Source: an uncultured Lachnospiraceae bacterium (lineage in GTDB: Bacteria; Bacillota; Clostridia; Lachnospirales; Lachnospiraceae). From it: 64,000 nucleotides of DNA. This document shows positions 1 through 64,000 of this stretch, piece after piece. Where the stretch lies: the NCBI GenBank assembly GCA_947564735.1, contig CANOEC010000006.1, forward strand, positions 62,001 to 126,000. Direction: 5' to 3'. Made by a program: the position numbers and the translations under genes. The notes beneath the pieces are model-generated. The model was given only the letters and a program-made list of their open reading frames with translations, searched no databases and had not been told where the DNA came from. Position 1 is the first letter of the stretch; every line of letters starts with the position of its first letter.

Positions 1-278
1 ATGCGCTCTATTTTACCGCCGGCGGTGTGTTCGGCGGATGCCGCGCCGTAATAAATAACGGTCGTCACGAAAATATGACCATCATCACTTACGACCTCGT
101 CAATACAACCAAGGACTATATAAAAAGAGGACTGATTTCAGCTACTATCTGTCAACAGCCCTTTTTACAAGGTTCCAAACCTCTGTCCATCCTGTTTGCC
201 TATCTGACTACCGGCGAGCTCCCCGCCGTCGAGAATAACTATGTAGATATCGACATCCGCATCAAGGAGAATCTTTAA
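1..278 (+). CDS. LacI-type sugar-binding regulator or binding protein, C-terminal fragment
   Basis: The gene enters from the left edge and is open from base 3, so only about 91 C-terminal residues are visible. The fold looks like the end of a Peripla_BP_4 / LacI-family effector domain: a G-x-CRAV helix, a strand with TYDLV, then the typical stretch ISATICQQPFLQGSKPLSIL, which in this family closes the ligand cleft, and a final beta strand. Whether a helix-turn-helix or a signal peptide precedes it cannot be seen, so regulator versus solute-binding protein is undecided. It ends 17 bases inside the 3' end of the convergent c-di-GMP gene. Confidence 0.7.
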   Translation, partial: ALYFTAGGVFGGCRAVINNGRHENMTIITYDLVNTTKDYIKRGLISATICQQPFLQGSKPLSILFAYLTTGELPAVENNYVDIDIRIKENL

Positions 279-1968
279 TGCCTAAAAATTTCTTCTCAAA
301 CTGTTCCGCCGGAGATGGTTTCCCGAAATAATATCCCTGTATCATATCCGGCTCCGTCTTCATCATCTTGTCAAGTTCATCTTCTCCTTCTATTCCTTCC
401 ATGCAGACAGCAGAGCCCAGACTGTGGACCATGTCAATAATATGCTTGATAATACTGTAATCATGCTCATTCTGCAGTGCCTGTACAACAAAGCTTCTGT
501 CAATCTTAACAGTTTTTGCCTCAATCTCCTTCAGATAACGCATATTGGAATAACCCGTTCCGAAATCATCAAGCGCCAAATCAATGTTCTTCTCTTTCAG
601 ATTCTTGAACAGATCCATAATCCTCGTATCCGTCTCGATATATCCGCTCTCTGTCAGTTCCAGCACGAGACTCTCCGGCGGAATCCCTACTTCTTTCATA
701 CACTTGTCTACATCGTTAAGCAAATCGCTTTTATTCATCTGCACATAAGAAAGATTGACATGCACATGGAATCCCGGAAGAATATCACGCCACTTCTTAC
801 AAATCTTTGCTGCCTGCCACAAAACGTATTTTCCTACCGGAATAATCAGTCCGCTCTCTTCCAGAATCGGAATAAACATCGCCGGCGAAACATTACCATA
901 CTTCTCGCAGTTCCACCTAAGAAGCGCCTCCGCGCCAATCAGCTGATACTCTGGTGTAGACACAATCGGCTGGTAAAACACTTGAAATCCCCGGAAATTA
1001 TCGTTAATATCCTGTCGCATCAGCCGGCGGATATCCAGTCTTTTCAGATATTCGTTATAGACTTCAACGTCAAATACCGCCATCTGGTTCCTGCCGTTAC
1101 GCTTCGCCTCATTTAATGCAAACTCTGTCAGACGCAGAATCTCTTCCGCACTTCTGCCCATAAATTCATCCTGTATGATGCCTGCTGATATCGTATAAAA
1201 ACAGCTATACTCCTTCTGCCGAACCATATCCGCAACTCTGCCCTTAATCTCTTCATAGACAGTTCGCGCATCCTTGTCGGACGACGCCATGGCATCCACC
1301 AGCATAAACTCGTCCGCCATCAGACGATACACATCCACGCGCAAATCCACCGAAGCCACGATACAATCAGCGAGTTCGCGAAGCACATTGTCACCTGCCT
1401 CCACGCCCTCTTTCTCATTAATCTCCTTAAAGTTGTCAATGCCTATCCGCATCATATATCTGATAGTTTCCGGTCTGTCACGAAGAAGCTCCTCGGTGTC
1501 AAGCTTAAATCTGACCTCCTTGCGCAAGCCGGTAATATTATCCGCTTTCGCTTCTTTGCCAAGCTCCGTCACCCTTCCCACTAACAATCTGTGCCCGCCG
1601 GCACCCTTAATTACGGTTCCCCGGCAGTCAATCCAGACAATCTTGCCTGCCGCATCAATCCAGCGGTATTCCATACTATGCATTTCCTGTTCGCCCGAAG
1701 CGCATCGACTGATATCCTCCTTCACACTCGGGTAATCGGACGGATAAATAATCTTCTGTAATGCCGGTGTGGCATTCTCAATCACAACATCTTCAAAGGG
1801 AAAGCGTATAAGCATCTTTCTTGTCACCATGTAGGTATCCGTATCCAAATCCATAATATATATATAAGAATCCGAAGCTCTCTGAATCACCTCAAGGACT
1901 GCTCTGATTTCCTCCAAAGACATCTGCTGCAATGTTTCCGCATAATCTGTAAAATCTATAAAATCCAT
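262..1968 (-). CDS. PAS-GGDEF-EAL protein, probable c-di-GMP phosphodiesterase with degenerate GGDEF
   Basis: 568 residues, no membrane segment. Residues ~30-135 look like a PAS fold, ~145-300 a GGDEF domain and ~310-560 an EAL domain. The GGDEF signature reads MADEF (217-221), so the two glycines needed for cyclase chemistry are lost. The EAL domain keeps EALLRW (347-352), the ELTE strand (437-440), DDFGTG (467-472) and K-x-D (~488-490), the metal and catalytic set of active phosphodiesterases. The likely role is hydrolysis of c-di-GMP to pGpG under control of a PAS-sensed signal, with the dead GGDEF as a possible GTP-binding regulatory domain. It has its own consensus promoter and a strong ribosome binding site (AAGGGAG) and appears monocistronic. 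Confidence 0.93.
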   Translation of the reverse strand: MDFIDFTDYAETLQQMSLEEIRAVLEVIQRASDSYIYIMDLDTDTYMVTRKMLIRFPFEDVVIENATPALQKIIYPSDYPSVKEDISRCASGEQEMHSMEYRWIDAAGKIVWIDCRGTVIKGAGGHRLLVGRVTELGKEAKADNITGLRKEVRFKLDTEELLRDRPETIRYMMRIGIDNFKEINEKEGVEAGDNVLRELADCIVASVDLRVDVYRLMADEFMLVDAMASSDKDARTVYEEIKGRVADMVRQKEYSCFYTISAGIIQDEFMGRSAEEILRLTEFALNEAKRNGRNQMAVFDVEVYNEYLKRLDIRRLMRQDINDNFRGFQVFYQPIVSTPEYQLIGAEALLRWNCEKYGNVSPAMFIPILEESGLIIPVGKYVLWQAAKICKKWRDILPGFHVHVNLSYVQMNKSDLLNDVDKCMKEVGIPPESLVLELTESGYIETDTRIMDLFKNLKEKNIDLALDDFGTGYSNMRYLKEIEAKTVKIDRSFVVQALQNEHDYSIIKHIIDMVHSLGSAVCMEGIEGEDELDKMMKTEPDMIQGYYFGKPSPAEQFEKKFLGIKDSP

Positions 1969-1994
1969 AAAATATAACTCCCTTCGACCATTTT

Positions 1995-2023
1995 ATTATA
2001 CTCGTCTTGCTATATAATGTCAA
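1995..2023 (-). promoter_or_regulatory. Consensus sigma-A promoter of the c-di-GMP gene
   Basis: On the minus strand TTGACA (2018-2023) and TATAAT (1995-2000) are separated by exactly 17 bases, a perfect match to the vegetative consensus. Transcription would start near 1988, giving a leader of about 20 bases before the ATG at 1968. Confidence 0.85.
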
Positions 2024-2146
2024 TTTATTATTGTTGATTTTGTCTAGGTTTTTTGTTTTACACTCAATATTTTTTATTAAAATATTACAAAATCATATAC
2101 ACAACATCAGATAAATACATGATATACAATCCTAAAATATATATGC

Positions 2147-2175
2147 TATACAAAATCTGTGGTTTTTGTTATACT
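2147..2175 (+). promoter_or_regulatory. Candidate extended -10 promoter of the carbamate kinase gene
   Basis: TATACT (2170-2175) is preceded by TGT, an extended -10, with a weak -35 TATACA (2147-2152) at 17 bases. The start point would fall near 2182, exactly where the tandem hairpin repeat begins, so both repeats would lie in the 5' leader. The surrounding stretch 2024-2180 is AT-rich and shows no gene. Confidence 0.4.
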
Positions 2176-2182
2176 GATACTA

Positions 2183-2337
2183 TAAGAAAATCTGCTTCGC
2201 AGATTATCTTGGGAAGAATGCTTCGCATTCTTCCGCTCTTTGGAGAAATTTCCTATTACGTAAGAAAATCTGCTTCGCAGATTATCTTGGGAAGAATGCT
2301 TCGCATTCTTCCGCTCTTTGGAGGAATTTCCTATATA
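2183..2337 (+). repeat. Two tandem copies (78-bp period) of a multi-hairpin intergenic element
   Basis: Each copy carries a 7-bp stem with a TTC loop (AATCTGC/GCAGATT), a 10-bp stem with a TTC loop (GGAAGAATGC/GCATTCTTCC), then a tail like CTCTTTGGAGGAATTTCC. The copies start at 2183 and 2261 and are nearly identical, differing mainly at GGAGAAA versus GGAGGAA. Relatives lie at 8491, 13937 (reverse), 19969 and 43441. The pair sits between the probable promoter and the start codon of the carbamate kinase. Confidence 0.85.
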
Positions 2338-2371
2338 AAAGATTTGCCAGAAAACGGAGGAAACAGAGCAT

Positions 2372-3307
2372 ATGAGCAAGAAACGAGCAGTCGTCTCTCT
2401 TGGGCATGAGGCGCTTGGCTATACAACACTGGAGCAATGGGACGCGGTTAAATTAACCGCCAAAGCGCTGGCTGACCTGACAGAAGCTGATTATCAGCTT
2501 ATCATTACACATAGTAACGGTCCGCAGGTCAGCATGATCCACAAGGCAATGACCGAGCTGCGCCGCGTATATATCGACTACACTCCGGCGCCCATGTGTG
2601 TCTGTTCCGCCATGAGTCAGGGTTATGTGGGATATGATATCCAGAATGCTCTGCGCGCGGAGCTGTTGTGCCGTGGCATTTCCAAGACCGTCAGCACAAT
2701 TCTGACGCAGGTGACGGTGGATCCCTATGACGAGGCATTTTACGAGCCTACCAAGGTCATCGGGCGCTATATGTCCAAGGAAGATGCGGAAGTGGAAATC
2801 AAGAAAGGCAATTTCGTTGTCGAGAAGCCCGGTAAAGGGTTTCGTCGCGTGGTTGCCGCCCCAAAACCGATTGATATTGTGGAAATTGACGCCATCCGCG
2901 CACTGGCGGATGCCGGACAGATTGTAATCGCCTGTGGCGGCGGCGGAATCCCTGTCATCGAACAAAACCACATGTTAAAAGGGGCTTCCGCAGTCATCGA
3001 GAAAGATTCTATCGCCGGAAAACTGGCAGGTGACTTACATGCCGATGAACTGATTATTTTGACAGGAGTGCCCTGTGTCTATCAGAATTTCAGCACAGAC
3101 AGACAGGAGCCGTTAAGTACACTGACCGTTGAAGAATGTAAGAAACTGATGGAGGAGGGACAATTTGAAGCGGGAACCATGCTCCCAAAAATCGAGGCCT
3201 CTATCGCTTATCTTGCAAAAAACCCTGCAGGCAGCGTGCGAATCACCTCTATCGATACCGTTGCCGACGCCATAAAAGGCAAGAGCGGCACAATCATTAC
3301 CGCTTAA
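2372..3307 (+). CDS. arcC: Carbamate kinase, YqeA-like subfamily
   Basis: 311 residues, normal family length. Carbamate kinase transfers phosphate between carbamoyl phosphate and ADP. Conserved parts include NGPQVS (~50-55), SQGYVGYD, PTKVIG, the ACGGGGIPVI strand-loop, the E-K-D motif corresponding to catalytic K-D, ILTGV, and MLPKIEA with the late conserved Lys. The first glycine loop, normally GGNA, reads GHEA here, and HGNGPQVG reads HSNGPQVS, so the phosphate-binding face is altered. The start is fixed by GGAGG nine bases or so upstream. No arginine deiminase, ornithine carbamoyltransferase or purine catabolism genes are adjacent, so the source of carbamoyl phosphate is not shown. The 3' end overlaps lspA by four bases. 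Confidence 0.85.
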   Translation: MSKKRAVVSLGHEALGYTTLEQWDAVKLTAKALADLTEADYQLIITHSNGPQVSMIHKAMTELRRVYIDYTPAPMCVCSAMSQGYVGYDIQNALRAELLCRGISKTVSTILTQVTVDPYDEAFYEPTKVIGRYMSKEDAEVEIKKGNFVVEKPGKGFRRVVAAPKPIDIVEIDAIRALADAGQIVIACGGGGIPVIEQNHMLKGASAVIEKDSIAGKLAGDLHADELIILTGVPCVYQNFSTDRQEPLSTLTVEECKKLMEEGQFEAGTMLPKIEASIAYLAKNPAGSVRITSIDTVADAIKGKSGTIITA

Positions 3308-3762
3308 TCAGCGCTTCCGAGCACAATAAGAAGCGCACCAATCATAATGCAGAAATCAGAAATATTAAATACGATATTTCTGATTTTTTTGTTTTTTACC
3401 GGAAAACTCACATAGTCTACCACATACTTGCGAATCAGACGATCGTAAGTATTGCTGTATGCACCGCCGAGAAGCAACGCCAGACCGTACTTAAGCAGAG
3501 CGCTTCCCCGAAACGTAAAGGTTGCCAGAAAAAGCACCGTGGCGCCCAGTGTCAGCCCCAGTGATAACATGGCGACCAGCCCGCGCTTTCTCTCTCCAGC
3601 ATTCAAGAAGGCGCCCCGGTTATGATATTTGTGCAATAGGAGCCTTCCGCCGCAGACAGTCTCCCTTTCGCCCTCCGTCCTCGTTTTCTCAATATGATTT
3701 TTAATGAGCAAATCTGTTACAAACACTGCTATCGCAAGCAGCGCACAGCTTATGACTGTCAT
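3304..3762 (-). CDS. lspA: Signal peptidase II (lipoprotein signal peptidase)
   Basis: 152 residues, four predicted membrane helices. LspA is the membrane aspartyl protease that cuts prolipoproteins in front of the lipid-modified Cys. The family motifs are present: N-terminal D17 and K21, HNRGAF (47-52), GGAYSNTYDR (99-108), then VVDYV with catalytic D116 and NISD with catalytic D136. It lacks a few residues relative to common LspA and may be a second copy in the genome. The ribosome binding site GGGAGGGTCACT precedes the ATG. The gene is convergent with the carbamate kinase. Confidence 0.88.
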   Translation of the reverse strand: MTVISCALLAIAVFVTDLLIKNHIEKTRTEGERETVCGGRLLLHKYHNRGAFLNAGERKRGLVAMLSLGLTLGATVLFLATFTFRGSALLKYGLALLLGGAYSNTYDRLIRKYVVDYVSFPVKNKKIRNIVFNISDFCIMIGALLIVLGSAD

Positions 3763-3817
3763 AGTGACCCTCCCTTACCGAAATACAGGCACACACTCCC
3801 TACCCGAATTACTAAGG

Positions 3818-3847
3818 AATATACCATAATGTTGCGTGGAGCGTCAA
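3818..3847 (-). promoter_or_regulatory. Probable lspA promoter
   Basis: Minus-strand TTGACG (3842-3847), 18-base spacer, TATATT (3818-3823). The start point would lie about 45-50 bases before the lspA ATG. Confidence 0.5.
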
Positions 3848-3898
3848 GATTTATCCTATTTCCCTCATGTCATTTGTCATGTCAGAATTTCCGCCACA

Positions 3899-4576
3899 TC
3901 AGCCGCCGATAATTCTACCATCCTTGACCGTAATCACACGGTCACAGCATTTCGTGAGCTCTCTGTTATGGGTAACAAAAAGAATTGCCCTATTCATGCT
4001 GGTAGAAAAGTGGCGCAAAAGCTTCACCACCACCTGCGTATTTACACTGTCCAGATTTCCGGTCGGCTCGTCGGCTAGGATGATGTCCGGCTCGCAAAGA
4101 AGCGCCCGCAGGACAGCCGTCCTCTGCTGTTCTCCGCCCGAAAGCTGCATAGGAAATACATTCTTCTTTTCCTTTAATCTCAGCATCTCCAGATACTCAT
4201 CGATTGTGTCCTCCACAATTTTCTTTTTCTTAAGCTGAAGCGGCAGAATAATATTCTCATATACGGTCAACTCATGAATCAGATTATAATCCTGAAAAAT
4301 AAAGCCCACCTGCCTGCGCCTGAACAGCGTCCTTTTTCTGTCGTCAAAATCGGATATTGCTTCTCCCGCGATGTGAATCGTCCCTTCACTGACACTGTCC
4401 ATTCCGCCCACCAGATTAAGAAGCGTCGTCTTGCCGCTGCCGGAATCGCCCACAATCGCCGCAAACTCTCCTTTTCCTATCCTCATATTCACATGATCGA
4501 GAACCCTCACTTTACCGGACGGGTTATCATAAAACTTGCTCACATTTTGTACATCGACTACGATTTCTCTCTCCAT
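3899..4576 (-). CDS. ABC transporter ATPase (MacB/LolD/BceA type)
   Basis: 225 residues from the Met preceded by GGAAGGGAG; a Met seven residues upstream is less likely. Motifs: Walker A GDSGSGKT (43-50), Q-loop Q95, signature LSGGEQ (145-150), Walker B ILADEPTGNLDS (~166-177) and the H-loop THNREL. The LADEPTGNLD form is typical of ATPases that work with FtsX-fold permeases in mechanotransmission, lipoprotein release or peptide-antibiotic resistance. It is the last gene of a four-gene operon, 21 bases behind its permease. Substrate unknown. Confidence 0.92.
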   Translation of the reverse strand: MEREIVVDVQNVSKFYDNPSGKVRVLDHVNMRIGKGEFAAIVGDSGSGKTTLLNLVGGMDSVSEGTIHIAGEAISDFDDRKRTLFRRRQVGFIFQDYNLIHELTVYENIILPLQLKKKKIVEDTIDEYLEMLRLKEKKNVFPMQLSGGEQQRTAVLRALLCEPDIILADEPTGNLDSVNTQVVVKLLRHFSTSMNRAILFVTHNRELTKCCDRVITVKDGRIIGG

Positions 4577-4597
4577 TTTCTCTCCCTTCCAAAGCAT

Positions 4598-7141
4598 TCA
4601 ACCAATCTCTTTCAGTTCCATTCTCCTGCGCACACCCCACGGCGCCAGAACCGCAGCAACACATCCAAGCACGGCGTAAAGCACATAAATAAACGTATAA
4701 CTATGATATGTGATGTATGGCTGCGCCAAAACCTTTTCTATCAGAAAATAGACGCCGAAAAAAGCCAGTACCATGCCCGGTACAATTCCTCCCGCCATAT
4801 ACAGCATTCCTTCTTTTATCAGATTCTTTCTGATTTCCCATTCTTCCACTCCCATGCTATGTAAGACTGCCAGCTCTTTACTTCTATCGTAAATACCGCT
4901 TACCGTACAGTTCACAAAATTCAGCATACCCATGACAAGTAAGACGCCGCTTAGGACAAAACCTGCCAGTTTTAATCCGTCCGTATATTCCCTAACCCGT
5001 CCGGCTTCTGTCCGGGCGCTGCGATACGCAGTCCGTCCGCTGCCCGTTTCCTTTAAGGCATCTGCCACACTCTCCAAAGCAGTATCCCATGCCTCATGAA
5101 AACCCGCTTCCACATCAAAAGCATACAGATAGTAATCCGTCCTTTTTTCCATCTTTCGCCATGTCTTCATGGGAAGGTACATATCCCCCTCCAATGAAAT
5201 CTGCGGAAAAGCCAAAGATAACGGCATTCTATCCACAATCGCCATAACCGTATATTCGCCTTCTTCCCCGCTCCTAAAATGTACGGTCACTTTATCACCC
5301 GGATTGTAACACGCCTCATTCTCTATATTGTCATCACCGTAAATCGGATTGAGCAGTACATAGCCGCCCGAAGAAAACCGCTCCCAGTCAATTTCACCCC
5401 GTATGGGCACAAGCTTTTGCAGCATCATCTCATCCAGCCCATATAGATGCACCCATGCCTCCCCGGATGAACCGGAAGAACCAAACTCATCTTTGTCGTA
5501 TTCTCCGTTAATCCTGCTAAAACGCTCTACTCCCTCCTCCGGCAGACGGATATTGACAAGCGACATCGCCGCGCCGCCCTCCTCCTTGATGCCGGGAAGC
5601 GTACGATACCGCATCATCTCTTCCTCCGAAACCCTCGCATAAGAAACAGGATTCAGATTTGGATTGGTAAATACCGGTTCCTTGGCAAAAATATAATCCG
5701 CGTCCAGTTCTCCCTTCACATACTCCTCCACATCAAACCCTTCCGCCACGGTATAGAACGCACTGGCAAGCATAAAGCTTAACGAGATAGATACGCACAC
5801 CTTCATCACTTTTGTTTTATCGCTTAAGAAACTTCTCAGGGCAAACTTCGTCAGACAATCCTTGTCTTGCGCTGTTCTTACCTTACCGAAGCTTCCTATA
5901 TGTTTCTTCCTCTCTATCGGTGACGCATTCTTTGCCATTTTCACGGTCTTTCCCCCGCTGATTTTCACCGTCAGATAAGAAAATGTCAGCGCCATAACAA
6001 AAATCATCACATTGCCGCTTCTTTGGATCTGCAGTGTTGTACCGACATTCAGAATGCCGGGCAGTACCGCCGCAGAAATGAAATATCCCGCCGCCAGCGC
6101 CGGAATGACGGCGATGTAGAACAATAACGCGTTTCCCCTGCGGACAATTCTCTTTATTTCCTTTCTCGTTACTCCTCCGGTAGACAATTTCCCGTAGAAT
6201 CTTACTTCTTTTATGGCAAAAATCTGAAAAATATTAGATATAAACAAGTATCCCACCATCATAATCAGGGATAGAAGCAAGAGAAACGCCGCCCATGTGC
6301 CAATCCCCATACCTTCAAACAACGAGAAATCATTTATGAAAAATCCTCCTTCCTCCAACTCAATTCCTTCCTCCGCTGTAAGCATAGACACAAGTCGTCT
6401 GATATTTGCGCGGGAAGAAAACATAACACCCATCATTCTATATGTAACATCTTCCGGATTTTTTCCCTGTTTCACAAGCTGCCTGCATATTTTTTGGCAA
6501 AAAGCATCTGATGTCCATACAACATGCAGCGGCTGTCCCGACATTTCATAGATTCCGACTATGGTAAATGTGTCCGTATATGCTTCATCCTCAACGTAGT
6601 ATGTTAATTCTGTCTGTATTTTTATATCATTATCGCTCTCCTGTACCTCCTGCGCACACGTCCCATCCGGTCCAGATACGATTTGCCCGCCGCCTGTCCT
6701 CCCCGTCTCAAATACAAGCCCGCATTCTTTCAGATATTGGTCGGACACTACAATCTCATTGTCCCCTTTGGGAGTACGCCCTTTTATCGGATAATAACGC
6801 ATCCACTGCGCCATCTTCTCATCAAAAGCAAATAGCTGAATCCCGCCGGCGCCGGAAGGCTCCTGCATGATGGCAAAACGGGTTCCCACGCCCGTCTCCG
6901 ACACGTGCTTGTTCTGGCTGATTCTCTCATATTCATCTTCCGACACAGGAAGAATGGCATCCGCCAATACCGGCGAAGTAGTCCTCATCATCTCTTCCGC
7001 GGCATCCATCACAAAAAATAATGCGGAAAAAAACGCGACAAACAATACGGTCGTAAAAAATACCGCCGCTATGATACAGATGCTTCTCCCTTTCTCCCGC
7101 ACAGCTTTTCTATACGGAATTTTCCACAATACGCTTATCAT
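4598..7141 (-). CDS. FtsX-type ABC transporter permease with large extracytoplasmic domains
   Basis: 847 residues from the Met preceded by AAAGGAGAAACACC; an upstream Met would add 17 residues and overlap the regulator gene. About eight membrane helices: one near the N terminus, three around residues 290-400, one near ~450, and three in the last 160 residues, i.e. two FtsX modules. Each module carries a MacB-like periplasmic-type domain of some 200 residues rich in acidic and aromatic residues. Partner of the adjacent ATPase. It may handle a peptide, lipoprotein or membrane stress signal; the sequence does not say which. Cotranscribed with the LuxR-like gene upstream. Confidence 0.88.
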   Translation of the reverse strand: MISVLWKIPYRKAVREKGRSICIIAAVFFTTVLFVAFFSALFFVMDAAEEMMRTTSPVLADAILPVSEDEYERISQNKHVSETGVGTRFAIMQEPSGAGGIQLFAFDEKMAQWMRYYPIKGRTPKGDNEIVVSDQYLKECGLVFETGRTGGGQIVSGPDGTCAQEVQESDNDIKIQTELTYYVEDEAYTDTFTIVGIYEMSGQPLHVVWTSDAFCQKICRQLVKQGKNPEDVTYRMMGVMFSSRANIRRLVSMLTAEEGIELEEGGFFINDFSLFEGMGIGTWAAFLLLLSLIMMVGYLFISNIFQIFAIKEVRFYGKLSTGGVTRKEIKRIVRRGNALLFYIAVIPALAAGYFISAAVLPGILNVGTTLQIQRSGNVMIFVMALTFSYLTVKISGGKTVKMAKNASPIERKKHIGSFGKVRTAQDKDCLTKFALRSFLSDKTKVMKVCVSISLSFMLASAFYTVAEGFDVEEYVKGELDADYIFAKEPVFTNPNLNPVSYARVSEEEMMRYRTLPGIKEEGGAAMSLVNIRLPEEGVERFSRINGEYDKDEFGSSGSSGEAWVHLYGLDEMMLQKLVPIRGEIDWERFSSGGYVLLNPIYGDDNIENEACYNPGDKVTVHFRSGEEGEYTVMAIVDRMPLSLAFPQISLEGDMYLPMKTWRKMEKRTDYYLYAFDVEAGFHEAWDTALESVADALKETGSGRTAYRSARTEAGRVREYTDGLKLAGFVLSGVLLVMGMLNFVNCTVSGIYDRSKELAVLHSMGVEEWEIRKNLIKEGMLYMAGGIVPGMVLAFFGVYFLIEKVLAQPYITYHSYTFIYVLYAVLGCVAAVLAPWGVRRRMELKEIG

Positions 7142-7179
7142 GGTGTTTCTCCTTTCCCTGCTGTATTTTCCGGCAGCTC

Positions 7180-7686
7180 CTATCTTGTGCAAACTTCCTG
7201 CCCGCCATCAACTTTGTGCCGAAATTCTTTTCTGCCCATCACCTGCATCTTTTCATAGATATGCGACACATGCTTTTTGACGGTGGTCTCCGCAATAAAC
7301 AAATCTTCGCCGATTTGTCTGTTTGTATATCCCCTGTAAAGCAGCCACGCCACTTCCTCTTCCCGCTTCGACAGCCCGTATCCCAAAATGGCTGTTTCAA
7401 ATCTCTCACGGGCAGTTCTGATAGTAAAGAATTTCTCTTCAGATTTTTCCTGCCCTGCCGCATCCTTTTTTCCGGAAACGGCTGCATCTGTCTTATGCCT
7501 GTCACTGTTTACTCTCATGTACAAGCATAAGACAAGAAGCCATGGAATGCCGATTACCACCGCAGCAAGCATTGCTGACCACTCATTGGAGGGGACAGCG
7601 ATTGCCCTGAACTGTGACAGAAAAAGCAGCGTCAAAAGTACAATATATGTCAATCCGAGTACGAACCGGAGTATTTGTCTCTTCAT
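7180..7686 (-). CDS. Membrane-tethered LuxR-family transcription regulator
   Basis: 168 residues. Two hydrophobic helices (about 8-28 and 36-58) anchor it, followed by a charged linker and a C-terminal LuxR/GerE helix-turn-helix (about 105-150, LSKREEEVAWLLYRGYTNRQ and ETTVKKHVSHIYEKM). There is no receiver or sensor domain, so the signal most likely comes through the membrane part or a partner protein. It is the second gene in the operon and the permease start lies 38 bases downstream, which suggests it controls the transporter and senses its state. Start chosen at the ATG 15 bases behind the previous gene. Confidence 0.82.
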   Translation of the reverse strand: MKRQILRFVLGLTYIVLLTLLFLSQFRAIAVPSNEWSAMLAAVVIGIPWLLVLCLYMRVNSDRHKTDAAVSGKKDAAGQEKSEEKFFTIRTARERFETAILGYGLSKREEEVAWLLYRGYTNRQIGEDLFIAETTVKKHVSHIYEKMQVMGRKEFRHKVDGGQEVCTR

Positions 7687-7701
7687 ACGTTATCTGGCAC
7701 C

Positions 7702-8175
7702 CTATTCCTTCTCATCTTCTTTTTCCATATATTCAACAATTCTCCTCTTTGCCTCCAGTTGTAACGGCAGCAGCAGCAATTCAAAAATGGCGCTGTAAAA
7801 AATTGCCAAGAACGCCACCGCCAGATGCGGGCCGACCAAAGCCCAGTCACTCATTCTTTCCATTATGGAAAAGACACCTTGAAAGGATACGATACAGCCG
7901 GCACATAACACCTGTTTTTGCATCATCTCGACCACGTCCAAGGTATAGCGCAGTTTGCTGAAGCTGCAAGAATAGTCTTTACGGAACAACTGAAACGCCC
8001 GCAGAAAATCTTTGAACACGCCCCGGCGCAAAAGTACGGGAATCGTCAGAATTATCATACAAATCAAGACCGGAAGATGGATTATCTCCACAGCGCTTTT
8101 TGCCGCAAATCCGGGGTAGCTGAATTCAAACAGCAGAAACGATACCACAATACAAATAATTTCCATTAACATCAT
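7702..8175 (-). CDS. Small MotA/TolQ/ExbB-like membrane protein
   Basis: 157 residues from the ATG preceded by AGAAAAGAGG. Three or four hydrophobic helices (about 4-20, 32-48, 85-103, 113-138) with a cytoplasmic segment rich in Arg and Lys between the second and third. The last helix and flank, with GPHLAVAFLAIFYS followed by LPLQLEAKRR, resemble the C-terminal part of MotA/ExbB proton-channel subunits. The similarity is distant and no MotB/ExbD partner is visible. First gene of the operon with the membrane LuxR regulator and the ABC transporter. The function is not established. Confidence 0.6.
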   Translation of the reverse strand: MMLMEIICIVVSFLLFEFSYPGFAAKSAVEIIHLPVLICMIILTIPVLLRRGVFKDFLRAFQLFRKDYSCSFSKLRYTLDVVEMMQKQVLCAGCIVSFQGVFSIMERMSDWALVGPHLAVAFLAIFYSAIFELLLLPLQLEAKRRIVEYMEKEDEKE

Positions 8176-8490
8176 TTTTCCTCTTTTCTTTCTTTTTTCC
8201 CTTTGTCCCTTTGTCCTCTTCTCCACTTATTCTCTTTCCCTTTTCTTTTTTCACTCTGCTCTGGATTGGAGGTCTGTCTATTTATCTTTATCAAATTTAT
8301 CATAATACGGCACATAAAATCTATACTACTTTCGCCCGTATTGGTAGTATTTGTGACAATACCACTGTCTTTTATCCCATCGCCGGAATATGTTAGAAAG
8401 TCCAATCGACAAAGCAGACACAGGAGAGCAATTTGTGCAATCTGCCTTTCCAGTTTGTACAAAGCACCTTTTGACACCCGAATCCAACTA
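8176..8490 (-). promoter_or_regulatory. Long purine-rich leader region of the LuxR/ABC operon
   Basis: No gene is convincing here on either strand. On the minus strand the 85 bases before the start codon are almost pure purine with repeated GGGACAAAGGG-like units. Further upstream is a dyad GGTATTGTCACAAATACTACC-like (around 8338-8358) that could be an operator, and a TATGAT box near 8300. No confident -35 was found. Confidence 0.3.
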
Positions 8491-8570
8491 TATAAGAACA
8501 AAATGCCTTCGGCATTATGTTCGGAAGAACCTGCGGTTCTTCCACTCTTTGAAAGAATTTCCTATACTAT
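8491..8570 (+). repeat. Copy of the multi-hairpin intergenic element
   Basis: Hairpins AATGCC-TTC-GGCATT and GGAAGAACC-TGC-GGTTCTTCC followed by the tail ending in GAATTTCCTATACTAT. Compared with the copies at 2183 and 19969 the second stem has changed on both sides (AATGC/GCATT to ACC/GGT), so pairing is kept. Confidence 0.8.
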
Positions 8571-8610
8571 AAAAAAGGAATATCCACACTCTGCTGCGAA
8601 CATTCCTTTT
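8570..8610 (-). terminator. Rho-independent terminator of the subtilase gene
   Basis: On the minus strand a 9-bp perfect stem (AAAAGGAAT/ATTCCTTTT, 8573-8581 with 8602-8610) is followed by a run of six T, starting about 20 bases past the stop codon at 8631. Confidence 0.8.
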
Positions 8611-8630
8611 CGTTATTATATTCTGTTTTC

Positions 8631-10328
8631 TCACGACAACCTCGCCAACACTTCAAACGTCCCGTTGATATCCAGCTTGCCGAATCCCCAGCGGTTATCG
8701 GGATATACAACATTTTCAGAACGGTTGGCACCACGGATTAGAAAGCTCTTGATTGCCCTGCTTTCCACCGTCGGTATATTGCCCTCCACCACCGCCCATT
8801 CCATAAACTGCGCGACACATCCCGCCGCGATTGCCGCCGCCATACTGGAGCCGGTATATGCTCCTAAAACCGTGGATACCTGCACGCCGGGCGCGGCAAG
8901 ATCCGGCTTGATATTTCCGCCCTTGGTAAACCCTCTGCCCGACTGTGGATACCAGCTCCCTGTCAGTCCATTGTATGTGGATATTGTGATGATGCGCTCG
9001 GCATTGGACGGCTCCGTTAAGGTAACATCCGGACTGGGCGCAAGAAAGGCCACATCCGTTTCCAAAAAATTCGTAATCGGAAGCCATATATGGAACATGC
9101 CGTTTCCACCCTGCTCCCCTTCTTCCGGATACACCTGTATATTCCAGATGCCCGGCGTCGGCTTCTCAAAACGAAAGAAAATCAACTGTTCCCCTGCGTC
9201 CCTCTCTACAATCAGGTTGCTCACGACAATCCGCGCTTCTTCAAAAATAAACTCAATCACCCTGTCTTCTGTGCTCCTAAAGTCAATTTGCTGCGAAGTC
9301 TCTCCGCCCGGAGATCGAACCCTTATCGAATGGGCATCCGGTAAACTTCCCCACAATTCAAGACAAAACCCCTTTGTCTCTCCCGCAACACGGATTTCCA
9401 CAACGTCGGGTACATAATTCTCGTAATGATGCTCTTTGTCTCCTTCATTTCCCCCGCATACTACCACCGCCCGGCTTCTTCTTCCTGCTACGGTATTCAG
9501 ATAAGAAGCAAGCGGCGAAGTGCCGTTATGACTGCCCATATTCGTACCAAGTCCGATGACAATCACCACTGGTCTGTGCAGGGCAATCGCCATGCGGTCC
9601 AGATATTTGACCGCCTCCATGATATCATTTTCCTGAAAAGCAACTGCATCATCCGCAATCAGATAATAATCCCGCAAATATTGTTTTGCAGCTTTTAGCT
9701 TCACGACGACAATATCAGCCTGCGGCGCCGCCCCTCTATATGTCAAGCCCTGATTCAAGATACTGCCGACGGCAACAGACGCCATCCGGGTTCCATGACC
9801 ATCCAAATCGGTAGAAGGCACAAGCTGTCTTGGTTCCTCTGTCTGCAATGCACGGTCGATTTCTGCCCTTGTATACTCCGTACCGTACAAAAAACCTTCC
9901 GGCGGCTCTCCGTCCTGTATGGTTTGATCCCAAATCGACATAATCCGGCTTGAACCATCCTCCTGTCTGAATACATCCAATTCATAACGTATCCCGGTAT
10001 CAATAAAACCCACTACCACACCAGCACCCTGCAGTGACAACGGCGGATTCTGTATGCGGATGTTGCCGACCTGCGTCAGATTCTCCGGATTAAATAGTTC
10101 CCCTTCGCTCTGCATTAATCCGTACAGCGCCGGAATCGCTGAATAACCATAGTTCCCTATCGATATCGGCGGTATCATAGTGCGGTTAACATTTGCCACG
10201 CCATAGCTGTCATCTATCCCGTGAAAGCAGAAATCAACAGGCTGTGTTGCCGAAATCTGCTCTGCCACTACATAATCTGTAATCAGATCGGCATACTCAT
10301 TCGATAATATTTTTTCCTTACAAGTCAT
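8631..10328 (-). CDS. S8 subtilisin-like serine protease, Csp-like, no signal peptide
   Basis: 565 residues. Catalytic triad visible: D110 in GFIDTGI, H178 in DGHGT, S495 in GSSMAAA; oxyanion Asn probably in GLGTNMG (around 275-285) or the later GGNEGD. The N terminus is hydrophilic with no secretion signal. A long insertion of about 140 residues precedes the Ser segment and resembles the jellyroll insert of clostridial CspA/CspB/CspC germination subtilases. Csp proteins in spore-formers process the cortex hydrolase SleC; whether this organism sporulates cannot be judged here. A weak Shine-Dalgarno (AAAAG) precedes the ATG. It is monocistronic with its own terminator. Confidence 0.9.
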   Translation of the reverse strand: MTCKEKILSNEYADLITDYVVAEQISATQPVDFCFHGIDDSYGVANVNRTMIPPISIGNYGYSAIPALYGLMQSEGELFNPENLTQVGNIRIQNPPLSLQGAGVVVGFIDTGIRYELDVFRQEDGSSRIMSIWDQTIQDGEPPEGFLYGTEYTRAEIDRALQTEEPRQLVPSTDLDGHGTRMASVAVGSILNQGLTYRGAAPQADIVVVKLKAAKQYLRDYYLIADDAVAFQENDIMEAVKYLDRMAIALHRPVVIVIGLGTNMGSHNGTSPLASYLNTVAGRRSRAVVVCGGNEGDKEHHYENYVPDVVEIRVAGETKGFCLELWGSLPDAHSIRVRSPGGETSQQIDFRSTEDRVIEFIFEEARIVVSNLIVERDAGEQLIFFRFEKPTPGIWNIQVYPEEGEQGGNGMFHIWLPITNFLETDVAFLAPSPDVTLTEPSNAERIITISTYNGLTGSWYPQSGRGFTKGGNIKPDLAAPGVQVSTVLGAYTGSSMAAAIAAGCVAQFMEWAVVEGNIPTVESRAIKSFLIRGANRSENVVYPDNRWGFGKLDINGTFEVLARLS

Positions 10329-10348
10329 CTTTTATGATAACAGTTGCT

Positions 10349-10354
10349 ATTATA
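10349..10354 (-). promoter_or_regulatory. Candidate -10 box of the subtilase gene
   Basis: A minus-strand TATAAT lies about 20 bases before the ATG; a second TATAAT lies about 40 bases further upstream. No good -35 is seen for either. A start from the nearer one would give a very short leader without a clear ribosome binding site. Confidence 0.3.
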
Positions 10355-10413
10355 CGCAGACTGCTCTTTCCACATGTCTTTCCTATTATACTATGTCTGC
10401 ACTGTCTGTCCTG

Positions 10414-12018
10414 TTAGCTCTCTATCACATTCAGACCATCGGGATGCTCCGCCAGATGATTGCGGATATCAATTATCGGACCTCCCGTTCCTTCAATATA
10501 CGCTCTCGTGATCGTTACCCTGCCGATATTGTCATCTTTGGGGACTTCATACATAATATCCAGCATAAACTCCTCAATAATGGCACGAAGCGCTCTGGCG
10601 CCGGTGTCCTTTTCCATCGCCTTCTCAGCAATCGCCTCCAGAGCTTCCTGCTCAAACTCCAGCTTCACTTCATCCAGCTCAAGCAGTTTCTGGTACTGTT
10701 TCAAAATCGCGTTCCTTGGTTCACCAAGAATCTTGACCATCATTTCTTTGCTCAGCCCTTCTAGGGTAAAAATCACGGGCAGACGTCCGATAAATTCCGG
10801 AATCATGCCAAACTTCTTAATATCCTCCACCGTCACTTTGCTTAAAATATTTTTCTCTTTGTCATATTTGTCCCGCAGTTCCGCATTATATCCGATGGAT
10901 GTGCGTTTATTTAATCTCTGTTTGATGATTTCCTCCAAATCAGGAAAGGCGCCGCCGCAGATAAACAAAATATTTCTCGTATTCACCGTAGCAAGGGGCA
11001 CCATGGCATTCTTGGAATTTGCGCCGACCGGAACTTCCACTTCGGCGCCCTCTAACAGCTTTAACATTCCCTGCTGCACGGATTCACCGCTGACATCACG
11101 GGAATTAGTATTTTTCTTCTTCGCTATCTTGTCGATTTCATCAATAAAAATAATGCCGCGTTCCGCTCTCTCCACATCATTGTCCGCAGCCGCCAGAAGC
11201 TTCGACACTACGCTCTCGATGTCATCGCCTATATATCCAGCCTCCGTCAAAGAAGTGGCGTCTGTAATCGCTAACGGTACATCCAAAAGACGCGCCAGCG
11301 TCTTCACGAGATAAGTCTTGCCGCATCCCGTCGGACCAATCATGAGCATATTTGATTTCTCAATCTCTATCTCATCCATCGTTCCAGTGGCTACCCGCTT
11401 ATAATGATTATATACCGCCACAGACACTACTTTCTTGGCATATTCCTGTCCTACCACATACTCGTCAAGCTTCTCCTTAATCTTGTGTGGGGGCATAATA
11501 TTTTTGATATCAATCTCCGGTTTTGCATCCGTTTTCTTCTTTTTCTTCGGCTTCTGCTTATTTGGAATCCCGCCGTCTCCCTGCAAATCCGCCAGATTGA
11601 CAAAACTGATGTTTGGGAATCCCTTGCCGTTATTCAAATCTGACATATTAGGCGTATTGAGCATTCCCTGATAATCAAATTGACTGACCGTATCCATCGT
11701 CTTATGCATACAGTCATCACACACACATATATGATTCGGGAGATGGAACATCTTTCCTGCTTTACTCTCAGGTCTGCGGCAGATAAAGCACACATCCTCA
11801 TAATCTTTGTCGCTCTCCTCATCCTGACGGCTGCCGCCTTTGTCAATTTCGCCCTGTCTGCGACTGCGAAGCTCCTGTCTTTGCTCTTCGCCGTCCTCTA
11901 ATTCCCGATAATCATGCGCCTTAGGCTCTTCCTTATCCGCATCAATATCACCGCTTCTATCATCATATCTGTCATCCTTCATATTTCTATCCTTATCCTC
12001 CATCCGGTCAAACTTCAT
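10414..12018 (-). CDS. clpX: ClpX-type AAA+ unfoldase with long charged N-terminal extension
   Basis: 534 residues against the usual ~420. A zinc-binding domain is present (C77, C80, C100, C103) after a highly charged 75-residue extension. An unusual linker (~110-180, with KPKKKKKTD) precedes the AAA+ core: Walker A GPTGCGKT (228-235), Walker B IIFIDEIDK, sensor region and GRLPVIFTLEG. The ClpP-docking loop, IGF in most ClpX, reads IGY here. No clpP or tig gene is nearby, so this may be a second ClpX. Met13 (start 11982), preceded by AAGGA at 7 bases, is an equally plausible start; the extension is kept either way. Confidence 0.9.
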   Translation of the reverse strand: MKFDRMEDKDRNMKDDRYDDRSGDIDADKEEPKAHDYRELEDGEEQRQELRSRRQGEIDKGGSRQDEESDKDYEDVCFICRRPESKAGKMFHLPNHICVCDDCMHKTMDTVSQFDYQGMLNTPNMSDLNNGKGFPNISFVNLADLQGDGGIPNKQKPKKKKKTDAKPEIDIKNIMPPHKIKEKLDEYVVGQEYAKKVVSVAVYNHYKRVATGTMDEIEIEKSNMLMIGPTGCGKTYLVKTLARLLDVPLAITDATSLTEAGYIGDDIESVVSKLLAAADNDVERAERGIIFIDEIDKIAKKKNTNSRDVSGESVQQGMLKLLEGAEVEVPVGANSKNAMVPLATVNTRNILFICGGAFPDLEEIIKQRLNKRTSIGYNAELRDKYDKEKNILSKVTVEDIKKFGMIPEFIGRLPVIFTLEGLSKEMMVKILGEPRNAILKQYQKLLELDEVKLEFEQEALEAIAEKAMEKDTGARALRAIIEEFMLDIMYEVPKDDNIGRVTITRAYIEGTGGPIIDIRNHLAEHPDGLNVIES

Positions 12019-12131
12019 GATGAAAATCCCGCGTTTACAAATCTGCTGATTTTCCTCACATTTTTATAACCATGCTCCTTTCTCAGCCTGCGATGTTGGG
12101 ACTGATGCCAACGGCGTCAGCACAAACTCGC

Positions 12132-12158
12132 GGTTGAAAGAATGTAATTCTTTCAATC
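12132..12158. repeat. Perfect short-loop hairpin in the clpX leader
   Basis: A 10-bp perfect stem TTGAAAGAAT/ATTCTTTCAA with a three-base loop (GTA), extendable by a G-T pair. It starts within a few bases of the expected transcription start of the clpX promoter, so it would form at the very 5' end of the mRNA. Confidence 0.6.
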
Positions 12159-12160
12159 TT

Positions 12161-12189
12161 ATCATAGTATAAAAAGAAGTATCCCACAA
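12161..12189 (-). promoter_or_regulatory. Probable clpX promoter
   Basis: Minus-strand TTGTGG (12184-12189), 17-base spacer, TATGAT (12161-12166). The leader of about 140 bases contains the hairpin at 12132-12158 and a possible tiny ORF of five codons after AAAGGAGC (near 12066-12083). The rest of the stretch 12019-12313 holds only these sites and the htrA terminator. Confidence 0.5.
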
Positions 12190-12239
12190 GTAAACATTTT
12201 CTAAAGAAAAACGGTCGCGCTGTGTTCCATAGCCTTTTC

Positions 12240-12276
12240 GGAAAGAAGGAGAAAGGCGGTTTCTCAACCGCCTTCC
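12240..12276 (-). terminator. Rho-independent terminator of htrA
   Basis: Minus-strand stem GAAGGCGGTT/AACCGCCTTT with a short loop, followed by TCTCCTTCTTT. It lies about 40 bases past the htrA stop codon. Confidence 0.75.
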
Positions 12277-12313
12277 CTTTGCTTCCTCTTATTTGTTTTG
12301 CATTACCCGTCCC

Positions 12314-13888
12314 TTATACTCTGTTTCCCAGTGTAATCTGCACCTTTCTATCAGAATAGCCGTATCCGTCCGCAGACATCACCGTGATTTCCACCGTATC
12401 GCCCTTTGCATGAAATTCCAGCTCATACTGCAGCTCATCCATGGATTCTATTTCTTCTCCATCGAACTCTGTAATGATATCTCCTTTACGGAGCCCAGCC
12501 TTTGCTGCCGCTGTGTTTTCATACACCTGAGAAATATATACACCCTTGGGCATTCCATATGTCTCAGATACATAATCCGTCACGCTGATTCCTGAAATTC
12601 CCAGATACCCTCTCTCTTCTTCTGCCACTTTATCTTTTGTCTCTTTGAGCATCAGTTCCGCAATAATCGGGCTCGCAGAAGAAATCGGGATGGCATATCC
12701 CATTCCCTCGATAGCGCTGCCGCCAATCTTGTTGGAATTAATTCCTATGACTTCACCTTTCATATTAAGAAGCGCACCGCCGGAGTTCCCCGGATTAATT
12801 GCCGCATCTGTCTGGATAAACGTACCATTTGTACCGTCCGACAATTCAATGTTTCTATCCAGTGCACTGATAACGCCGGTTGTAACGGATTGTCCGTATC
12901 CCAGCGAATTTCCGATGGCAATCGCCGGTTCACCGACTACCAGCGAATCCGAATCGCCGAGCGTCGCTACCGCAATCTGCTGCAAAACACTGTTATCAAC
13001 GCTGTCTACCGATACCGCAATCACTGCAAGATCCATGTCCGGGTCGGTTCCTTTCACTGCCGCTTCCGCCTCGCTGCCCTCCACAAACTGAACGGTCAGC
13101 TTATCCGAGTCGGCAATCACGTGATAATTCGTCACAATTAACAGTTCCGTATCATTCTGTCCGACGATGATGCCGGAGCCGCTGGCATCGGCTTCATTGC
13201 TGAATGACTGTCCAAAATAAGACATTGTTTCGACATAATGATTGTTGATGGACACAATCGCCGGCATAACCTCCGTAACGACTTCCGAAACGTCAGACAC
13301 AATCGTATTGAGGCTGTCGGTCACATGGATGCCGCTTTCCGTCTCCTTCACGTTCTCTTCAACTTCTTTACCCGCTTCCTCTATAATCCCATCCGCCATA
13401 GCCTCCACTTTAGCCTCTTTAGCCGTGTTTTCTTCAACGGTGTTCTTCGCGGACAAGCCGCTGATCGTCTGTACGGCGTACAGCCCGAGTCCTGCGAAAA
13501 TTCCGAATAGAAGTCCCAGCGATACGCTAATCAGCGCTTTCTTAAAGTAACCGCCTTGATGAACTTTTTTCTCCCTTTTCTGTTTCTTGTTCTTATTCTG
13601 CTGCATCTGCGCATAATCGTTCGGGTAAGTGTTTCCGTACTGATAGCTGCCGGAACGGTTTTCATACGGACTTTGCTGGGTATTCTGTGAATATCTGCTC
13701 TCCCTGTATACATTCTGATAATAGCTCCCGCCGTTTGAACCGCCGTAAACATTCTGATTCGGGTTCTGACTCTGGTTCAGACTTTGATTCTGATTATGAC
13801 TTGTTTCGTAATCCCGGTTCTGATTCTGCACCGCACTATTGCTATCCCTCAATGTGGAATTTGTATTTGGATAATCATTCTCATACAT
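12314..13888 (-). CDS. htrA: HtrA/DegP-family membrane-anchored serine protease with PDZ domain
   Basis: 524 residues from the Met preceded by AAAGGAGCAGGGT; the reading frame continues 26 residues upstream but without a ribosome binding site. Cytoplasmic N-terminal region (~1-115) very rich in Asn, Gln, Ser and Tyr, ending in a basic KNKKQKREKK patch; one membrane helix at ~118-140; trypsin-fold protease with H256 (TNYHVI), D286 (DMDLAVI) and S369 (GNSGGAL); PDZ domain in the last ~100 residues (YLGISGISV, GLRKGDIITEFDG). The active site is outside the membrane, so the job is quality control of exported proteins. Monocistronic with its own terminator. Confidence 0.93.
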   Translation of the reverse strand: MYENDYPNTNSTLRDSNSAVQNQNRDYETSHNQNQSLNQSQNPNQNVYGGSNGGSYYQNVYRESRYSQNTQQSPYENRSGSYQYGNTYPNDYAQMQQNKNKKQKREKKVHQGGYFKKALISVSLGLLFGIFAGLGLYAVQTISGLSAKNTVEENTAKEAKVEAMADGIIEEAGKEVEENVKETESGIHVTDSLNTIVSDVSEVVTEVMPAIVSINNHYVETMSYFGQSFSNEADASGSGIIVGQNDTELLIVTNYHVIADSDKLTVQFVEGSEAEAAVKGTDPDMDLAVIAVSVDSVDNSVLQQIAVATLGDSDSLVVGEPAIAIGNSLGYGQSVTTGVISALDRNIELSDGTNGTFIQTDAAINPGNSGGALLNMKGEVIGINSNKIGGSAIEGMGYAIPISSASPIIAELMLKETKDKVAEEERGYLGISGISVTDYVSETYGMPKGVYISQVYENTAAAKAGLRKGDIITEFDGEEIESMDELQYELEFHAKGDTVEITVMSADGYGYSDRKVQITLGNRV

Positions 13889-13936
13889 AATACCCTGCTC
13901 CTTTCTGGAATATCCAAGCGGCTCACCGTCGCTCTT

Positions 13937-13993
13937 CATAGTATAGGAAATTTCGATAAAGAACATAATGACGAAGGTATTTTGTTCTTTATC
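13937..13993 (-). repeat. Shortened copy of the multi-hairpin element in the htrA leader
   Basis: Read on the minus strand it starts AAGAACAAAATACCTTCG, continues TCATTATGTTC and ends in GAAATTTCCTATACTATG. This matches the element at 8491 except that the second hairpin is missing. The first hairpin pairs imperfectly (ATACC/GTCAT). A TATACT box lies just upstream of it near 14005. Confidence 0.65.
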
Positions 13994-14133
13994 TTGAAGT
14001 CAGTATATTCTCTAATTGTGTTTAAAGTGTGACAAAATTTTATTTAAATTGTGTTTTTTATGTTCATTCTCACCTCACATTTTAAAAAATTTTTATGATA
14101 CAGGAAGCAAAGGATGTTCTATTGCGGGACTTA

Positions 14134-14178
14134 ACAAAAAAACGCCACAGCCATCTCTTCCGAAATGACGCAGCGTTC
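14134..14178 (-). terminator. Rho-independent terminator of glmS
   Basis: Minus-strand imperfect stem with AACGC pairing to GCGTT, and CATTTC pairing with G-U wobble to GAGATGG, followed by seven T. It begins about ten bases after the glmS stop codon. Confidence 0.7.
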
Positions 14179-14187
14179 TTTCCTGCA

Positions 14188-16014
14188 CTATTCCACTGTC
14201 ACTGATTTTGCCAGATTTCTCGGCTTATCCACATCACAACCTTTGCCGACAGCCACATAATATCCAAACAGCTGAAGGGGAATAATCGCCAGCGAGTTCG
14301 CAAAATATGGATTCGTTTCCGGAATATAAATCACATAATCCGCCGCCTTTTCAATCTCCTTGTTCTCCTCGCAGGTCACCGCCAGCACAAAAGCGCCTCG
14401 CGCCTTCACTTCAACCATATTGCTGATTGTCTTGGCGTATAGTTCAGGCTGCGTGGATACCGCCGCCACAAGGGTTCCCTCTTCAATCAAGGAGATGGTT
14501 CCATGTTTCAATTCACCCGCTGCATACGCCTCCGAATGAATATAGGAAATTTCTTTTAATTTCAAAGAGCCTTCCAGTGAGATCGCATAATCAATGCCTC
14601 TGCCGATAAAGAACACATCTTTTGCACCTATATAGCGGTTTGCAAATCTCTGTATCTTGTTTTTATTATTAAGAAGAAGCTCAATCTGGTCGGGCAGACA
14701 TCTAAGGTCACCCAGAAGCTCCTGAAACGTCCTGTCATCTATCTTGCCCCTTACTTTGCCGAGCTTCATCGCAAGCAGATACAATGCAACCAATTGCGCA
14801 CTGTACGCCTTGGTAGTCGCAACGGCAATCTCCGGACCTGCCCATGTGTACATGACATTGTCCGCCTCTCTTGCAATGGAACTGCCCACCACATTGACGA
14901 TACCCAATATCTTAAATCCTCGCGCCTTGGACTCCCGCAATGCTGCCAGCGTATCCGCCGTCTCTCCGGACTGACTGATAACCACCACCATTGCACCCTC
15001 CTCAAGAATCGGATTGCGATATCTGAATTCAGAAGCCAAGTCCACCTCCACGGGAATCCGCGCCAGACCTTCTATCACATATTTACCGGTCACGCCTGCA
15101 TGGTACGCCGAACCACATGCCACGATATGAATCTTCCTGATGGCATTCAACTCCTCGTCCGTCATATTCAATTCCTCGATGACAATTTCGTTCTTCTTAA
15201 TCCTCGGCATCAAGGTATCTGTCACAGTTTTCGGCTGTTCATACATCTCCTTCAGCATGAAATGCTCGTATCCGGCTTTTTCCGCCGCGTTGGCGTCCCA
15301 CTCAATGGTAACGGGTTCTTTCTTTATCTCTTCCTCGTCTACCGTATAAAAATGCATGTGGTCCGCGCGCAGACGCACGACCTCCTGATTGTCCACATAA
15401 TATACTTTCCGCGTGTATTTTAAAATTGCCGGCACATCGGAGGCGATAAAGCAGCCGTCATCATTCTGTCCCACAATCAGCGGAGAATCTTTTCGCGCCG
15501 CAAAAATCTGATCCGGACAATCTGCAAAAAGAATACCGAGCGCATAGGAACCCTCCACACGGTGCAGCACTTTGGTCACCGCTTCCAGCGGATTGCCCTT
15601 GTAATAGTAATCAAGCAAATGTGCCAGTACTTCCGTGTCCGTCTCGGAAATAAACTGATATCCTCTGTCTTTCAACATTTGACGCAGCTGCAGATAGTTT
15701 TCGATGATACCGTTATGTACAATGGTAATGGTCTCATCTGCATTAAAATGAGGATGCGCATTGATATCACTCGGAATGCCGTGGGTCGCCCATCTCGTAT
15801 GACCGATTCCACAGACACCCTCCATCGTCTCTCCGCCGTGGGTAATATTCTCCAATACCTTCAGGCGTCCTACCGATTTTGTAATATTAATCTTCTGCCC
15901 GTCATAGATTGCCATGCCTGCCGAGTCATATCCGCGATACTCTAATTTGGACAACCCATCTAATATGATTGGCGCCGCCTGCTTGGTTCCGATATATCCT
16001 ACAATTCCACACAT
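14188..16014 (-). CDS. glmS: Glutamine-fructose-6-phosphate aminotransferase (isomerizing)
   Basis: 608 residues starting MCGIVGYIG, with the catalytic N-terminal Cys exposed after Met removal. Residues ~2-220 are the class II glutamine amidotransferase domain (HTRWATHG, HNGIIENY), followed by two SIS sugar-isomerase domains (VACGSAYHAG, SQSGETADT, then GRGIDY and the C-terminal KSVTVE). It makes glucosamine-6-phosphate from fructose-6-phosphate and glutamine for peptidoglycan and other amino-sugar glycans. GGAGGGTTTGAGT precedes the start. It lies 22 bases behind a glycosyltransferase gene, so there is no room for the glmS ribozyme found upstream of many Firmicutes glmS genes. Confidence 0.97.
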   Translation of the reverse strand: MCGIVGYIGTKQAAPIILDGLSKLEYRGYDSAGMAIYDGQKINITKSVGRLKVLENITHGGETMEGVCGIGHTRWATHGIPSDINAHPHFNADETITIVHNGIIENYLQLRQMLKDRGYQFISETDTEVLAHLLDYYYKGNPLEAVTKVLHRVEGSYALGILFADCPDQIFAARKDSPLIVGQNDDGCFIASDVPAILKYTRKVYYVDNQEVVRLRADHMHFYTVDEEEIKKEPVTIEWDANAAEKAGYEHFMLKEMYEQPKTVTDTLMPRIKKNEIVIEELNMTDEELNAIRKIHIVACGSAYHAGVTGKYVIEGLARIPVEVDLASEFRYRNPILEEGAMVVVISQSGETADTLAALRESKARGFKILGIVNVVGSSIAREADNVMYTWAGPEIAVATTKAYSAQLVALYLLAMKLGKVRGKIDDRTFQELLGDLRCLPDQIELLLNNKNKIQRFANRYIGAKDVFFIGRGIDYAISLEGSLKLKEISYIHSEAYAAGELKHGTISLIEEGTLVAAVSTQPELYAKTISNMVEVKARGAFVLAVTCEENKEIEKAADYVIYIPETNPYFANSLAIIPLQLFGYYVAVGKGCDVDKPRNLAKSVTVE

Positions 16015-16036
16015 ACTCAAACCCTCCTGCCTGTTC

Positions 16037-16963
16037 CTATTTCCAGTATTCTTTGGCGGATGACATTGCGACGACAAGCCTGCCGGGCAGCCGGCTGTAA
16101 TGTTTTCCGCACCAATATCCTATATACTTGAATCCGCTCATTAGAATAACGCATGGTATTTTTCTCTTGAGTCCCGATTTCCTCAGATGGTGTATAAGCT
16201 GCCTGACATAACGGATTCCCTCTGATTCCGACGGGTATGCCGCAAACACTTCCGGATGCTGCGCCTGCGAGACACCCATGTCAAAATTTCTGTGAAGCTG
16301 CTCCATATATCCGTAATCATGAGAATGGTACACTTTCGCCTGCGCGGTGTACGCAATGCCGTATCCGGCTTCCACAGCCTTAGCGGCATAAATCATATCC
16401 TCATTAAAGATTGTATGCTTCACGAAACCGCCTAATTCGTCAAAAATCTTCCGGTTATAAGCCGCACAGACATTGGAACAGAAAAAAGTCTTAATCCCAT
16501 ACTTCTCCAAGTCCGCCTTGGTCTTCACCACGGATTGGTCCGGATAATTAAACGTTCTCGTATATTTTTCTATCTCACTGCTTCCTTCCTCGGCAAGCTG
16601 TCTGGCATATGCCACCGCCACGCCTTCCTGCTTAAGCTGTTTTAACAGTTCTTCCACCACATACTCGTCTACAGGTACGGCATCCTGCGTCATCATCACA
16701 AAATAGTCCGCGTCTGAACAAAGTACGCCTTTATTTCTTGTTTTCCCGTGGTCAAATTCCCTTTTTGACAGATGTTTCACTACAATATTATGATAATCCT
16801 TCTGAAAAGAAGTACCATAAATCAACCGGTCAAAATATTTCTGTTCCGTGTTCATAATAATAATCTGATGAATCGGAACGCTCTGACTCTTCAACCGTTT
16901 CATCAACGCCAGAAATTTATGGTCGGGTTTATAGACGGGGATAATAATATCCACTTTATCCAC
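16037..16963 (-). CDS. Family 2 glycosyltransferase, rhamnosyltransferase-like
   Basis: 308 residues. N-terminal GT-A fold beginning VDIIIPVYKPD, with the strand-loop MMTQDAVPVDE in the position of the DXD nucleotide-sugar motif, an NEDM motif (~190) and C-terminal helices including a possible membrane-associated stretch (IPCVILMSGFKYIGYW). The layout resembles RfbF/RhlC-type dTDP-rhamnose transferases (inference from overall pattern, consistent with dTDP-sugar genes 20 kb away). Upstream of glmS and probably cotranscribed with it. Confidence 0.85.
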   Translation of the reverse strand: MDKVDIIIPVYKPDHKFLALMKRLKSQSVPIHQIIIMNTEQKYFDRLIYGTSFQKDYHNIVVKHLSKREFDHGKTRNKGVLCSDADYFVMMTQDAVPVDEYVVEELLKQLKQEGVAVAYARQLAEEGSSEIEKYTRTFNYPDQSVVKTKADLEKYGIKTFFCSNVCAAYNRKIFDELGGFVKHTIFNEDMIYAAKAVEAGYGIAYTAQAKVYHSHDYGYMEQLHRNFDMGVSQAQHPEVFAAYPSESEGIRYVRQLIHHLRKSGLKRKIPCVILMSGFKYIGYWCGKHYSRLPGRLVVAMSSAKEYWK

Positions 16964-17002
16964 GCTGTTTTCCTCCGCTATCTTATATTCCCGCTAGTTG
17001 TA

Positions 17003-17033
17003 AAGAAAGGGAACCGTATAATCGGTCCCCTTT
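17003..17033 (-). terminator. Terminator of the LCP gene
   Basis: Minus-strand stem AAAGGGGACCG/CGGTTCCCTTT (one wobble pair) with a 6-base loop, followed by CTTTA. It starts eight bases past the stop codon. Confidence 0.75.
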
Positions 17034-17040
17034 GTCCTGA

Positions 17041-18279
17041 TTATTTTTTCAAATATCCATTTGTATCGGTATAAATCTGGTCGCTGCATGCCTTTACGGT
17101 CGCCGACGGTTCATAACTATAATCGTTAAAGAGGAACTGGTGCAGCCACTTTACATTGTCTTCCAGACTAATCGGAATGACACAGGAACCTTTGGAACCA
17201 ATCGTTCCGGTCGCACGGTTCGACTCCTGAGGGAATCCTGCCGTATCCGAAATATAATAGGTGTTTACCTCGCCCAGCATTGAAATAATTTCATCCAAAT
17301 CAAGCGATGTATAAGTCTCGTCAAATACTGCGCTTGCCGTCTCCGTCAGCTTCGGAAGGGAAGCCTTCTTCGCCTGATCCGCCACAGCAGACAGTACTTC
17401 TCTCTGCCGCTCGGCACGCTTAAAGTCATCACCAGCCGTATAACGGATACGACAGTATCCCGTCGCCTGAAGCCCGTCCAATAACTGATAACCCGTAGAG
17501 GATACAGGCGTGTACGAACGCTTTAAATCTTCCGCAATACATAACTGATAGTTGTTCAAATGACTGATTTCCGAATCGTCCACATCAATATATACTCCAC
17601 CAAGCGCATCAATCGTATCTGTCAGCCCGGCAAAACCAACCGTGACAAAATCAGTAATATTCATGTCCAGATTCATGTTTAACATGCTGATTGCCATCTC
17701 CGGACCGCCCTTCGCATATGCCGCGTTACACTTATTATAAGAATCATTGCTCAGATTCAGATACGTGTCACGGTATACCGATACAAGCTTGCATTCGCCC
17801 GTGTCCTGATTGATGGACGCAATCATAATCGTATCGCTTCGTGTATTCTTGGTCAGTGCACCGGAAGTAGAATCCACACCGAACAGCGCGATATTGCGGT
17901 AGCCCCGCATCGTGGTCTCCTGTGCCTCTTTGACCGTATCGTTGATAATAATATCGCTCTCGTCCAAATCAACCTTACCGCTCTTGGTAGCAGTCAGGAC
18001 ACCGTATAACACAAATACTGCAATGAGTAGAATGATAATCTCTACAATAAAAATAATAATTCTTCTACGTTGTTTCTTCGCCTGCTGCTTCTTACTTGAA
18101 GATTTCTTACCGCTTCCCTTACTCCCGGAAGACTTCTTGGAACCGCCTTTACTTCCCGAAGACTTCTTACTGCCTCCCTTACTCCCGGAAGGCTTCTTGC
18201 CGCTTCCTTTGCTCCCGGAAGAAGATTTCTTTTTCGGACGTTCATCCTCGTATTCGTATTCATCGTCATATTTCGCCAT
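17041..18279 (-). CDS. LytR-CpsA-Psr (LCP) family glycopolymer-peptidoglycan ligase
   Basis: 412 residues from the Met preceded by AAAGGGG. A cytoplasmic tail (16-72) is built of near-repeats of KKSSGSKGG and is strongly basic; a short acidic YDDEYEYEDE stretch precedes it. One membrane helix (~72-95), then the LCP domain: NIALFGVD, NTRSDT with catalytic Arg, SVYRDT, and RIRYTAGDDFKRAERQR with the C-terminal Arg set. LCP enzymes transfer undecaprenyl-linked polymers to peptidoglycan, or in some cases to protein. The position beside the initiating sugar transferase suggests it attaches the polysaccharide made by this locus. It has its own promoter and terminator. Confidence 0.92.
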   Translation of the reverse strand: MAKYDDEYEYEDERPKKKSSSGSKGSGKKPSGSKGGSKKSSGSKGGSKKSSGSKGSGKKSSSKKQQAKKQRRRIIIFIVEIIILLIAVFVLYGVLTATKSGKVDLDESDIIINDTVKEAQETTMRGYRNIALFGVDSTSGALTKNTRSDTIMIASINQDTGECKLVSVYRDTYLNLSNDSYNKCNAAYAKGGPEMAISMLNMNLDMNITDFVTVGFAGLTDTIDALGGVYIDVDDSEISHLNNYQLCIAEDLKRSYTPVSSTGYQLLDGLQATGYCRIRYTAGDDFKRAERQREVLSAVADQAKKASLPKLTETASAVFDETYTSLDLDEIISMLGEVNTYYISDTAGFPQESNRATGTIGSKGSCVIPISLEDNVKWLHQFLFNDYSYEPSATVKACSDQIYTDTNGYLKK

Positions 18280-18381
18280 ATATCCGTACCCCTTTGATTT
18301 CTGTATACTCGTAAACAATTCCGACTCTCATTCTCTCACACTACGCCGCAAAAATCAAGCTATAGCATAAATTACTATTTG

Positions 18382-18409
18382 ATTATACTATATCTTGACA
18401 TAATTGCAA
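18382..18409 (-). promoter_or_regulatory. Promoter of the LCP gene
   Basis: Minus-strand TTGCAA (18404-18409), 16-base spacer, TATAAT (18382-18387). Gives a leader of roughly 95 bases. Confidence 0.6.
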
Positions 18410-18497
18410 TATTTAGAAGCCCATTCGACAGTTTTTTCCAAAAATCTTAAGAATTATAAATCATTTCACTTCCGCAAATCTTCAAATTATTATCTCA

Positions 18498-19907
18498 CTA
18501 ATAGGCATTTTTATTAATGAATCCCTTAAAAATCGTCAGAAACATAATCTTGATATCAAATGACATCGTCCAGTTCTCAATATAGAAAATATCATATTCA
18601 ATCCGCCGTTTGATGGACGTATCACCCCGGTAGCCGTTAATCTGCGCCCAGCCTGTAAGTCCCGGTCTGACCTGATGCTTCACCATGTAACGGGGGATTT
18701 CTTCTTTAAATTTTTCCACAAACTGCGGTCGTTCCGGTCTTGGTCCCACCACGCTCATATCCCCTTTAAGAATATTGAATAGCTGGGGAAGTTCATCAAT
18801 GCTTGTCCTGCGCAGCACCTTTCCTACCTTGGTCACACGGGGGTCATCCTTGGTCGTCCAGCCCTTCTCCTCCGTGGAAGGCTTCTGCACTTCCATTGTG
18901 CGGAACTTATACATTTTAAAAGGTTTATTGTGGAGTCCGATACGTTCCTGCTTGAAGATAACCGGTCCCTTTGACGTACACCCGACGGCAATTGCCGCAG
19001 CCAGCATGACCGGCGACGCCACCACAAGCCCCACAATCGAGGCAACCACATCCACCACTCTTTTGGCAATCCAATTCAACGTATTGGTCAGCGGAACATA
19101 ACGAATATTGATTACCGGCAGCCCCATCAGATCCTCCGTGTAAGGACGGCTCGGAAACATACTATTATAATCGGGGATAAATTTCGTGTGAACACCAGAT
19201 TTTTCGCAGATATCCACAATATGCTCCAAATTGTCATAATCCTTCAAAGAAAGCGTAATCGCAATCTCGTCCAGTTTATTTTCCGGCAGAATATAGAGCA
19301 GATTCTCGATGGAACCGACCACCTTGACGCCTTTGTACAATGTACCTCTTGGCACGCTGTCATCAAGAATCCCCCGCACCACATATCCCCATTGGGGATT
19401 GGCATTGATACGGTTGATATATTCCTCCGCAGCACGGGAATATCCCACCAGCAAAATGTATTTCAGATTGTAACCTTTTTCACGGAAATATTGCAGAAGC
19501 ATTCTAATCAGAGAACGTCCGAGCGTCGTAAGCAGAATATTGATAATAAAGAAATATCCCATCATGGCACGCGAAAAGTGAATCTGCTCGACCAGATACC
19601 AGCCCGCCATCAGCAGAATCAACCCCACCACGTTCGCCTGAAAAATGTTCAAAATCTCATATTTATGCACTGTCGCGCGCTTTGGCGTATACAGGTTGAA
19701 GCTGTAGTAGAGAATCAGATAGCCCGGCACAATCGCATAAAGCATTCCGAAATATGTGCGCATAGAAAGAACACCGGTCGTTGGTCCGATGTCTGAAAAG
19801 GGGCTGGCAAACTTCAGATACCATGCCAGCATATAGGAAGCCGCTATGACGACGGCATCCAGCACTACGTGCAGTCTGTTAAAATATTTCTGATTATCCT
19901 TAATCAT
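18498..19907 (-). CDS. Undecaprenyl-phosphate glycosylphosphotransferase (WcaJ/WbaP type), chain initiator
   Basis: 469 residues. Four or five N-terminal membrane helices, a central Rossmann-like CoA-binding-type domain (~130-260) and a C-terminal bacterial sugar transferase domain after another hydrophobic segment (~285). Family motifs visible: FKQERIGLHNKPFKMYKFRT, the RRTSIDELPQLFNIL segment, VGPRPERP, and RPGLTGWAQINGYRGD. These enzymes move a sugar-1-phosphate from a nucleotide sugar to undecaprenyl phosphate and so start a surface polysaccharide. The sugar cannot be told from sequence. Two hairpin elements separate it from the next gene upstream. Confidence 0.94.
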   Translation of the reverse strand: MIKDNQKYFNRLHVVLDAVVIAASYMLAWYLKFASPFSDIGPTTGVLSMRTYFGMLYAIVPGYLILYYSFNLYTPKRATVHKYEILNIFQANVVGLILLMAGWYLVEQIHFSRAMMGYFFIINILLTTLGRSLIRMLLQYFREKGYNLKYILLVGYSRAAEEYINRINANPQWGYVVRGILDDSVPRGTLYKGVKVVGSIENLLYILPENKLDEIAITLSLKDYDNLEHIVDICEKSGVHTKFIPDYNSMFPSRPYTEDLMGLPVINIRYVPLTNTLNWIAKRVVDVVASIVGLVVASPVMLAAAIAVGCTSKGPVIFKQERIGLHNKPFKMYKFRTMEVQKPSTEEKGWTTKDDPRVTKVGKVLRRTSIDELPQLFNILKGDMSVVGPRPERPQFVEKFKEEIPRYMVKHQVRPGLTGWAQINGYRGDTSIKRRIEYDIFYIENWTMSFDIKIMFLTIFKGFINKNAY

Positions 19908-19968
19908 ACTTTAAGCCTCTGCATGTATCTTACAATATTTTCATCAAAAACACAACCTGCTGTAATCA

Positions 19969-20115
19969 AAACAAAATGCCTGCGGCATTATGTTCGGAAG
20001 AATGCTTCGCATTCTTCCGCGCTTTGGAGGAATTTCCTATACTAGAACAAAATGCCTGCGGCATTATGTTCGGAAGAATGCTTCGCATTCTTCCGCGCTT
20101 TGGAGGAATTTCCTA
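19969..20115 (+). repeat. Two tandem copies (76-bp period) of the multi-hairpin element
   Basis: Each copy reads ACAAAATGCCTGCGGCATTA, then a 10-bp stem GGAAGAATGC/GCATTCTTCC with a TTC loop, then GCTTTGGAGGAATTTCCTA. The copies start at about 19971 and 20047. The right copy ends one base before the stop codon of the neighbouring glycosyltransferase. Relative to both flanking genes the element is in antisense orientation. Confidence 0.85.
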
Positions 20116-20116
20116 A

Positions 20117-21085
20117 TTACACCAGAAACCGGCGCCACATGTTGCGCCATAATTCCAGCTGTATCACAATATAATTGCGAAGCAGCTCTCTCTGGAACCG
20201 AACCTTATGCGCCCTGCCTTCCTTGGAGAAACATAATCTGACTCCGCTGCACAATCCGGCAAAATATTCTTTTCCGAGTCCCTTTCTGGCAAAATAAAGC
20301 TGTTTTACAATCGTTCCCGCAAACAGAAGCGGCAGATTTAACAGAAGCTGTGCGGGCGGCATATTCTTGTACGCCAGATAGACGCTGTTCTTGGCGGAAA
20401 GCTTCACCTTAAAACTGTTATGCCTTGAACCGGACACGGCGCTTCCTGCGTGATATACCACCGCCTTCGGAATATAAACATTATCATACCCGTTAATCCG
20501 CGCCCGATACCCTAAATCAGTATCTTCCAGATAGGCGAAATGATTCTCGTCCATCATCCCGATTTCGTTAAATATTTTTCTACGGCAGATGACCGCCGCG
20601 CCGCATCCTGCAAATATTTTGCACATTCTCTGATATCCCTGATATGGCTTATCCCTGCCTCTTGCAAACGCCCATCCCAATGCACAATAATAGTCGCCCC
20701 CGTCATCCATCAGCTCCGGTTTCCAAAGATTCCGAATCTGCGCCGCACCGGAAAATATTTCTCCGCGCCACTCAAGCGGCTGCTCAAGCGCTCTCACAAA
20801 TCCTGCCTCCGCTTCCGTATCGCTATTCAATAAAATAACATACTTTGTTTTGCTTCGCTCTATCCCCACATTCACAGCCTTACAAAAACCATAATTGCGG
20901 TCTAGGCAGATAAGCTCCACCTGCGGAAATTTCTCCTGCACAAGTTCCCTGCTCCCGTCGTCGGAACCATTGTCCACCACAATCACATGCGCCGGCTCGT
21001 CCACAAGTGAATTCAGACATTTTTCTATATAACGGATTCCGTTGTAATTCGGAATCACCACCGTCGATTGTATCTTCCGCTCCAT
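20117..21085 (-). CDS. Family 2 glycosyltransferase, rhamnosyltransferase-like
   Basis: 322 residues from the Met preceded by AAGGGG; the frame is open about 50 residues further upstream but that part is Cys-rich, low-quality and has no ribosome binding site. GT-A domain starts STVVIPNYNG, with VVDNGSDDGS and the DXD-like motif LLNSDTE, and the acceptor-side motif YLEDTDLGYRARINGY. The C-terminal third has amphipathic and hydrophobic segments (AQLLLNLPLLFAGTIVKQLY), so it likely sits at the membrane surface and extends a lipid-linked glycan. Confidence 0.88.
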   Translation of the reverse strand: MERKIQSTVVIPNYNGIRYIEKCLNSLVDEPAHVIVVDNGSDDGSRELVQEKFPQVELICLDRNYGFCKAVNVGIERSKTKYVILLNSDTEAEAGFVRALEQPLEWRGEIFSGAAQIRNLWKPELMDDGGDYYCALGWAFARGRDKPYQGYQRMCKIFAGCGAAVICRRKIFNEIGMMDENHFAYLEDTDLGYRARINGYDNVYIPKAVVYHAGSAVSGSRHNSFKVKLSAKNSVYLAYKNMPPAQLLLNLPLLFAGTIVKQLYFARKGLGKEYFAGLCSGVRLCFSKEGRAHKVRFQRELLRNYIVIQLELWRNMWRRFLV

Positions 21086-21195
21086 ATCGCACCCCTTCTT
21101 CCCACACCCTATGCTTCCTGCCTCATATACTCCGCCCCAATCCGCCATGCACGCATGCCGCATGTTTCTGCATTGGCTATTGCCGAAGCTTCTGT

Positions 21196-22647
21196 TTAAT
21201 GATTTGCATACACTGTCATTTCCGGATTCCATAACACACGATATCCGTGCTGTGCCGCCGCATGTCCAAGTTCCATGCTCAACTTGCGGTATCCGGCGTC
21301 GTCACAGGCAAGTCTGGAAACATCCACAATCCGTACTGCGCATTTTTTTCCACCTGTCTTACAGCAAATCGTCCGCTCCTCATACCTGCATCCGGTAATC
21401 TGCTCAAACTGTTCCCGCAGCTCCGGTCTTATCTGCATACAGCGGATATCCACCGCAGCAGCGTCCTGTTTTAACACCGCCCTGTGTGTGCTGCCGCCGC
21501 TGTATTCCCTGTGCAGTCCTTCGTACCTGCATGTGCCATCGTCATTAAAAGCGCCGCCGCATATCCTGCCTTTTGCATTCAGGATCCTGCCTCCTACGAT
21601 GCCCACATCCTCTCTGACCGACAAAATATCCGGCACATAGGTAATCTCATAAAATCCAAGATGCAAACTGTGCCGCACGTATGCCTCCCAGCCCTGCCCC
21701 GCACAAAATTCGGCAAGCGCCTCCTTTCCCGCCTCGTACGCATAACCCTTGCTGGCGGTATTTTCCGCCGTGGAATCCGCGTGGCTTCGCCAATGATAGA
21801 GAACTTTCGGAATATGGATAATCCATTCCGTCATTTCACATGGCGGCACAGTCCTTAGCAGTTCCCCCACTACACGCAGTACCAAATCATAATCCTGCGC
21901 GCCGTCGAACCGCCCGCGCAGCCGCATTGCTTTCATGAGTTCTGCCTTTACCGCAGTAAAATGACACACGTAATTATTGGATAAAATTAAATCCAAGTTA
22001 AATTTTTCTTTTCTATTGGGTGAAAAATAATATCCATTGTTATTTAAATTCTTATCTTCGTATTTATCCTCATCCGTATAAAGCAGCGCCGGCATCTTTT
22101 CCTCTCTTCCCGCACTGCCTGCTGCCTTCGCCATATAATACAGCGCGTCGGGCGCCAGCAGATCGTCATGGTCTAACAGCGCAATATAATCTCCCGACGC
22201 CATCTCAATTCCGGCGTTCGTATTTTCGGCAATTCCTTTGTTTTCTGTCAGACGCATATATTTGATACGGTTTTCCCCGTTTTCTTCCTTTCTCTGTCGG
22301 AGGATTGCCGCAGTCGCTCTTTTCACCACATTGCTTTTGCTTGCATCCACGATAATCAGCTCCCATTTCCGGTAGCTTTGCCTGCACACAGAGGCAATCA
22401 TTTCACGAAGGAACGTCTCCTTCGTCTCAAAAGCAGGCACAACAATACTGAATACAATTGTATCCTCCGCCGTCTCCGCACTCTGTGCTTCCAATTTGTC
22501 CGCAGACGGTTCGCTGTAATGATAGTCAGATTTTCTTTCCTCTTCCAGCCGCTCCTTTGCAGCATAATAAGTATGGCGAATGCCATTCTTCCTAAAATAA
22601 CGAATGGTTTTTATGAAGTTGCCTGTCTTCACAATTCTATTTCCCAC
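21196..22647 (-). CDS. Family 2 glycosyltransferase with a degenerate second GT-like half
   Basis: 483 residues, probable GTG start. After a short N-terminal helix region (~1-60) comes a complete GT2 domain (~65-320): FSIVVPAFETKE, LIIVDAS, ALLDHDDLLAPDALY with the DHDD acidic motif, LLYTDEDKYED and GAQDYDLVLRV. Residues ~345-480 read like the acceptor half of a second GT2 domain (EDVGIVGGRILNAKGRICGG, later YRVLWNPEMTVYANH) without the nucleotide-binding half. It lies just downstream of the phosphoglucomutase terminator. Confidence 0.85.
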   Translation of the reverse strand: MGNRIVKTGNFIKTIRYFRKNGIRHTYYAAKERLEEERKSDYHYSEPSADKLEAQSAETAEDTIVFSIVVPAFETKETFLREMIASVCRQSYRKWELIIVDASKSNVVKRATAAILRQRKEENGENRIKYMRLTENKGIAENTNAGIEMASGDYIALLDHDDLLAPDALYYMAKAAGSAGREEKMPALLYTDEDKYEDKNLNNNGYYFSPNRKEKFNLDLILSNNYVCHFTAVKAELMKAMRLRGRFDGAQDYDLVLRVVGELLRTVPPCEMTEWIIHIPKVLYHWRSHADSTAENTASKGYAYEAGKEALAEFCAGQGWEAYVRHSLHLGFYEITYVPDILSVREDVGIVGGRILNAKGRICGGAFNDDGTCRYEGLHREYSGGSTHRAVLKQDAAAVDIRCMQIRPELREQFEQITGCRYEERTICCKTGGKKCAVRIVDVSRLACDDAGYRKLSMELGHAAAQHGYRVLWNPEMTVYANH

Positions 22648-22740
22648 AATCTAATGTCCATACCTTTCTCTCAGTCTCCTTGAACCCGAATCAGACAGCT
22701 TCAATTACAGATTCATGCACATTTACCTCAAAACACATTA

Positions 22741-22776
22741 TAACAAAGCGTCGCCCTGCATAAAGCAGGGCGACCA
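22741..22776 (-). terminator. Terminator of the phosphoglucomutase gene
   Basis: A perfect 10-bp GC-rich stem GTCGCCCTGC/GCAGGGCGAC with a five-base loop lies ten bases past the stop codon. The following T tract is poor (GCTTTGTT), so readthrough is possible. Confidence 0.65.
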
Positions 22777-22787
22777 TTATTGTATGA

Positions 22788-24509
22788 TTACAAATATGCT
22801 TTTAAATCTTCCGTCAGCTTGTTCAGTCTCGCCTCAGCGTCTTCCAGACTCGTTCCCTTTACGCCCATGTAGAACTTAATCTTCGGCTCTGTACCGGAGG
22901 GACGTGCGCAGCACCATGAATCATTCGTCAGGTCAAAGTAGAGCACATTGGACTGTGGCAGCCCCGTCTCGCCCGTCTCGCCTGTTTCCAGATTCAGTGT
23001 CTTGCCGGTCGTGTAATCTCTGAACTCTTTTACCTTTAATTCGCCGAACTCCTTGGGCGGATTACTCCGCAGCTTATTCATGAGCTCCTCGATTTCCTTT
23101 GCGCCATCGATGCCCTTCATGGTGATGGAATACTGGCTCTCCTTGAAATATCCGTATTTCTCATAGAGCGTAATCATCTGATCCCATACGGTCTTACCGT
23201 TCTTCTTACACCATGCTGCCATCTCGCACAGACACATAACCGCAACAATCGCATCCTTGTCTCTTGCATGTGTTCCTGCAAGACAGCCGTAGCTTTCTTC
23301 CAGACCAAATACATAATTGTTGGAGCCGCTCTGCTCAAAGAGCTTAATCTGTTCACCGATAAACTTAAATCCTGTCAGGACTTCAATAAACTTCACCTTA
23401 TAATCATCCGCAATCGCACGCGCCATGTTCGTCGTGACGATGGTCGTAACTAACGCCGGATTCTCTGGCATCGTCCCTGTTGCCGTTCTCTCTCTCAGGA
23501 TATATTCCGCAATCAGCATACCGGACATGTTACCCGTAAAGGGAACATACTCGCCCGATTTTGTATCCAGTGCATAAATACCGAGTCTGTCCGCATCGGG
23601 GTCAGTTGCAAGCACGATATCCGCCTGTTTCTCTTTTGCCAGTTTCAAGGCAAGCGTAAACGCCTTGGGGTCTTCCGGATTCGGATAATCCAGTGTGGTA
23701 AAATCCGGATCGGGCATCTCCTGTTCGGGAACCACATAGACGTTCTGGAAACCGAGTTCCGAGAGGATTCTTCTGACCGGTACATTACCTGTGCCGTTAA
23801 ACGGTGAGTATACAATCTTCATATCCTCCGCCATATCCTTGATGACATCCGGATGAATAATCTGTTTCTTAAGCTCAACCATGTACTTGTCGTCTATTTC
23901 CTTGCCGATTACCACATAGAGTCCGGCTTTCACCGCCTCCTCCTTGCCCATGGTCTTTACGGTATGATAATCCGTCACATTGTTGACTTCCGTAATAATC
24001 TCTTTATCCTTAGGCGCGGTAACCTGCGCGCCGTCTTCCCAATAACACTTATATCCGTTGTACTCCGGCGGATTATGGCTGGCAGTGATAACAATCCCCG
24101 AAATACAGCCTAATTCACGCAGTGCAAAGGATAATTCCGGTGTGGGTCTGAGCGCGTCAAAGACATATGCCTTGATGCCGTTTGCTGCAAGACAAAGCGC
24201 CGCCTCATCGGCAAATTCGGGAGACTTTCTTCTGGAATCATAAGCGATTGCCACACCCTTCTGCTCTCCGCCCTGTTTCTTTATGTAATTGGCAAGCCCC
24301 TGCGTAGCCTTACGCACCGTATAGATATTCATGCGATTCGTACCTGCACCGATAACGCCGCGCAGTCCGCCTGTACCGAATGCAAGGTCTTTGTAAAAGC
24401 GGTCCTCCACTTCTTTCTCGTCATTTCTGATAGCCAGAAGCTCCTGCTTGGTCGTCTCGTCAAAGTATGAATCTTCCACCCAAAAGTCAAATTGTTCTTT
24501 GTATCCCAT
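22788..24509 (-). CDS. pgcA: Phosphoglucomutase / phosphomannomutase
   Basis: 573 residues, alpha-D-phosphohexomutase superfamily, long form typical of Firmicutes PgcA. Motifs: TASHNP with the phosphorylated S144, metal loop DPDADRLG, sugar loop with EESYG, and phosphate-binding RPSGTEPKIKFY near the C terminus. It interconverts glucose-6-phosphate and glucose-1-phosphate, feeding RfbA and UDP-glucose synthesis. GGAGGTAAAGGG precedes the ATG. It has its own promoter and a terminator-like stem, so it is probably a separate unit in the cluster. Confidence 0.95.
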   Translation of the reverse strand: MGYKEQFDFWVEDSYFDETTKQELLAIRNDEKEVEDRFYKDLAFGTGGLRGVIGAGTNRMNIYTVRKATQGLANYIKKQGGEQKGVAIAYDSRRKSPEFADEAALCLAANGIKAYVFDALRPTPELSFALRELGCISGIVITASHNPPEYNGYKCYWEDGAQVTAPKDKEIITEVNNVTDYHTVKTMGKEEAVKAGLYVVIGKEIDDKYMVELKKQIIHPDVIKDMAEDMKIVYSPFNGTGNVPVRRILSELGFQNVYVVPEQEMPDPDFTTLDYPNPEDPKAFTLALKLAKEKQADIVLATDPDADRLGIYALDTKSGEYVPFTGNMSGMLIAEYILRERTATGTMPENPALVTTIVTTNMARAIADDYKVKFIEVLTGFKFIGEQIKLFEQSGSNNYVFGLEESYGCLAGTHARDKDAIVAVMCLCEMAAWCKKNGKTVWDQMITLYEKYGYFKESQYSITMKGIDGAKEIEELMNKLRSNPPKEFGELKVKEFRDYTTGKTLNLETGETGETGLPQSNVLYFDLTNDSWCCARPSGTEPKIKFYMGVKGTSLEDAEARLNKLTEDLKAYL

Positions 24510-24605
24510 CCCTTTACCTCCATTGATTTCTGATTTCTTACTTCCAAAATCTTCTGTCAGAGAATGTTCTCCATCCTAACGGATGATTCACATTCACCGT
24601 ACATT

Positions 24606-24635
24606 ATTTTAGCACATTGTGAATCTTCTCGTAAA
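24606..24635 (-). promoter_or_regulatory. Probable phosphoglucomutase promoter
   Basis: Minus-strand TTTACG (24630-24635), 18-base spacer, extended -10 TGCTAAAAT with TAAAAT at 24606-24611. Confidence 0.5.
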
Positions 24636-24674
24636 CATCTTTTGGAAAATATCACTATTTCTTCCGGTCTCTCT

Positions 24675-26669
24675 TCAGACTTTCAACGCAAAATCGCTCC
24701 GATCCAGTGAAAAATTGGGATTGTAATAGGGGTCACCCGCTTCCAGCAGCTCTTTCCATTTCGCCCGAAATGCCGCCGACTCCCTCTCGTATCTTTGCGC
24801 CTTCTCCCCTTGGTCATCCAGCCCTCTGGAAGCAGACTCATAGTGATACAGCTCCGCAAACGGCGTAAATACATTGACATATCCCGCCTTCCATGCACGG
24901 ATACAAAGATCCACATCATTGAGAGAAACTTCAAAGCTCTCGTCCAGACCGCCCAGCTTATCAAACACCTCTTTTCGCATCATCAGACAGGCGCCCGTCA
25001 CTGCCATCACATTCTGCGCGTAACAAAGTCTTCCCATGTACCCAAGATTATTGCTGCTGACACGGTAATGGCTGTGCCCTGCAGTCCTGTGCTGTCCAAG
25101 TCCAAGCACCACTCCGGCATGCTGGATGGTTCTGTCCGGATAATAAAGCTTTGCCCCCACTGCGCCCACATCAGACCGCTGTGCATACATTAACAGTTCC
25201 TCTATCCAGTCGAGCGTAATCACTTCCGTGTCATTATTTAATAACAAAACGTATGCACCCTGCGTCTTAGACACACCGAGGTTGCAAATCTTGGAATAGT
25301 TGAACCCGCCTTGGTAGGTGACAACCTTTATTTTCGGATTTTCCTGTATTTTCTTATAATAGTCAAATATTTCATCCGTGATGCTGTTGTTCTCCACCAC
25401 GATAATCTCATAATTTTCGTAAGTGCTTTTTTCCGTGATTGAGTTAATACAGCGGCTTAAGTCCTCCAAATGGTCTTTATTGGGAATTACGATGCTCACA
25501 AGCGGATTGCCCTTTATCTCATATTTAATCTGGAAAATCGTCTCAAACGCCTTGGTAGAACTGATTTCAAAATTCTCAAATCCCTGTTCCCGAAGGTGCG
25601 ACGCCACAGCGCCCTTCGCCGCATCAATTGCATAGCTTTTTGCATTGATGTCCGCCGCCACACTGCCTTCATGAGACCGCCAATAGTAGAGAAGCTTCGG
25701 CACATGCACCACACAATTTGCCCTGTCCGTCAGTCTCAGAATCATATCATGGTCCTGACTGCCGTCAAATTCCGAGCGGAAGAGCTGCATCCCCTCCAGC
25801 AGCTTTCTGTCAAACGCACTGAAATGGCAGATATAATTGTTGGCGCGCAAATTGTCCGGCGCGTAATCGGGCTTGAAATGCAGCGTAATCATATCGTCAA
25901 TGGTCTTGTTTCCTTTAAACGTCGCTTCGTCGCAATAAATATAATCCGCGCCCTTTTCACAGATTGCTTTCATATACTCAAACAACACGCTCGGATGCAG
26001 TACATCATCATGGTCAAACAGCGCGATATAATTTCCGCGTGCCATCGCAAAGCACTTATTGGTGTTACCCGATATTCCTTCGTTCTTTGAAAGCTTCCGA
26101 TAAAAAATACGTGCGTCTTTCGCCACATATTCCTGACAGATATTTTTCACGCTGGTATGCTCTACATCGGAACCGTCCGCCAGACAAAGCTGCCAGCCAC
26201 CGTATGTCTGGGCGCATACAGATTCGATTGCCTGACGCAAAAATTTTTCCGGCGTATTGTACAGAGGCATCAGGATGCTGAATGTAATTTTTCGCGGAAA
26301 CTTATATTCTCTCTGTCTCTTTGCCTCTTCCGCATCCGGAAAACTCAATGTGCCATGCTGCGTGCGCGCTTTTCTCTCAATGCTCTTGGCCTTTAACTTC
26401 CGGGCAATCCCTTTTGGACCTCCATAATATCCTAATCTCTGCCGTGTGCGCTGCGCCCAATGCACAAACGTGCGCAGTGGTTTAGACAGACGCCAGAAGA
26501 TACTTCCCTTGATACGGTTTAATTTTCCCGCCAGTTCCGCCTCCTTTTGCTGCGCATCGGACAGCTTCGCTGTGAGTACCTGATTTTTTTGCCGTTCACG
26601 CTCATAGGCGTCCCGATAGTGGCGAAGCATCTCTTCCTCCGTCATCTGTTTCTGCTTTTCCCGTTCCAT
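24675..26669 (-). CDS. Dual-domain family 2 glycosyltransferase with N-terminal coiled coil
   Basis: 664 residues from the Met preceded by GGGAGA; a Met 28 residues upstream lies in a palindromic region and has no ribosome binding site. Residues ~10-65 form a coiled coil (YERERQKNQVLTAKLSDAQQ) ending in LNRIKGSIFWRLSKPLR. GT2 domain 1 (~125-360) has FSILMPLYNTPEKF, ALFDHDD and YCDEAT. GT2 domain 2 (~395-630) has VSIVIPNKDH, VVENNS, LLLNNDTEV and SLNDVDLCIRAW. Two complete active sites suggest it adds two linkages or a repeat unit. The coiled coil is shared with the next gene upstream. Confidence 0.9.
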   Translation of the reverse strand: MEREKQKQMTEEEMLRHYRDAYERERQKNQVLTAKLSDAQQKEAELAGKLNRIKGSIFWRLSKPLRTFVHWAQRTRQRLGYYGGPKGIARKLKAKSIERKARTQHGTLSFPDAEEAKRQREYKFPRKITFSILMPLYNTPEKFLRQAIESVCAQTYGGWQLCLADGSDVEHTSVKNICQEYVAKDARIFYRKLSKNEGISGNTNKCFAMARGNYIALFDHDDVLHPSVLFEYMKAICEKGADYIYCDEATFKGNKTIDDMITLHFKPDYAPDNLRANNYICHFSAFDRKLLEGMQLFRSEFDGSQDHDMILRLTDRANCVVHVPKLLYYWRSHEGSVAADINAKSYAIDAAKGAVASHLREQGFENFEISSTKAFETIFQIKYEIKGNPLVSIVIPNKDHLEDLSRCINSITEKSTYENYEIIVVENNSITDEIFDYYKKIQENPKIKVVTYQGGFNYSKICNLGVSKTQGAYVLLLNNDTEVITLDWIEELLMYAQRSDVGAVGAKLYYPDRTIQHAGVVLGLGQHRTAGHSHYRVSSNNLGYMGRLCYAQNVMAVTGACLMMRKEVFDKLGGLDESFEVSLNDVDLCIRAWKAGYVNVFTPFAELYHYESASRGLDDQGEKAQRYERESAAFRAKWKELLEAGDPYYNPNFSLDRSDFALKV

Positions 26670-26687
26670 ATTATCTCCCATTTTTGC

Positions 26688-26754
26688 GCATAAACGAGTT
26701 TGTGTCAAATGTGCGCAGACACAAATCTCGCGTGTGAAAAATTTATTTTTCACA
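26688..26754. repeat. Two adjacent palindromes between the large glycosyltransferase genes
   Basis: CGAGTTTGTGTC pairs with GACACAAATCTCG (imperfect) across an 11-base loop, followed by a 10-bp perfect stem TGTGAAAAAT/ATTTTTCACA at 26733-26754 with a two-base loop. On the minus strand the A/T-rich stem could act as a weak terminator of the 796-residue glycosyltransferase. The rest of the gap holds nothing else recognisable. Confidence 0.5.
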
Positions 26755-26791
26755 TTATCCCCATTCTGGATCGTTTACATTTGTAACGCTC

Positions 26792-29182
26792 CTACACCTT
26801 ACATGTCTTATCACTCCATGCAAGCAGCTTTTCACCCTGCCCGCCCGTATATAACATCCCGACACGATACGTCCCCGACGGTAAATCTGTGCACAGCACA
26901 CGGAGTACAAACCCTGCCAAGCCAATATTTACTTCCGACGGCAAAATCGCTTCCACATCCTTACGATACCAGTCGCTCGGCGTCGCAATATAATTCTCCG
27001 TACTGTTCTCTTCGTGCTCCCCATCCATCCGCGTAATCAGCACTTTTTTATCGTAACACGCGTTATCCTCTCCGGGCACATAACACCACCCCATAATCCA
27101 GAGAATATCCGGCTCCTCCGCATGTATCTTGTGCTGTATTTCCGCCCTGTCAACGGTCAGCCGAAGCCTGTTCATGCAAAAGCCTTTCTTCATTCTGCCC
27201 TCATACGGCTCCGCCTTCGTTGTGAGCAAATGCTCCTCATAAGGGAACTTATAATTGATGCCATAGTCGGAAGCATTATCAATCAAAGCATTGTGGTAAA
27301 AATCATCCCGTCCGCGCATCTGCGGATGCTTGGCATACAGATTTTCTTTCTCCGTAAGCAGCCGTTCCCACTTGCCGCTGTCTTCCTCGTCAAGTCCGCG
27401 GCTTAACGACTCATGATGGTACAGCACCGCATCGTTGCGCTGTACATTATAATACCCTGCTTCAATCAGTTTGAAGCAAAAGTCCACGTCATTATAAGCG
27501 ACAGCCATTGTCTCATCCATGCCGCCCACTTCTTCATATTTTTTGCGGCTTACCATAAGGCATGCCGCCGTTACGCCAATCATATTATAGACAACTCTGT
27601 TGCGCCCGTAATAGTAATCTTTGTTGTCCGTAAATGTAATCAGCTTATGGGATGGTCCTATCTCCATGTTGGTAATACCCACATGCTGAATATTCTGCGT
27701 ACCCGCATACCACAGCTTAGCCCCCACCGCTCCCACATGCGGCTGCAAAGCCTGTCCTGCCATTCTTCTAAGCCAGCTGTGCTCTATCATTTCAATATCA
27801 TCATTCAGAAGAAGAATCAAATCGCCGCTTGCCTTCTCCACTCCCATGTTACACATCTTGGAAAAATTAAAGTCCATCTTCTCATACAGATACAAAAATC
27901 CATATTCCTTCTGCATCGCTTCCAGCTTGGCACGGTTCTCCTCATTACTGCCGTTATCTACAACAATCCATTCATAATAGCTATAACTCGTCTTGGCGCG
28001 GAACGAATCAAGGCATCTCTTAAGCACTTCCGGATGGTCTTTGGATGGAATGATAACGGAGACGACATACTGCGGTGCAATCTGTCTGTCCGTCCCCTGC
28101 GCGCGGACACATCTCTCTCTGCCGGAAATGGACGTATCATACACGATATGGTACAAATCCGGTTCGCCGCCTCTCATAAATATCCCTTTCATTCCCCGGC
28201 GTTCAAGCGCCGCCTCACGTATCCGTATATATTCCGCCCCTGCGCCCATCAAATAACAGCCGCTCTCCAGTTCTTCAATAAGCGCCGCCTCTACAATGCG
28301 GAACTTTTCTTCCTGTTCCGGACATGCATCCATCTGGCGTTGAAGCTCCTGCGGTGGTTGATATCTGTGATGATAGAGAATGGCATCGATATGACATACG
28401 CATTCCTGCATGGATAGATCTTCCAGTCTGCTGCGCCTGATTGCCGCTTCCTCCAGACAGAGGCACAAATCATAGAAACGCATTGGCTGACTTCCGCGTT
28501 TCATCCTGCCCTGCATATCCCCTGCTGAAAGCACTTCGGAAAGTATGTCCGTTCTGACAGCCAATAAATAACCCCAGTAATTAAATGCAAGCAACGTATC
28601 CGGTGAATAACATGGCTTCAGCCACGGTTGCATACGGTGCGCGCTGTCCCCCCAGCAATAGTCTTCATCAGCATAGGCAAGGATACACTTTCTATTTTTA
28701 TTAAAACATGCTTTAACTTTTGAGAATGTATATTCATCAAGGAACCCTTCTCCGTATGTCAAAAGGACAATCTCCGTGTCCGGTACACTGATTGCCTGCC
28801 AGCCGTTTACCGCAATTACCGCATTCTGCCCACCCTCACAGTCACATGCGTTATTTTCAGCATTTATCCATTCTCCATAAGGATTCTGCTGGCGGTGCAT
28901 CTCCTTTTCATAACGCAGAAGACAGGCGTCCGTCCATGAACTCCTGTCCGTATCTTTCTTATGCCGCGTATCATCCTTTACCGCATGATATAGCTTGCGG
29001 AAGGGCGCCGTCATTTTCCAGAACGGACTTGCATAAATGCGGTTCAGATTATCATTCAAATCTGTCTGCCGCCTCTGTGCGTCTGCAATCTTACCCGCCA
29101 GCACAATATTCTTTTGACGCTCTTTCTCATATGCGGCCGCATAATATGCCGCCCACCCATATCGCTCCGTACGTCCGCTCAT
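26792..29182 (-). CDS. Large family 2 glycosyltransferase with N-terminal coiled coil and C-terminal beta domain
   Basis: 796 residues. An N-terminal coiled coil (~10-65) with AYEKERQKNIVLAGKIADAQ and LNRIYASPFWKMTAPFRK matches that of the downstream enzyme nearly position by position. Residues ~110-330 resemble a GT2 domain that has lost its standard start (no VVIP strand; AYADEDYCWGDS remains). Residues ~375-640 are a complete GT2 domain: VSVIIPSKDH, VVDNGSNEE, LLLNDDIEMIE, YNDVDFCFKL. The last ~150 residues look like a beta-sandwich (ILWIMGWCYVPGED, GLAGFVLRVL) of unknown role. The start lies just after the stop of the methyltransferase-kinase gene, consistent with one operon. Confidence 0.88.
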   Translation of the reverse strand: MSGRTERYGWAAYYAAAYEKERQKNIVLAGKIADAQRRQTDLNDNLNRIYASPFWKMTAPFRKLYHAVKDDTRHKKDTDRSSWTDACLLRYEKEMHRQQNPYGEWINAENNACDCEGGQNAVIAVNGWQAISVPDTEIVLLTYGEGFLDEYTFSKVKACFNKNRKCILAYADEDYCWGDSAHRMQPWLKPCYSPDTLLAFNYWGYLLAVRTDILSEVLSAGDMQGRMKRGSQPMRFYDLCLCLEEAAIRRSRLEDLSMQECVCHIDAILYHHRYQPPQELQRQMDACPEQEEKFRIVEAALIEELESGCYLMGAGAEYIRIREAALERRGMKGIFMRGGEPDLYHIVYDTSISGRERCVRAQGTDRQIAPQYVVSVIIPSKDHPEVLKRCLDSFRAKTSYSYYEWIVVDNGSNEENRAKLEAMQKEYGFLYLYEKMDFNFSKMCNMGVEKASGDLILLLNDDIEMIEHSWLRRMAGQALQPHVGAVGAKLWYAGTQNIQHVGITNMEIGPSHKLITFTDNKDYYYGRNRVVYNMIGVTAACLMVSRKKYEEVGGMDETMAVAYNDVDFCFKLIEAGYYNVQRNDAVLYHHESLSRGLDEEDSGKWERLLTEKENLYAKHPQMRGRDDFYHNALIDNASDYGINYKFPYEEHLLTTKAEPYEGRMKKGFCMNRLRLTVDRAEIQHKIHAEEPDILWIMGWCYVPGEDNACYDKKVLITRMDGEHEENSTENYIATPSDWYRKDVEAILPSEVNIGLAGFVLRVLCTDLPSGTYRVGMLYTGGQGEKLLAWSDKTCKV

Positions 29183-29185
29183 CTG

Positions 29186-31300
29186 TCAAAACAGTCCCCT
29201 TTTCTGCATATGTTTTACCGTCTCCTCCGGCAGCTTCGTCACCTGCATCGCCATTTGCAGCAGATTTTTCTCCTCACCGGGAATCCCTGAAAGAGACACT
29301 GTTATATTCGGGTCGCTGGTAGGACACACATAAGTCTTTTCTCCTATCTTGAATCCGTTCACCTGTATCTGTCTGCCCCTCCACGGTATCGGCACTCCGT
29401 TCCATTTCACTTCTTCCAGATAAATCAGGCAGAAATCGTTGCACGGATCAATACGCAGCGCACTTCTGCCACCCGGAACCACAACCTCCAGTCCGGTCAT
29501 CCCGTTCTCCCGCACACTGATATGCTCTCCATTGTTTTCATCAATAAAAAACGACTGTTCTTCATTAAATCCTCTGCCCGTGTCTTCATAAATCTGTATG
29601 CGATCCCTGCCCGCCGCCTGCGCCTGACTCTCGCAGAAAGCTTCGACCGTATAAACCGGATTATCAATTGCGTCCCGAATCTGCGCCATGGACATCTGTT
29701 TTCCAGTCACATATCTCTGAAAGTCCATCTCCTGCTTACGATACTGTTCCGCCTCAAACTGATCCAGCCCAAGCTTTTCAATTATAGAATCAAGATTTAA
29801 TTTATTCCTATTTTCATTCTCCAACAAGTAGCAGTAAACGGCACGAAACGCTACTTGCTTCGTCTCAATCACTTGCTCGAAGCTCCATTCACAGTCAATA
29901 ACATTCCAATCGTTATCTATATTTTCAGGTACAATCAGATTGGAAAATATAAGATCGTAATCAGCAATTCTTTTTTCTTCGCCATAGGATATCCGTTCAT
30001 AATACTTGTCAAACAATCGTCCAAAGCCTTCCAGATCTTCCCGTTCCAGACAATCATCCAGAAGCTCCTCAAGCGTTCTTCCCTCGACATATTCCAGCGA
30101 CAGATAGGGCGCTTCTGTCTCAATTCCCACCAGACTCTCCGTGCTGCTGTTTGCCCTCTCCAGCTTGCAGCGATTGACTGTGAGTGCACTGCCCTTGTAG
30201 CGCTTCTCCAATGCGCCATAAAGTTGTGCCGTATGCTCAATATGCTCCCATGCGTCTTTTAATAACGGATGTTTCTCTATTATTTTTCCGGACTCGCTTT
30301 CTTTCAGAACCGTCTTGATGCAAAATTCCGGTTTTCTGTCATTGGAATATTTGACATATGTCTCTTCCAGTTCCGGTCCGAGCAGCATCATATACGAATT
30401 AGAGAACAGCTCAAACGCTCCCTCCTGTATGATTGTGTCAAATACCCTTTTTTCATCAAACAGCTGCAATCTGTCTCTGTCAAAATTACGCAGGTTATTC
30501 GACAATTCTCCCATTTTTGGAAGCCTTTTTTGCGAATAAAGACATGTCATAAACTTATAATCCGGATAGGGATAATACATCTGCACCTGTCCGTAACCGC
30601 ATCGCCCGGCAATCCCGCGCAAGCCTTCTGCGGTAAACGTCCTCACCACCCCGCCGTCCGGATAGTTCTCTATGCCGCTAAAATAGGTGCCCAGATGGTC
30701 CTCCCGGCATCCCGCCCAATATTTTAGTCCAAATTTATTTTCGATTGCAATCGCAATATGTCCCTCCGGCTTCAAATGCTTTCTGATAATATTCAGAAAA
30801 TCTTCATAGGGAGTCTCCGAGCGGATATATGCCTGCGCATACTCAAACACCCCGATCAGACAGATATAATCGTAATCACACGGCAGGTCCGGCTCCACAT
30901 CCTGAAAATTGCCCACATGAATTGTCACATTGTCCGCATCCATATGACGATATGCGTTGATTCTGCTCCGTTTCCTCGACAAATCGATACAGGTCACTTC
31001 ACCTGCCTTCCCCGCAAGCGCTCCGGTAATTGCACCGCATCCGGAACCGACCTCCAGTACTTTCATTTCCTTGGTAATCGGAAGCCATTCCACGATATTT
31101 TCTCTCTGTGGGGATAAATGGTACAAAATCTCCCAGCTCTTACGCTCCTCGATGATACGTCCGTATTCCACCGACGAGAAATTACGTGTAATCTCTAAAA
31201 GCTCGTCTTCCACATCACCATCGCAATAATAGTCCTCTCCCGGATAATGCGTAAAATCCAGTTTGATTTTTCCGATTTCTTCTATCTTATTCTCCGGCAT
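29186..31300 (-). CDS. Methyltransferase-kinase fusion protein, WbdD-like candidate chain terminator
   Basis: 704 residues, no membrane segment. Residues ~45-260 are a class I SAM methyltransferase (motif I VLEVGSGCGA at 81-90, D106 after strand 2). Residues ~320-500 look like a protein-kinase/APH fold: CIKT with K329, hinge LEYVEGRTLEELL (402-414), catalytic-loop pattern D449-x4-N454 in DLIFSN, and metal-binding D469 in VIDCEW. Residues ~570-690 look like a beta-rich C-terminal domain. This order matches WbdD of E. coli O8/O9a, which caps the O antigen by phosphorylation and methylation. Directly upstream of two large GT2 genes and directly downstream of Wzt and Wzm. AGGAAACGG precedes the ATG. 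The substrate is inferred from context. Confidence 0.8.
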   Translation of the reverse strand: MPENKIEEIGKIKLDFTHYPGEDYYCDGDVEDELLEITRNFSSVEYGRIIEERKSWEILYHLSPQRENIVEWLPITKEMKVLEVGSGCGAITGALAGKAGEVTCIDLSRKRSRINAYRHMDADNVTIHVGNFQDVEPDLPCDYDYICLIGVFEYAQAYIRSETPYEDFLNIIRKHLKPEGHIAIAIENKFGLKYWAGCREDHLGTYFSGIENYPDGGVVRTFTAEGLRGIAGRCGYGQVQMYYPYPDYKFMTCLYSQKRLPKMGELSNNLRNFDRDRLQLFDEKRVFDTIIQEGAFELFSNSYMMLLGPELEETYVKYSNDRKPEFCIKTVLKESESGKIIEKHPLLKDAWEHIEHTAQLYGALEKRYKGSALTVNRCKLERANSSTESLVGIETEAPYLSLEYVEGRTLEELLDDCLEREDLEGFGRLFDKYYERISYGEEKRIADYDLIFSNLIVPENIDNDWNVIDCEWSFEQVIETKQVAFRAVYCYLLENENRNKLNLDSIIEKLGLDQFEAEQYRKQEMDFQRYVTGKQMSMAQIRDAIDNPVYTVEAFCESQAQAAGRDRIQIYEDTGRGFNEEQSFFIDENNGEHISVRENGMTGLEVVVPGGRSALRIDPCNDFCLIYLEEVKWNGVPIPWRGRQIQVNGFKIGEKTYVCPTSDPNITVSLSGIPGEEKNLLQMAMQVTKLPEETVKHMQKRGLF

Positions 31301-31324
31301 CCGTTTCCTACCTTCCGCTCTGCG

Positions 31325-32650
31325 CTAATTCACTTTTTTGACTTCTACCGTGGAATCCATATCGTAAAATCCAACCGTATCTTTGTCCGATATCACAGTC
31401 AGGTTCAGTACGTCGTACAACCTGTGATACACCGTAAAGTCATCGTTTTCATATCCGGTAACACCCAGAGACAGCAAATAATCTCCGCCCTGCAGATTCA
31501 TTTTCTGTGTGAATGCCACCTCACATTTTTCTCCCGCACTGACCGGTTCGAGGAACGCCTTCTCAAACATGGTATTGGTGCCGGTAATTTCCGTCCCACG
31601 CACATTTTTGATGGTAAATGCAAAAATCGGCGCCTGTATGTCTTCCGCCATGCCCACCTTCATATGGATTGTGAACCCATTGCCTTTGAGGATTGCCGAA
31701 GTCCGAACACCTTTCTCATCTGTGATATAGTATTCCTCAATCACAGCTTTCTTAGACCCGTACTCCAGAAGTTCCGGGTTCTCCGCCACACCGCCCGGCA
31801 CGCTTCCTTTATCTGTCCCTGCTTCTTTCTTTGTGCCCGCCATGCTGCCTGCAGCCACCCTGCGCAGCTCCTCATCATCTAACAGTCTCGTATTTTCCGA
31901 TTCCGGCACCGCATACTGTCCTACCAGAACCTGTTTGTAGATATCAATCATCTCTTTGGGCTTTCCCTCACCAAGCTTGGTGCCCTGATTGAGCAGCACA
32001 ACTCTGTCGCAATATTTGCTGATACTGCTTAGGTCATGGCTGACAAATACAATCGTCTTGCCCATCTCTTTAAATTCTTCAAACTTATGATAACACTTTG
32101 CCTGAAAAAAAACATCTCCCACGGACAGCGCCTCGTCCACAATCAGAATCTCCGGCTCTATATTGATTGCCACTGCAAAAGCGAGACGCACAAACATACC
32201 GCTGGAATATGTTTTCACCGGCTGGTACACATACTCCCCGATATCCGCAAACTCCAGAATCGCGTCCATCTTTTCACGAATCTCTTTCTCAGAAAAACCG
32301 ATCATTGTTCCGTTTAAGTAGATGTTCTCGATGCCGTTATACTCCATATTAAATCCTGCACCCAGCTCAAGCAACGCAGAAATCCGACCATTGACCGTCA
32401 CATCGCCGCTCGTCGGACTCAGAACACCCGTAATAATCTTTAAGATGGTAGATTTTCCGGAGCCGTTCGTTCCGATAATCCCGACACATTCTCCCTGTCT
32501 GATTGTCAAATCAACCCCTTTGAGGGCATGATGCTCCTTATGGTGTTTTCCCCGTCCCAGCCCAAGCGCTTCCTTAATCCGGTCTGACGGCTTATCATAC
32601 AATTTATATACTTTTTCCACATTTGTGACTTGAATCGCAATATCGTCCAT
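31325..32650 (-). CDS. wzt: Polysaccharide ABC exporter ATPase with C-terminal carbohydrate-binding domain (Wzt)
   Basis: 441 residues from the Met preceded by AGGAAAGAG. The ATPase domain (~1-245) has Walker A GTNGSGKST, the TagH/Wzt-type signature YSSGMFVRLAFAVAI and Walker B ILIVDEALSVGD. A linker rich in Ala, Gly and Lys (~260-290) leads to a Wzt-C type beta-sandwich (~295-435) containing FAFTIKNVRGTEITGTNT. In the O8/O9a system that domain binds the capped end of the glycan and licenses export, which fits the adjacent WbdD-like protein. It forms a transporter with the permease encoded just upstream. Confidence 0.95.
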   Translation of the reverse strand: MDDIAIQVTNVEKVYKLYDKPSDRIKEALGLGRGKHHKEHHALKGVDLTIRQGECVGIIGTNGSGKSTILKIITGVLSPTSGDVTVNGRISALLELGAGFNMEYNGIENIYLNGTMIGFSEKEIREKMDAILEFADIGEYVYQPVKTYSSGMFVRLAFAVAINIEPEILIVDEALSVGDVFFQAKCYHKFEEFKEMGKTIVFVSHDLSSISKYCDRVVLLNQGTKLGEGKPKEMIDIYKQVLVGQYAVPESENTRLLDDEELRRVAAGSMAGTKKEAGTDKGSVPGGVAENPELLEYGSKKAVIEEYYITDEKGVRTSAILKGNGFTIHMKVGMAEDIQAPIFAFTIKNVRGTEITGTNTMFEKAFLEPVSAGEKCEVAFTQKMNLQGGDYLLSLGVTGYENDDFTVYHRLYDVLNLTVISDKDTVGFYDMDSTVEVKKVN

Positions 32651-32685
32651 ACTCTTTCCTATCTGTCTGTATCCTGCCACACAGC

Positions 32686-33723
32686 TTATAACACATCCGC
32701 GAAGTGAACCCGCATTTTACGGAAAATCAACGTACCAATACAGAACATACTAATTGTAAATATCCAGAAATAGGTAGATGAGTAAAAATGCTCCCAGAAC
32801 CATACTTCCTCATAAATTGCGCTCCGGTATCCATTAACCACATACACAAGCGGGTTTAGTTTAAATAACGTCTTCATGTTGTCAGTCTTAAGCATTGTGA
32901 TACTCCACAGAATAGGCGTAGCCCACATACCGATTTGCAGCGCAATATTAATAATCTGCTGAAGGTCTCTGATAAATACAACAAGCGCACAGGTCATATA
33001 ACTCATGCCCAGCACGAGCATAAACATACAAAAACTGTAATAAATAATCTGAAGCGTATAGATGCTAGGATAATAACCATATCCGACAGATACAAGCAGC
33101 AGCACGACCACAAAGAATACATGAATAAATGTAGCTGCAATCACCTTGATAATCGGCAGAATACTAATGTTAAACACAACCTTTTTGACCAGATAATTAT
33201 ATTCAATTAACGCCATTGTGCCCTGCGTAATTGCCTCTGAGAAATAGAACCACGGCACGAGTCCTGCCGTCAGATAAAGCACATAGGGAACCTCAAGCCC
33301 ACTTGCAACCATCTGACTTCTCGTGTCAAACACCTTATCGAAAACAATCCAATACATGACTACCGTCACCACCGGCTGCGCCATCGCCCAGACGATGCCG
33401 AGGTAAGAACCGGCGTACCGCTTCTTAAAATCATTCTTTGCCAGCTTCCAAATCAGCTTTCTGCTCTGAAAAAGCTCTACCGGAATCGTCATGATTCTCT
33501 CATAGTATATCGCGTAAATCGCACAGGTAAATGTAATCAGGACACACCCGCTGACCTTTTTCATCCGCTCCGTCACCTGATCGGCGAGCGGATTATGATG
33601 ATTGATGAGCACCAACGCCAGAATCAGACCAAGCCCCCAGAATATCGCGACTCCCGCGGGCTTTCCTAAATGCTTGCTCTTTTTACTATTAGCGCTTTTC
33701 TGTTCTGTCTTTTCCACACTCAT
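32686..33723 (-). CDS. wzm: Polysaccharide ABC exporter permease (Wzm) with N-terminal extension
   Basis: 345 residues; Wzm/TagG proteins are usually about 260. The extra ~80 N-terminal residues contain two hydrophobic segments (about 23-41 and 57-75). The ABC-2 core follows, with the amphipathic start FQSRKLIWKLAKNDFKKRYA and LGIVWAMAQPVV, six helices and the NPLVYVVNGYRSAI motif. It exports the lipid-linked polymer with Wzt. GGAG precedes the ATG, which overlaps the stop of rfbC by four bases (ATGA), indicating translational coupling. Confidence 0.93.
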   Translation of the reverse strand: MSVEKTEQKSANSKKSKHLGKPAGVAIFWGLGLILALVLINHHNPLADQVTERMKKVSGCVLITFTCAIYAIYYERIMTIPVELFQSRKLIWKLAKNDFKKRYAGSYLGIVWAMAQPVVTVVMYWIVFDKVFDTRSQMVASGLEVPYVLYLTAGLVPWFYFSEAITQGTMALIEYNYLVKKVVFNISILPIIKVIAATFIHVFFVVVLLLVSVGYGYYPSIYTLQIIYYSFCMFMLVLGMSYMTCALVVFIRDLQQIINIALQIGMWATPILWSITMLKTDNMKTLFKLNPLVYVVNGYRSAIYEEVWFWEHFYSSTYFWIFTISMFCIGTLIFRKMRVHFADVL

Positions 33724-34289
33724 ACGCCGCTCCGGTACTTCTTCGTATATGCTGCAAATCCTTCTCTGTGAGCATCTTTCTCAGACAAAACCGGCTGTGA
33801 TCCCTCCGGGATATGCCAGTCAATCTGAAGTTCGGGATCGTCCCATGCGATACCACCCTCGTCGTCAGGATGATAGAAATCCGAGCATTTATAGGCAAAC
33901 TCGGCATAATCGGACAGGACATAAAAACCGTGGGCAAAATTCTTGGGAATAAAAAACTGCTTCTTGTTCTTCTCCGAAAGCAATACGCCGAACCACTTGC
34001 CGTATGTGGCAGAGCCCTCACGTAAATCCACCGCCACATCATACACTTCTCCCCGCAAAACGCGCACCAGCTTGTCCTGCGGATACTGAATCTGAAAATG
34101 CAGACCGCGCAAAACACCCTTGGTTGACGCAGACTGGTTGTCCTGCACAAAAACCTGTTCAATCCCCGCCTCTTTGAAATCGTTATAATTATATGTTTCT
34201 ACAAAATATCCCCGCGCATCTTCAAAGACCGTGGGCGTAATCACTTTCAGCCCCTCTATCCCGCATGTTTCCACTGTTATCTTACCCAT
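33720..34289 (-). CDS. rfbC: dTDP-4-dehydrorhamnose 3,5-epimerase
   Basis: 189 residues from the Met preceded by AAAGGAACCGGG. RmlC cupin family: ARGYFVETYN, FVQDNQS, GVLRGLHFQ with the catalytic His, V-D-L-R and PKNFAHGFYVLSD. It epimerises C3 and C5 of dTDP-4-keto-6-deoxyglucose, step three of dTDP-L-rhamnose synthesis. It is split from rfbA and rfbB by a muramidase gene. Confidence 0.96.
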   Translation of the reverse strand: MGKITVETCGIEGLKVITPTVFEDARGYFVETYNYNDFKEAGIEQVFVQDNQSASTKGVLRGLHFQIQYPQDKLVRVLRGEVYDVAVDLREGSATYGKWFGVLLSEKNKKQFFIPKNFAHGFYVLSDYAEFAYKCSDFYHPDDEGGIAWDDPELQIDWHIPEGSQPVLSEKDAHREGFAAYTKKYRSGV

Positions 34290-34360
34290 TATCCCGGTTC
34301 CTTTCTTTATCCTCTGATTTCTTTCCACAGATGCTCAAAATCGCAGAAGTTCTTCTCACG

Positions 34361-35719
34361 CTATTCTTCCTCGTCCCCGCCAGTTGGCACGTTCCCACTG
34401 TCACCATCAATAATTCCCGAATAGCCCGCCGCTCCTTTGGCATGGTTAATGGAAGTATCAATATTCATATAACACAGATTCAAATCCACCCTCGTCTCAA
34501 TACCGCTCACCGTGCCTTTGGAGGTGTACTGCCACATATGATAATACTCATCATAAACAGGTACGTCCGCATATTCTGCAAGCCATGTCCTGTATTCTGA
34601 CAGTTCTGTCATATTCACTTCATCCTTCAGCCAGTTTCTCGAACCATATATACCGGTTTCATAACCCGCCGATGCAATCGTCTCCAAAAAAGCTTTATGG
34701 ATTTTCGTCCGTTCATCGACGCCCAGACCGTCCGCACGCCCGCGTCCGCCGGCGCTTTCACTGTCTAAAAAGACCGGATAATCCACATCGTAGTCTTCAA
34801 TCAGACTGATGACCATGCTGGCTTCTTCCACTGCCTCCACTTCATTGGTCGCCTGTGTAAAGAAATACACGCCTACCGGAATACCGGCTTCAATAGCGCC
34901 TCTGATATTTTTCTCGTACATCGGGTCTAACACGAGCACCCCGCTGGCTGCACCTCTGTATCCGCAGCGGATGATGGCAAACTCAATCCCCTCTGCTTTC
35001 ACTTGTTTCCAGTCAATCGTCTGATTCCATTTGGAAACGTCGATTCCCAGCTTGACGTTGCCGCTGGCAAACTGAAGCTGTGTATTCTCACTGCCATCCG
35101 CCGCCTCTTCGGCGCCGTTCACTGCCCTGTCTTCCTTATCGACATCAATATCATCCTCTGTAAGAATCAAGTACTCAATATCATCAAGCACCCGATATTC
35201 AATCTCCTGTCTCACCTGTATGGAAGTGATGGTATTAGGCACATGAAAGCCCTCTTCCTCCTTAAGAGAAACACTGTACTCTCCGGAACGCAGCCCGTCA
35301 ATGTAAATAATGCCGTCCTTGTCTGTATCGGTATACTCCCCGACGCCCTGCACCGTAATCGTAAAAGGCGTTCCCGTCACAAGATTCCCGATACTGTCCA
35401 CTACCATTACACGCAGGTCTTTCGCAACGGAACTCATCATCAGAAACACATTTCTGCCGGAATACGCCTCAATACTTTTAAATCTGACTTCCGGGTCAAA
35501 AAAGGTTTCATCTTGCAGAAAGGCAGACAGATTATCCCCTCTCTGTCCACCATTTCCATCCGTCTCTTCTATGAGTGCCGTCTCCTCCGGCTGCCCGTCC
35601 GCAGTCAGACCAAGCTTTTGTTTGACCTGCTCCAAATTAGCTGCTGCAAGTGCGCCGACTATCACGGCAAACACAACAATCATGGCAAACAGCGTCTTCT
35701 TTATTTTCCTAGAGTCCAT
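34361..35719 (-). CDS. Membrane-anchored GH25 muramidase with SpaA-like domain
   Basis: 452 residues from the Met preceded by GAGG. One N-terminal membrane helix (~8-27), an acidic linker, a SpaA/prealbumin-like beta domain (~90-175: [13 protein letters not shown]-like strand, [18 protein letters not shown]) and a C-terminal GH25 domain (~215-415) with [16 protein letters not shown], and the catalytic acidic pair in VFLDSES. GH25 enzymes cut the MurNAc-GlcNAc bond in peptidoglycan. The active site is outside, tethered to the membrane. It overlaps the end of rfbA by 11 bases, so it is embedded in the dTDP-sugar operon. The acidic C-terminal tail is unexplained. Confidence 0.93.
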
Positions 35720-36578
35720 TGGCAACCTCAATCATATACTGACCGTATGCTGTCTTCATCAGCGGTTCCGCCAGTTCCAGCAACTGTTCTCTCGTAATGA
35801 ATCCTCTCTTAAAGGCAATCTCTTCAATGCAGGAAATATACAGTCCCTGCCGCTTCTGAAAAGCAGCCACAAAATCAGCCGCATCAAGCAGCGAATCGTG
35901 ATTGCCTGTATCCAGCCATGCAAAACCGCGTCCCAGCGTCTCCACATGCAAATCTCCTCTGCGCAGGTATTCGTTATTGATACTTGTAATCTCTATCTCA
36001 CCTCTCGCGGAAGGCTTCACGTTCGCCGCAATCTCCACCACGTCATTGTCATAAAAATACAATCCCGGCACCGCATAATTGCTCTTCGGATGCTCCGGTT
36101 TTTCTTCTATGGACAATGCTTTGCCGCTCTCGTCAAACTCTACCACGCCGTACTCTCTCGGATCTCTGACGTAATAGCCGAAAATCGTGGCGCCTTTCTT
36201 TCTTTGCGCAACTTCTCTGAGCACGCGGGAAAAACTCTGTCCGTAAAAAATATTATCGCCCAAAATAAGCGCCACACTGTCGCTTCCGATAAAATCCGCG
36301 CCGATAATAAAGGCATCCGCCAGCCCACGCGGGTATTCCTGCACCGCATACTCCATATGCAGCCCAAGCTGTTCCCCCGTGCCAAATAATTCCTCAAACA
36401 CCGAAATATCCCGCGGTGTAGAAATAATCAATATCTCTCGGATACCGGCAAGCATCAATATTGAAAGCGGATAATAAATCATCGGCTTGTCATACACCGG
36501 CATAATCTGCTTTGAAACCGCTTTCGTCAATGGATACAGCCGGGTGCCGGATCCTCCTGCCAAAATAATTCCCTTCAT
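35709..36578 (-). CDS. rfbA: Glucose-1-phosphate thymidylyltransferase
   Basis: 289 residues from the Met at [16 protein letters not shown]. Nucleotidyltransferase motif [11 protein letters not shown], sugar-binding [20 protein letters not shown] with the metal Asp, EEKPEHPKS and [16 protein letters not shown]. It joins dTTP and glucose-1-phosphate to give dTDP-glucose, the first step of dTDP-rhamnose synthesis. The upstream frame start at 36602 has no better ribosome binding site. Confidence 0.97.
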
Positions 36579-36634
36579 CCAACCAGCCTTACCTTTCCTC
36601 ATCCTTCGGTCTTTTTACCGCACAAATGTGTAAA

Positions 36635-37714
36635 TTACTGCTTGTACATCTCCTCATAGTACTTCTGATAATCGCCGCTCGTAACGTTCTTCATCCAGTC
36701 TTCATGCTCAAAAAACCACTGGATTGTCCGGCGGATGCCTTCCTTAAACATTGTCTCAGGCTCCCAGCCGATTTCCGCCTTAATCTTATCCGGCGCTATC
36801 GCATACCTTCTGTCATGCCCCTTACGGTCTTCCACATAAGTAATCAAATCCTCGCTGACAAGCTTCCTTCGCGGGTCGTCATCAGAAAGCATCTCCTGCA
36901 GCGTCTCTATAATAATCTTGATAATCTCGATATTCTGTTTTTCATTGTGTCCACCCACATTGTAGGTTTCAAACAATTTTCCCTGTTCCTGCACCATATC
37001 AATCGCCTTCGCATGGTCTTCCACATACAGCCAGTCCCGCACATTCTTACCGTCCCCATAAACCGGCAGCTTCTTCCCCTGCAGGGCATTGTTGATAATA
37101 AGCGGAATCAGTTTCTCCGGAAACTGGTAAGGTCCGTAATTGTTGGAACAGTTCGTGATGTTCGCCGGAAAGTGATACGTGTCCATATATGACCTGACAA
37201 GCATGTCAGAACTTGCCTTGCTGGCAGAATAAGGACTGTGAGGCGCATACGGCGTCGTCTCATAGAAATAACCACCGTCCTCCTCAAGCGAACCGTAAAC
37301 TTCGTCCGTAGAAACATGCAGGAATTTTTTATCCGCCTTAAAGCTGCCGTCGGGAAGCTCCCACGCCGCTTTCGCACAGTTTAACATGACTGCCGTGCCA
37401 AGCACATTCGTCTGTACAAAGACCTCCGGATTACGGATACTGCGATCCACATGGCTCTCCGCCGCAAAATGAACGACCCTGTCGATATCATTTTCTTCAA
37501 AAATACGTGCAACCGCTTCCTTATCACAGATATCCGCCTTGACAAACGTATAATTTTCCCTGTCCTCAATATCTCTCAGATTCTCCAGATTCCCCGCGTA
37601 GGTCAGCGCATCCACATTAATGATACGGATATCGTTATCATACTTGCGGAACATATAATGTATATAATTGGAGCCAATAAAACCTGCTCCTCCTGTTACC
37701 AGATAAGTTCTCAT
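36635..37714 (-). CDS. rfbB: dTDP-glucose 4,6-dehydratase
   Basis: 359 residues, extended short-chain dehydrogenase. NAD-binding GGAGFIGSNY, strand ending in DALTYAGNLENL, HFAAESHVDRSI, STDEVYGSLEEDG with catalytic T-D-E, Y-x3-K in YSASKASSD, and NNYGPYQFPEKLIPL. It converts dTDP-glucose to dTDP-4-keto-6-deoxyglucose. First gene of the rfbB-rfbA-GH25-rfbC-wzm-wzt run; behind its own promoter. Confidence 0.97.
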   Translation of the reverse strand: MRTYLVTGGAGFIGSNYIHYMFRKYDNDIRIINVDALTYAGNLENLRDIEDRENYTFVKADICDKEAVARIFEENDIDRVVHFAAESHVDRSIRNPEVFVQTNVLGTAVMLNCAKAAWELPDGSFKADKKFLHVSTDEVYGSLEEDGGYFYETTPYAPHSPYSASKASSDMLVRSYMDTYHFPANITNCSNNYGPYQFPEKLIPLIINNALQGKKLPVYGDGKNVRDWLYVEDHAKAIDMVQEQGKLFETYNVGGHNEKQNIEIIKIIIETLQEMLSDDDPRRKLVSEDLITYVEDRKGHDRRYAIAPDKIKAEIGWEPETMFKEGIRRTIQWFFEHEDWMKNVTSGDYQKYYEEMYKQ

Positions 37715-37754
37715 ATTAGTACCGTGCCTTTCCCAATCAATATCGTACTATGAT

Positions 37755-37782
37755 ATTGTAACAAACTCTATACTTTTTGCAA
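37755..37782 (-). promoter_or_regulatory. Probable promoter of the rfbB-led operon
   Basis: Minus-strand TTGCAA (37777-37782), 16-base spacer, TACAAT (37755-37760), about 40 bases before the rfbB ATG. It would drive rfbB through wzt and possibly the glycosyltransferases beyond. Confidence 0.5.
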
Positions 37783-37835
37783 GTCCTATATCGCAGCAGT
37801 TCCTCTCTCCACGGAACTCTGAACCGACCTTACAC

Positions 37836-40800
37836 CTAATAACTCATATAGCTGACATTCATATCCACACTGCCGCTTATGCCGCTCACTTTTCCCTTGG
37901 AAGAATACTGCCACATATCGTACCTTGTCGCCGAATAGGTCGGAGCGCTCGCATACTGCGCCAGCCAGATCTTATACCCGGTCAGACTCGCCGTATTGAT
38001 TTTCTCGTTAAGCCATGTCTTGTTGGCATATATGCCTGCAGAATAACCGGAATTCTGTACGGTAGCGCAAAATGCCTTGCAAACCGCCGTTCTCGTATCC
38101 TTGCTGACGCCGTCTCCTCTTCCTCCGCTGGACTCAACGTCCAAGAAAATCGGATAGTTCAGCCCGTAACCGCTGCACAGATTCACCGCCATAGAGGCTT
38201 CCTCTACCGCTTCCACCTCATTGACCGCCTGACTGAAGAAATAGGCTCCCACCTTAAGTCCTGCCGCCTTGGCACCCTTGATGTTGCTTCTAAAAAGCGG
38301 ATCTTCAATCAGCGCACCCGTCGAGGATCCTCTGTATCCGCACCGGATAATGACATAGGATACACCCGAATTTTTGACCGCATTCCAGTCAATGCTGCCG
38401 TTCCACTTAGACACATCGATTCCCATCGTACCGGAACCAGCTGACAGCTTGCCGTCACTGCCAAAATTATACTTCGCACCTTGAATGACCTGTTCACCTG
38501 TCACATAATTGTTTGTTTTATCAAAAAAGTAGACATATCCGTCTATCGTCTGCCAGCCCGTATACAGATACTGGGCGTATACGTTCGATTTTTTATAAAA
38601 AACAGTCTGCGTCTTATAATCATCATAAGTCGCTTCCCTGAATGCACCCGTCGCATCTTTACAGTACAACTGATTACCGTCTTTATCCTTTAACTTGTTG
38701 CCCGTATCCTTCTTGACCGTTACTTTATAAGTGACAAATGTCTTAACATCCCCATCAAGATGCACAATAATTTCCGTTGCACCCTCTGCCACGCCGGTAA
38801 CGACTCCGTTTGCATCAACCTTTGCAATTTTATCATTCGCGCTCGCCCACACAACCTTAGAGCCCTTCGGGTTGGTCTGTGCGGTGAGCGTAATTGTCTT
38901 ACCAATCGCTACCTCTTTGGGTCCGCTGACAGTAATCTTATCATTTGATTCCTTAACGGTTACTTTACAGGTTGTATAAACATTGAGATTACCCTCAAGA
39001 TGTACGATAATTTCCGTTGTTCCCACTGCCACGCCGGTAACGACTCCGTTCGCATCAACCTTTGCCACCTTATCATTCGCGCTCGCCCATACCACTTTGC
39101 TGCCTTTTGGCTCCGTCTGTGCTGTCAGCGTGGTCGTCTTGCCAATTGCCACGTCTGTCGTGCCGCTGATGATGATCTTGGCGTCTGCCGGCTGAACCGT
39201 AACCGTACAGCTTGCAGAATATACTATGTTGTTCACCGATACTGCCGCTGTAATGACTGTCGTGCCCTGCTCTACTGCCGTTACTGTACCATTGCTCACT
39301 GTCGCAACATTGGTGTTATTGCTGACCCATGTGATTGACGGATTCGTGATGCCTGTAACGGTCGCCTTTAAGGCTGCCGTTGTTCCCTTCTTCACGGAAA
39401 TATTGCTCTGGTCGAGAGTAACCGTAACCGTCGGTGCTGTTTCTGTGACCGTCACGGTACAGGGTTTGGAGTCTGATTTTCCATCCTTTGTAGCCGTTAC
39501 TGTAATGGTTGCTGTACCCTTCGATACTGCCGTTACCAAACCATTCTCTACTGTTGCCACACTTGGGTTGTTACTGACCCATGTGATTTGGCTATCTGCC
39601 GGGGATGCAGTTGCCGTTAAGGTTGCAGACTTACTCTTTTCCAAGGAAAGGCTTGTCTGACTTAAGGAAACCGATACCTTCACTTCCGGCGCAGGCTTTG
39701 CCTCAACCGTCACGATACAGCTTGCAGAAACCCCGCCTACGGTTGCTGTGATGGTAGCCGTTCCTGCCTTTCCCGCTGTTACACTGACACTTGTGCCACT
39801 ACCTCCTACTGCCGCCACTGCACTGTCGCTGCTGTTCCATACCGGAGCCTCGTTTGTCCCCGTCACTTCGGCAGATAACGTCTTACTTTCTCCTTCTTTT
39901 AATGAAATACTGTTCGGATTTATACTAATACTGATTGTCGGCGCCGGCGTCTGCGTTGTGCTTCCGCTACTGGTACTATTATCTCCGCCCGGATTATCTC
40001 CTCCCGGATTGCCTTCATTTACATTATCATTACCCTGCTCATTTCCACCCGGTGCCGGTGTCCCACTGCCTTCTTCCGATTGTGAACCGCCTTCCACCAT
40101 CTTCCGATACACACTGCTCACCTTCAACGGATCGGGTATATTCGCCTTCGGGACCTCCTCGTAACCTTCCTTCGCATCACCAACCGGTTTCTTGGTGGAT
40201 TCCACCCATTCGACTGTATCCTTCAAGGTAGACTCTACCACGGTATCCTGCACCGCCGTATCCTCAGCAGCCACGTTGACCTCAGCCTCCGTTTTTACTT
40301 CGTCTGCCACATCGACTTTCTTATAGGTAATCGTATCCGTAACCGTTACACTGCTTGCGGACGACGGAAGCCTATAATCCTGATAAGCATCCCCCGCAAG
40401 CGGCTTAACCGTCACATTGTATGTTCCCGCCGGAACCTCTGTCTTGTAAATAATGCCATCCTTATCATCATCCTGATAACTTAGGGTCGTCTTTCCTCCT
40501 GTCACTTCCACTTCAAAAGGCACTCCGCCAATCAGCTTACCGGTCGCCTTATTGACGAACTTAATCTTCATATCCGACTGGATTGATGTAATATTGAGCC
40601 CCACTTCAATTGTTTTACTTTGTACTTCACCCGGTTCTGTCTGTTGCCCTACGTCCATTGGCTGGTCCATATCAATCATCCCGGAAAGCTTGGCAGACTC
40701 CGCCACCGCAAGCAACCCACTCTCACCAATCACAGAGATTCCTTCCATCTCTTCTCCGACGCTGGCAAACGTTTCTACCTGTTTCTCCACAGACTTCGCG

Positions 40801-41636
40801 TTGACATAAAGGCTGCCCGTGACGATTACGCCAGCCAGCACCACGATTCCCAGCATGGCAACCACCACGTCGAGCGAACTCATTTCTGTCAGAAAACGCT
40901 TAAAGCGCACGATAATTCCGTCGTCATCATCATACTCATCGTCTTCATCCTCGTACTCGTCGTCCTCATACCAGTCGTCTTCATCCTCGTACTCGTCGTC
41001 CTCATACCAGTCGTCTTCGTCTTCATACCGGTCCTCTTCATCCTCATATCGGTCGTCCTCGTCTTCATACCGGTCCTCTTCGTCTTCATACCGGTCCTCT
41101 TCATCCTCATACCGGTCGTCCTCGTCTTCATACCGGTCCTCTTCATCCTCATACCGGTCCTCTTCATCCTCATACCGGTCGTCCTCATCTTCATACCGGT
41201 CCTCTTCATCTTCGTACCGGTCGTCCTCGTCTTCATACCGGTCTTCTTCGTCCTCATACCGGTCGTCCTCGTCTTCATACCGATCCTCTTCGTCCTCATA
41301 CCGGTCGTCTTCGTACCGGTCGTCCTCGTCCTCATACCGGTCCTCTTCATCTTCGTACCGGTCGTCCTCGTCTTCATACCGGTCCTCTTCGTACCGGTCG
41401 TCTTCATATACTTTCTTGCTTTTTTGGGACGATTTTTTTGATTTCGCAGGAGCGCACTTATGTGCCTGTTGATATGATTTTATCATTTCATCATCGAGAC
41501 TGAGAAATTCTAATGTATCATCCGTCACATCGTCTTCATCCTCATCATCAAACACACCGTCTTCGTTTCGCAGAAATTCATCTAACAGAATTTCTTTACG
41601 CGTCTGTTTCTTCTTACCGTTCTTCTTATTCTGCAT
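37836..41636 (-). CDS. Giant membrane-anchored GH25 muramidase with acidic heptad repeats and five Big_2 domains
   Basis: 1266 residues. Order: Lys-rich start; acidic region (~76-240) made of about 19 heptads of the form DRYEDED or DRYEDEE; one membrane helix (~256-278); a SpaA-like beta domain (~340-430) with the same DKDGIIY motif as the smaller GH25; a Pro/Gly/Asn-rich linker; five Big_2 Ig-like domains (~590-1000); a choline-binding-like segment (TGWQTIDGYVYFFD); and a C-terminal GH25 domain (~1070-1266) with [23 protein letters not shown] and IFLDVESSGGRGD. Topology puts the acidic repeats in the cytoplasm and the muramidase in the wall. It has its own promoter, a weak GAGGG ribosome site and no neighbour in front. 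Confidence 0.92.
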   Translation of the reverse strand: MQNKKNGKKKQTRKEILLDEFLRNEDGVFDDEDEDDVTDDTLEFLSLDDEMIKSYQQAHKCAPAKSKKSSQKSKKVYEDDRYEEDRYEDEDDRYEDEEDRYEDEDDRYEDDRYEDEEDRYEDEDDRYEDEEDRYEDEDDRYEDEEDRYEDEDDRYEDEEDRYEDEEDRYEDEDDRYEDEEDRYEDEEDRYEDEDDRYEDEEDRYEDEDDWYEDDEYEDEDDWYEDDEYEDEDDEYDDDDGIIVRFKRFLTEMSSLDVVVAMLGIVVLAGVIVTGSLYVNAKSVEKQVETFASVGEEMEGISVIGESGLLAVAESAKLSGMIDMDQPMDVGQQTEPGEVQSKTIEVGLNITSIQSDMKIKFVNKATGKLIGGVPFEVEVTGGKTTLSYQDDDKDGIIYKTEVPAGTYNVTVKPLAGDAYQDYRLPSSASSVTVTDTITYKKVDVADEVKTEAEVNVAAEDTAVQDTVVESTLKDTVEWVESTKKPVGDAKEGYEEVPKANIPDPLKVSSVYRKMVEGGSQSEEGSGTPAPGGNEQGNDNVNEGNPGGDNPGGDNSTSSGSTTQTPAPTISISINPNSISLKEGESKTLSAEVTGTNEAPVWNSSDSAVAAVGGSGTSVSVTAGKAGTATITATVGGVSASCIVTVEAKPAPEVKVSVSLSQTSLSLEKSKSATLTATASPADSQITWVSNNPSVATVENGLVTAVSKGTATITVTATKDGKSDSKPCTVTVTETAPTVTVTLDQSNISVKKGTTAALKATVTGITNPSITWVSNNTNVATVSNGTVTAVEQGTTVITAAVSVNNIVYSASCTVTVQPADAKIIISGTTDVAIGKTTTLTAQTEPKGSKVVWASANDKVAKVDANGVVTGVAVGTTEIIVHLEGNLNVYTTCKVTVKESNDKITVSGPKEVAIGKTITLTAQTNPKGSKVVWASANDKIAKVDANGVVTGVAEGATEIIVHLDGDVKTFVTYKVTVKKDTGNKLKDKDGNQLYCKDATGAFREATYDDYKTQTVFYKKSNVYAQYLYTGWQTIDGYVYFFDKTNNYVTGEQVIQGAKYNFGSDGKLSAGSGTMGIDVSKWNGSIDWNAVKNSGVSYVIIRCGYRGSSTGALIEDPLFRSNIKGAKAAGLKVGAYFFSQAVNEVEAVEEASMAVNLCSGYGLNYPIFLDVESSGGRGDGVSKDTRTAVCKAFCATVQNSGYSAGIYANKTWLNEKINTASLTGYKIWLAQYASAPTYSATRYDMWQYSSKGKVSGISGSVDMNVSYMSY
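38700..39195 (-). repeat. Near-identical tandem Big_2 domain units inside the giant muramidase
   Basis: The fourth and fifth Ig-like domains share long near-identical stretches, e.g. SKVVWASANDK followed by AKVDANGVVTGVA in both, with high identity at the DNA level between about 38715-38945 and 38955-39185. This indicates a recent duplication of one domain unit of about 240 bp. Confidence 0.75.
40930..41411 (-). repeat. Tandem 21-bp coding repeats (acidic heptads)
   Basis: The stretch encodes repeated DRYEDED/DRYEDEE heptads with occasional 5-residue units, changing to WYEDDEYEDED at the membrane-proximal end. The 21-bp unit varies mainly at synonymous positions, so the array is old enough to have drifted but still prone to copy-number change. 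Confidence 0.9.
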
Positions 41637-41671
41637 ATTATGTAAACCCTCTTTGTTAACATTTTTGTAAC

Positions 41672-41700
41672 ATTATAACATAAACAACCGATGCTATCAA
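41672..41700 (-). promoter_or_regulatory. Promoter of the giant muramidase
   Basis: Minus-strand TTGATA (41695-41700), exactly 17 bases, TATAAT (41672-41677). Leader of about 30 bases. Confidence 0.72.
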
Positions 41701-41802
41701 GGGTATTTGACATTCTTAATATTTTCCCAAGATTTACATAATATTTATTGTGCTACGCGATATTTAACACCGCCAAATCTGCCATATTCCGTTAAAATAC
41801 GC

Positions 41803-41831
41803 TTGACTTTATCAACTATAACTGACACAAT
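41803..41831 (+). promoter_or_regulatory. Candidate promoter of the zinc-ribbon gene
   Basis: TTGACT (41803-41808), 17-base spacer, CACAAT (41826-41831). The -10 is weak; a TTGACA at 41708-41713 has no matching -10. Confidence 0.35.
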
Positions 41832-41886
41832 ACAAGTGCAACCTTACAATTTCAACATTCATTTTAAAGAAAAAGGGGATTTTACT

Positions 41887-42210
41887 ATGATGTACATGCA
41901 TTATTGTAAGCGTTGCCATCGGGTCTATATGCTGAACGGTCACAAGCAGAACTGTCCAAAGTGCCATGAGAGCATTACGGAACTCAAAATTTCATACATG
42001 GACTATGTCACCATGGATATGGAATCCAGAACGCAGCTGTGCCATTGTTGCGCAGATGACGACCAGTTGCGGAAAATTAGCACTACATACCGTATGTACA
42101 AGTACAGCAAATGGTACAAAGAATTGCAGACGCAGTTCCCGCAGAGCACGATCATTACCTATCAGCCGACTGACAAAAAACCGATGGAAAACGCAGTATC
42201 ACTGGTGTAA
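41887..42210 (+). CDS. Small zinc-ribbon-like protein of unknown function
   Basis: 107 residues from the ATG preceded by AAAGGGG; the frame is open 60 residues further upstream but that part spans the promoter region and is not credible. Seven Cys: CKRC (7-10) and CPKC (23-26) form a likely zinc ribbon, followed by CHCC (52-55) that could complete or add a site. The rest is basic and Tyr-rich (YRMYKYSKWYKEL), suggesting nucleic-acid or protein binding. It is divergent from the giant muramidase and followed by a strong terminator. No function can be assigned. Confidence 0.75.
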   Translation: MMYMHYCKRCHRVYMLNGHKQNCPKCHESITELKISYMDYVTMDMESRTQLCHCCADDDQLRKISTTYRMYKYSKWYKELQTQFPQSTIITYQPTDKKPMENAVSLV

Positions 42211-42230
42211 ACGCCACTTGATACGACCGC

Positions 42231-42277
42231 AAAAGAGCGCTTTTTTAGAATCGTCAGATTCATAAAAGCGCTCTTTT
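42231..42277 (+). terminator. Strong terminator after the zinc-ribbon gene
   Basis: A perfect 14-bp stem AAAAGAGCGCTTTT/AAAAGCGCTCTTTT plus an inner GAATC/GATTC pair. The A and T tracts on both sides would let it work in both directions; nothing converges on it here. Confidence 0.85.
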
Positions 42278-42381
42278 ACGTAATAAAAACATAAGATTTT
42301 ATTAAAAAAAGCTGAAAACATGGATTTTTGCCATTTTTCATAGTACAATATTACAAACAGAAGAATGACAGGGAGGACATC

Positions 42382-43437
42382 ATGAAACAAAACAGGCAAA
42401 CAGACAAACAGGCTACCAGACCGGAGACTGTCGATACAGACAGCGCCATATCCCAGAACGTCGATGACGATAAACCGGACAAGCATTTTCATATCAATAT
42501 ACATGTTATTTTCTTAGCCGCTATTGTATTGGTAATAGGATTTTCGGCTTACAGACTATACCAGTGGAATAAGGGCGAAGCGCCGGAATACGATCCAAAT
42601 GCCGATACAAGCGAATTTGACGTGGAAGCGATGGACAATATCATTCCCCTTGCGCCGGATAAGCTTGAAGGACGGGAGGACGACGGGGTAACGACAATTC
42701 TTTGTCTGGGAGACGACCCGTTTTCCTTAAATCAGGGTGAGGGCGGACTGGCAGAACAGATTGCCGCAAAAACGGGCGCAACCGTATATAACGGCGCATT
42801 CACCGGCACCACTGCGGCAGCCCAGTTTGCATCTTACAATGACGGATACATTCTGGACGCGTTCTCTTTCTCTTATGTGGCACAGAGTCTTGCTTCGGGC
42901 AATTTCGATTTGATGAAGACGGCGTCAACTTACAGCTATGACGAAGCCTTTCCCAAGACAACCGCCATGCTGGAGGGGCTCGATATGAACAGCGTCGATA
43001 TGATTTGCATTATGTACGACGGCAGCGATTATATCAACAAACGTCCCTGCGACGACCCGAATGCACCCTATTCCATCATCACTTACACCGGCGCTTTAAG
43101 AGCGGGAATTGATGCGATACAGGAAGCATATCCGCATATCCGCATCGTGGTCATGTCCCACACATTCTGCCACCACGTCAACGAAGAAGGCAATTTCGAG
43201 AACGGCGACCGCGTAGATTTGGGAAACGGAACATTGAGCCACTATTTACAGAAGGAACTGGATGCCACAAGCGACTGCGGCGTTTCTTTCATCGACAATT
43301 TCTACGGCTCCATCAACGAAGACAACTATCTGGATTATATGACGGATTATATCCACTTTAACGACGCGGGACGCGCACTTCTGGCGGACAGATTTGTGCA
43401 GTGCATTTTCCCGCAGCTTGCAACAGCGTCCGAGTAA
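42382..43437 (+). CDS. Membrane-anchored SGNH/GDSL-type protein
   Basis: 351 residues from the ATG preceded by GGGAGGACATC. A cytoplasmic tail rich in Gln, Asp and Lys, one membrane helix (~42-60), then an extracytoplasmic SGNH-like domain: block I is CLGDDPFSLN, where the nucleophile Ser position reads as D-D-P-F-S rather than GDS, and block V is DYIHFNDAG with the D-x2-H pair. A possible esterase or acyl-transfer partner acting on wall glycans. The altered block I leaves catalysis uncertain. It points toward the MBOAT cluster and ends in the structured intergenic region. Confidence 0.75.
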   Translation: MKQNRQTDKQATRPETVDTDSAISQNVDDDKPDKHFHINIHVIFLAAIVLVIGFSAYRLYQWNKGEAPEYDPNADTSEFDVEAMDNIIPLAPDKLEGREDDGVTTILCLGDDPFSLNQGEGGLAEQIAAKTGATVYNGAFTGTTAAAQFASYNDGYILDAFSFSYVAQSLASGNFDLMKTASTYSYDEAFPKTTAMLEGLDMNSVDMICIMYDGSDYINKRPCDDPNAPYSIITYTGALRAGIDAIQEAYPHIRIVVMSHTFCHHVNEEGNFENGDRVDLGNGTLSHYLQKELDATSDCGVSFIDNFYGSINEDNYLDYMTDYIHFNDAGRALLADRFVQCIFPQLATASE

Positions 43438-43440
43438 AAA

Positions 43441-43542
43441 AACGAGCTTCGCTCGTTTGCGAGATTCGCTTCGCGAACTCGTGAATAAACGTAAGCGCGA
43501 GATTCGCTTCGCGAACTCGTGCACAAACGGAGCAATTTCCTA
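43441..43542 (+). repeat. Diverged multi-hairpin element after the SGNH gene
   Basis: A 7-bp stem AACGAGC/GCTCGTT with a TTC loop, then two copies (43459-43482, 43497-43520) of GCGAGATTCGCTTCGCGAAC followed by TCGT, then the tail CGGAGCAATTTCCTA, which matches the GGAGGAATTTCCTA tail of the other copies. It starts four bases after the stop codon and could serve as a terminator substitute. Confidence 0.65.
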
Positions 43543-43550
43543 GAAAGATT

Positions 43551-43730
43551 TGTGCCGGCGCACAGCCTCTGACATTGTGTAGTTGTTTTGAGGGTCATCG
43601 AAAAACGCCGGCACTTGTTGAGGTAATGATTTACTTGCAAATCATTTGCAAGTAAATCACGAACCTAGTACCGTTGCGTTTGAAGCTGAGCGCAAGCGCA
43701 CCCTCAAGACAACTACGCAATGTCAGGGGC
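43551..43730 (+). other. Nested inverted-repeat element, candidate structured RNA
   Basis: 31-base outer arms (43565-43595 and 43700-43730) pair along their full length: 28 Watson-Crick pairs and three positions that are G-U in plus-strand RNA. Between them lies a perfect 15-bp hairpin (43627-43641 with 43645-43659, loop TCA) and a short GCGC-AA-GCGC stem. GTGCCGGCG (43552-43560) is also complementary to CGCCGGCAC (43606-43614), around the left arm, so a pseudoknot or alternative fold is possible. No protein is convincing here; short minus-strand frames are by-products of the repeats. Confidence 0.6.
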
Positions 43731-43780
43731 GTCAGACTCAACTAAATCAAATCAGACTCAGAACCAGTCTTCCCTAAAAT

Positions 43781-44836
43781 CTAATACTCCACCGAGAACA
43801 ATTCCTCAAAATCAAACCCATCAATCACATCCTTCATCTTACGAAGCGCCTCCTTCATCTCCCTGCCATCCTTTACTTCGCATGTCCCGTCCGCAAAGCA
43901 TTCCGTCATATACCTGTTGATGTCCCTGTGATAATGACTGTAATCAGCATAGTTATTCAGGTCAGTCACAATCCATTCCTGATTGGGAAAGAAGAACACG
44001 CGCACGTTATCGTAGGCAAGCACCGTATCCGCAATCTCATAATACTCTGCCATCGTCGCTTCCAGATGGTTTTCGCATATCACATCATTCCAATAAAGTA
44101 TACTGTAAGGCGGAAAAAAAATATAAAACACCGTGTCGGGATTCTCCTCGATATACGGACAAAGGTTCGTCCTTAAGTTCAAATCCACGCTCGCAAGATA
44201 GGCATCTTGCTCTGTCACAGCGTCCGTCTTTTCCGGACGCTCATAATTGTGCATCACCCACTGGATATTATAATATTCGTCCGTCCACCAGCTCTGGTAG
44301 ACCGTGGACAAATCCGTCTTGTCGGGATCTGCCATGGGTCTTAAAATATAATTTAAAACCACGTCTTTATTCAAAAGATACTGTATGTCATTGAGATAAT
44401 TGTCATCATAAAGATATTCCGGCAGCGGATATTTGGTCTCGTCAACACCGCCGGTATAGGTCATCACATCAACCCCCAGAAAAACCGCATCCATCCGATG
44501 TCCGCTGTCAAAAATAATATCCATGATATTTGCCTGATCCTTCGGGTAGGCGCCGCTGTAATTCAGTTTGATCGTGTCAAGCCCCATCAGCTCGTCGAAC
44601 CAGTCCGTGTTGAAGTTTACCGTCATGGAGGAACCTAATATCACGCTGTCATATTCCATATGTTTCGCCATCCCCGGATTCTGGGACAACTGGTTATCCA
44701 CAAGATACGGAAATTTTTCAAGCGGCGCGTGATACTGAAAAAAAGGATCGACGTAGATTACCAGAGCCGCCACCAGAATAAACAGTATGCAAATTGTCAC
44801 CAGTGTGGAAATCATCCATCTCTTAAATCTGTTCAT
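43781..44836 (-). CDS. Membrane-anchored SGNH-like partner of the MBOAT acyltransferase
   Basis: 351 residues from the Met preceded by AGAGG; upstream residues of the frame overlap poorly conserved sequence. One N-terminal membrane helix (~8-30), then an extracytoplasmic domain with VILGSSMTVNF (GSS in block I position) and DYSHYHRD (D-x2-H). DltD and AlgJ/AlgX proteins have this form and work with an MBOAT to O-acylate wall polymers. The MBOAT gene lies 72 bases upstream in the same direction. Last gene of its operon. Confidence 0.82.
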   Translation of the reverse strand: MNRFKRWMISTLVTICILFILVAALVIYVDPFFQYHAPLEKFPYLVDNQLSQNPGMAKHMEYDSVILGSSMTVNFNTDWFDELMGLDTIKLNYSGAYPKDQANIMDIIFDSGHRMDAVFLGVDVMTYTGGVDETKYPLPEYLYDDNYLNDIQYLLNKDVVLNYILRPMADPDKTDLSTVYQSWWTDEYYNIQWVMHNYERPEKTDAVTEQDAYLASVDLNLRTNLCPYIEENPDTVFYIFFPPYSILYWNDVICENHLEATMAEYYEIADTVLAYDNVRVFFFPNQEWIVTDLNNYADYSHYHRDINRYMTECFADGTCEVKDGREMKEALRKMKDVIDGFDFEELFSVEY

Positions 44837-44908
44837 AGTTACCTCTATGTCAGGGCAAAATTCTGCTCTGCAGTCAATAGCATTTGCGACATGCGCCCGC
44901 ACGCCATG

Positions 44909-46405
44909 TCAGAAATTAAAATACAAAAATGTGCTGACCTTGGAGAATGTAAGCACACACCATACCGCAAGCACAGAAAACACAACCGTCGTCCACGCTC
45001 CATACTTTACCCGCTCCATCCTCTGCGCCGCGTTTCTTCCTATCATCGAAAAATAAACGCCCACTGCCAAAAGCACCCACATCAGAATGTATCTGCTATA
45101 AGCCATATTGTCCAGATGCAGCACCTTAATGACGTACCAAAGCTCGTCCACTTGAAAACACTCGGCAAATTCCATGGACATCTTCTGTATCGGTCCGGCT
45201 ATCGCAGTACATAACATCCGATTCGCCTGCGCAATGCTCTCCGCACGGAAATACACCCATGCCGCGCTGACATACAAAAGCAAGAGCATTCGTGACACTA
45301 CTGTCATAATCTTGTGTGATACCGCGCCGTTCGCTTTCGCCGTCGGCTGCAGCAGATGCGGTCGTATCTTCTTCTGATACAATCTGGTCAGCACATACAG
45401 CACACCGTGCATTGCACCCCATACGATATAATTCCACCCAGCGCCATGCCACAACCCGCTCAACAGGAATACAGTCATGAGATTCAGGTACATCCTTGCT
45501 TCCCCTTTGCGGTTGCCGCCGAGCGGTATATAGACATATTTCGTAAAGAAGCGGTTGAGCGTGATATGCCATCTTTTCCAGAAATCAACGATATTCACCG
45601 CCTTGTAGGGCGAATCGAAGTTGACCGGAATCTCCATACCGAGCATTTTCGCGATTCCCCGCGCCATATCACAGTAACCGCTGAAATCAAAATACAGCTG
45701 CAATGCATAGAAGAAGATTACAAGCAGCGCATCCGCGCGTCCTAACAGTTCTATATTCCCATATCCGTAATCGACGCCCGCGCCGAACGTATCCGCCAGC
45801 AGTACCTTCTTGGACAGCCCCAAGGTAAAGAGCCCGAACCCCTCCGCAATTTTCTCCCACTGTGCAGAGTCCTTTCCCATCCGTGCAAACTGCGGCAGCA
45901 TCTCACCGTGATTGACAATCGGACCCGCAATCAGCTGCGGAAAAAAGGACACAAACAACGCATAATCGACGAGCGAACAATCTTTTACCTCTCCTCTACA
46001 TGTGTCTATGACAAAGGAAATCTGCTGAAACGTAAAGAAACTGATGCCCAGCGGCAACAGAATATGTTTCAGCGCGACACTCGTTCCAAACGCCGTATTC
46101 ATGGTGGAGAGAAAGAAATCATAATATTTAAAATAAAACAGCACGCCCAGATTGAGCGCCACTGCCAGCAGCATTATCTTTTTCTCCGCCCTGCCCGACA
46201 ACAGCCTGTGAAAAAGATAGTTGCCGCCGATGCTGCAAACCATAATCAACAGATACGACAGGTTAAAATAACCGTAAAACCAGAAGGACATGACAATCAG
46301 AAAAACTTTTGCCGCCGTCGCCTCCTGCCGGTGTACCAGCACATAATAACCGAGCAGACATATCGGGAAGAATAGAAATACAAAAACATAAGAGTTAAAT
46401 AGCAT
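44909..46405 (-). CDS. MBOAT family O-acyltransferase (AlgI/DltB type)
   Basis: 498 residues, about 11 membrane helices. MBOAT hallmarks: FFPQLIAGPIVNH, DFSGYCDMARGIAKMLG, NFDSPYKAVNIVDFWKRWHI and the catalytic His in LLSGLWHGAGWNYIVWGAMHG. These enzymes move acyl groups across the membrane onto extracellular polymers such as alginate, teichoic acid or capsule. It overlaps the upstream membrane-protein gene by 11 bases and precedes its SGNH partner. Confidence 0.95.
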   Translation of the reverse strand: MLFNSYVFVFLFFPICLLGYYVLVHRQEATAAKVFLIVMSFWFYGYFNLSYLLIMVCSIGGNYLFHRLLSGRAEKKIMLLAVALNLGVLFYFKYYDFFLSTMNTAFGTSVALKHILLPLGISFFTFQQISFVIDTCRGEVKDCSLVDYALFVSFFPQLIAGPIVNHGEMLPQFARMGKDSAQWEKIAEGFGLFTLGLSKKVLLADTFGAGVDYGYGNIELLGRADALLVIFFYALQLYFDFSGYCDMARGIAKMLGMEIPVNFDSPYKAVNIVDFWKRWHITLNRFFTKYVYIPLGGNRKGEARMYLNLMTVFLLSGLWHGAGWNYIVWGAMHGVLYVLTRLYQKKIRPHLLQPTAKANGAVSHKIMTVVSRMLLLLYVSAAWVYFRAESIAQANRMLCTAIAGPIQKMSMEFAECFQVDELWYVIKVLHLDNMAYSRYILMWVLLAVGVYFSMIGRNAAQRMERVKYGAWTTVVFSVLAVWCVLTFSKVSTFLYFNF

Positions 46406-47168
46406 CGTCTGTCTCCAAATCCTTATAAATCAAGTAATCCCCCACCTGTTCATAGAGCGCATACCCGCATTCCGTCAGCGGCTTATCCGTCTTCCTGTCC
46501 TCTTTCAGTATCACATAGGCGCAGGGGTACTGTCTTGCCAGTTCGGCAAAGGTCTCCGTCTCAATGATATCCGCTTCTTCCATCGCCTCGTACATCGCAT
46601 GATGATAGTCCCATCTGGCAATCAGCATCTCTCTTCCATAGGGCAGTTCGATGTTCGTACTGTACTGGCGCACGAAATAAATCAAATCCGCCGGAACAAG
46701 CGCCGTGATGCGCCCTTCCTCCGGTTCAATCAAATCCACAATATCGATTGCCTCCTGCGGAAGATGATAAGCATTCTCCGCCTTCGTGATATGTTCGCTG
46801 TCATAGACATAATTACCGCACGCTATGATTGCCACACATATGACTGCCAGCCCGATTCTGCGGTGCCTGCCGCATAATTTTATCAGACCGTAGGCGCTCA
46901 CGATACTCATCTGCAAAAGCCACAGCAGCCGGTAGTACGTCTCTGAATCTTCCAAAAGTCTCACAAAAATCTTGCGAAACAACGGGCAGAAAAACATCAG
47001 CAGAAGAAGCGTCGGCGCGTAAACAAAAACCGCACGTTTATGTTTCTCCTTCTCCGTCAGCCATAGATACAGCAGCACGAACAGATAAATCCCCGCCAGA
47101 TAACCGTTCTCGTGAAACCCCATATAATTTTTAAATATCACAACACTCTCTAAAAAAATACCCCACAT
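46395..47168 (-). CDS. Membrane protein of unknown function with C-terminal outside domain
   Basis: 257 residues. Four hydrophobic segments (~17-37, 45-62, 80-97, 105-122), then a soluble domain of ~130 residues (GRITALVPADLIYFVRQY, CAYVILKEDRK) resembling the extracellular tail of GT-C-like membrane proteins that report on residue side chains. It is likely the C-terminal part of a larger class or an accessory to the MBOAT; the length suggests a truncated relative of polytopic glycan proteins. It overlaps the MBOAT start. Confidence 0.65.
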   Translation of the reverse strand: MWGIFLESVVIFKNYMGFHENGYLAGIYLFVLLYLWLTEKEKHKRAVFVYAPTLLLLMFFCPLFRKIFVRLLEDSETYYRLLWLLQMSIVSAYGLIKLCGRHRRIGLAVICVAIIACGNYVYDSEHITKAENAYHLPQEAIDIVDLIEPEEGRITALVPADLIYFVRQYSTNIELPYGREMLIARWDYHHAMYEAMEEADIIETETFAELARQYPCAYVILKEDRKTDKPLTECGYALYEQVGDYLIYKDLETDDAI

Positions 47169-47185
47169 AGGCTGCTCCTGCTTGC

Positions 47186-47210
47186 GGTTGAAAAATGCAA
47201 TTTTTCAACC
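47186..47210. repeat. Perfect hairpin containing the stop codon of the upstream GT4 gene
   Basis: An 11-bp perfect stem GGTTGAAAAAT/ATTTTTCAACC with a three-base loop. On the minus strand the first TGA of the stem is the stop codon of the GT4 gene. No T run follows, so it is not a classical terminator. Confidence 0.6.
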
Positions 47211-48317
47211 TAATCTAAATTTCTCCATCACCTGCAAAAACTGCTCCGCGCAATAGACATTCGTCAGCTTGTCCCGGTATGCGGCACAGTTTGCACAGTA
47301 CCGTTCGTTTTCTATGCATATCTGCTCCAGCGTCTCCTGATTCCAGTTATCCTGCACAATACCGAGCTGCTCCCTTGCAATATCATAGGCATTGTACGGC
47401 ACCGGGGTCGTTACCACCGGCGTTCCCACGGCAATGCTCTCCGCAATGGACACCATGTTGTTATCCTTCTCGGTGGATACAAGCAGCGCTTTCGACTGCG
47501 CCACGACCGGTATCAGTTCCTCGTGTGTGCGCCTGCCGCCAAATATCACGGCTTCCTCTATCCCAAGACGCTTCACCTGCTCTTTTAACGCTTCTTCTTT
47601 ATCCCCGCTCCCGATAATGTAGAGCCTGTAATCCCGATGCCCCTGTCTCCAAAAAGCCGCAAAGCTGTCAATCGTCCTGTCAATCCGCTTCCGTTCGATC
47701 AACTGCGACACCACCGCAAACTGATTCTTCTTCTCTGCCGCTCCAAGAAGCTTCATTTCCTCCACGTTCACGCCGTGGTCTATCTGCATATCCGATACGT
47801 TCTTTGCATAACGTCCGATAAAGTCCGCCGCCGCCTTGGAACGGGGCACAACGGTCACCCTGCGCATCAGAAGCGAAGCAACCGCGCCATACCACACACG
47901 GGAAGGAAGCTTATGCAGCATGTTGTTATGCTTTGCCAGTTCGTGCCATATAATCGTCTTCTCCGGACACACTCTCGCCGCCGTGTAAGACCATGTGGCA
48001 AACATCTCGCTGGAAATAATACATTCAAATTCCCTGTGGCTTTTTAAAAACCTGCGCAGCTTCGGCATATAGGGAAAACATCTGGGCTGAAAAATACTAT
48101 GCCAGATCGTCTTCATCCACACCACCGGGAAATCATACTGTTCCTCCACAACCGGCTGGTAATCCATAGCGGCAATCAACGTCACCCGGTGCCCCTTTTT
48201 CACAAATCCAAGACAGAGCGCGTAAATCATCGTATCCTTAATGGACTGCACCCGCGGAATCTCATTCGTCTCCGACGTATATAAAATTGGGTTAATCACA
48301 AGTATCTGCTTCATCAT
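47205..48317 (-). CDS. GT4-type (GT-B) glycosyltransferase
   Basis: 370 residues. C-terminal Rossmann half with VVSQLIERKRIDRTI, YRLYIIGSGDKEE, VIFGGRRTHEELIPVV, LLVSTEKDNNMVSIAESIA (acidic nucleotide-sugar motif, here with N in place of the usual G-x2-N) and GTPVVTTPVPYNAYDI. The N-terminal half holds the acceptor site. It probably adds a sugar to a lipid-linked glycan at the inner membrane face. Start and stop share bases with the next GT4 gene (TAATG), so the two are translationally coupled. Confidence 0.9.
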   Translation of the reverse strand: MMKQILVINPILYTSETNEIPRVQSIKDTMIYALCLGFVKKGHRVTLIAAMDYQPVVEEQYDFPVVWMKTIWHSIFQPRCFPYMPKLRRFLKSHREFECIISSEMFATWSYTAARVCPEKTIIWHELAKHNNMLHKLPSRVWYGAVASLLMRRVTVVPRSKAAADFIGRYAKNVSDMQIDHGVNVEEMKLLGAAEKKNQFAVVSQLIERKRIDRTIDSFAAFWRQGHRDYRLYIIGSGDKEEALKEQVKRLGIEEAVIFGGRRTHEELIPVVAQSKALLVSTEKDNNMVSIAESIAVGTPVVTTPVPYNAYDIAREQLGIVQDNWNQETLEQICIENERYCANCAAYRDKLTNVYCAEQFLQVMEKFRLG

Positions 48318-49390
48318 TACCTGCTCTCTTCGCCGCGCCCTGCGCCCGACAATTCCAGAAACCGTTCCGCTATCTGCTCCACCCGGTTCTGCTCCCTCAG
48401 CCTGCGTCCCTGCATACTAAGGGACTGGCGCAAGGCACTGTCATCGGCAATCCGCCGCATCGCCGCCGCCATCGCCCCTGCCTCCCCCACCGGGACAAGC
48501 AGTCCGTTGACGCCATCCTTAATATACATACGCGAACCACCGATGGGACAGTCCGTGGCAATGACCGGAATCCCCAATGCTATCGCCTCCAGCATGGAAT
48601 TGGATATCCCTTCATAGTCGGAAGACAACACGTACATCGCCGCGCTGTTGATTTCTTCTTTGACCCTGCCGGAAAATCCACACAGCCGGACATGCTTTCC
48701 AATCCCAAGCTCCTGTGCAAGTGCCTTCAGTTCCCCTTCCAGCTCCCCCTTGCCATATATCTCCAATGTATATTCCTTATGCGTCTTCACAAACTCGGCA
48801 AAGGCACGCAGAAGAAGCTTGTGGTTCTTCTGCGGTTCCAGACGCCCCACCGCCACGATTCTCCGATCACGTTCTCCCTCATAGGGCTGCAGGCTGCCAA
48901 TGTCCACCGGGTTTGGAATCACTACAGCCTTGTTGGCAATTTTTTTCGGAAACTGTCCCACCGCATCGGGTGTCTGACAGGCAATCACGTCGGCAAAACG
49001 ATAGGCAAAATTCCGGATTCGCTGATGGTCGTACTGATTGGGGTCATTGCGCTCCGAGACAAGAAAAAAATGTTTCCTGCCCCCCGCGGCAAGCACGGAA
49101 AACACTGCCCCCATCACGCTGAACGCCCAAATCTGACATTCCTTATTCTCCGCATAATACCGGCGCATCCTGCGCAGTCTCTCTATCCTTGCCGCAATCC
49201 GCCCGCCGGAAGGATTTCCCACGCTTACGACCTCAATCCGGTCATCTAAAGGATACGCCGTCTCATGTCCGGCAAACAGTAGTATCGCCACCACAATCCC
49301 TCTGCGGCAGTACTCGTTTGCAAGAAGCGCTACCACCCGTTCCGTCCCGCCGCCCGGCATGTCCGGAATCACAAATACAATCTTCATCAT
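48317..49390 (-). CDS. GT4-type (GT-B) glycosyltransferase
   Basis: 357 residues. N-terminal KIVFVIPDMPGGGTERVVAL with the donor-loop GGGTE, then VAVGRLEPQKNHKLLLRAF, LEIYGKGELEGEL, VRLCGFSGRVKEEI, YVLSSDYEGISNSMLEAIALG with the E-x7-E pair, and GIPVIATDCPIGGSRMYI. Retaining-type nucleotide-sugar transferase, similar in build to WsaF- or EpsD-like enzymes. GAAGGACTGG precedes the ATG. Part of an operon with the downstream GT4, membrane protein and MBOAT genes. Confidence 0.92.
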   Translation of the reverse strand: MMKIVFVIPDMPGGGTERVVALLANEYCRRGIVVAILLFAGHETAYPLDDRIEVVSVGNPSGGRIAARIERLRRMRRYYAENKECQIWAFSVMGAVFSVLAAGGRKHFFLVSERNDPNQYDHQRIRNFAYRFADVIACQTPDAVGQFPKKIANKAVVIPNPVDIGSLQPYEGERDRRIVAVGRLEPQKNHKLLLRAFAEFVKTHKEYTLEIYGKGELEGELKALAQELGIGKHVRLCGFSGRVKEEINSAAMYVLSSDYEGISNSMLEAIALGIPVIATDCPIGGSRMYIKDGVNGLLVPVGEAGAMAAAMRRIADDSALRQSLSMQGRRLREQNRVEQIAERFLELSGAGRGEESR

Positions 49391-49408
49391 TTATCCAGTC
49401 CTTCTACG

Positions 49409-50503
49409 TCATTTCAACAGATAACTGTACCCCATAACCACATAAATCATCATATAAATCACATTCGGAATGCACACCGCAGCCATCTTGATGATTACCT
49501 TATAATCCCGCTGTGTAAACGCAAGGCAAAACGCCGTGACCGCCATCAGAATACATGCGAGGAATACCGCTATGGAGCTGCACACGCCCGCCGTCATATT
49601 GATGCATACAAACAGAATCCACAGCCCGATATCCTTACCTTTCTTCTTTCTGCCGTCATAGATGGACAGAAACATCCAGAACAACGCCGGAATCACCAGA
49701 CTGCCCGCCACTGCCTTGCCCTGCCATGTTCTGGTCAGAAAAAATGTCTCGTTGGTGTAAATCGACACGTTGCCGAACATCTGAAACATCGCCATCACAA
49801 TCATAAAAACCGGTAGGTTTTCCCGTTGCTTCTTCTGTGCATTTCCATCAAAAAGCAATTTCCCCACCTCATAGTATACAAGATAAGTAAGGGGAATCAA
49901 CACCATCGGCATGATTAAATGTGACACGATTGTCGCATGTATATCGCTTTTTGCTGCCACAAATGCAACCCACATCGGGAATACCGCCAGCACATGCCGG
50001 ACATCTAAGTCCGTGGGCCGCCCCGTGTAGGGAAGAATCTTGTACATCACATCCGCCTGCTGCGCAATCAGCGACTCCACCACATAATAAGCGTCATCCC
50101 CATCGAATGAGGTATAGGCTGCCGCCTTGTAAAGCTGAAAGAAAAGCAAGATAAAAAACAACAGCCATTCCACCCGCTCCGCCCACGACAGCTCTCGCAC
50201 AAGAAGAACGGGGGAAGTCAGTTTCCACTCCTTCCTGTCGCGGCAGGCAAGCCATATGCCAGCAGCTGCACACAAGATGGCAAGCGCCATAAAACAGCCG
50301 GACGCCACCTTAAAATTATTGTATTTTACAAAAATTACCGCCGGAATCGTGACCACCTCAAACACTGCCCACATACCAAAATATCCGGCAAGCAGCACGA
50401 TCCCCGGTTTCCTTTTATCCGCCGCCAGAAAGTGTACCGGTATCAGTCCGATTCCCACCGGAATGATGACCAGCCATAACAATAAGCCAATCAACTGTAC
50501 CAT
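49409..50503 (-). CDS. Polytopic membrane protein, DUF6077-like
   Basis: 364 residues from the internal Met; the frame is open from a TTG 16 residues earlier, and GAGGAG lies 13 bases before the chosen ATG. Nine or so membrane helices. An acidic motif YTSFDGDDAYYV lies after helix four in the position of the catalytic Asp of GT-C enzymes. This fits the uncharacterised DUF6077 family seen in Firmicutes surface-glycan clusters. Role in this locus unknown; it could be a lipid-sugar-dependent transferase. Confidence 0.7.
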   Translation of the reverse strand: MVQLIGLLLWLVIIPVGIGLIPVHFLAADKRKPGIVLLAGYFGMWAVFEVVTIPAVIFVKYNNFKVASGCFMALAILCAAAGIWLACRDRKEWKLTSPVLLVRELSWAERVEWLLFFILLFFQLYKAAAYTSFDGDDAYYVVESLIAQQADVMYKILPYTGRPTDLDVRHVLAVFPMWVAFVAAKSDIHATIVSHLIMPMVLIPLTYLVYYEVGKLLFDGNAQKKQRENLPVFMIVMAMFQMFGNVSIYTNETFFLTRTWQGKAVAGSLVIPALFWMFLSIYDGRKKKGKDIGLWILFVCINMTAGVCSSIAVFLACILMAVTAFCLAFTQRDYKVIIKMAAVCIPNVIYMMIYVVMGYSYLLK

Positions 50504-50554
50504 CTTACTAAGCCATCTCCTCTTACCACTACTACAACTTACCGTTTTCAAACA

Positions 50555-51997
50555 TTAAAATGCGACATCTGCATAGTTGGATGCCTTTTCCACACTCCGC
50601 AGCTTTACTTCCACCCGCATCGTCCCATGCGCATCCGCCGGGAAAATGACATAAGCGCCTTTTTCTTCTCTTATCACTTCCGGCGCAATGACGTCTTTGG
50701 TCCCATTCTCTTCCAATATACTGACACAAATGTCAATTTCATCATCCGGTACATTTGTCACCGGACGGATGACATAGACGCTGTACAGATTCACATCTTT
50801 TGCCGAAACATCCGTAAAATACTGCGAAGGATTCTCCGCGGCAGTTACCTGCACCCCATAGATCGTGTCCTTCGCCGCGTGTATTTTCTCCTCATAACTG
50901 ACATAAAAGCAATCCTCATAGGCGTCTTCACCAGCCTCCTTTGCCAGCAGAAACTCGCCCAGAAACCGTGTATATTTTTCCGCGCCTGCAGTATTTAAAT
51001 GCCCCTTGTCAAACCAGCAGTTTTTGTCAGAAAGGTCTAAGTACTCGCTTTTGCAGAGATTAAAATCGTAATAGGCAACTCCGTACTTATCTGCCAGTCC
51101 TGTTATCTGACTGACATAGTTGTCATATCCTCCGGCTTCCATCAGCTGGAAATCAGCAACCGGACAACTGAGCAAAGTCAGCGGAATACCATTTTCCTCA
51201 CAATATTGCACAATTTTCACCAGATAGTCAAGCGCCTCCGGCGTCATCGGATTTTCCTCAACCGGCGCCTCAGAAACCGTATCGTAAAAGCCGCCGGTTT
51301 CCACCGTACCGTCATAAAGCATAAATCCCTTTTCGCCGTTTTGCATCACATGCTCTATGCCCTCTACCATCATCGGATGCCTGTATTCATATTTTTTCCA
51401 AATCTCAGATTGCTTCGCTGTTACGACCCGGACAATATGCTCCTTGTCAAAAATCTGTTCTTTATAGCGCATATACGGAAACAGCGTCAGATAATAGTAG
51501 CGCGGCTCAGATAAATCCAGCATGTAGGATAATTTATTAAGGGACGGCTTCATCTGGTCTAACACAATCCAGCTATACGGAATCATATGGTAATCATGCA
51601 TGTTCCCAAGACCCGCCACGCAACAACCGTAATACACGTCAACATACACTCTTTCAAGTTCGTGCCGCCTGTCCGCTTCTTTTAACAGATAATAGGAAGT
51701 AATGAGCTGCTGCGTCCCCGACGCCATGTTAAAATTATTCTTACCGTTTATCTCATCCAGTATCGACGGATTGATGTCACAGAATACATGGGATGACCCA
51801 AGATAAAGCCGGTCGATATTTTCCGCCTGCTCATAAAACTCATGCATCATATGTCTGGAAAATTCATCAGTATCATCAAAATACAAGTAATTCATCACCG
51901 CCGTTATACCAGCTGCCACGGCAATAAAAAGAACCATTCTTTTGGCGAAACCTATTCTTTTCTTATTACCATGCCGTGATCCAGCAGACGTAATCAT
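50555..51997 (-). CDS. Membrane-anchored SGNH-like protein
   Basis: 480 residues from the Met preceded by AAAGGA. Basic tail, one membrane helix (~20-37 of the chosen start), then an extracytoplasmic SGNH-like domain with LYLGSSHVFCDINP (GSS block I), VYYGCC, and DKGHLNTAGAEKY (D-x2-H block V). A C-terminal beta-like region (~370-480) follows. Domain order resembles AlgX/DltD-type acyltransfer partners, here without an adjacent MBOAT. It overlaps the end of the 789-residue gene by 32 bases. Confidence 0.78.
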   Translation of the reverse strand: MITSAGSRHGNKKRIGFAKRMVLFIAVAAGITAVMNYLYFDDTDEFSRHMMHEFYEQAENIDRLYLGSSHVFCDINPSILDEINGKNNFNMASGTQQLITSYYLLKEADRRHELERVYVDVYYGCCVAGLGNMHDYHMIPYSWIVLDQMKPSLNKLSYMLDLSEPRYYYLTLFPYMRYKEQIFDKEHIVRVVTAKQSEIWKKYEYRHPMMVEGIEHVMQNGEKGFMLYDGTVETGGFYDTVSEAPVEENPMTPEALDYLVKIVQYCEENGIPLTLLSCPVADFQLMEAGGYDNYVSQITGLADKYGVAYYDFNLCKSEYLDLSDKNCWFDKGHLNTAGAEKYTRFLGEFLLAKEAGEDAYEDCFYVSYEEKIHAAKDTIYGVQVTAAENPSQYFTDVSAKDVNLYSVYVIRPVTNVPDDEIDICVSILEENGTKDVIAPEVIREEKGAYVIFPADAHGTMRVEVKLRSVEKASNYADVAF

Positions 51998-54335
51998 CGA
52001 TGTAGACTTCCTTTCCCTCTTCATCCGTAAACCGCATGGTCCGCATTCCGTTTACCGGTTCCGCAAAATAAAATCCCATTCTGCGGTTTCTGTCTGCCGT
52101 AAACTGCACAGCTTCCTGCAGGACATTGTTTTGCGCATCAAGCAAGGTCACATGGCATGGGCTTGTCCAGATTCGCTCCGGCGTTTGGACCCACAATTCT
52201 ATGACGTTCTCCGCACGCATATCTTCTTCCAGTGTATATTCGCTGCGATATCCCTCTTCCATAGCGCCGAGATTGACTCCGTAGCTTTCTTCAAAATATC
52301 TTTCTTCTCCCAATTGATATACCGTCACGTTCTTGGAATATGACCAGAATTCTTCCCTCGCCGGCACAAAAAAGGCGTCCTTTAAAATCACCTCTTTTGC
52401 CTGTTGCCACCCTGTGTCGATATTCCCTTCATAGGTGCGCCCATCCGACACCTCCGAACGCCCTATCCCTGTAAGCTGCAGTCTGGGACAGCATAAAATG
52501 CACAGAAACGCCAGCAGCATTGTCCCGCACAGCTCCGGTGTCATCCGCCCGGCAGCGTAAACCTTTCCACTTTCTTTCTCTCTTCCCCGTCTGTAAGAAT
52601 CTCCTAAAATGGAAAACAGAACCACCCAAATCAGAAACGCCGTTACGGTGGAAAAAATCTCATACTTGTCACCGGGCTGTTCGGAAAACATCCGGAAAAC
52701 TTCCTCCCACTCTGCCGGAACACTTTTTACGGTAATGCGGTAGAATGCACATGTCGCAAACTGGAACAGTACCAGCGCATACAATATGCGCCACTTATCC
52801 GCTATCTTTTCTTTTCTGATAAGCGGCAGCACAATCTGATACACAAATCCGCCAACAACTGCCAGACATACCAACACCGTAAGAATTGGCAGTATCTTTT
52901 GCAGCTTCTCAGCATATGCCCCCAGACAGGTGAAAAAATATACCGTCACATCCACGCATACCCTTACTGCCAGCTTAAACCAGAAACCAAGCTGTCCCAT
53001 ATTCTCCGCCGAACGCATCCAGCCTGCACCGTCCCCGTTTCCTCCGAAGGAATAGACCATCTGCAAAATCGCCGCCGCCATGACAAAGAAGGCATACCCT
53101 TTCTCTCTTCTTCCCATACTCTTAAAAAATAACAGCAGACACACCGCCATGAAGGGAAAGAAAATGACATACACGCCCTTGGAGAGACAAATCAGGCAGC
53201 ACACAAGCGTTATCATGATGGATACCGCCCCATTCCACCGCTCCATATCCGAAATCATAACCAGAAGAAGCAGCAGCACGCCCCAATAAACAAAGTTCGT
53301 AAAAAACAGCGTTTCCTTATAAAAACATACGCCCATCATCAGAAAACAAAACAGAACTCTTTGCGGCAGATGCAGCAGCCTTTGAAAAGGCGAAAGCACA
53401 AAAAACGCCCATATCATACAGCAGCACAGACACGCCGTAAGCTGCATGACATACAATGCCGTATGCGCCGGTATTCTAAGAATCTTCATGAAAAATAACG
53501 TAATCAGCCTCTGAAAAAGCGGCAGATATCCAGCGTCCGTTATCAGAAGATTCGACAAAAAGCTCTCTTCCCTTGCATATTTTAGAAAATTCGACACCGC
53601 CTCCGCATAAGTAGGCTCAATCAGAATCGAACTGTCGTAAATAAAATACATGGCAAAAAATATCCCCGTCAGGACACCGAAAACCGCCAGACACCTGCCC
53701 GCGCTTTCCTCCCCGGTTTTCCTCACCCCTCTGACGATGAAGAACAACGTAATACAGCCTGCCGCTACAAGCAGATAGCAACACAGACGCAGCCCATACT
53801 CCCAATCCGTAATATGCCAGCGATACTCCTGCGCAAGCGTATACCCGCTTTTCTGCGCATTGACAAGCGTTTCACCAAAGCCGTAATAATCCCTGCCGCA
53901 TCCGAGACTTAACGCTCCCTGCTCCACACCCTCCGTCTCCAACGTCAAAGACGCCTGTCCGCCCGTGAGCGCCGTCATCGTAAGGGGCAGCGGAAAATAC
54001 CCATTCTCGGAAAGTTCAGAAAGCGCTATCGCTTTTTCCTCCACATGACTGCCCTGCGCCAAGGTAAAGCGCAGTGTCCCGCCGCTTCCTTCAGAAGCCC
54101 TTGTAAACCAAAGCGCATAGTGTCCGCCCCGCCAGTTCATATCCTGTGTTATCGTAAGCGGCTGTATGACCGTAACACCGTCATACAAGGCAATCGACTC
54201 CGTTGGCTGTCCGCTTGCAACGGTGCGCGGTTCCCCGTTCATCACATACCTTGACAAAGAAACGCACAATACCGCCAGAAAAGCAACGAGAATCCAATAT
54301 TCTTTTATCGAAACATTTTTCAGTCTAATAGCCAT
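51966..54335 (-). CDS. Large polytopic membrane protein of unknown function
   Basis: 789 residues. One N-terminal helix (~12-30), an outside beta-rich domain (~45-155), then about ten to twelve helices (~175-600) and a C-terminal outside domain (~640-789). After the second helix group, SILIEPTYAEAVSNF and ITDAGYLPLFQR could hold the acidic catalytic residue of a GT-C enzyme; the match is weak. It overlaps both neighbours (by 16 bases upstream and 32 downstream), which suggests tight translational coupling and a shared complex. Confidence 0.7.
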   Translation of the reverse strand: MAIRLKNVSIKEYWILVAFLAVLCVSLSRYVMNGEPRTVASGQPTESIALYDGVTVIQPLTITQDMNWRGGHYALWFTRASEGSGGTLRFTLAQGSHVEEKAIALSELSENGYFPLPLTMTALTGGQASLTLETEGVEQGALSLGCGRDYYGFGETLVNAQKSGYTLAQEYRWHITDWEYGLRLCCYLLVAAGCITLFFIVRGVRKTGEESAGRCLAVFGVLTGIFFAMYFIYDSSILIEPTYAEAVSNFLKYAREESFLSNLLITDAGYLPLFQRLITLFFMKILRIPAHTALYVMQLTACLCCCMIWAFFVLSPFQRLLHLPQRVLFCFLMMGVCFYKETLFFTNFVYWGVLLLLLVMISDMERWNGAVSIMITLVCCLICLSKGVYVIFFPFMAVCLLLFFKSMGRREKGYAFFVMAAAILQMVYSFGGNGDGAGWMRSAENMGQLGFWFKLAVRVCVDVTVYFFTCLGAYAEKLQKILPILTVLVCLAVVGGFVYQIVLPLIRKEKIADKWRILYALVLFQFATCAFYRITVKSVPAEWEEVFRMFSEQPGDKYEIFSTVTAFLIWVVLFSILGDSYRRGREKESGKVYAAGRMTPELCGTMLLAFLCILCCPRLQLTGIGRSEVSDGRTYEGNIDTGWQQAKEVILKDAFFVPAREEFWSYSKNVTVYQLGEERYFEESYGVNLGAMEEGYRSEYTLEEDMRAENVIELWVQTPERIWTSPCHVTLLDAQNNVLQEAVQFTADRNRRMGFYFAEPVNGMRTMRFTDEEGKEVYIDDYVCWITAW

Positions 54336-56518
54336 TTCTGCCCATCCGTCCTCTCAAATGTCGTCACAAGGACGCGTCCATCCTGCCAAGTCAAGGCAGA
54401 CTCATCCGACAGAATATAATATCCCCCGCCGTCCGCAGGCTGAATCACCCATTGCACCTGCATTGCCGGATTGTCTTCATAATACATGTTCATCGCATCA
54501 TCCATATAGCTCACCGGCATGTCCGCCCCGCCAGACACTGCCAATACCTCACCGGTATCCGCAAAACGGAAGGTAGAAACACCGTCATCGGTCCTGACAA
54601 GAATCTGCTGTTCCCGACCGGACGTTTTCTCCTCCGTCCCTATAATTCCCTCGTTCTGTACCAAGGCATGCGTCTCGTCCAAATACGGCGAAATCAAATG
54701 ATACTGCGATACCGCCGCCACATCTCCCATATAGCTCCACGCACGGTTCCTGCCGTAAAACTGCTCCCTGGCGTCCGGTCCGTCATCCAGTCCGATGGTA
54801 CGTTTGAACAGATTCGTCCGAGAAAATGCCGCCACCAGAACCATCAGCACGGCGCACGCGAAAAACGGCAGTAACTGGCTCTTCACCTGCTGCCCTGCAA
54901 ACATCTTTCCCTCTTCTTTTCGTTCCCTGCAATGCTGCACAAAGGCATCCGTCCCACGCGCCAAGTCCAGATACCCCTTCACCGCATACGGAATCATTAC
55001 AACAAAATAAGGAAGCGTATAAGAACTGCTGGACTCCCAGAACAGATGGAACAAATAGCCCCCTAAGAATATGACCGGGCCAATCAGCTCATAGATGTTC
55101 CTGCTTTTACGCCGTATAAACAGATACAGCAGGATGCCAATCCAGATGAGCGTCTGTATATAGTTGAACACAACAGACAGCAGGATTCTGCCGTTTCCGT
55201 TAATCATGCTCTGTGCCCAAGCCGGTACGGTAACCGCCGAACTTCTGTTATCGCTAATCTGCATCCCGACAAAGCTGGGGTCGTTCCATTGGAACGCCGT
55301 TTTTGACGCGAAAAAGGGAAGCGCCTCGTCCAGCGGATTTTCAGCCATCCGCTTCAGTATTTTCCTGATGTCCGCAACGGATGCCTCCGTAATCTTCGCC
55401 GCATCATAATGATATCTTTCAAAAATTGTGGCGATATATCCGCTGTATGTGCCGGGTGCAAAGTCCGAATCCTGCAAGCCCATGACTATCCACGACACCA
55501 TCACCTCGCCCTCCGGCATTTCATAGCCGGATAAATGCTCCACATAGCGGTCTGTCGCCTGTTTACATCCAGAAATACCAAATAGAATCAGTATGATAAA
55601 AACAACAGATTTTATTTTATCCTTTTTATTTGTGACAATAGTGTCATAAATCAGAAAGCAAACCATTGCAACTGCATAAATCAGACAGTTTGTCTTTAAG
55701 ACCGTTGCCACACCTATGGCAAAAGCCGCTATCACCATGTAACGGTATTTCCTTGTCTCCAGATACTTTACCATCATATAGAACGCGCCCATGGAACATG
55801 CCATGCCAATCAGAATGCCATACAGATATGTGATATAGAAGGAAAATGGAATCCACAGCATCAATCCGATGCAGACAGCCGGCTCAATCCTTTTATCCTC
55901 TCTCCAAATCCACCCTGCCAGTCTGGTCAGAAAGAAGTAAATCAGCACAACCGCCGCCGCGTTAATAAGCTGAAACCCAACATAATTATCCATGCCAAAC
56001 ACAAATGTCCAGAGATAATAAAACAGTACAATCCCCGACTGGAACGGATAGCGGAACAGATAGCCGCCTTCCGCAAAAGATGAAAAATTCTGCTCCCTCC
56101 ACTGCATCGCTATCGTATAAACCTTCACCGGGTCGGACGCCGGAACAAGCTGTGTTGTCAGAATCCACAGACACCCGGCGGCAAACCATACCGGAAGCAG
56201 CGCTTTCAATATCCTGCCGGGATTGTTCATAAGCGCAGCATATTTTGGATAACGCGCAGTCATTCGTCCGTGAAGCTTTTTAAGAAGCAATAACACCAAA
56301 AAAAAGCACACAAAAGAAACGAGATGCCGGAGCGGATAATCCCGTATATTCAATGTCTTTTCTATAAATGCTCCGTTCGCATCCGTACCCACACCGATAA
56401 AACTGGTGCTAAATATGCTGTGAAGGAACAAAACAAATACCGCCACCCCTACCATCAGGCGTATTGCCGCATTGATGATAAGGTCAAACGTATCTTTTGC
56501 TCTATGCGATGTCATCAT
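54320..56518 (-). CDS. GT-C (family 39-like) membrane glycosyltransferase candidate
   Basis: 732 residues with about eleven helices. Motif LVPASDPVKVYTIAMQW after an early helix has the Asp expected near the first outside loop of GT39/GT83-like enzymes. The following YPFQSGIVLFYYLWTFVFG and helix pattern match that class. The last ~160 residues form an outside domain with a ricin-like QxW feel (MNMYYEDNPAMQVQWVIQPA and later QKWLLD), which could bind sugars. GGGAGAGACC precedes the ATG. It would use a polyprenyl-phosphate sugar outside the membrane. Confidence 0.75.
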   Translation of the reverse strand: MMTSHRAKDTFDLIINAAIRLMVGVAVFVLFLHSIFSTSFIGVGTDANGAFIEKTLNIRDYPLRHLVSFVCFFLVLLLLKKLHGRMTARYPKYAALMNNPGRILKALLPVWFAAGCLWILTTQLVPASDPVKVYTIAMQWREQNFSSFAEGGYLFRYPFQSGIVLFYYLWTFVFGMDNYVGFQLINAAAVVLIYFFLTRLAGWIWREDKRIEPAVCIGLMLWIPFSFYITYLYGILIGMACSMGAFYMMVKYLETRKYRYMVIAAFAIGVATVLKTNCLIYAVAMVCFLIYDTIVTNKKDKIKSVVFIILILFGISGCKQATDRYVEHLSGYEMPEGEVMVSWIVMGLQDSDFAPGTYSGYIATIFERYHYDAAKITEASVADIRKILKRMAENPLDEALPFFASKTAFQWNDPSFVGMQISDNRSSAVTVPAWAQSMINGNGRILLSVVFNYIQTLIWIGILLYLFIRRKSRNIYELIGPVIFLGGYLFHLFWESSSSYTLPYFVVMIPYAVKGYLDLARGTDAFVQHCRERKEEGKMFAGQQVKSQLLPFFACAVLMVLVAAFSRTNLFKRTIGLDDGPDAREQFYGRNRAWSYMGDVAAVSQYHLISPYLDETHALVQNEGIIGTEEKTSGREQQILVRTDDGVSTFRFADTGEVLAVSGGADMPVSYMDDAMNMYYEDNPAMQVQWVIQPADGGGYYILSDESALTWQDGRVLVTTFERTDGQKWLLD

Positions 56519-56594
56519 GGTCTCTCCCGGATTTTTTTACCTAATATACCTACTATAGCATATCCACAAATGCTGTAATCCTATATCATTTCAG

Positions 56595-56642
56595 CAAGAA
56601 TTACGAAGTAATTCTTGTAACGCAAGCCGCTGGGCTTGCGTT
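56595..56642. repeat. Pair of perfect hairpins in the leader of the GT-C gene
   Basis: CAAGAATTAC/GTAATTCTTG (10-bp stem, loop GAA) followed directly by AACGCAAGCC/GGCTTGCGTT (10-bp stem, four-base loop). On the minus strand the first loop reads TTC, as in the multi-hairpin family, but the sequence is otherwise unrelated. The rest of 56519-56792 shows no gene. Confidence 0.7.
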
Positions 56643-56643
56643 T

Positions 56644-56652
56644 AGTATAGCA
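56644..56652 (-). promoter_or_regulatory. Candidate extended -10 of the GT-C operon
   Basis: Minus-strand TGCTATACT directly abuts the hairpin pair, so transcription would start inside the first stem. No clear -35 is present. Confidence 0.35.
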
Positions 56653-56792
56653 TAAACAACTCAAGTTTGCCATATACGGAATGTGAATCCGCAGAAAGTC
56701 CGTAGAAAGACTGTAACGGTGTAATGGTTGCACAAATTGATACAAAAGACTGCACTGTTACAAGAGACTCGCGCAAACAGCGCAACAATCCC

Positions 56793-57851
56793 TTACCCTG
56801 CCTGCCGCCTGTACAGATAATTGCCGCATATCACCACGCTGCCCACAAGCAAAAGAAAATAGAAACTGATTCCGCGCGTCACATATAATGACGGCATCAA
56901 ATATCCGCCTGTAAAAACCGTACTGAAAACGCTCCGGTACATCAGTTCCGTGATGCCCTGCGCGCCCGGAACCGGAAGCATGTCAACGGCAATATAAACC
57001 GACGCCTGCAAAAGCGCAACTGTCAACACATCTGCCCCTTCCAGTGAAAAGCCCCGATAGATAATAAACGTCAACACAAACACGCTGCATCTTTGCAGGA
57101 ACGTAAACAGACATACGTTGCATACCTTACCCTTATGAGCCGCCAGAAAATGCACCGCATCCTGATACCCGTCCACAAATTTTTCTATGTTATCCCTTCT
57201 TGTAGCCGAGTTCTTGAACACCCGCAGCTTTACGAGCAGCTTTTCCGCCCTTACAATTACGCCTTTCATCCAGCCCGGTGCGAACATCACCGCCAGCAGA
57301 ATCACCACTAACAGCAAATTCAAAAAAAGTCCCAGCAGAAACAGCAAAAAATAATCCTTTAAGTAGGTTTTGAGCGGTTGATGCCAGAAAACAAGCATCG
57401 CAATGCCAATCAGCACCAGAACAAACTTATAGATTAACGCCACCGTCATTAACACCACAGAGGATTCCGAAAGACTGTTTTTATCTTTGCTCATGTAATA
57501 TAGCTGCATCGGCTGTCCGCCCGTTGCCGAAGGCGTGATGCCGGAATAGAAAAACCCAATAAAAGAATAGGATATACAGCGCAGCAGTCCGCTCTTCCCG
57601 TTCATGGAACGCAACAGATACCAAATCATGATTCCCTCTGCACTGACGAAAAACAACGCCGTAAAAAGCGCAAGAAGAAGCGCTGCCGGCGAAAGCCTTC
57701 CAAGCGCGTCACGAATCTGTCCCACATCCTGTCCATGGAAAACCGTATAGAAGGACAGCCCCATGACAGCGAGAAAAAAAGCCCCCTCCAAGACTCTTTT
57801 TCTGCCGTCACGAATTTTGATACCGCTTCCCCGGTTTGCACTAACGTCCAT
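56793..57851 (-). CDS. UPF0104 / lysylphosphatidylglycerol synthase-like membrane protein (flippase-like)
   Basis: 352 residues, about eight helices. Family marks: AEGIMIWYLLRSM, the GFFYSGITPSATGGQPMQLYYM signature, SEAV-like helix four, and VDMLPVPGAQGITELMYRSVF. Members of this group (MprF N-terminal part, AglD, YbhN) are proposed lipid flippases or lipid-linked sugar transporters. It starts within the 3' end of the papain-like gene (11-base overlap) and ends its operon. Confidence 0.85.
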   Translation of the reverse strand: MDVSANRGSGIKIRDGRKRVLEGAFFLAVMGLSFYTVFHGQDVGQIRDALGRLSPAALLLALFTALFFVSAEGIMIWYLLRSMNGKSGLLRCISYSFIGFFYSGITPSATGGQPMQLYYMSKDKNSLSESSVVLMTVALIYKFVLVLIGIAMLVFWHQPLKTYLKDYFLLFLLGLFLNLLLVVILLAVMFAPGWMKGVIVRAEKLLVKLRVFKNSATRRDNIEKFVDGYQDAVHFLAAHKGKVCNVCLFTFLQRCSVFVLTFIIYRGFSLEGADVLTVALLQASVYIAVDMLPVPGAQGITELMYRSVFSTVFTGGYLMPSLYVTRGISFYFLLLVGSVVICGNYLYRRQAG

Positions 57852-58425
57852 ATGCCGCTACCATCCTTTGCCGTCTGCTTTCCATCACACCGCCCCTTGT
57901 CCGATACACAAATTCCGCCAGACTGCCCTCGTAGATAACTCTTTTATCCGGGTAGCAATAAAAGTCCTTCGGAGTCACAAGCGAGAAATGCTTCTTTGAG
58001 ATGCAAATCCCATGCTCCTCCAAAAGCCGCGCAATATAGGAAGAGCAGGTGTACTGGTTTTTCCAGTAAAAGGGGATGCCGCACGCGATAAAGGGCAGTC
58101 CCGGCACCGCATAGTGATAGTGCCGACGCCTTACATAATCTTTCTTAAGCTGTTCGCAGATCTCCTCCTTCTGCTGCCTGCTGCATGTCAGCTCGCAGAC
58201 CATATAGTCCGCCGTCGGAAACGCCCGCAGTATTTTGCGCGCATCTTCCCGCTCGAACCCTGCAAAAAACGGAATCTGCGGATTTCTCCTGCCAAAGCTG
58301 TACGCCTCCTTAAGTTCTTCATCCATTGAAATCACTACATGGATATATTTTTGTCTTAGAAACCGGCGGATAAGCGCCGCGAACAGACCCGGCGTATCCA
58401 CCAGCGCAATATAAATGTGCTCCAT
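57841..58425 (-). CDS. YiiX/YebB-like permuted NlpC/P60 (papain-fold) protein
   Basis: 194 residues from the Met preceded by AAGAGGG. No signal peptide or membrane helix. H29 in YIHVVIS and C127 in QYTCSSYIARLLEEHG match the permuted His-then-Cys order of the YiiX/YebB group of NlpC/P60 enzymes. Such proteins are proposed to act on lipids or peptides at the membrane; none is known in glycan assembly to me. It sits between a GT2 gene and a flippase-like gene and overlaps the latter, so a coupled role is likely. Confidence 0.68.
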   Translation of the reverse strand: MEHIYIALVDTPGLFAALIRRFLRQKYIHVVISMDEELKEAYSFGRRNPQIPFFAGFEREDARKILRAFPTADYMVCELTCSRQQKEEICEQLKKDYVRRRHYHYAVPGLPFIACGIPFYWKNQYTCSSYIARLLEEHGICISKKHFSLVTPKDFYCYPDKRVIYEGSLAEFVYRTRGGVMESRRQRMVAAYGR

Positions 58426-58441
58426 CGTGTTCACCCTCTTT

Positions 58442-59512
58442 TCACTGGAACTGATAAATTTTACGCGCGGCACGGTAGCCTCCCTTTGTAAGCATTCCTC
58501 CCAATTTGCCCGGCAGGTACGTCAGACCGCTCAAGGTCGTATACTTTAACCGAAAATAAAGGCGTGCATTATCTTCTCTTACCTGCTCCCATAGCCGCTT
58601 CCTTTTTCCATAGGCTTCCTGCGAATTGATTAACAATAAATGGATTGAGGAAATCGCCATCATAATCGAGATATTACGGCACATATATTCCGCCAGCTTC
58701 GGATAGACCTCCTTGACCTCATTTAAATCAACACATTTGGAGACGATTTCCGTCACCTTAATCTGCTGGTCGATACGGCTCATCAGAACCTTTTCATTGA
58801 CCGACTGATCCTCCCTGCCGATGTAATAATGATACAAATCAATATCCATGTAATAAATCTTTCTTACATAAGGCAGTGGTTTGTATGCAAAAATATTGTC
58901 CACATAAAAGGTGTGCTCTGGCAGGACAACCCCCGCCTGCCGCAGCACATCCGTCCGGAACATCAGCGCATGCATAATCAGATACTGAGATGTCCGGAAC
59001 CTGCCGATATCGTTCCAGTCACACATTTCTTCCAGCGGAAAAACATTGCGGTAATGCATCGTATGCGACGTGCCCTCGTCCAGATGATCATAAAGGTAAT
59101 TAAAGACAAACATATCCGGCAGCTCTCCTGCCAGTCCTGCCTCTTTCATATGACAAAATCTCTTTACCCTGCCAAGAAGCTTCGCATAAGCGCTTTCGTC
59201 AAACCAGTCATCCGAATCCACCACTTTAAAATAGACTCCCCGCGCCAACTCCAGTCCCTTGTTGACGCCGGAACCGTGCCCGCCGTTCGGTTTATGCACG
59301 GCTTTTACAATATCCGGATAACGCTTCTCATAATCGTCCGCAATCTGCGCCGTCCCATCCGCGGAGCCGTCATTGATGATAATAATTTCCACGTCCTCTC
59401 CTCCGGGAAGAAGCGAATCGATACAACGCTTCATATAATCCTGCGAATTGTAGCAGGGAACCGCAAATGTAATATATTTCCTCTGTTTCGTCTCTCGTTT
59501 TGTTTGCTGCAT
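58442..59512 (-). CDS. Family 2 glycosyltransferase
   Basis: 356 residues. GT-A domain with ITFAVPCYNSQDYM, IIINDGSADGT, HKPNGGHGSGVNKGLE and DXD in VVDSDDW; acceptor region with FYVDNIFAYK. C-terminal ~80 residues are helical and basic (KLGGMLTKGGYRAARK) and may touch the membrane. GGAGGTACAAT precedes the ATG. First gene of the GT2-YiiX-flippase unit, with a long, structured leader. Confidence 0.9.
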   Translation of the reverse strand: MQQTKRETKQRKYITFAVPCYNSQDYMKRCIDSLLPGGEDVEIIIINDGSADGTAQIADDYEKRYPDIVKAVHKPNGGHGSGVNKGLELARGVYFKVVDSDDWFDESAYAKLLGRVKRFCHMKEAGLAGELPDMFVFNYLYDHLDEGTSHTMHYRNVFPLEEMCDWNDIGRFRTSQYLIMHALMFRTDVLRQAGVVLPEHTFYVDNIFAYKPLPYVRKIYYMDIDLYHYYIGREDQSVNEKVLMSRIDQQIKVTEIVSKCVDLNEVKEVYPKLAEYMCRNISIMMAISSIHLLLINSQEAYGKRKRLWEQVREDNARLYFRLKYTTLSGLTYLPGKLGGMLTKGGYRAARKIYQFQ

Positions 59513-59591
59513 ATTGTACCTCCGTTATTACATTGTTTTCTTCCATAAGGTCCGCGCGCTGGACTTTCCGGTATTTTGTTATGTATTTTTC

Positions 59592-59640
59592 TTTTCACGA
59601 TTCGCGTGTCAAATGATGCTCTGCACCTTTTGACACTGAA
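59592..59640. repeat. Inverted repeat in the GT2 leader
   Basis: GATTC-x2-GTGTCAAA pairs with TTTTGACAC-x-GAATC across about 15 bases. The right half (GCACCTTTTGACAC followed by GAATCC) recurs at about 8464-8485 without its partner. Confidence 0.5.
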
Positions 59641-59760
59641 TCCTTTTAATTATCATAACGAATGAAACCGTGGTTTTTCTTCAACAAAATATTAAGCCTT
59701 TCTTAAAATAACCTTATATTATTCTGATGAAATGTCCCGTCTATCAGCATAGCATTGTAA

Positions 59761-59788
59761 CCTTACGATAGGATTACAGTAAGATTAC
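59761..59788 (-). promoter_or_regulatory. Three direct repeats with 11-base period, candidate response-regulator box
   Basis: On the minus strand GTAATC (59783-59788), GTAATC (59772-59777) and GTAAGG (59761-59766) recur every 11 bases, one helical turn, a spacing used by OmpR/PhoB-type regulators. They lie about 250 bases before the GT2 gene at 58442-59512. No certain -10 follows. The rest of 59513-59979 holds the leader inverted repeat and a terminator. Confidence 0.35.
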
Positions 59789-59833
59789 AATTTTGTAAGA
59801 AGCAGAAAATGCGGCGCAGATTGTGGCTTTCAA

Positions 59834-59905
59834 TAAAAAAACTCCAGAACATCCCAAAAAGATTACTCCACGCAAAAGTATCTTTTTGAAGATATTCTGA
59901 AGTTC
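59834..59905 (-). terminator. Terminator of the GDSL lipoprotein gene
   Basis: Minus-strand long stem: AACTTCAGAATATC pairs with GATGTTCTGGAGTT (one mismatch and wobble), with an inner AAAAAGAT/ATCTTTTT stem, followed by TTTTTTTATT. Confidence 0.8.
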
Positions 59906-59979
59906 CGTTTCAGATACATTTTCTATCTAATTGATTTCACTCGTTCTCTATATCTGTAATTCCATCCTGCTGCCCGATG

Positions 59980-60948
59980 CTAATTCCCCGAACCGTTCAT
60001 GCAGTCCAACACCGCTTTCGTCACATAATTCATCCCTTCCGGCGTATAGTGCACACCGTCCGACGTCAGTATATGCAGATTTTCCACCTCAATACCGCAA
60101 TGGTACAAGTCGATATAGGGAAGCCCCTTGTTATGCGCAATCTGCTCAATCCGCTTCGAGAAATCCTCCGCTGTCAGCCCGCCACGCGTAGTCAGGAGTA
60201 CAAACGGCTGGCTTTCCCCCCAGTCGCCTACCGGGTGCAGACCGCAGCAATAGACCTGCGCCATCGGATACTCGCTTGCCAGTTTATCCAGAATCAAAGT
60301 ATAGGCGTCGCTGAAATTATCAACCTTGCCTTCTTTCACCAGTCCGGTCCCGTCATTATCGCCAAGCGGCACGCCCTTTAATAAATCGTTAGTCCCCATA
60401 AAAACAATGATGATGTCCGGCATCTTTCCCTGACTGCCCGTAAGCAATGAAATTCTGTCCGTGCTGCATCCATACCTCACCTCCCCGGTTTCCAAGGAAT
60501 CCCCCGCGCAGGTACATCCGGCGCTGGAATTATTAGCGCACAGCTCCATCCCTGTAGCCGTCAACACCTTCATCCACCACGTTTCCGACACATCTGTCAG
60601 TTCTCCATTCATCGGGAAAAAATTCGTGCATTCATTTGGTATCCAACCCTCATAAGTGGACAGACTGTCTCCCAGAATCGACAGACTTAAACCTTGAAAC
60701 GACTTTTCATCTGTTTCCACACCGGTCTTTCCCGAAGTCTCTGCGGAATCTGATACATCTGTCGTTTTCTCTCCGTCTGGTTTTTCAGCTTCCTCCTGCG
60801 CTGCTCCTGCCCCTTCATTTACCCCACTGCCACTACTTGTCCCGCCTGCGCCGCATCCCATAATTCCGGCACATATCAGACAGATGCACAGCACGATACA
60901 CATCTGTTTTCTTCCCACCATTCTCTCAATCTGCCCCCGCATCCGCAC
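59980..60948 (-). CDS. SGNH/GDSL hydrolase lipoprotein
   Basis: 322 residues. Lipoprotein signal with lipobox AGIMGC and Cys32 as the acylated residue; a Gly/Ser/Glu-rich linker to ~85; then a complete GDSL domain: ILGDSLST with the nucleophile Ser, the GTND block III motif (MGTNDLL) and block V DGVHYTPEG with Asp and His. Predicted extracellular esterase, perhaps removing O-acyl groups from surface glycan. It is 20 bases downstream of gtrA and has a strong terminator behind it. Confidence 0.9.
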   Translation of the reverse strand: MRMRGQIERMVGRKQMCIVLCICLICAGIMGCGAGGTSSGSGVNEGAGAAQEEAEKPDGEKTTDVSDSAETSGKTGVETDEKSFQGLSLSILGDSLSTYEGWIPNECTNFFPMNGELTDVSETWWMKVLTATGMELCANNSSAGCTCAGDSLETGEVRYGCSTDRISLLTGSQGKMPDIIIVFMGTNDLLKGVPLGDNDGTGLVKEGKVDNFSDAYTLILDKLASEYPMAQVYCCGLHPVGDWGESQPFVLLTTRGGLTAEDFSKRIEQIAHNKGLPYIDLYHCGIEVENLHILTSDGVHYTPEGMNYVTKAVLDCMNGSGN

Positions 60949-60968
60949 TTCATCCTCCGTTTATGTCC

Positions 60969-61448
60969 TCAACTGTTTTCCTGTTCCTTTTTATGCCCAA
61001 TCTTACGGAACACAAATATTTTCTGCCCGAAGAAATTCATCACGATAAAAATGCACATGCCAAGCAGCATGGCAACATTATCAATCAGCGCCTGCGAGTA
61101 TGTCCTGCGCCCTAACGACAACAGATACGTCACGAAAGGCTGCGCCACACTGAAGGCAATCAGATAGCAGACGATAATATTGACCGCAAACCGCCACGGC
61201 AGCCATTTATCCTTACTTTCCACCTTAAAAGTCAACTTGCTGTTGGCATGGTAAGAGAACACACTGCCGATAAAATAGGATATCCCGCTGGACAGCCAGT
61301 AATTCATGTGAATCAGATTATAGAGCACCGCCATAATCACCCAGCCCATCAGCGTGTTAATAACGCCTACCATACCGAAGTGAATCACTTCCATGATAAA
61401 ATCTTTATATTGCTCATACAGCTGCTTTATTTTTTTCATTGAAACCAA
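60969..61448 (-). CDS. GtrA family membrane protein
   Basis: 159 residues from a TTG preceded by AAAGGTGTGA at five bases; an ATG nine bases further in (61439) is the alternative. Four helices with family marks FGMVGVINTLMGWVI, SYFIGSVFSYHANSKLTF and MNFFGQKIFVF. GtrA proteins are proposed to flip or help transfer undecaprenyl-phosphate sugars, the donor form GT-C enzymes use; several GT-C-like genes lie nearby. Confidence 0.92.
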   Translation of the reverse strand: MVSMKKIKQLYEQYKDFIMEVIHFGMVGVINTLMGWVIMAVLYNLIHMNYWLSSGISYFIGSVFSYHANSKLTFKVESKDKWLPWRFAVNIIVCYLIAFSVAQPFVTYLLSLGRRTYSQALIDNVAMLLGMCIFIVMNFFGQKIFVFRKIGHKKEQENS

Positions 61449-61677
61449 TCACACCTTTCTTACAACCCTCATTCTCGTTATCTTGCCAAATCCAGCCAAC
61501 TCTTATATAATACTATATCATAATTGTTTAAACGGACAGATATCATTCTGTGTCAACAAAAAAACAAGTAAAGACGATGGGCTTTCCTATATAGCAAGAA
61601 ATTAAGCAAGCCCGGAATCTATAGCCATACTTAACTATACACAATCCTATCACATTAATCAACAAGGGAGATTTTTT

Positions 61678-62085
61678 ATGCTGACTCTGAAAATACATCA
61701 CATCGGTTATCTGGTCAAAAAAATAAATGCGGCAATCCAGTCCTTTGAAATTCTGGGTTACCGCATTTTGCAAGAAACTATTTATGATGACATCCGCAAA
61801 GTAGACATTTGCTTTATGGAAAAGGACGGCTATTGTATTGAACTGGTTTCTCCAGTCTCAGAGGATTCCGTCGTTTATGGGCTGCTCAAAAAGTATAAAA
61901 ACAGTCCCTATCACATCTGTTACGAAACAAAAGATTTTGAAGCAGATTATCGGTTTCTTACCGCAAACGGCTTTATCGCCATCGACGAACCAACGCCCGC
62001 ACCGGCTCTGCAAAACAGGAACGTTGCATTTCTGACGAGTCCGTCCATGGGAATGATTGAACTTCTCGTCAGTTCTCCTTCCTGA
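61678..62085 (+). CDS. VOC superfamily protein (methylmalonyl-CoA epimerase / glyoxalase-like)
   Basis: 135 residues, GGGAGATTTTTT before the ATG. Two beta-alpha-beta3 modules with metal-ligand candidates in KIHHIGYLV, YCIELVSP, YHICYE and MIELLVS. This pattern matches glyoxalase_4 / methylmalonyl-CoA epimerase-like proteins found beside acyl carrier proteins in surface-glycan loci. It is on the opposite strand to its neighbours; the 3' end overlaps the convergent membrane-protein gene by 17 bases. Substrate unknown. The divergent gap 61449-61677 has several TATAAT-like boxes but no promoter I trust. Confidence 0.82.
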   Translation: MLTLKIHHIGYLVKKINAAIQSFEILGYRILQETIYDDIRKVDICFMEKDGYCIELVSPVSEDSVVYGLLKKYKNSPYHICYETKDFEADYRFLTANGFIAIDEPTPAPALQNRNVAFLTSPSMGMIELLVSSPS

Positions 62086-63574
62086 CCCACATGTCAATCG
62101 TACCGCATCTTTGCAAGGCAAAGTCCGACAAGTCAAGGCTCGGCTCATAACACCAGTGCCTGTCATCCCTATTATACATGACGATTACATCAATCTCTTC
62201 AAACGCCGCCTGTTCGTCCTCCCTTGGACCAAACGAGCGGTTAATTTTATGAAATTCTTCCTCCCAGTAAAACACCTCGTCATAGCCGTGCAGTCTGAAC
62301 CAATAATACATCGTCCGGTTTCCTTCCAGATTCGGGGCAAAGCAGGACAATACCTTCTTGTCCGTTCCCTGCACGATTTCGAGCGTGGATTCAAGCATCG
62401 CCCGAATACTTTCTCCCCTGTAGGTAAAATAGTCCGCTTCCCTAAGCATGACCCTGCCGTGCGCCGCCAGCATCAGAACCAGACATAGTACATACACGGC
62501 TCTGCGTTTACCGCTAAGCGGACGGAAATTCACACCGATCACCACAAAGAAAAATGCAAAACCAAATACGCAGGGCAAAATATACCTTTCTGCCAACGCA
62601 GTCTTGCTGTACGTAATACATTGCGGCAGGATAATCGACGCTGTCAATATAATTTCCCAAATCAGCTTCTTACTCTGCTCCCAGTAAGTAAACAAAATCA
62701 GCATCATTACAAAGCCGAATCTCATATACCATTTCAAATCAGCATGTACCGCTTCATGCCATATCTGGGCATACTGCTCCAAAGCGATTCCTTCATCCAG
62801 TCCCACATAGTCATAATTGTTTGTTCCGATTACGAAAACAATCAAAAACATCTCTACTGTAAAAATAATCCCGATTGCAAGCAGATAAGGCAGTCTGCGC
62901 CGCAGTGCCGCAAGCAGATTCCGGAACGTAAATCTTTCCTTCTGCAGCTCTGCATACAACACATACAATCCCACAAAGGGCAGTAACAAAATAAATGGTT
63001 CCTTATAAATTGACATCAGAAAAAGCACTGTCACGCTGCCATATGCATACCACACAGGACCGCCGTCCAGCCACTTTAGCAACAGATAAAATCCTATCGC
63101 AAACATCATGATACCGTAGGATTCCTGCGGACCTAATTTCCACCAGACCGCCGACTGATAACCGACCATAACCGTCAAGGCAAACAATGCCGCACATGCT
63201 TTGCCGCACTTCATCTGTCTTGCGCAGGCATATAACGCTACATGCGCTATAACAATCTCCGCTGCCTTTACAACTGATATTGCAGTCAGATTGATACCGA
63301 ACACTGCCGCCATCAGCACCCGGTTGATATAATAGAGTGGTCTGAAGCGCAACGTCAGATCATATCCTACGGCTTCTCTAAGACAATCCCACAAACTCCT
63401 GTCTTCCAGCGTCATCCAATCCACATATTTGGCAAATTCCCAATCGTCTACAAGGTGGAATCCACTCGTCAGAGTGCCTGTAAAGATGACAACACCAAAA
63501 ACCAAGACGGTAAAAAATCCCCATACACAAAATGTTTCTTTTGTTCTACTCATTTTCCGACTATCCGTTTCCAT
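62069..63574 (-). CDS. Polytopic GT-C-like membrane protein
   Basis: 501 residues, about eleven helices. After the first helix comes FHLVDDWEF, with the acidic pair expected at the catalytic site of GT-C enzymes; further on, WWKLGPQESYG and YKEPFILLLPF lie in conserved positions of this class. The last ~130 residues form an outside domain (VLSCFAPNLEGNRTMYYWFR). Its ATG overlaps the stop codon of the ACP gene (TAATG), so the two are translationally coupled. Confidence 0.72.
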   Translation of the reverse strand: METDSRKMSRTKETFCVWGFFTVLVFGVVIFTGTLTSGFHLVDDWEFAKYVDWMTLEDRSLWDCLREAVGYDLTLRFRPLYYINRVLMAAVFGINLTAISVVKAAEIVIAHVALYACARQMKCGKACAALFALTVMVGYQSAVWWKLGPQESYGIMMFAIGFYLLLKWLDGGPVWYAYGSVTVLFLMSIYKEPFILLLPFVGLYVLYAELQKERFTFRNLLAALRRRLPYLLAIGIIFTVEMFLIVFVIGTNNYDYVGLDEGIALEQYAQIWHEAVHADLKWYMRFGFVMMLILFTYWEQSKKLIWEIILTASIILPQCITYSKTALAERYILPCVFGFAFFFVVIGVNFRPLSGKRRAVYVLCLVLMLAAHGRVMLREADYFTYRGESIRAMLESTLEIVQGTDKKVLSCFAPNLEGNRTMYYWFRLHGYDEVFYWEEEFHKINRSFGPREDEQAAFEEIDVIVMYNRDDRHWCYEPSLDLSDFALQRCGTIDMWVRKEN

Positions 63575-63816
63575 TATCCGATTTGACTGATAATGATATC
63601 AGCCATCTCACCCACATTCTTCATGGAAACCACCTGCCCCATGTTGAATTTCATGCCAAATTCCTGTTCCACTGCTGCCAACAGATTGATATGCTCCAAG
63701 GAATCCCACTCTTCGATATCATCCGCCGTCGTTGCATCCGTCACGGTAATCTCCTCATCGTCAAAAACATCCCGAAACACCTCGTTCAATTTCTCAAATA
63801 CTTCTTCTCTGCTCAT
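63574..63816 (-). CDS. Acyl carrier protein
   Basis: 80 residues. Four-helix carrier with the phosphopantetheine site EEWDSLEHINLL (Ser39). It is acidic, as expected. A dedicated ACP in a glycan locus commonly carries an acyl, aminoacyl or hydroxyacyl group for transfer to a sugar; DltC-like or FkbH-type systems are examples. The loading enzyme is not in the window and would lie to the right. GGAGGCAATGAG precedes the ATG. Confidence 0.92.
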   Translation of the reverse strand: MSREEVFEKLNEVFRDVFDDEEITVTDATTADDIEEWDSLEHINLLAAVEQEFGMKFNMGQVVSMKNVGEMADIIISQIG

Positions 63817-63892
63817 CTCATTGCCTCCATACCATCGTACCGCCTGCTCAATTCATCTTGATTTTCCTGCCGATACTTACTGTTTTCTTAGT

Positions 63893-63921
63893 ATCATATA
63901 AGGTTTTACATCATTTTGCAA
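63893..63921 (-). promoter_or_regulatory. Promoter of the ACP operon
   Basis: Minus-strand TTGCAA (63916-63921), 17-base spacer, TATGAT (63893-63898), about 75 bases before the ACP start. Confidence 0.6.
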
Positions 63922-63934
63922 GTTCTGATATCAT

Positions 63935-64000
63935 TTACCGCATCTTCCATGGTATCAGTTCAGCCTTCCATGGCAGCCAGACGCGTCCCAATGGATGAAT
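63935..64000 (-). CDS. Possible C-terminal end of the next gene
   Basis: From the right edge the minus strand is open for 21 codons (IHPLGRVWLPWKAELIPWKM, then R) and ends in TAA just before the ACP promoter. Too short to identify; position in the same direction as ACP makes it a plausible gene tail. Confidence 0.35.
   Translation of the reverse strand: MHPLGRVWLPWKAELIPWKMR

What the first reader, a model, noticed from the sequence alone, without database searches (positions are those of the whole stretch)
29186..33723. WbdD-like cap-and-export module in a Gram-positive: methyltransferase-kinase fusion next to Wzt with a C-terminal binding domain and Wzm
Seen: one protein joins a SAM methyltransferase (VLEVGSGCGA) to a kinase-like fold with K329, hinge LEYVEGRT, D449-x4-N454 and D469, and its gene lies beside wzt (with Wzt-C domain) and wzm. 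Known: in E. coli O8/O9a, WbdD phosphorylates and methylates the glycan end, and Wzt-C recognises that end to license export. Inference: this locus uses the same length-control logic for a wall polysaccharide that LCP then attaches to peptidoglycan. The C terminus differs: a beta domain in place of the WbdD coiled coil.
Basis: partly seen in the sequence, partly recalled or inferred. Interest (0 to 1): 0.78.

Follow-up and report, generated by a model that had tools for sequence, protein, structure and literature searches.

The report
Sugar-chain capping enzyme beside its exporter
A gut bacterium, probably of the Lachnospiraceae, carries, right beside the pump that exports a surface sugar chain, a two-enzyme protein that looks able to put a phosphate and then a methyl group on the chain's end, much as some Gram-negative bacteria do to stop chain growth and permit export.

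Summary
A 704-residue protein (29186-31300, minus strand) joins a SAM methyltransferase to a kinase-like domain and follows wzm and wzt; Wzt has a Wzt-C domain. The WbdD comparison is right about logic, wrong about family: like for like, the kinase profile matches a Pseudomonas homologue at probability 97, a Citrobacter one at 84 and E. coli WbdD at 1. The Pseudomonas protein, also next to wzm-wzt, carries at identical residue numbers all six SAM-site residues published for Klebsiella ORF6-O7, which adds methyl-phosphate to a rhamnose end in vitro. The invariant lysine is K343, not K329. In 150 same-family genomes the protein, whole or in parts, matches in 77; 76 of these also have Wzt-C, usually next door. 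Its domains are shuffled between genes, as among Klebsiella terminators. Best reading: a split-gene variant of the ORF6-O7 terminator, capping a probably rhamnose-containing polymer so that Wzt-C exports finished chains. Gram-positive caps on exported glycans are already described (Geobacillus, C. difficile), so this is a widespread new variant, not a new principle.

The parts
29186..31300 (-).
31325..32680 (-). Wzt, ABC ATPase with C-terminal Wzt-C domain (306-441); the ORF list starts at a GTG, many relatives align only from about residue 11
32686..33723 (-). Wzm, ABC-2 permease
26792..29182 (-). 796-aa glycosyltransferase with one GT2 module (375-552) and a candidate short N-terminal coiled coil; fused to the terminator in relative L073
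24675..26753 (-). 692-aa glycosyltransferase with two GT2 modules and a candidate short coiled coil
33720..34328 (-). RmlC-like, dTDP-rhamnose synthesis; name recalled, no family scan was run on this ORF
   Evidence: conserved position; name recalled
35709..36602 (-). RmlA, glucose-1-phosphate thymidylyltransferase
   Evidence: TIGR01207, over its cut-off
36635..37714 (-). RmlB-like, dTDP-glucose 4,6-dehydratase; name recalled, no family scan was run on this ORF
   Evidence: conserved position; name recalled
18498..19907 (-). WcaJ-type undecaprenyl-phosphate glucose phosphotransferase, likely initiator
   Evidence: TIGR03023, over its cut-off
17041..18318 (-). LCP (LytR-CpsA-Psr) glycopolymer transferase, candidate for attachment to peptidoglycan

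Best explanation
The 704-residue protein is the chain terminator of an ABC-exported surface glycan, built from the same kinds of module as Klebsiella ORF6-O7 (methyltransferase, a kinase that standard annotation misses, a further domain that may be a CBM), with the glycosyltransferases in separate genes downstream. Proposed steps: (1) WcaJ starts the chain on undecaprenyl phosphate (inferred from family); (2) the GT2 proteins polymerise a chain that probably contains rhamnose (inferred from the rml genes); (3) the kinase domain phosphorylates the non-reducing end and the methyltransferase caps that phosphate, stopping growth (inferred by homology; shown in vitro for ORF6-O7 and WbdD); (4) Wzt-C binds the capped end and licenses export by Wzm-Wzt (inferred; genomic coupling shown); (5) LCP may attach the polymer to peptidoglycan (inferred, weakest step).
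For: Homologues directly after an ABC permease and ATPase in Citrobacter (28% over 567 aa, methyltransferase and kinase) and Pseudomonas (BLASTP 31% over 346 aa, mainly methyltransferase). The Pseudomonas protein has Y28, Y66, G91, G93, E112 and Y158 at exactly the numbers published for ORF6-O7, and its D-x4-N aspartate is residue 443 against the published D441. Window equivalents: Y25, Y60, G85, G87 and Y154 in 48 of 48; position 106 is D in 33 of 48; D449 in 48 of 48. C-terminal domain against the Pseudomonas one: probability 70, P=4e-5; six controls under 1. Wzt-C in 76 of 77 genomes with the protein. Terminator-GT fusions.
Against: No activity, cap or polymer structure is known here. ORF6-O7 itself could not be reached, so the link goes through a proxy. 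No fold was predicted. The terminator shows no coiled coil of its own, the ruler of the known systems. The window Wzt-C does not side with the ORF6-O7-type loci: model scores are 44.5 (Pseudomonas), 43.8 (Citrobacter) and 40.8 bits (E. coli O9), and by BLASTP identity it is closest to E. coli O9, 32%. Exceptions to the coupling: of 77 genomes, G116 and G034 have the Wzt-C gene on another contig, G066 lies on a 5.9-kb contig, G076 has no Wzt-C match. In the phylum sample G467 and the in-family G395 showed no convincing Wzt in the fetched stretch. Genomes are related, so the Fisher value (1e-24) overstates independence.
Confidence: 0.65

Rival explanations
1. True WbdD: the protein is a member of the E. 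coli O9a WbdD family carried into a Gram-positive.
For: Same gene order wzm-wzt-terminator-polymerase, same D-x4-N and following D (D351/N356/D369 in WbdD), same two activities joined; Wzt-C closest by BLASTP identity to the E. coli O9 one.
Against: No BLASTP hit; hhalign probability 1.1 for the kinase profile and 10 for the outlying set over 19 columns, 30-70 for a methyltransferase stretch that any such enzyme could give; like-for-like controls 97.0 and 84.1 for Pseudomonas and Citrobacter; WbdD is not among the 20 PDB matches of the kinase profile at E up to 10; published domain limits differ (WbdD 1-210, 211-459) and the terminator shows no coiled coil. WbdD was used as a single sequence, not a profile.
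Confidence: 0.05
2. Capping by methylation only: the kinase-like domain is a scaffold or pseudokinase and the methyltransferase puts an O-methyl on the terminal sugar, as WsaE does in Geobacillus.
For: WsaE precedent with wzm-wzt in a Gram-positive (passages). Some outlying relatives have altered kinase residues: Citrobacter has E for the second Asp, L134 has N at both Asp positions.
Against: K343, D449, N454 and D469 are invariant in 66 of 66 relatives, not expected of a dead kinase.
Confidence: 0.12
3. Phosphate cap without export licensing: the enzyme modifies chain ends or side groups, and Wzt-C reads something else.
For: G116 and G034 carry the enzyme away from the Wzt-C gene, G076 near a Wzm-Wzt without Wzt-C. 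The C. difficile SLCT-11 glycan ends in cyclophosphoryl-rhamnose.
Against: One Wzt-C class (76 places, E<1e-38) lies within 12 kb of the enzyme in 72, while 36 other Wzt-C places have it in 1; one of the 4 misses (G081) has a divergent copy next door.
Confidence: 0.12
4. The polymer is an S-layer or other protein-linked glycan or a loose exopolysaccharide, not a wall polymer; the capping logic is otherwise the same. (Not exclusive of the best explanation, which leaves the destination open.)
For: Geobacillus and C. difficile capped glycans are on S-layer proteins.
Against: An LCP gene and two GH25 genes lie in the cluster. No search for an oligosaccharyltransferase of the WsaB kind was made.
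Confidence: 0.25

Closest known systems
Klebsiella pneumoniae ORF6-O7 (PMC11231755; part 1 of 2 of sections 11 and 13 read, passages elsewhere)
   Same: Methyltransferase, then a kinase domain not annotated by standard tools, then a further domain; next to wzm-wzt; dTDP-rhamnose genes; equivalent SAM-site residues and catalytic Asp (through the Pseudomonas proxy); some relatives of the window protein are fused to GT2 modules as ORF6-O7 is.
   Different: Here terminator and glycosyltransferases are separate genes; candidate coils sit on the glycosyltransferases and are short; the host is, by kinship, a monoderm. Activity is shown for ORF6-O7 only.
E. coli O9a WbdD (PMC3482155; Results section read, both parts)
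   Same: Methyltransferase plus kinase, gene order, Wzt with C-terminal domain.
   Different: No detectable family-level sequence similarity; domain sizes differ; WbdD has a long coiled coil.
Lcin_0519 kinase-methyltransferase family (PMC9758233; section 9 read, passages elsewhere)
   Same: Kinase-methyltransferase, in part of its neighbourhoods beside Wzt, Wzm and GT, said there to be clearly different from WbdD.
   Different: No Lcin_0519 sequence was compared here; the paper's main text has 0 occurrences of Firmicutes, Bacillota or Clostridia.
Geobacillus WsaE S-layer glycan system (PMC2943079; passages read)
   Same: Gram-positive, wzm-wzt, rml genes, N-terminal methyltransferase proposed to cap a rhamnan and permit export.
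   Different: 2-O-methyl cap; no kinase mentioned in the passages seen; S-layer glycan.
C. difficile SLCT-11 S-layer glycan (PMC6254364; abstract, sections 5 and 14 read, passages elsewhere)
   Same: Clostridia, rhamnose-rich, ABC-exported, phosphate at the non-reducing end, proposed as a stop signal.
   Different: Cyclic phosphate; the main text has 0 occurrences of methyltransferase, kinase or Wzt; protein-linked.

Membership tests
[quoted passage not shown]
   hhalign probability 1.1 against 97.0 and 84.1 for the two homologues; WbdD absent from 20 PDB matches at E up to 10
WbdD | Long coiled coil at the terminator's C terminus | tested here: not met
   Residues 540-704: best heptad score 0.20, reached by 177 of 300 shuffles; WbdD control 0.76, 1 of 300. 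The score is rough
WbdD | Neighbouring wzm and wzt with Wzt-C | tested here: met
WbdD | Adds methyl-phosphate to a chain end | not testable with these tools
   needs enzyme assay or NMR
ORF6-O7-type terminator | Methyltransferase with the published SAM-site residues | tested here: met
   Via the Pseudomonas proxy: 5 of 6 positions identical in 48 of 48, the sixth acidic in the window (D for E; D in 33 of 48)
ORF6-O7-type terminator | Kinase domain, unseen by standard annotation, with catalytic Asp | tested here: met
   Via the proxy: probability 97.0, P=1.1e-10; D449 in 48 of 48 and 66 of 66
ORF6-O7-type terminator | Ig-like CBM after the kinase | tested here: inconclusive
   C-terminal domain matches the proxy's at probability 70; fold not predicted
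ORF6-O7-type terminator | Coiled coil in the same polypeptide | tested here: not met
   Not seen in 540-704; candidate coils begin the next genes. Hence described as a variant, not filed as a strict member
ORF6-O7-type terminator | Direct similarity to the ORF6-O7 sequence | not tested
   I found no way to fetch that sequence
ORF6-O7-type terminator | Kinase and methyltransferase activity | not testable with these tools
   needs enzyme assay
Wzt-C export coupling | Wzt with a C-terminal carbohydrate-binding domain accompanying a terminator | tested here: met
   76 of 77 genomes; 32% identity to E. coli O9 Wzt-C. Binding itself not testable

The most novel reading that the evidence does not exclude
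About half of this gut family (matches in 77 of 150 genomes sampled; Lachnospiraceae by the titles of most of the nearest public contigs) cap a peptidoglycan-linked, rhamnose-containing wall polymer with methyl-phosphate, and a dedicated class of Wzt-C reads that cap. Because the terminator shows no long coiled coil, chain length would be measured differently from the coiled-coil ruler of Gram-negatives, perhaps by the C-terminal domain holding the growing chain or by contacts with the short coils of the glycosyltransferases.
Probability: 0.3. Interest if true: 0.75.

Novelty: new variant of a known kind. Interest (0 to 1): 0.55.

Why it matters
It gives a named, testable end-group for the surface polymers of a large group of gut bacteria, places a kinase that standard annotation misses, and shows that terminator, kinase and glycosyltransferase modules are split and fused around the same kind of exporter. 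If the cap is real, it tests whether chain-end-licensed export works the same way for a monoderm wall polymer as for LPS, and how length is set without a long coiled-coil ruler.

Tried and rejected
WbdD membership: fetched wbdD from E. coli HS (12 of 12 published residue numbers agree) and found no family-level similarity, also in a like-for-like test; rejected. K329 as the catalytic lysine: rejected in favour of K343; that K343 is the ATP-site lysine is inferred from invariance, not from a structure.

Other results of little or no use: DNA search of E. coli genomes with the Citrobacter gene, no match. C-terminal domain against Wzt-C, no similarity. Pfam on 66 kinase domains together (E up to 1): 4 hit Pkinase and 1 APH, but 5 hit an unrelated family (RBD_SIN1, best 0.0067), so such counts are noisy; 40 of the 66 were scanned one at a time at E up to 0.1 or 0.01 and one, L057, hit Pkinase, so the other three were not identified. 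PDB matches of the kinase profile: 17 of 20 are kinases or a phosphotransferase, but the best is a DPS-like protein and two are designed proteins. Coiled-coil score: rough, since a methyltransferase stretch used as non-coil control reached 0.48 (27 of 300 shuffles) and the Pseudomonas region 0.58 (48 of 300).

Rows dropped: L039 was left out of alignment A1 because of many ambiguous bases (47 of 48 fetched loci plus the window used), though one search counts it as having Wzt-C, there fused across ambiguous bases. Of 116 kinase segments, 70 were kept as non-redundant, 69 had no ambiguous residue, and 66 entered A2 (left out: L109, one of two in L110, L127). In one search five short loci that duplicate longer ones were dropped, leaving 8. 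Literature: seven searches of the held PMC library listed no report of a methyltransferase-kinase with Wzm/Wzt in Lachnospiraceae; two searches showed 15 of 435 and 12 of 27 papers, the two papers were not opened, and subscription papers are mostly missing, so this is weak evidence of absence. Papers seen only as passages: PMC12413058, PMC11127046.
Full report
WHAT IS THERE. Pfam finds methyltransferase domains in the 704-aa protein, ABC_tran and Wzt_C (E=1.5e-41) in Wzt, ABC2_membrane in Wzm, one GT2 stretch in the 796-aa and two in the 692-aa protein. In the same cluster are two GH25 proteins, RmlA, a WcaJ-type initiator and an LCP transferase. RmlB and RmlC are names recalled from the families. 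No RmlD was recognised in the window; a gene 44% identical to the Citrobacter RmlD lies on another contig.

THE KINASE-LIKE DOMAIN. Pfam names nothing convincing for residues 320-500. I built an alignment of 48 proteins (A1) and one of 66 diverse kinase regions (A2; 21-71% identical to the window, found with a model of A1 and so selected for similarity). Invariant in 66 of 66 are R322, T330, K343, D449, N454, D469, E471 and W472. In the joint Pfam scan 4 of 66 members hit Pkinase, best E=4.5e-6, and 1 APH, though an unrelated family was hit by 5; the best is L057, profile positions 20-146, 26.7 bits against a cut-off of 31.7. PDB matches are weak: with L057, 34 of 35 at E up to 5 are kinases, best E=0.07, and the alignment puts our D, N and D on HRD-D, N and DFG-D of GCN2; with the A2 profile 17 of 20 are kinases or a phosphotransferase but the best is a DPS-like protein at 0.04. 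No structure could be predicted.

NOT WbdD BY FAMILY. E. coli HS carries wzm, wzt, a methyltransferase gene and wbdA in the same order. That methyltransferase has the residues published for WbdD at 12 of 12 numbers checked. Against it the window protein gives no BLASTP hit; A1 gives probability 30 over a generic methyltransferase stretch, the methyltransferase parts alone 70, the kinase profile A2 1.1, the outlying kinase set 10 over 19 columns. The same A2 profile against single sequences gives 97.0 (P=1.1e-10) for the Pseudomonas kinase and 84.1 (P=7.5e-6) for the Citrobacter one. The model of close relatives alone is weaker: 90.3 and 20.8.

THE NEARER RELATIVES. tblastn over 72,556 plasmid records found two: Citrobacter braakii (rml genes, IS, ABC permease, ABC ATPase, 649-aa methyltransferase, GTs) and Pseudomonas asturiensis (ABC permease, ABC ATPase, a 1457-aa protein); my models place Wzm, Wzt and Wzt-C on these and two GT2 modules at the Pseudomonas protein's end. 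BLASTP: 28% over 567 aa and 31% over 346 aa. PMC11231755 describes Klebsiella ORF6-O7: methyltransferase, an unannotated kinase domain (D441), an Ig-like CBM, a coiled coil and two GT2 modules; in vitro it adds phosphate and, incompletely, methyl at O-3 of a terminal rhamnose, and D441A abolishes it. The Pseudomonas protein has Y28, Y66, G91, G93, E112 and Y158 at exactly the published numbers, while the Citrobacter protein, off by one, has none of the six there; the Pseudomonas D-x4-N Asp is 443. The C-terminal domain matches the Pseudomonas one at probability 70, P=4e-5 (six controls under 1) and shows no similarity to Wzt-C.

COUPLING TO WZT-C. In 150 genomes of the window's family (its own included), 77 have the protein or parts of it at E<=1e-10, 93 have Wzt_C at E<=1e-5, 76 have both. 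The kinase was not checked in each of the 77. Wzt_C lies upstream on the same strand within 500 bases in 60 of 77 and on the same contig in 73 of 77. A strong Wzt_C class (E<1e-38, 76 places) has the enzyme within 12 kb in 72; 36 weaker Wzt_C places have it in 1. Of the four strong-class misses, G081 proved to have a divergent fused copy adjacent. Exceptions: G116 and G034 (Wzt_C on other contigs), G066 (5.9-kb contig) and G076, where the enzyme sits near Wzm and a Wzt without Wzt-C. Among the 48 public loci, close relatives by construction, Wzt-C is directly upstream in 47 (in L052 it is 601 bases away; in L039 it runs on across ambiguous bases), a GT follows or is fused in 48, Wzm is present in 46 of 46 with room for it. 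In 398 genomes of the phylum 13 matched at E<=1e-10. Of the 9 outside the family, 6 have Wzm and Wzt in the fetched stretch, with Wzt-C detected in 4 (one of these, G310, has a methyltransferase only); G348 is ambiguous, G461 ends too soon, G467 has none convincing. In-family G395 has none in 15 kb. The window's own Wzt-C does not side with the ORF6-O7-type loci: 44.5, 43.8 and 40.8 bits for Pseudomonas, Citrobacter and E. coli O9, and 32% BLASTP identity to the last.

MODULE SHUFFLING. By my models 47 of the 48 public loci have methyltransferase+kinase+C-terminal domain in one gene, and one (L073) has the glycosyltransferase fused on as well, 1479 aa. Among 33 further family loci, chosen because they looked split, partial or non-adjacent, the methyltransferase is a separate gene in 14, kinase and GT share a gene in 10, and no kinase was found in 2 (some loci end at contig ends, and counts depend on model sensitivity). 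Such rearrangements recall the diversity described for Klebsiella terminators.

COILED COILS. With a rough heptad score the terminator's C terminus shows no pattern (177 of 300 shuffles reach it; WbdD control 1 of 300, Citrobacter 1, Pseudomonas 48, a non-coil control 27). The 796- and 692-aa glycosyltransferases begin with short candidate coils (13 and 5 of 300) ending in an S-x-x-W-[RK] motif also found near WbdD's C terminus at 592, and in 44 of 180 GT ORFs examined with a looser pattern. A long ruler of the WbdD kind is therefore not evident.

MECHANISM. Shown: the gene anatomy, the homology, the coupling. Inferred: kinase and methyltransferase activity, methyl-phosphate as the cap, export licensing by Wzt-C, rhamnose in the polymer, linkage by LCP.

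NOVELTY. Gram-positive capped, ABC-exported glycans are in print: Geobacillus 2-O-methyl rhamnan (PMC2943079, passages) and the C. difficile glycan ending in cyclophosphoryl-rhamnose, whose authors speculated on an O9a-like role (PMC6254364, sections 5 and 14). Methyltransferase-kinases beside Wzt/Wzm are in print for Proteobacteria (PMC9758233, section 9; PMC11231755, which also names cyanobacteria and an archaeon). Seven searches of the held library listed no report for Lachnospiraceae. Hence a new variant of a known kind, of moderate interest.

Noticed in passing
window 54320-59512 (-): GT2 protein (58442-59512), small protein without family match (57841-58473), flippase-like protein (56793-57851, TIGR00374 over cut-off) and a weakly matched putative glycosyltransferase (54320-56518, NF047440 27 bits, cut-off 200): resembles, by recall, a multi-component extracytoplasmic glycosylation system that could add side chains.
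   Followed up: no
window 43781-46405 (-): A 498-aa protein with partial DltB similarity (TIGR04091, 165 bits against a cut-off of 375; MBOAT-type by recall) next to a 373-aa protein without family match: possible polymer acylation pair.
   Followed up: no
window 37836-41636 (-): 1266-aa GH25 protein with bacterial Ig-like repeats and a long acidic DRYEDE-type repeat before a hydrophobic stretch.
   Followed up: no
L142:3327-6680 (-): Next to a strong-class Wzt-C, a 1118-aa fusion whose methyltransferase part scores low (29 bits) while the kinase part is clearer (61 bits): possibly a kinase-only terminator.
   Followed up: partly
L134:6737-8383 (-): Relative with Asn in place of both kinase Asp residues and no convincing Wzt neighbour: candidate pseudokinase released from the export role.
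   Followed up: no
MT839147, MT836085 (L143), MT836982: Three records labelled Bacteriophage sp. from human faeces encode this bacterial-type protein (35-53% identity); MT836085 is marked UNVERIFIED and unannotated. Possibly bacterial scaffolds labelled as phage.
   Followed up: partly
L114 (G076): Methyltransferase-kinase followed by a GT, then Wzm and a Wzt of 252 aa without the C-terminal domain; this genome has no Wzt_C match.
   Followed up: partly
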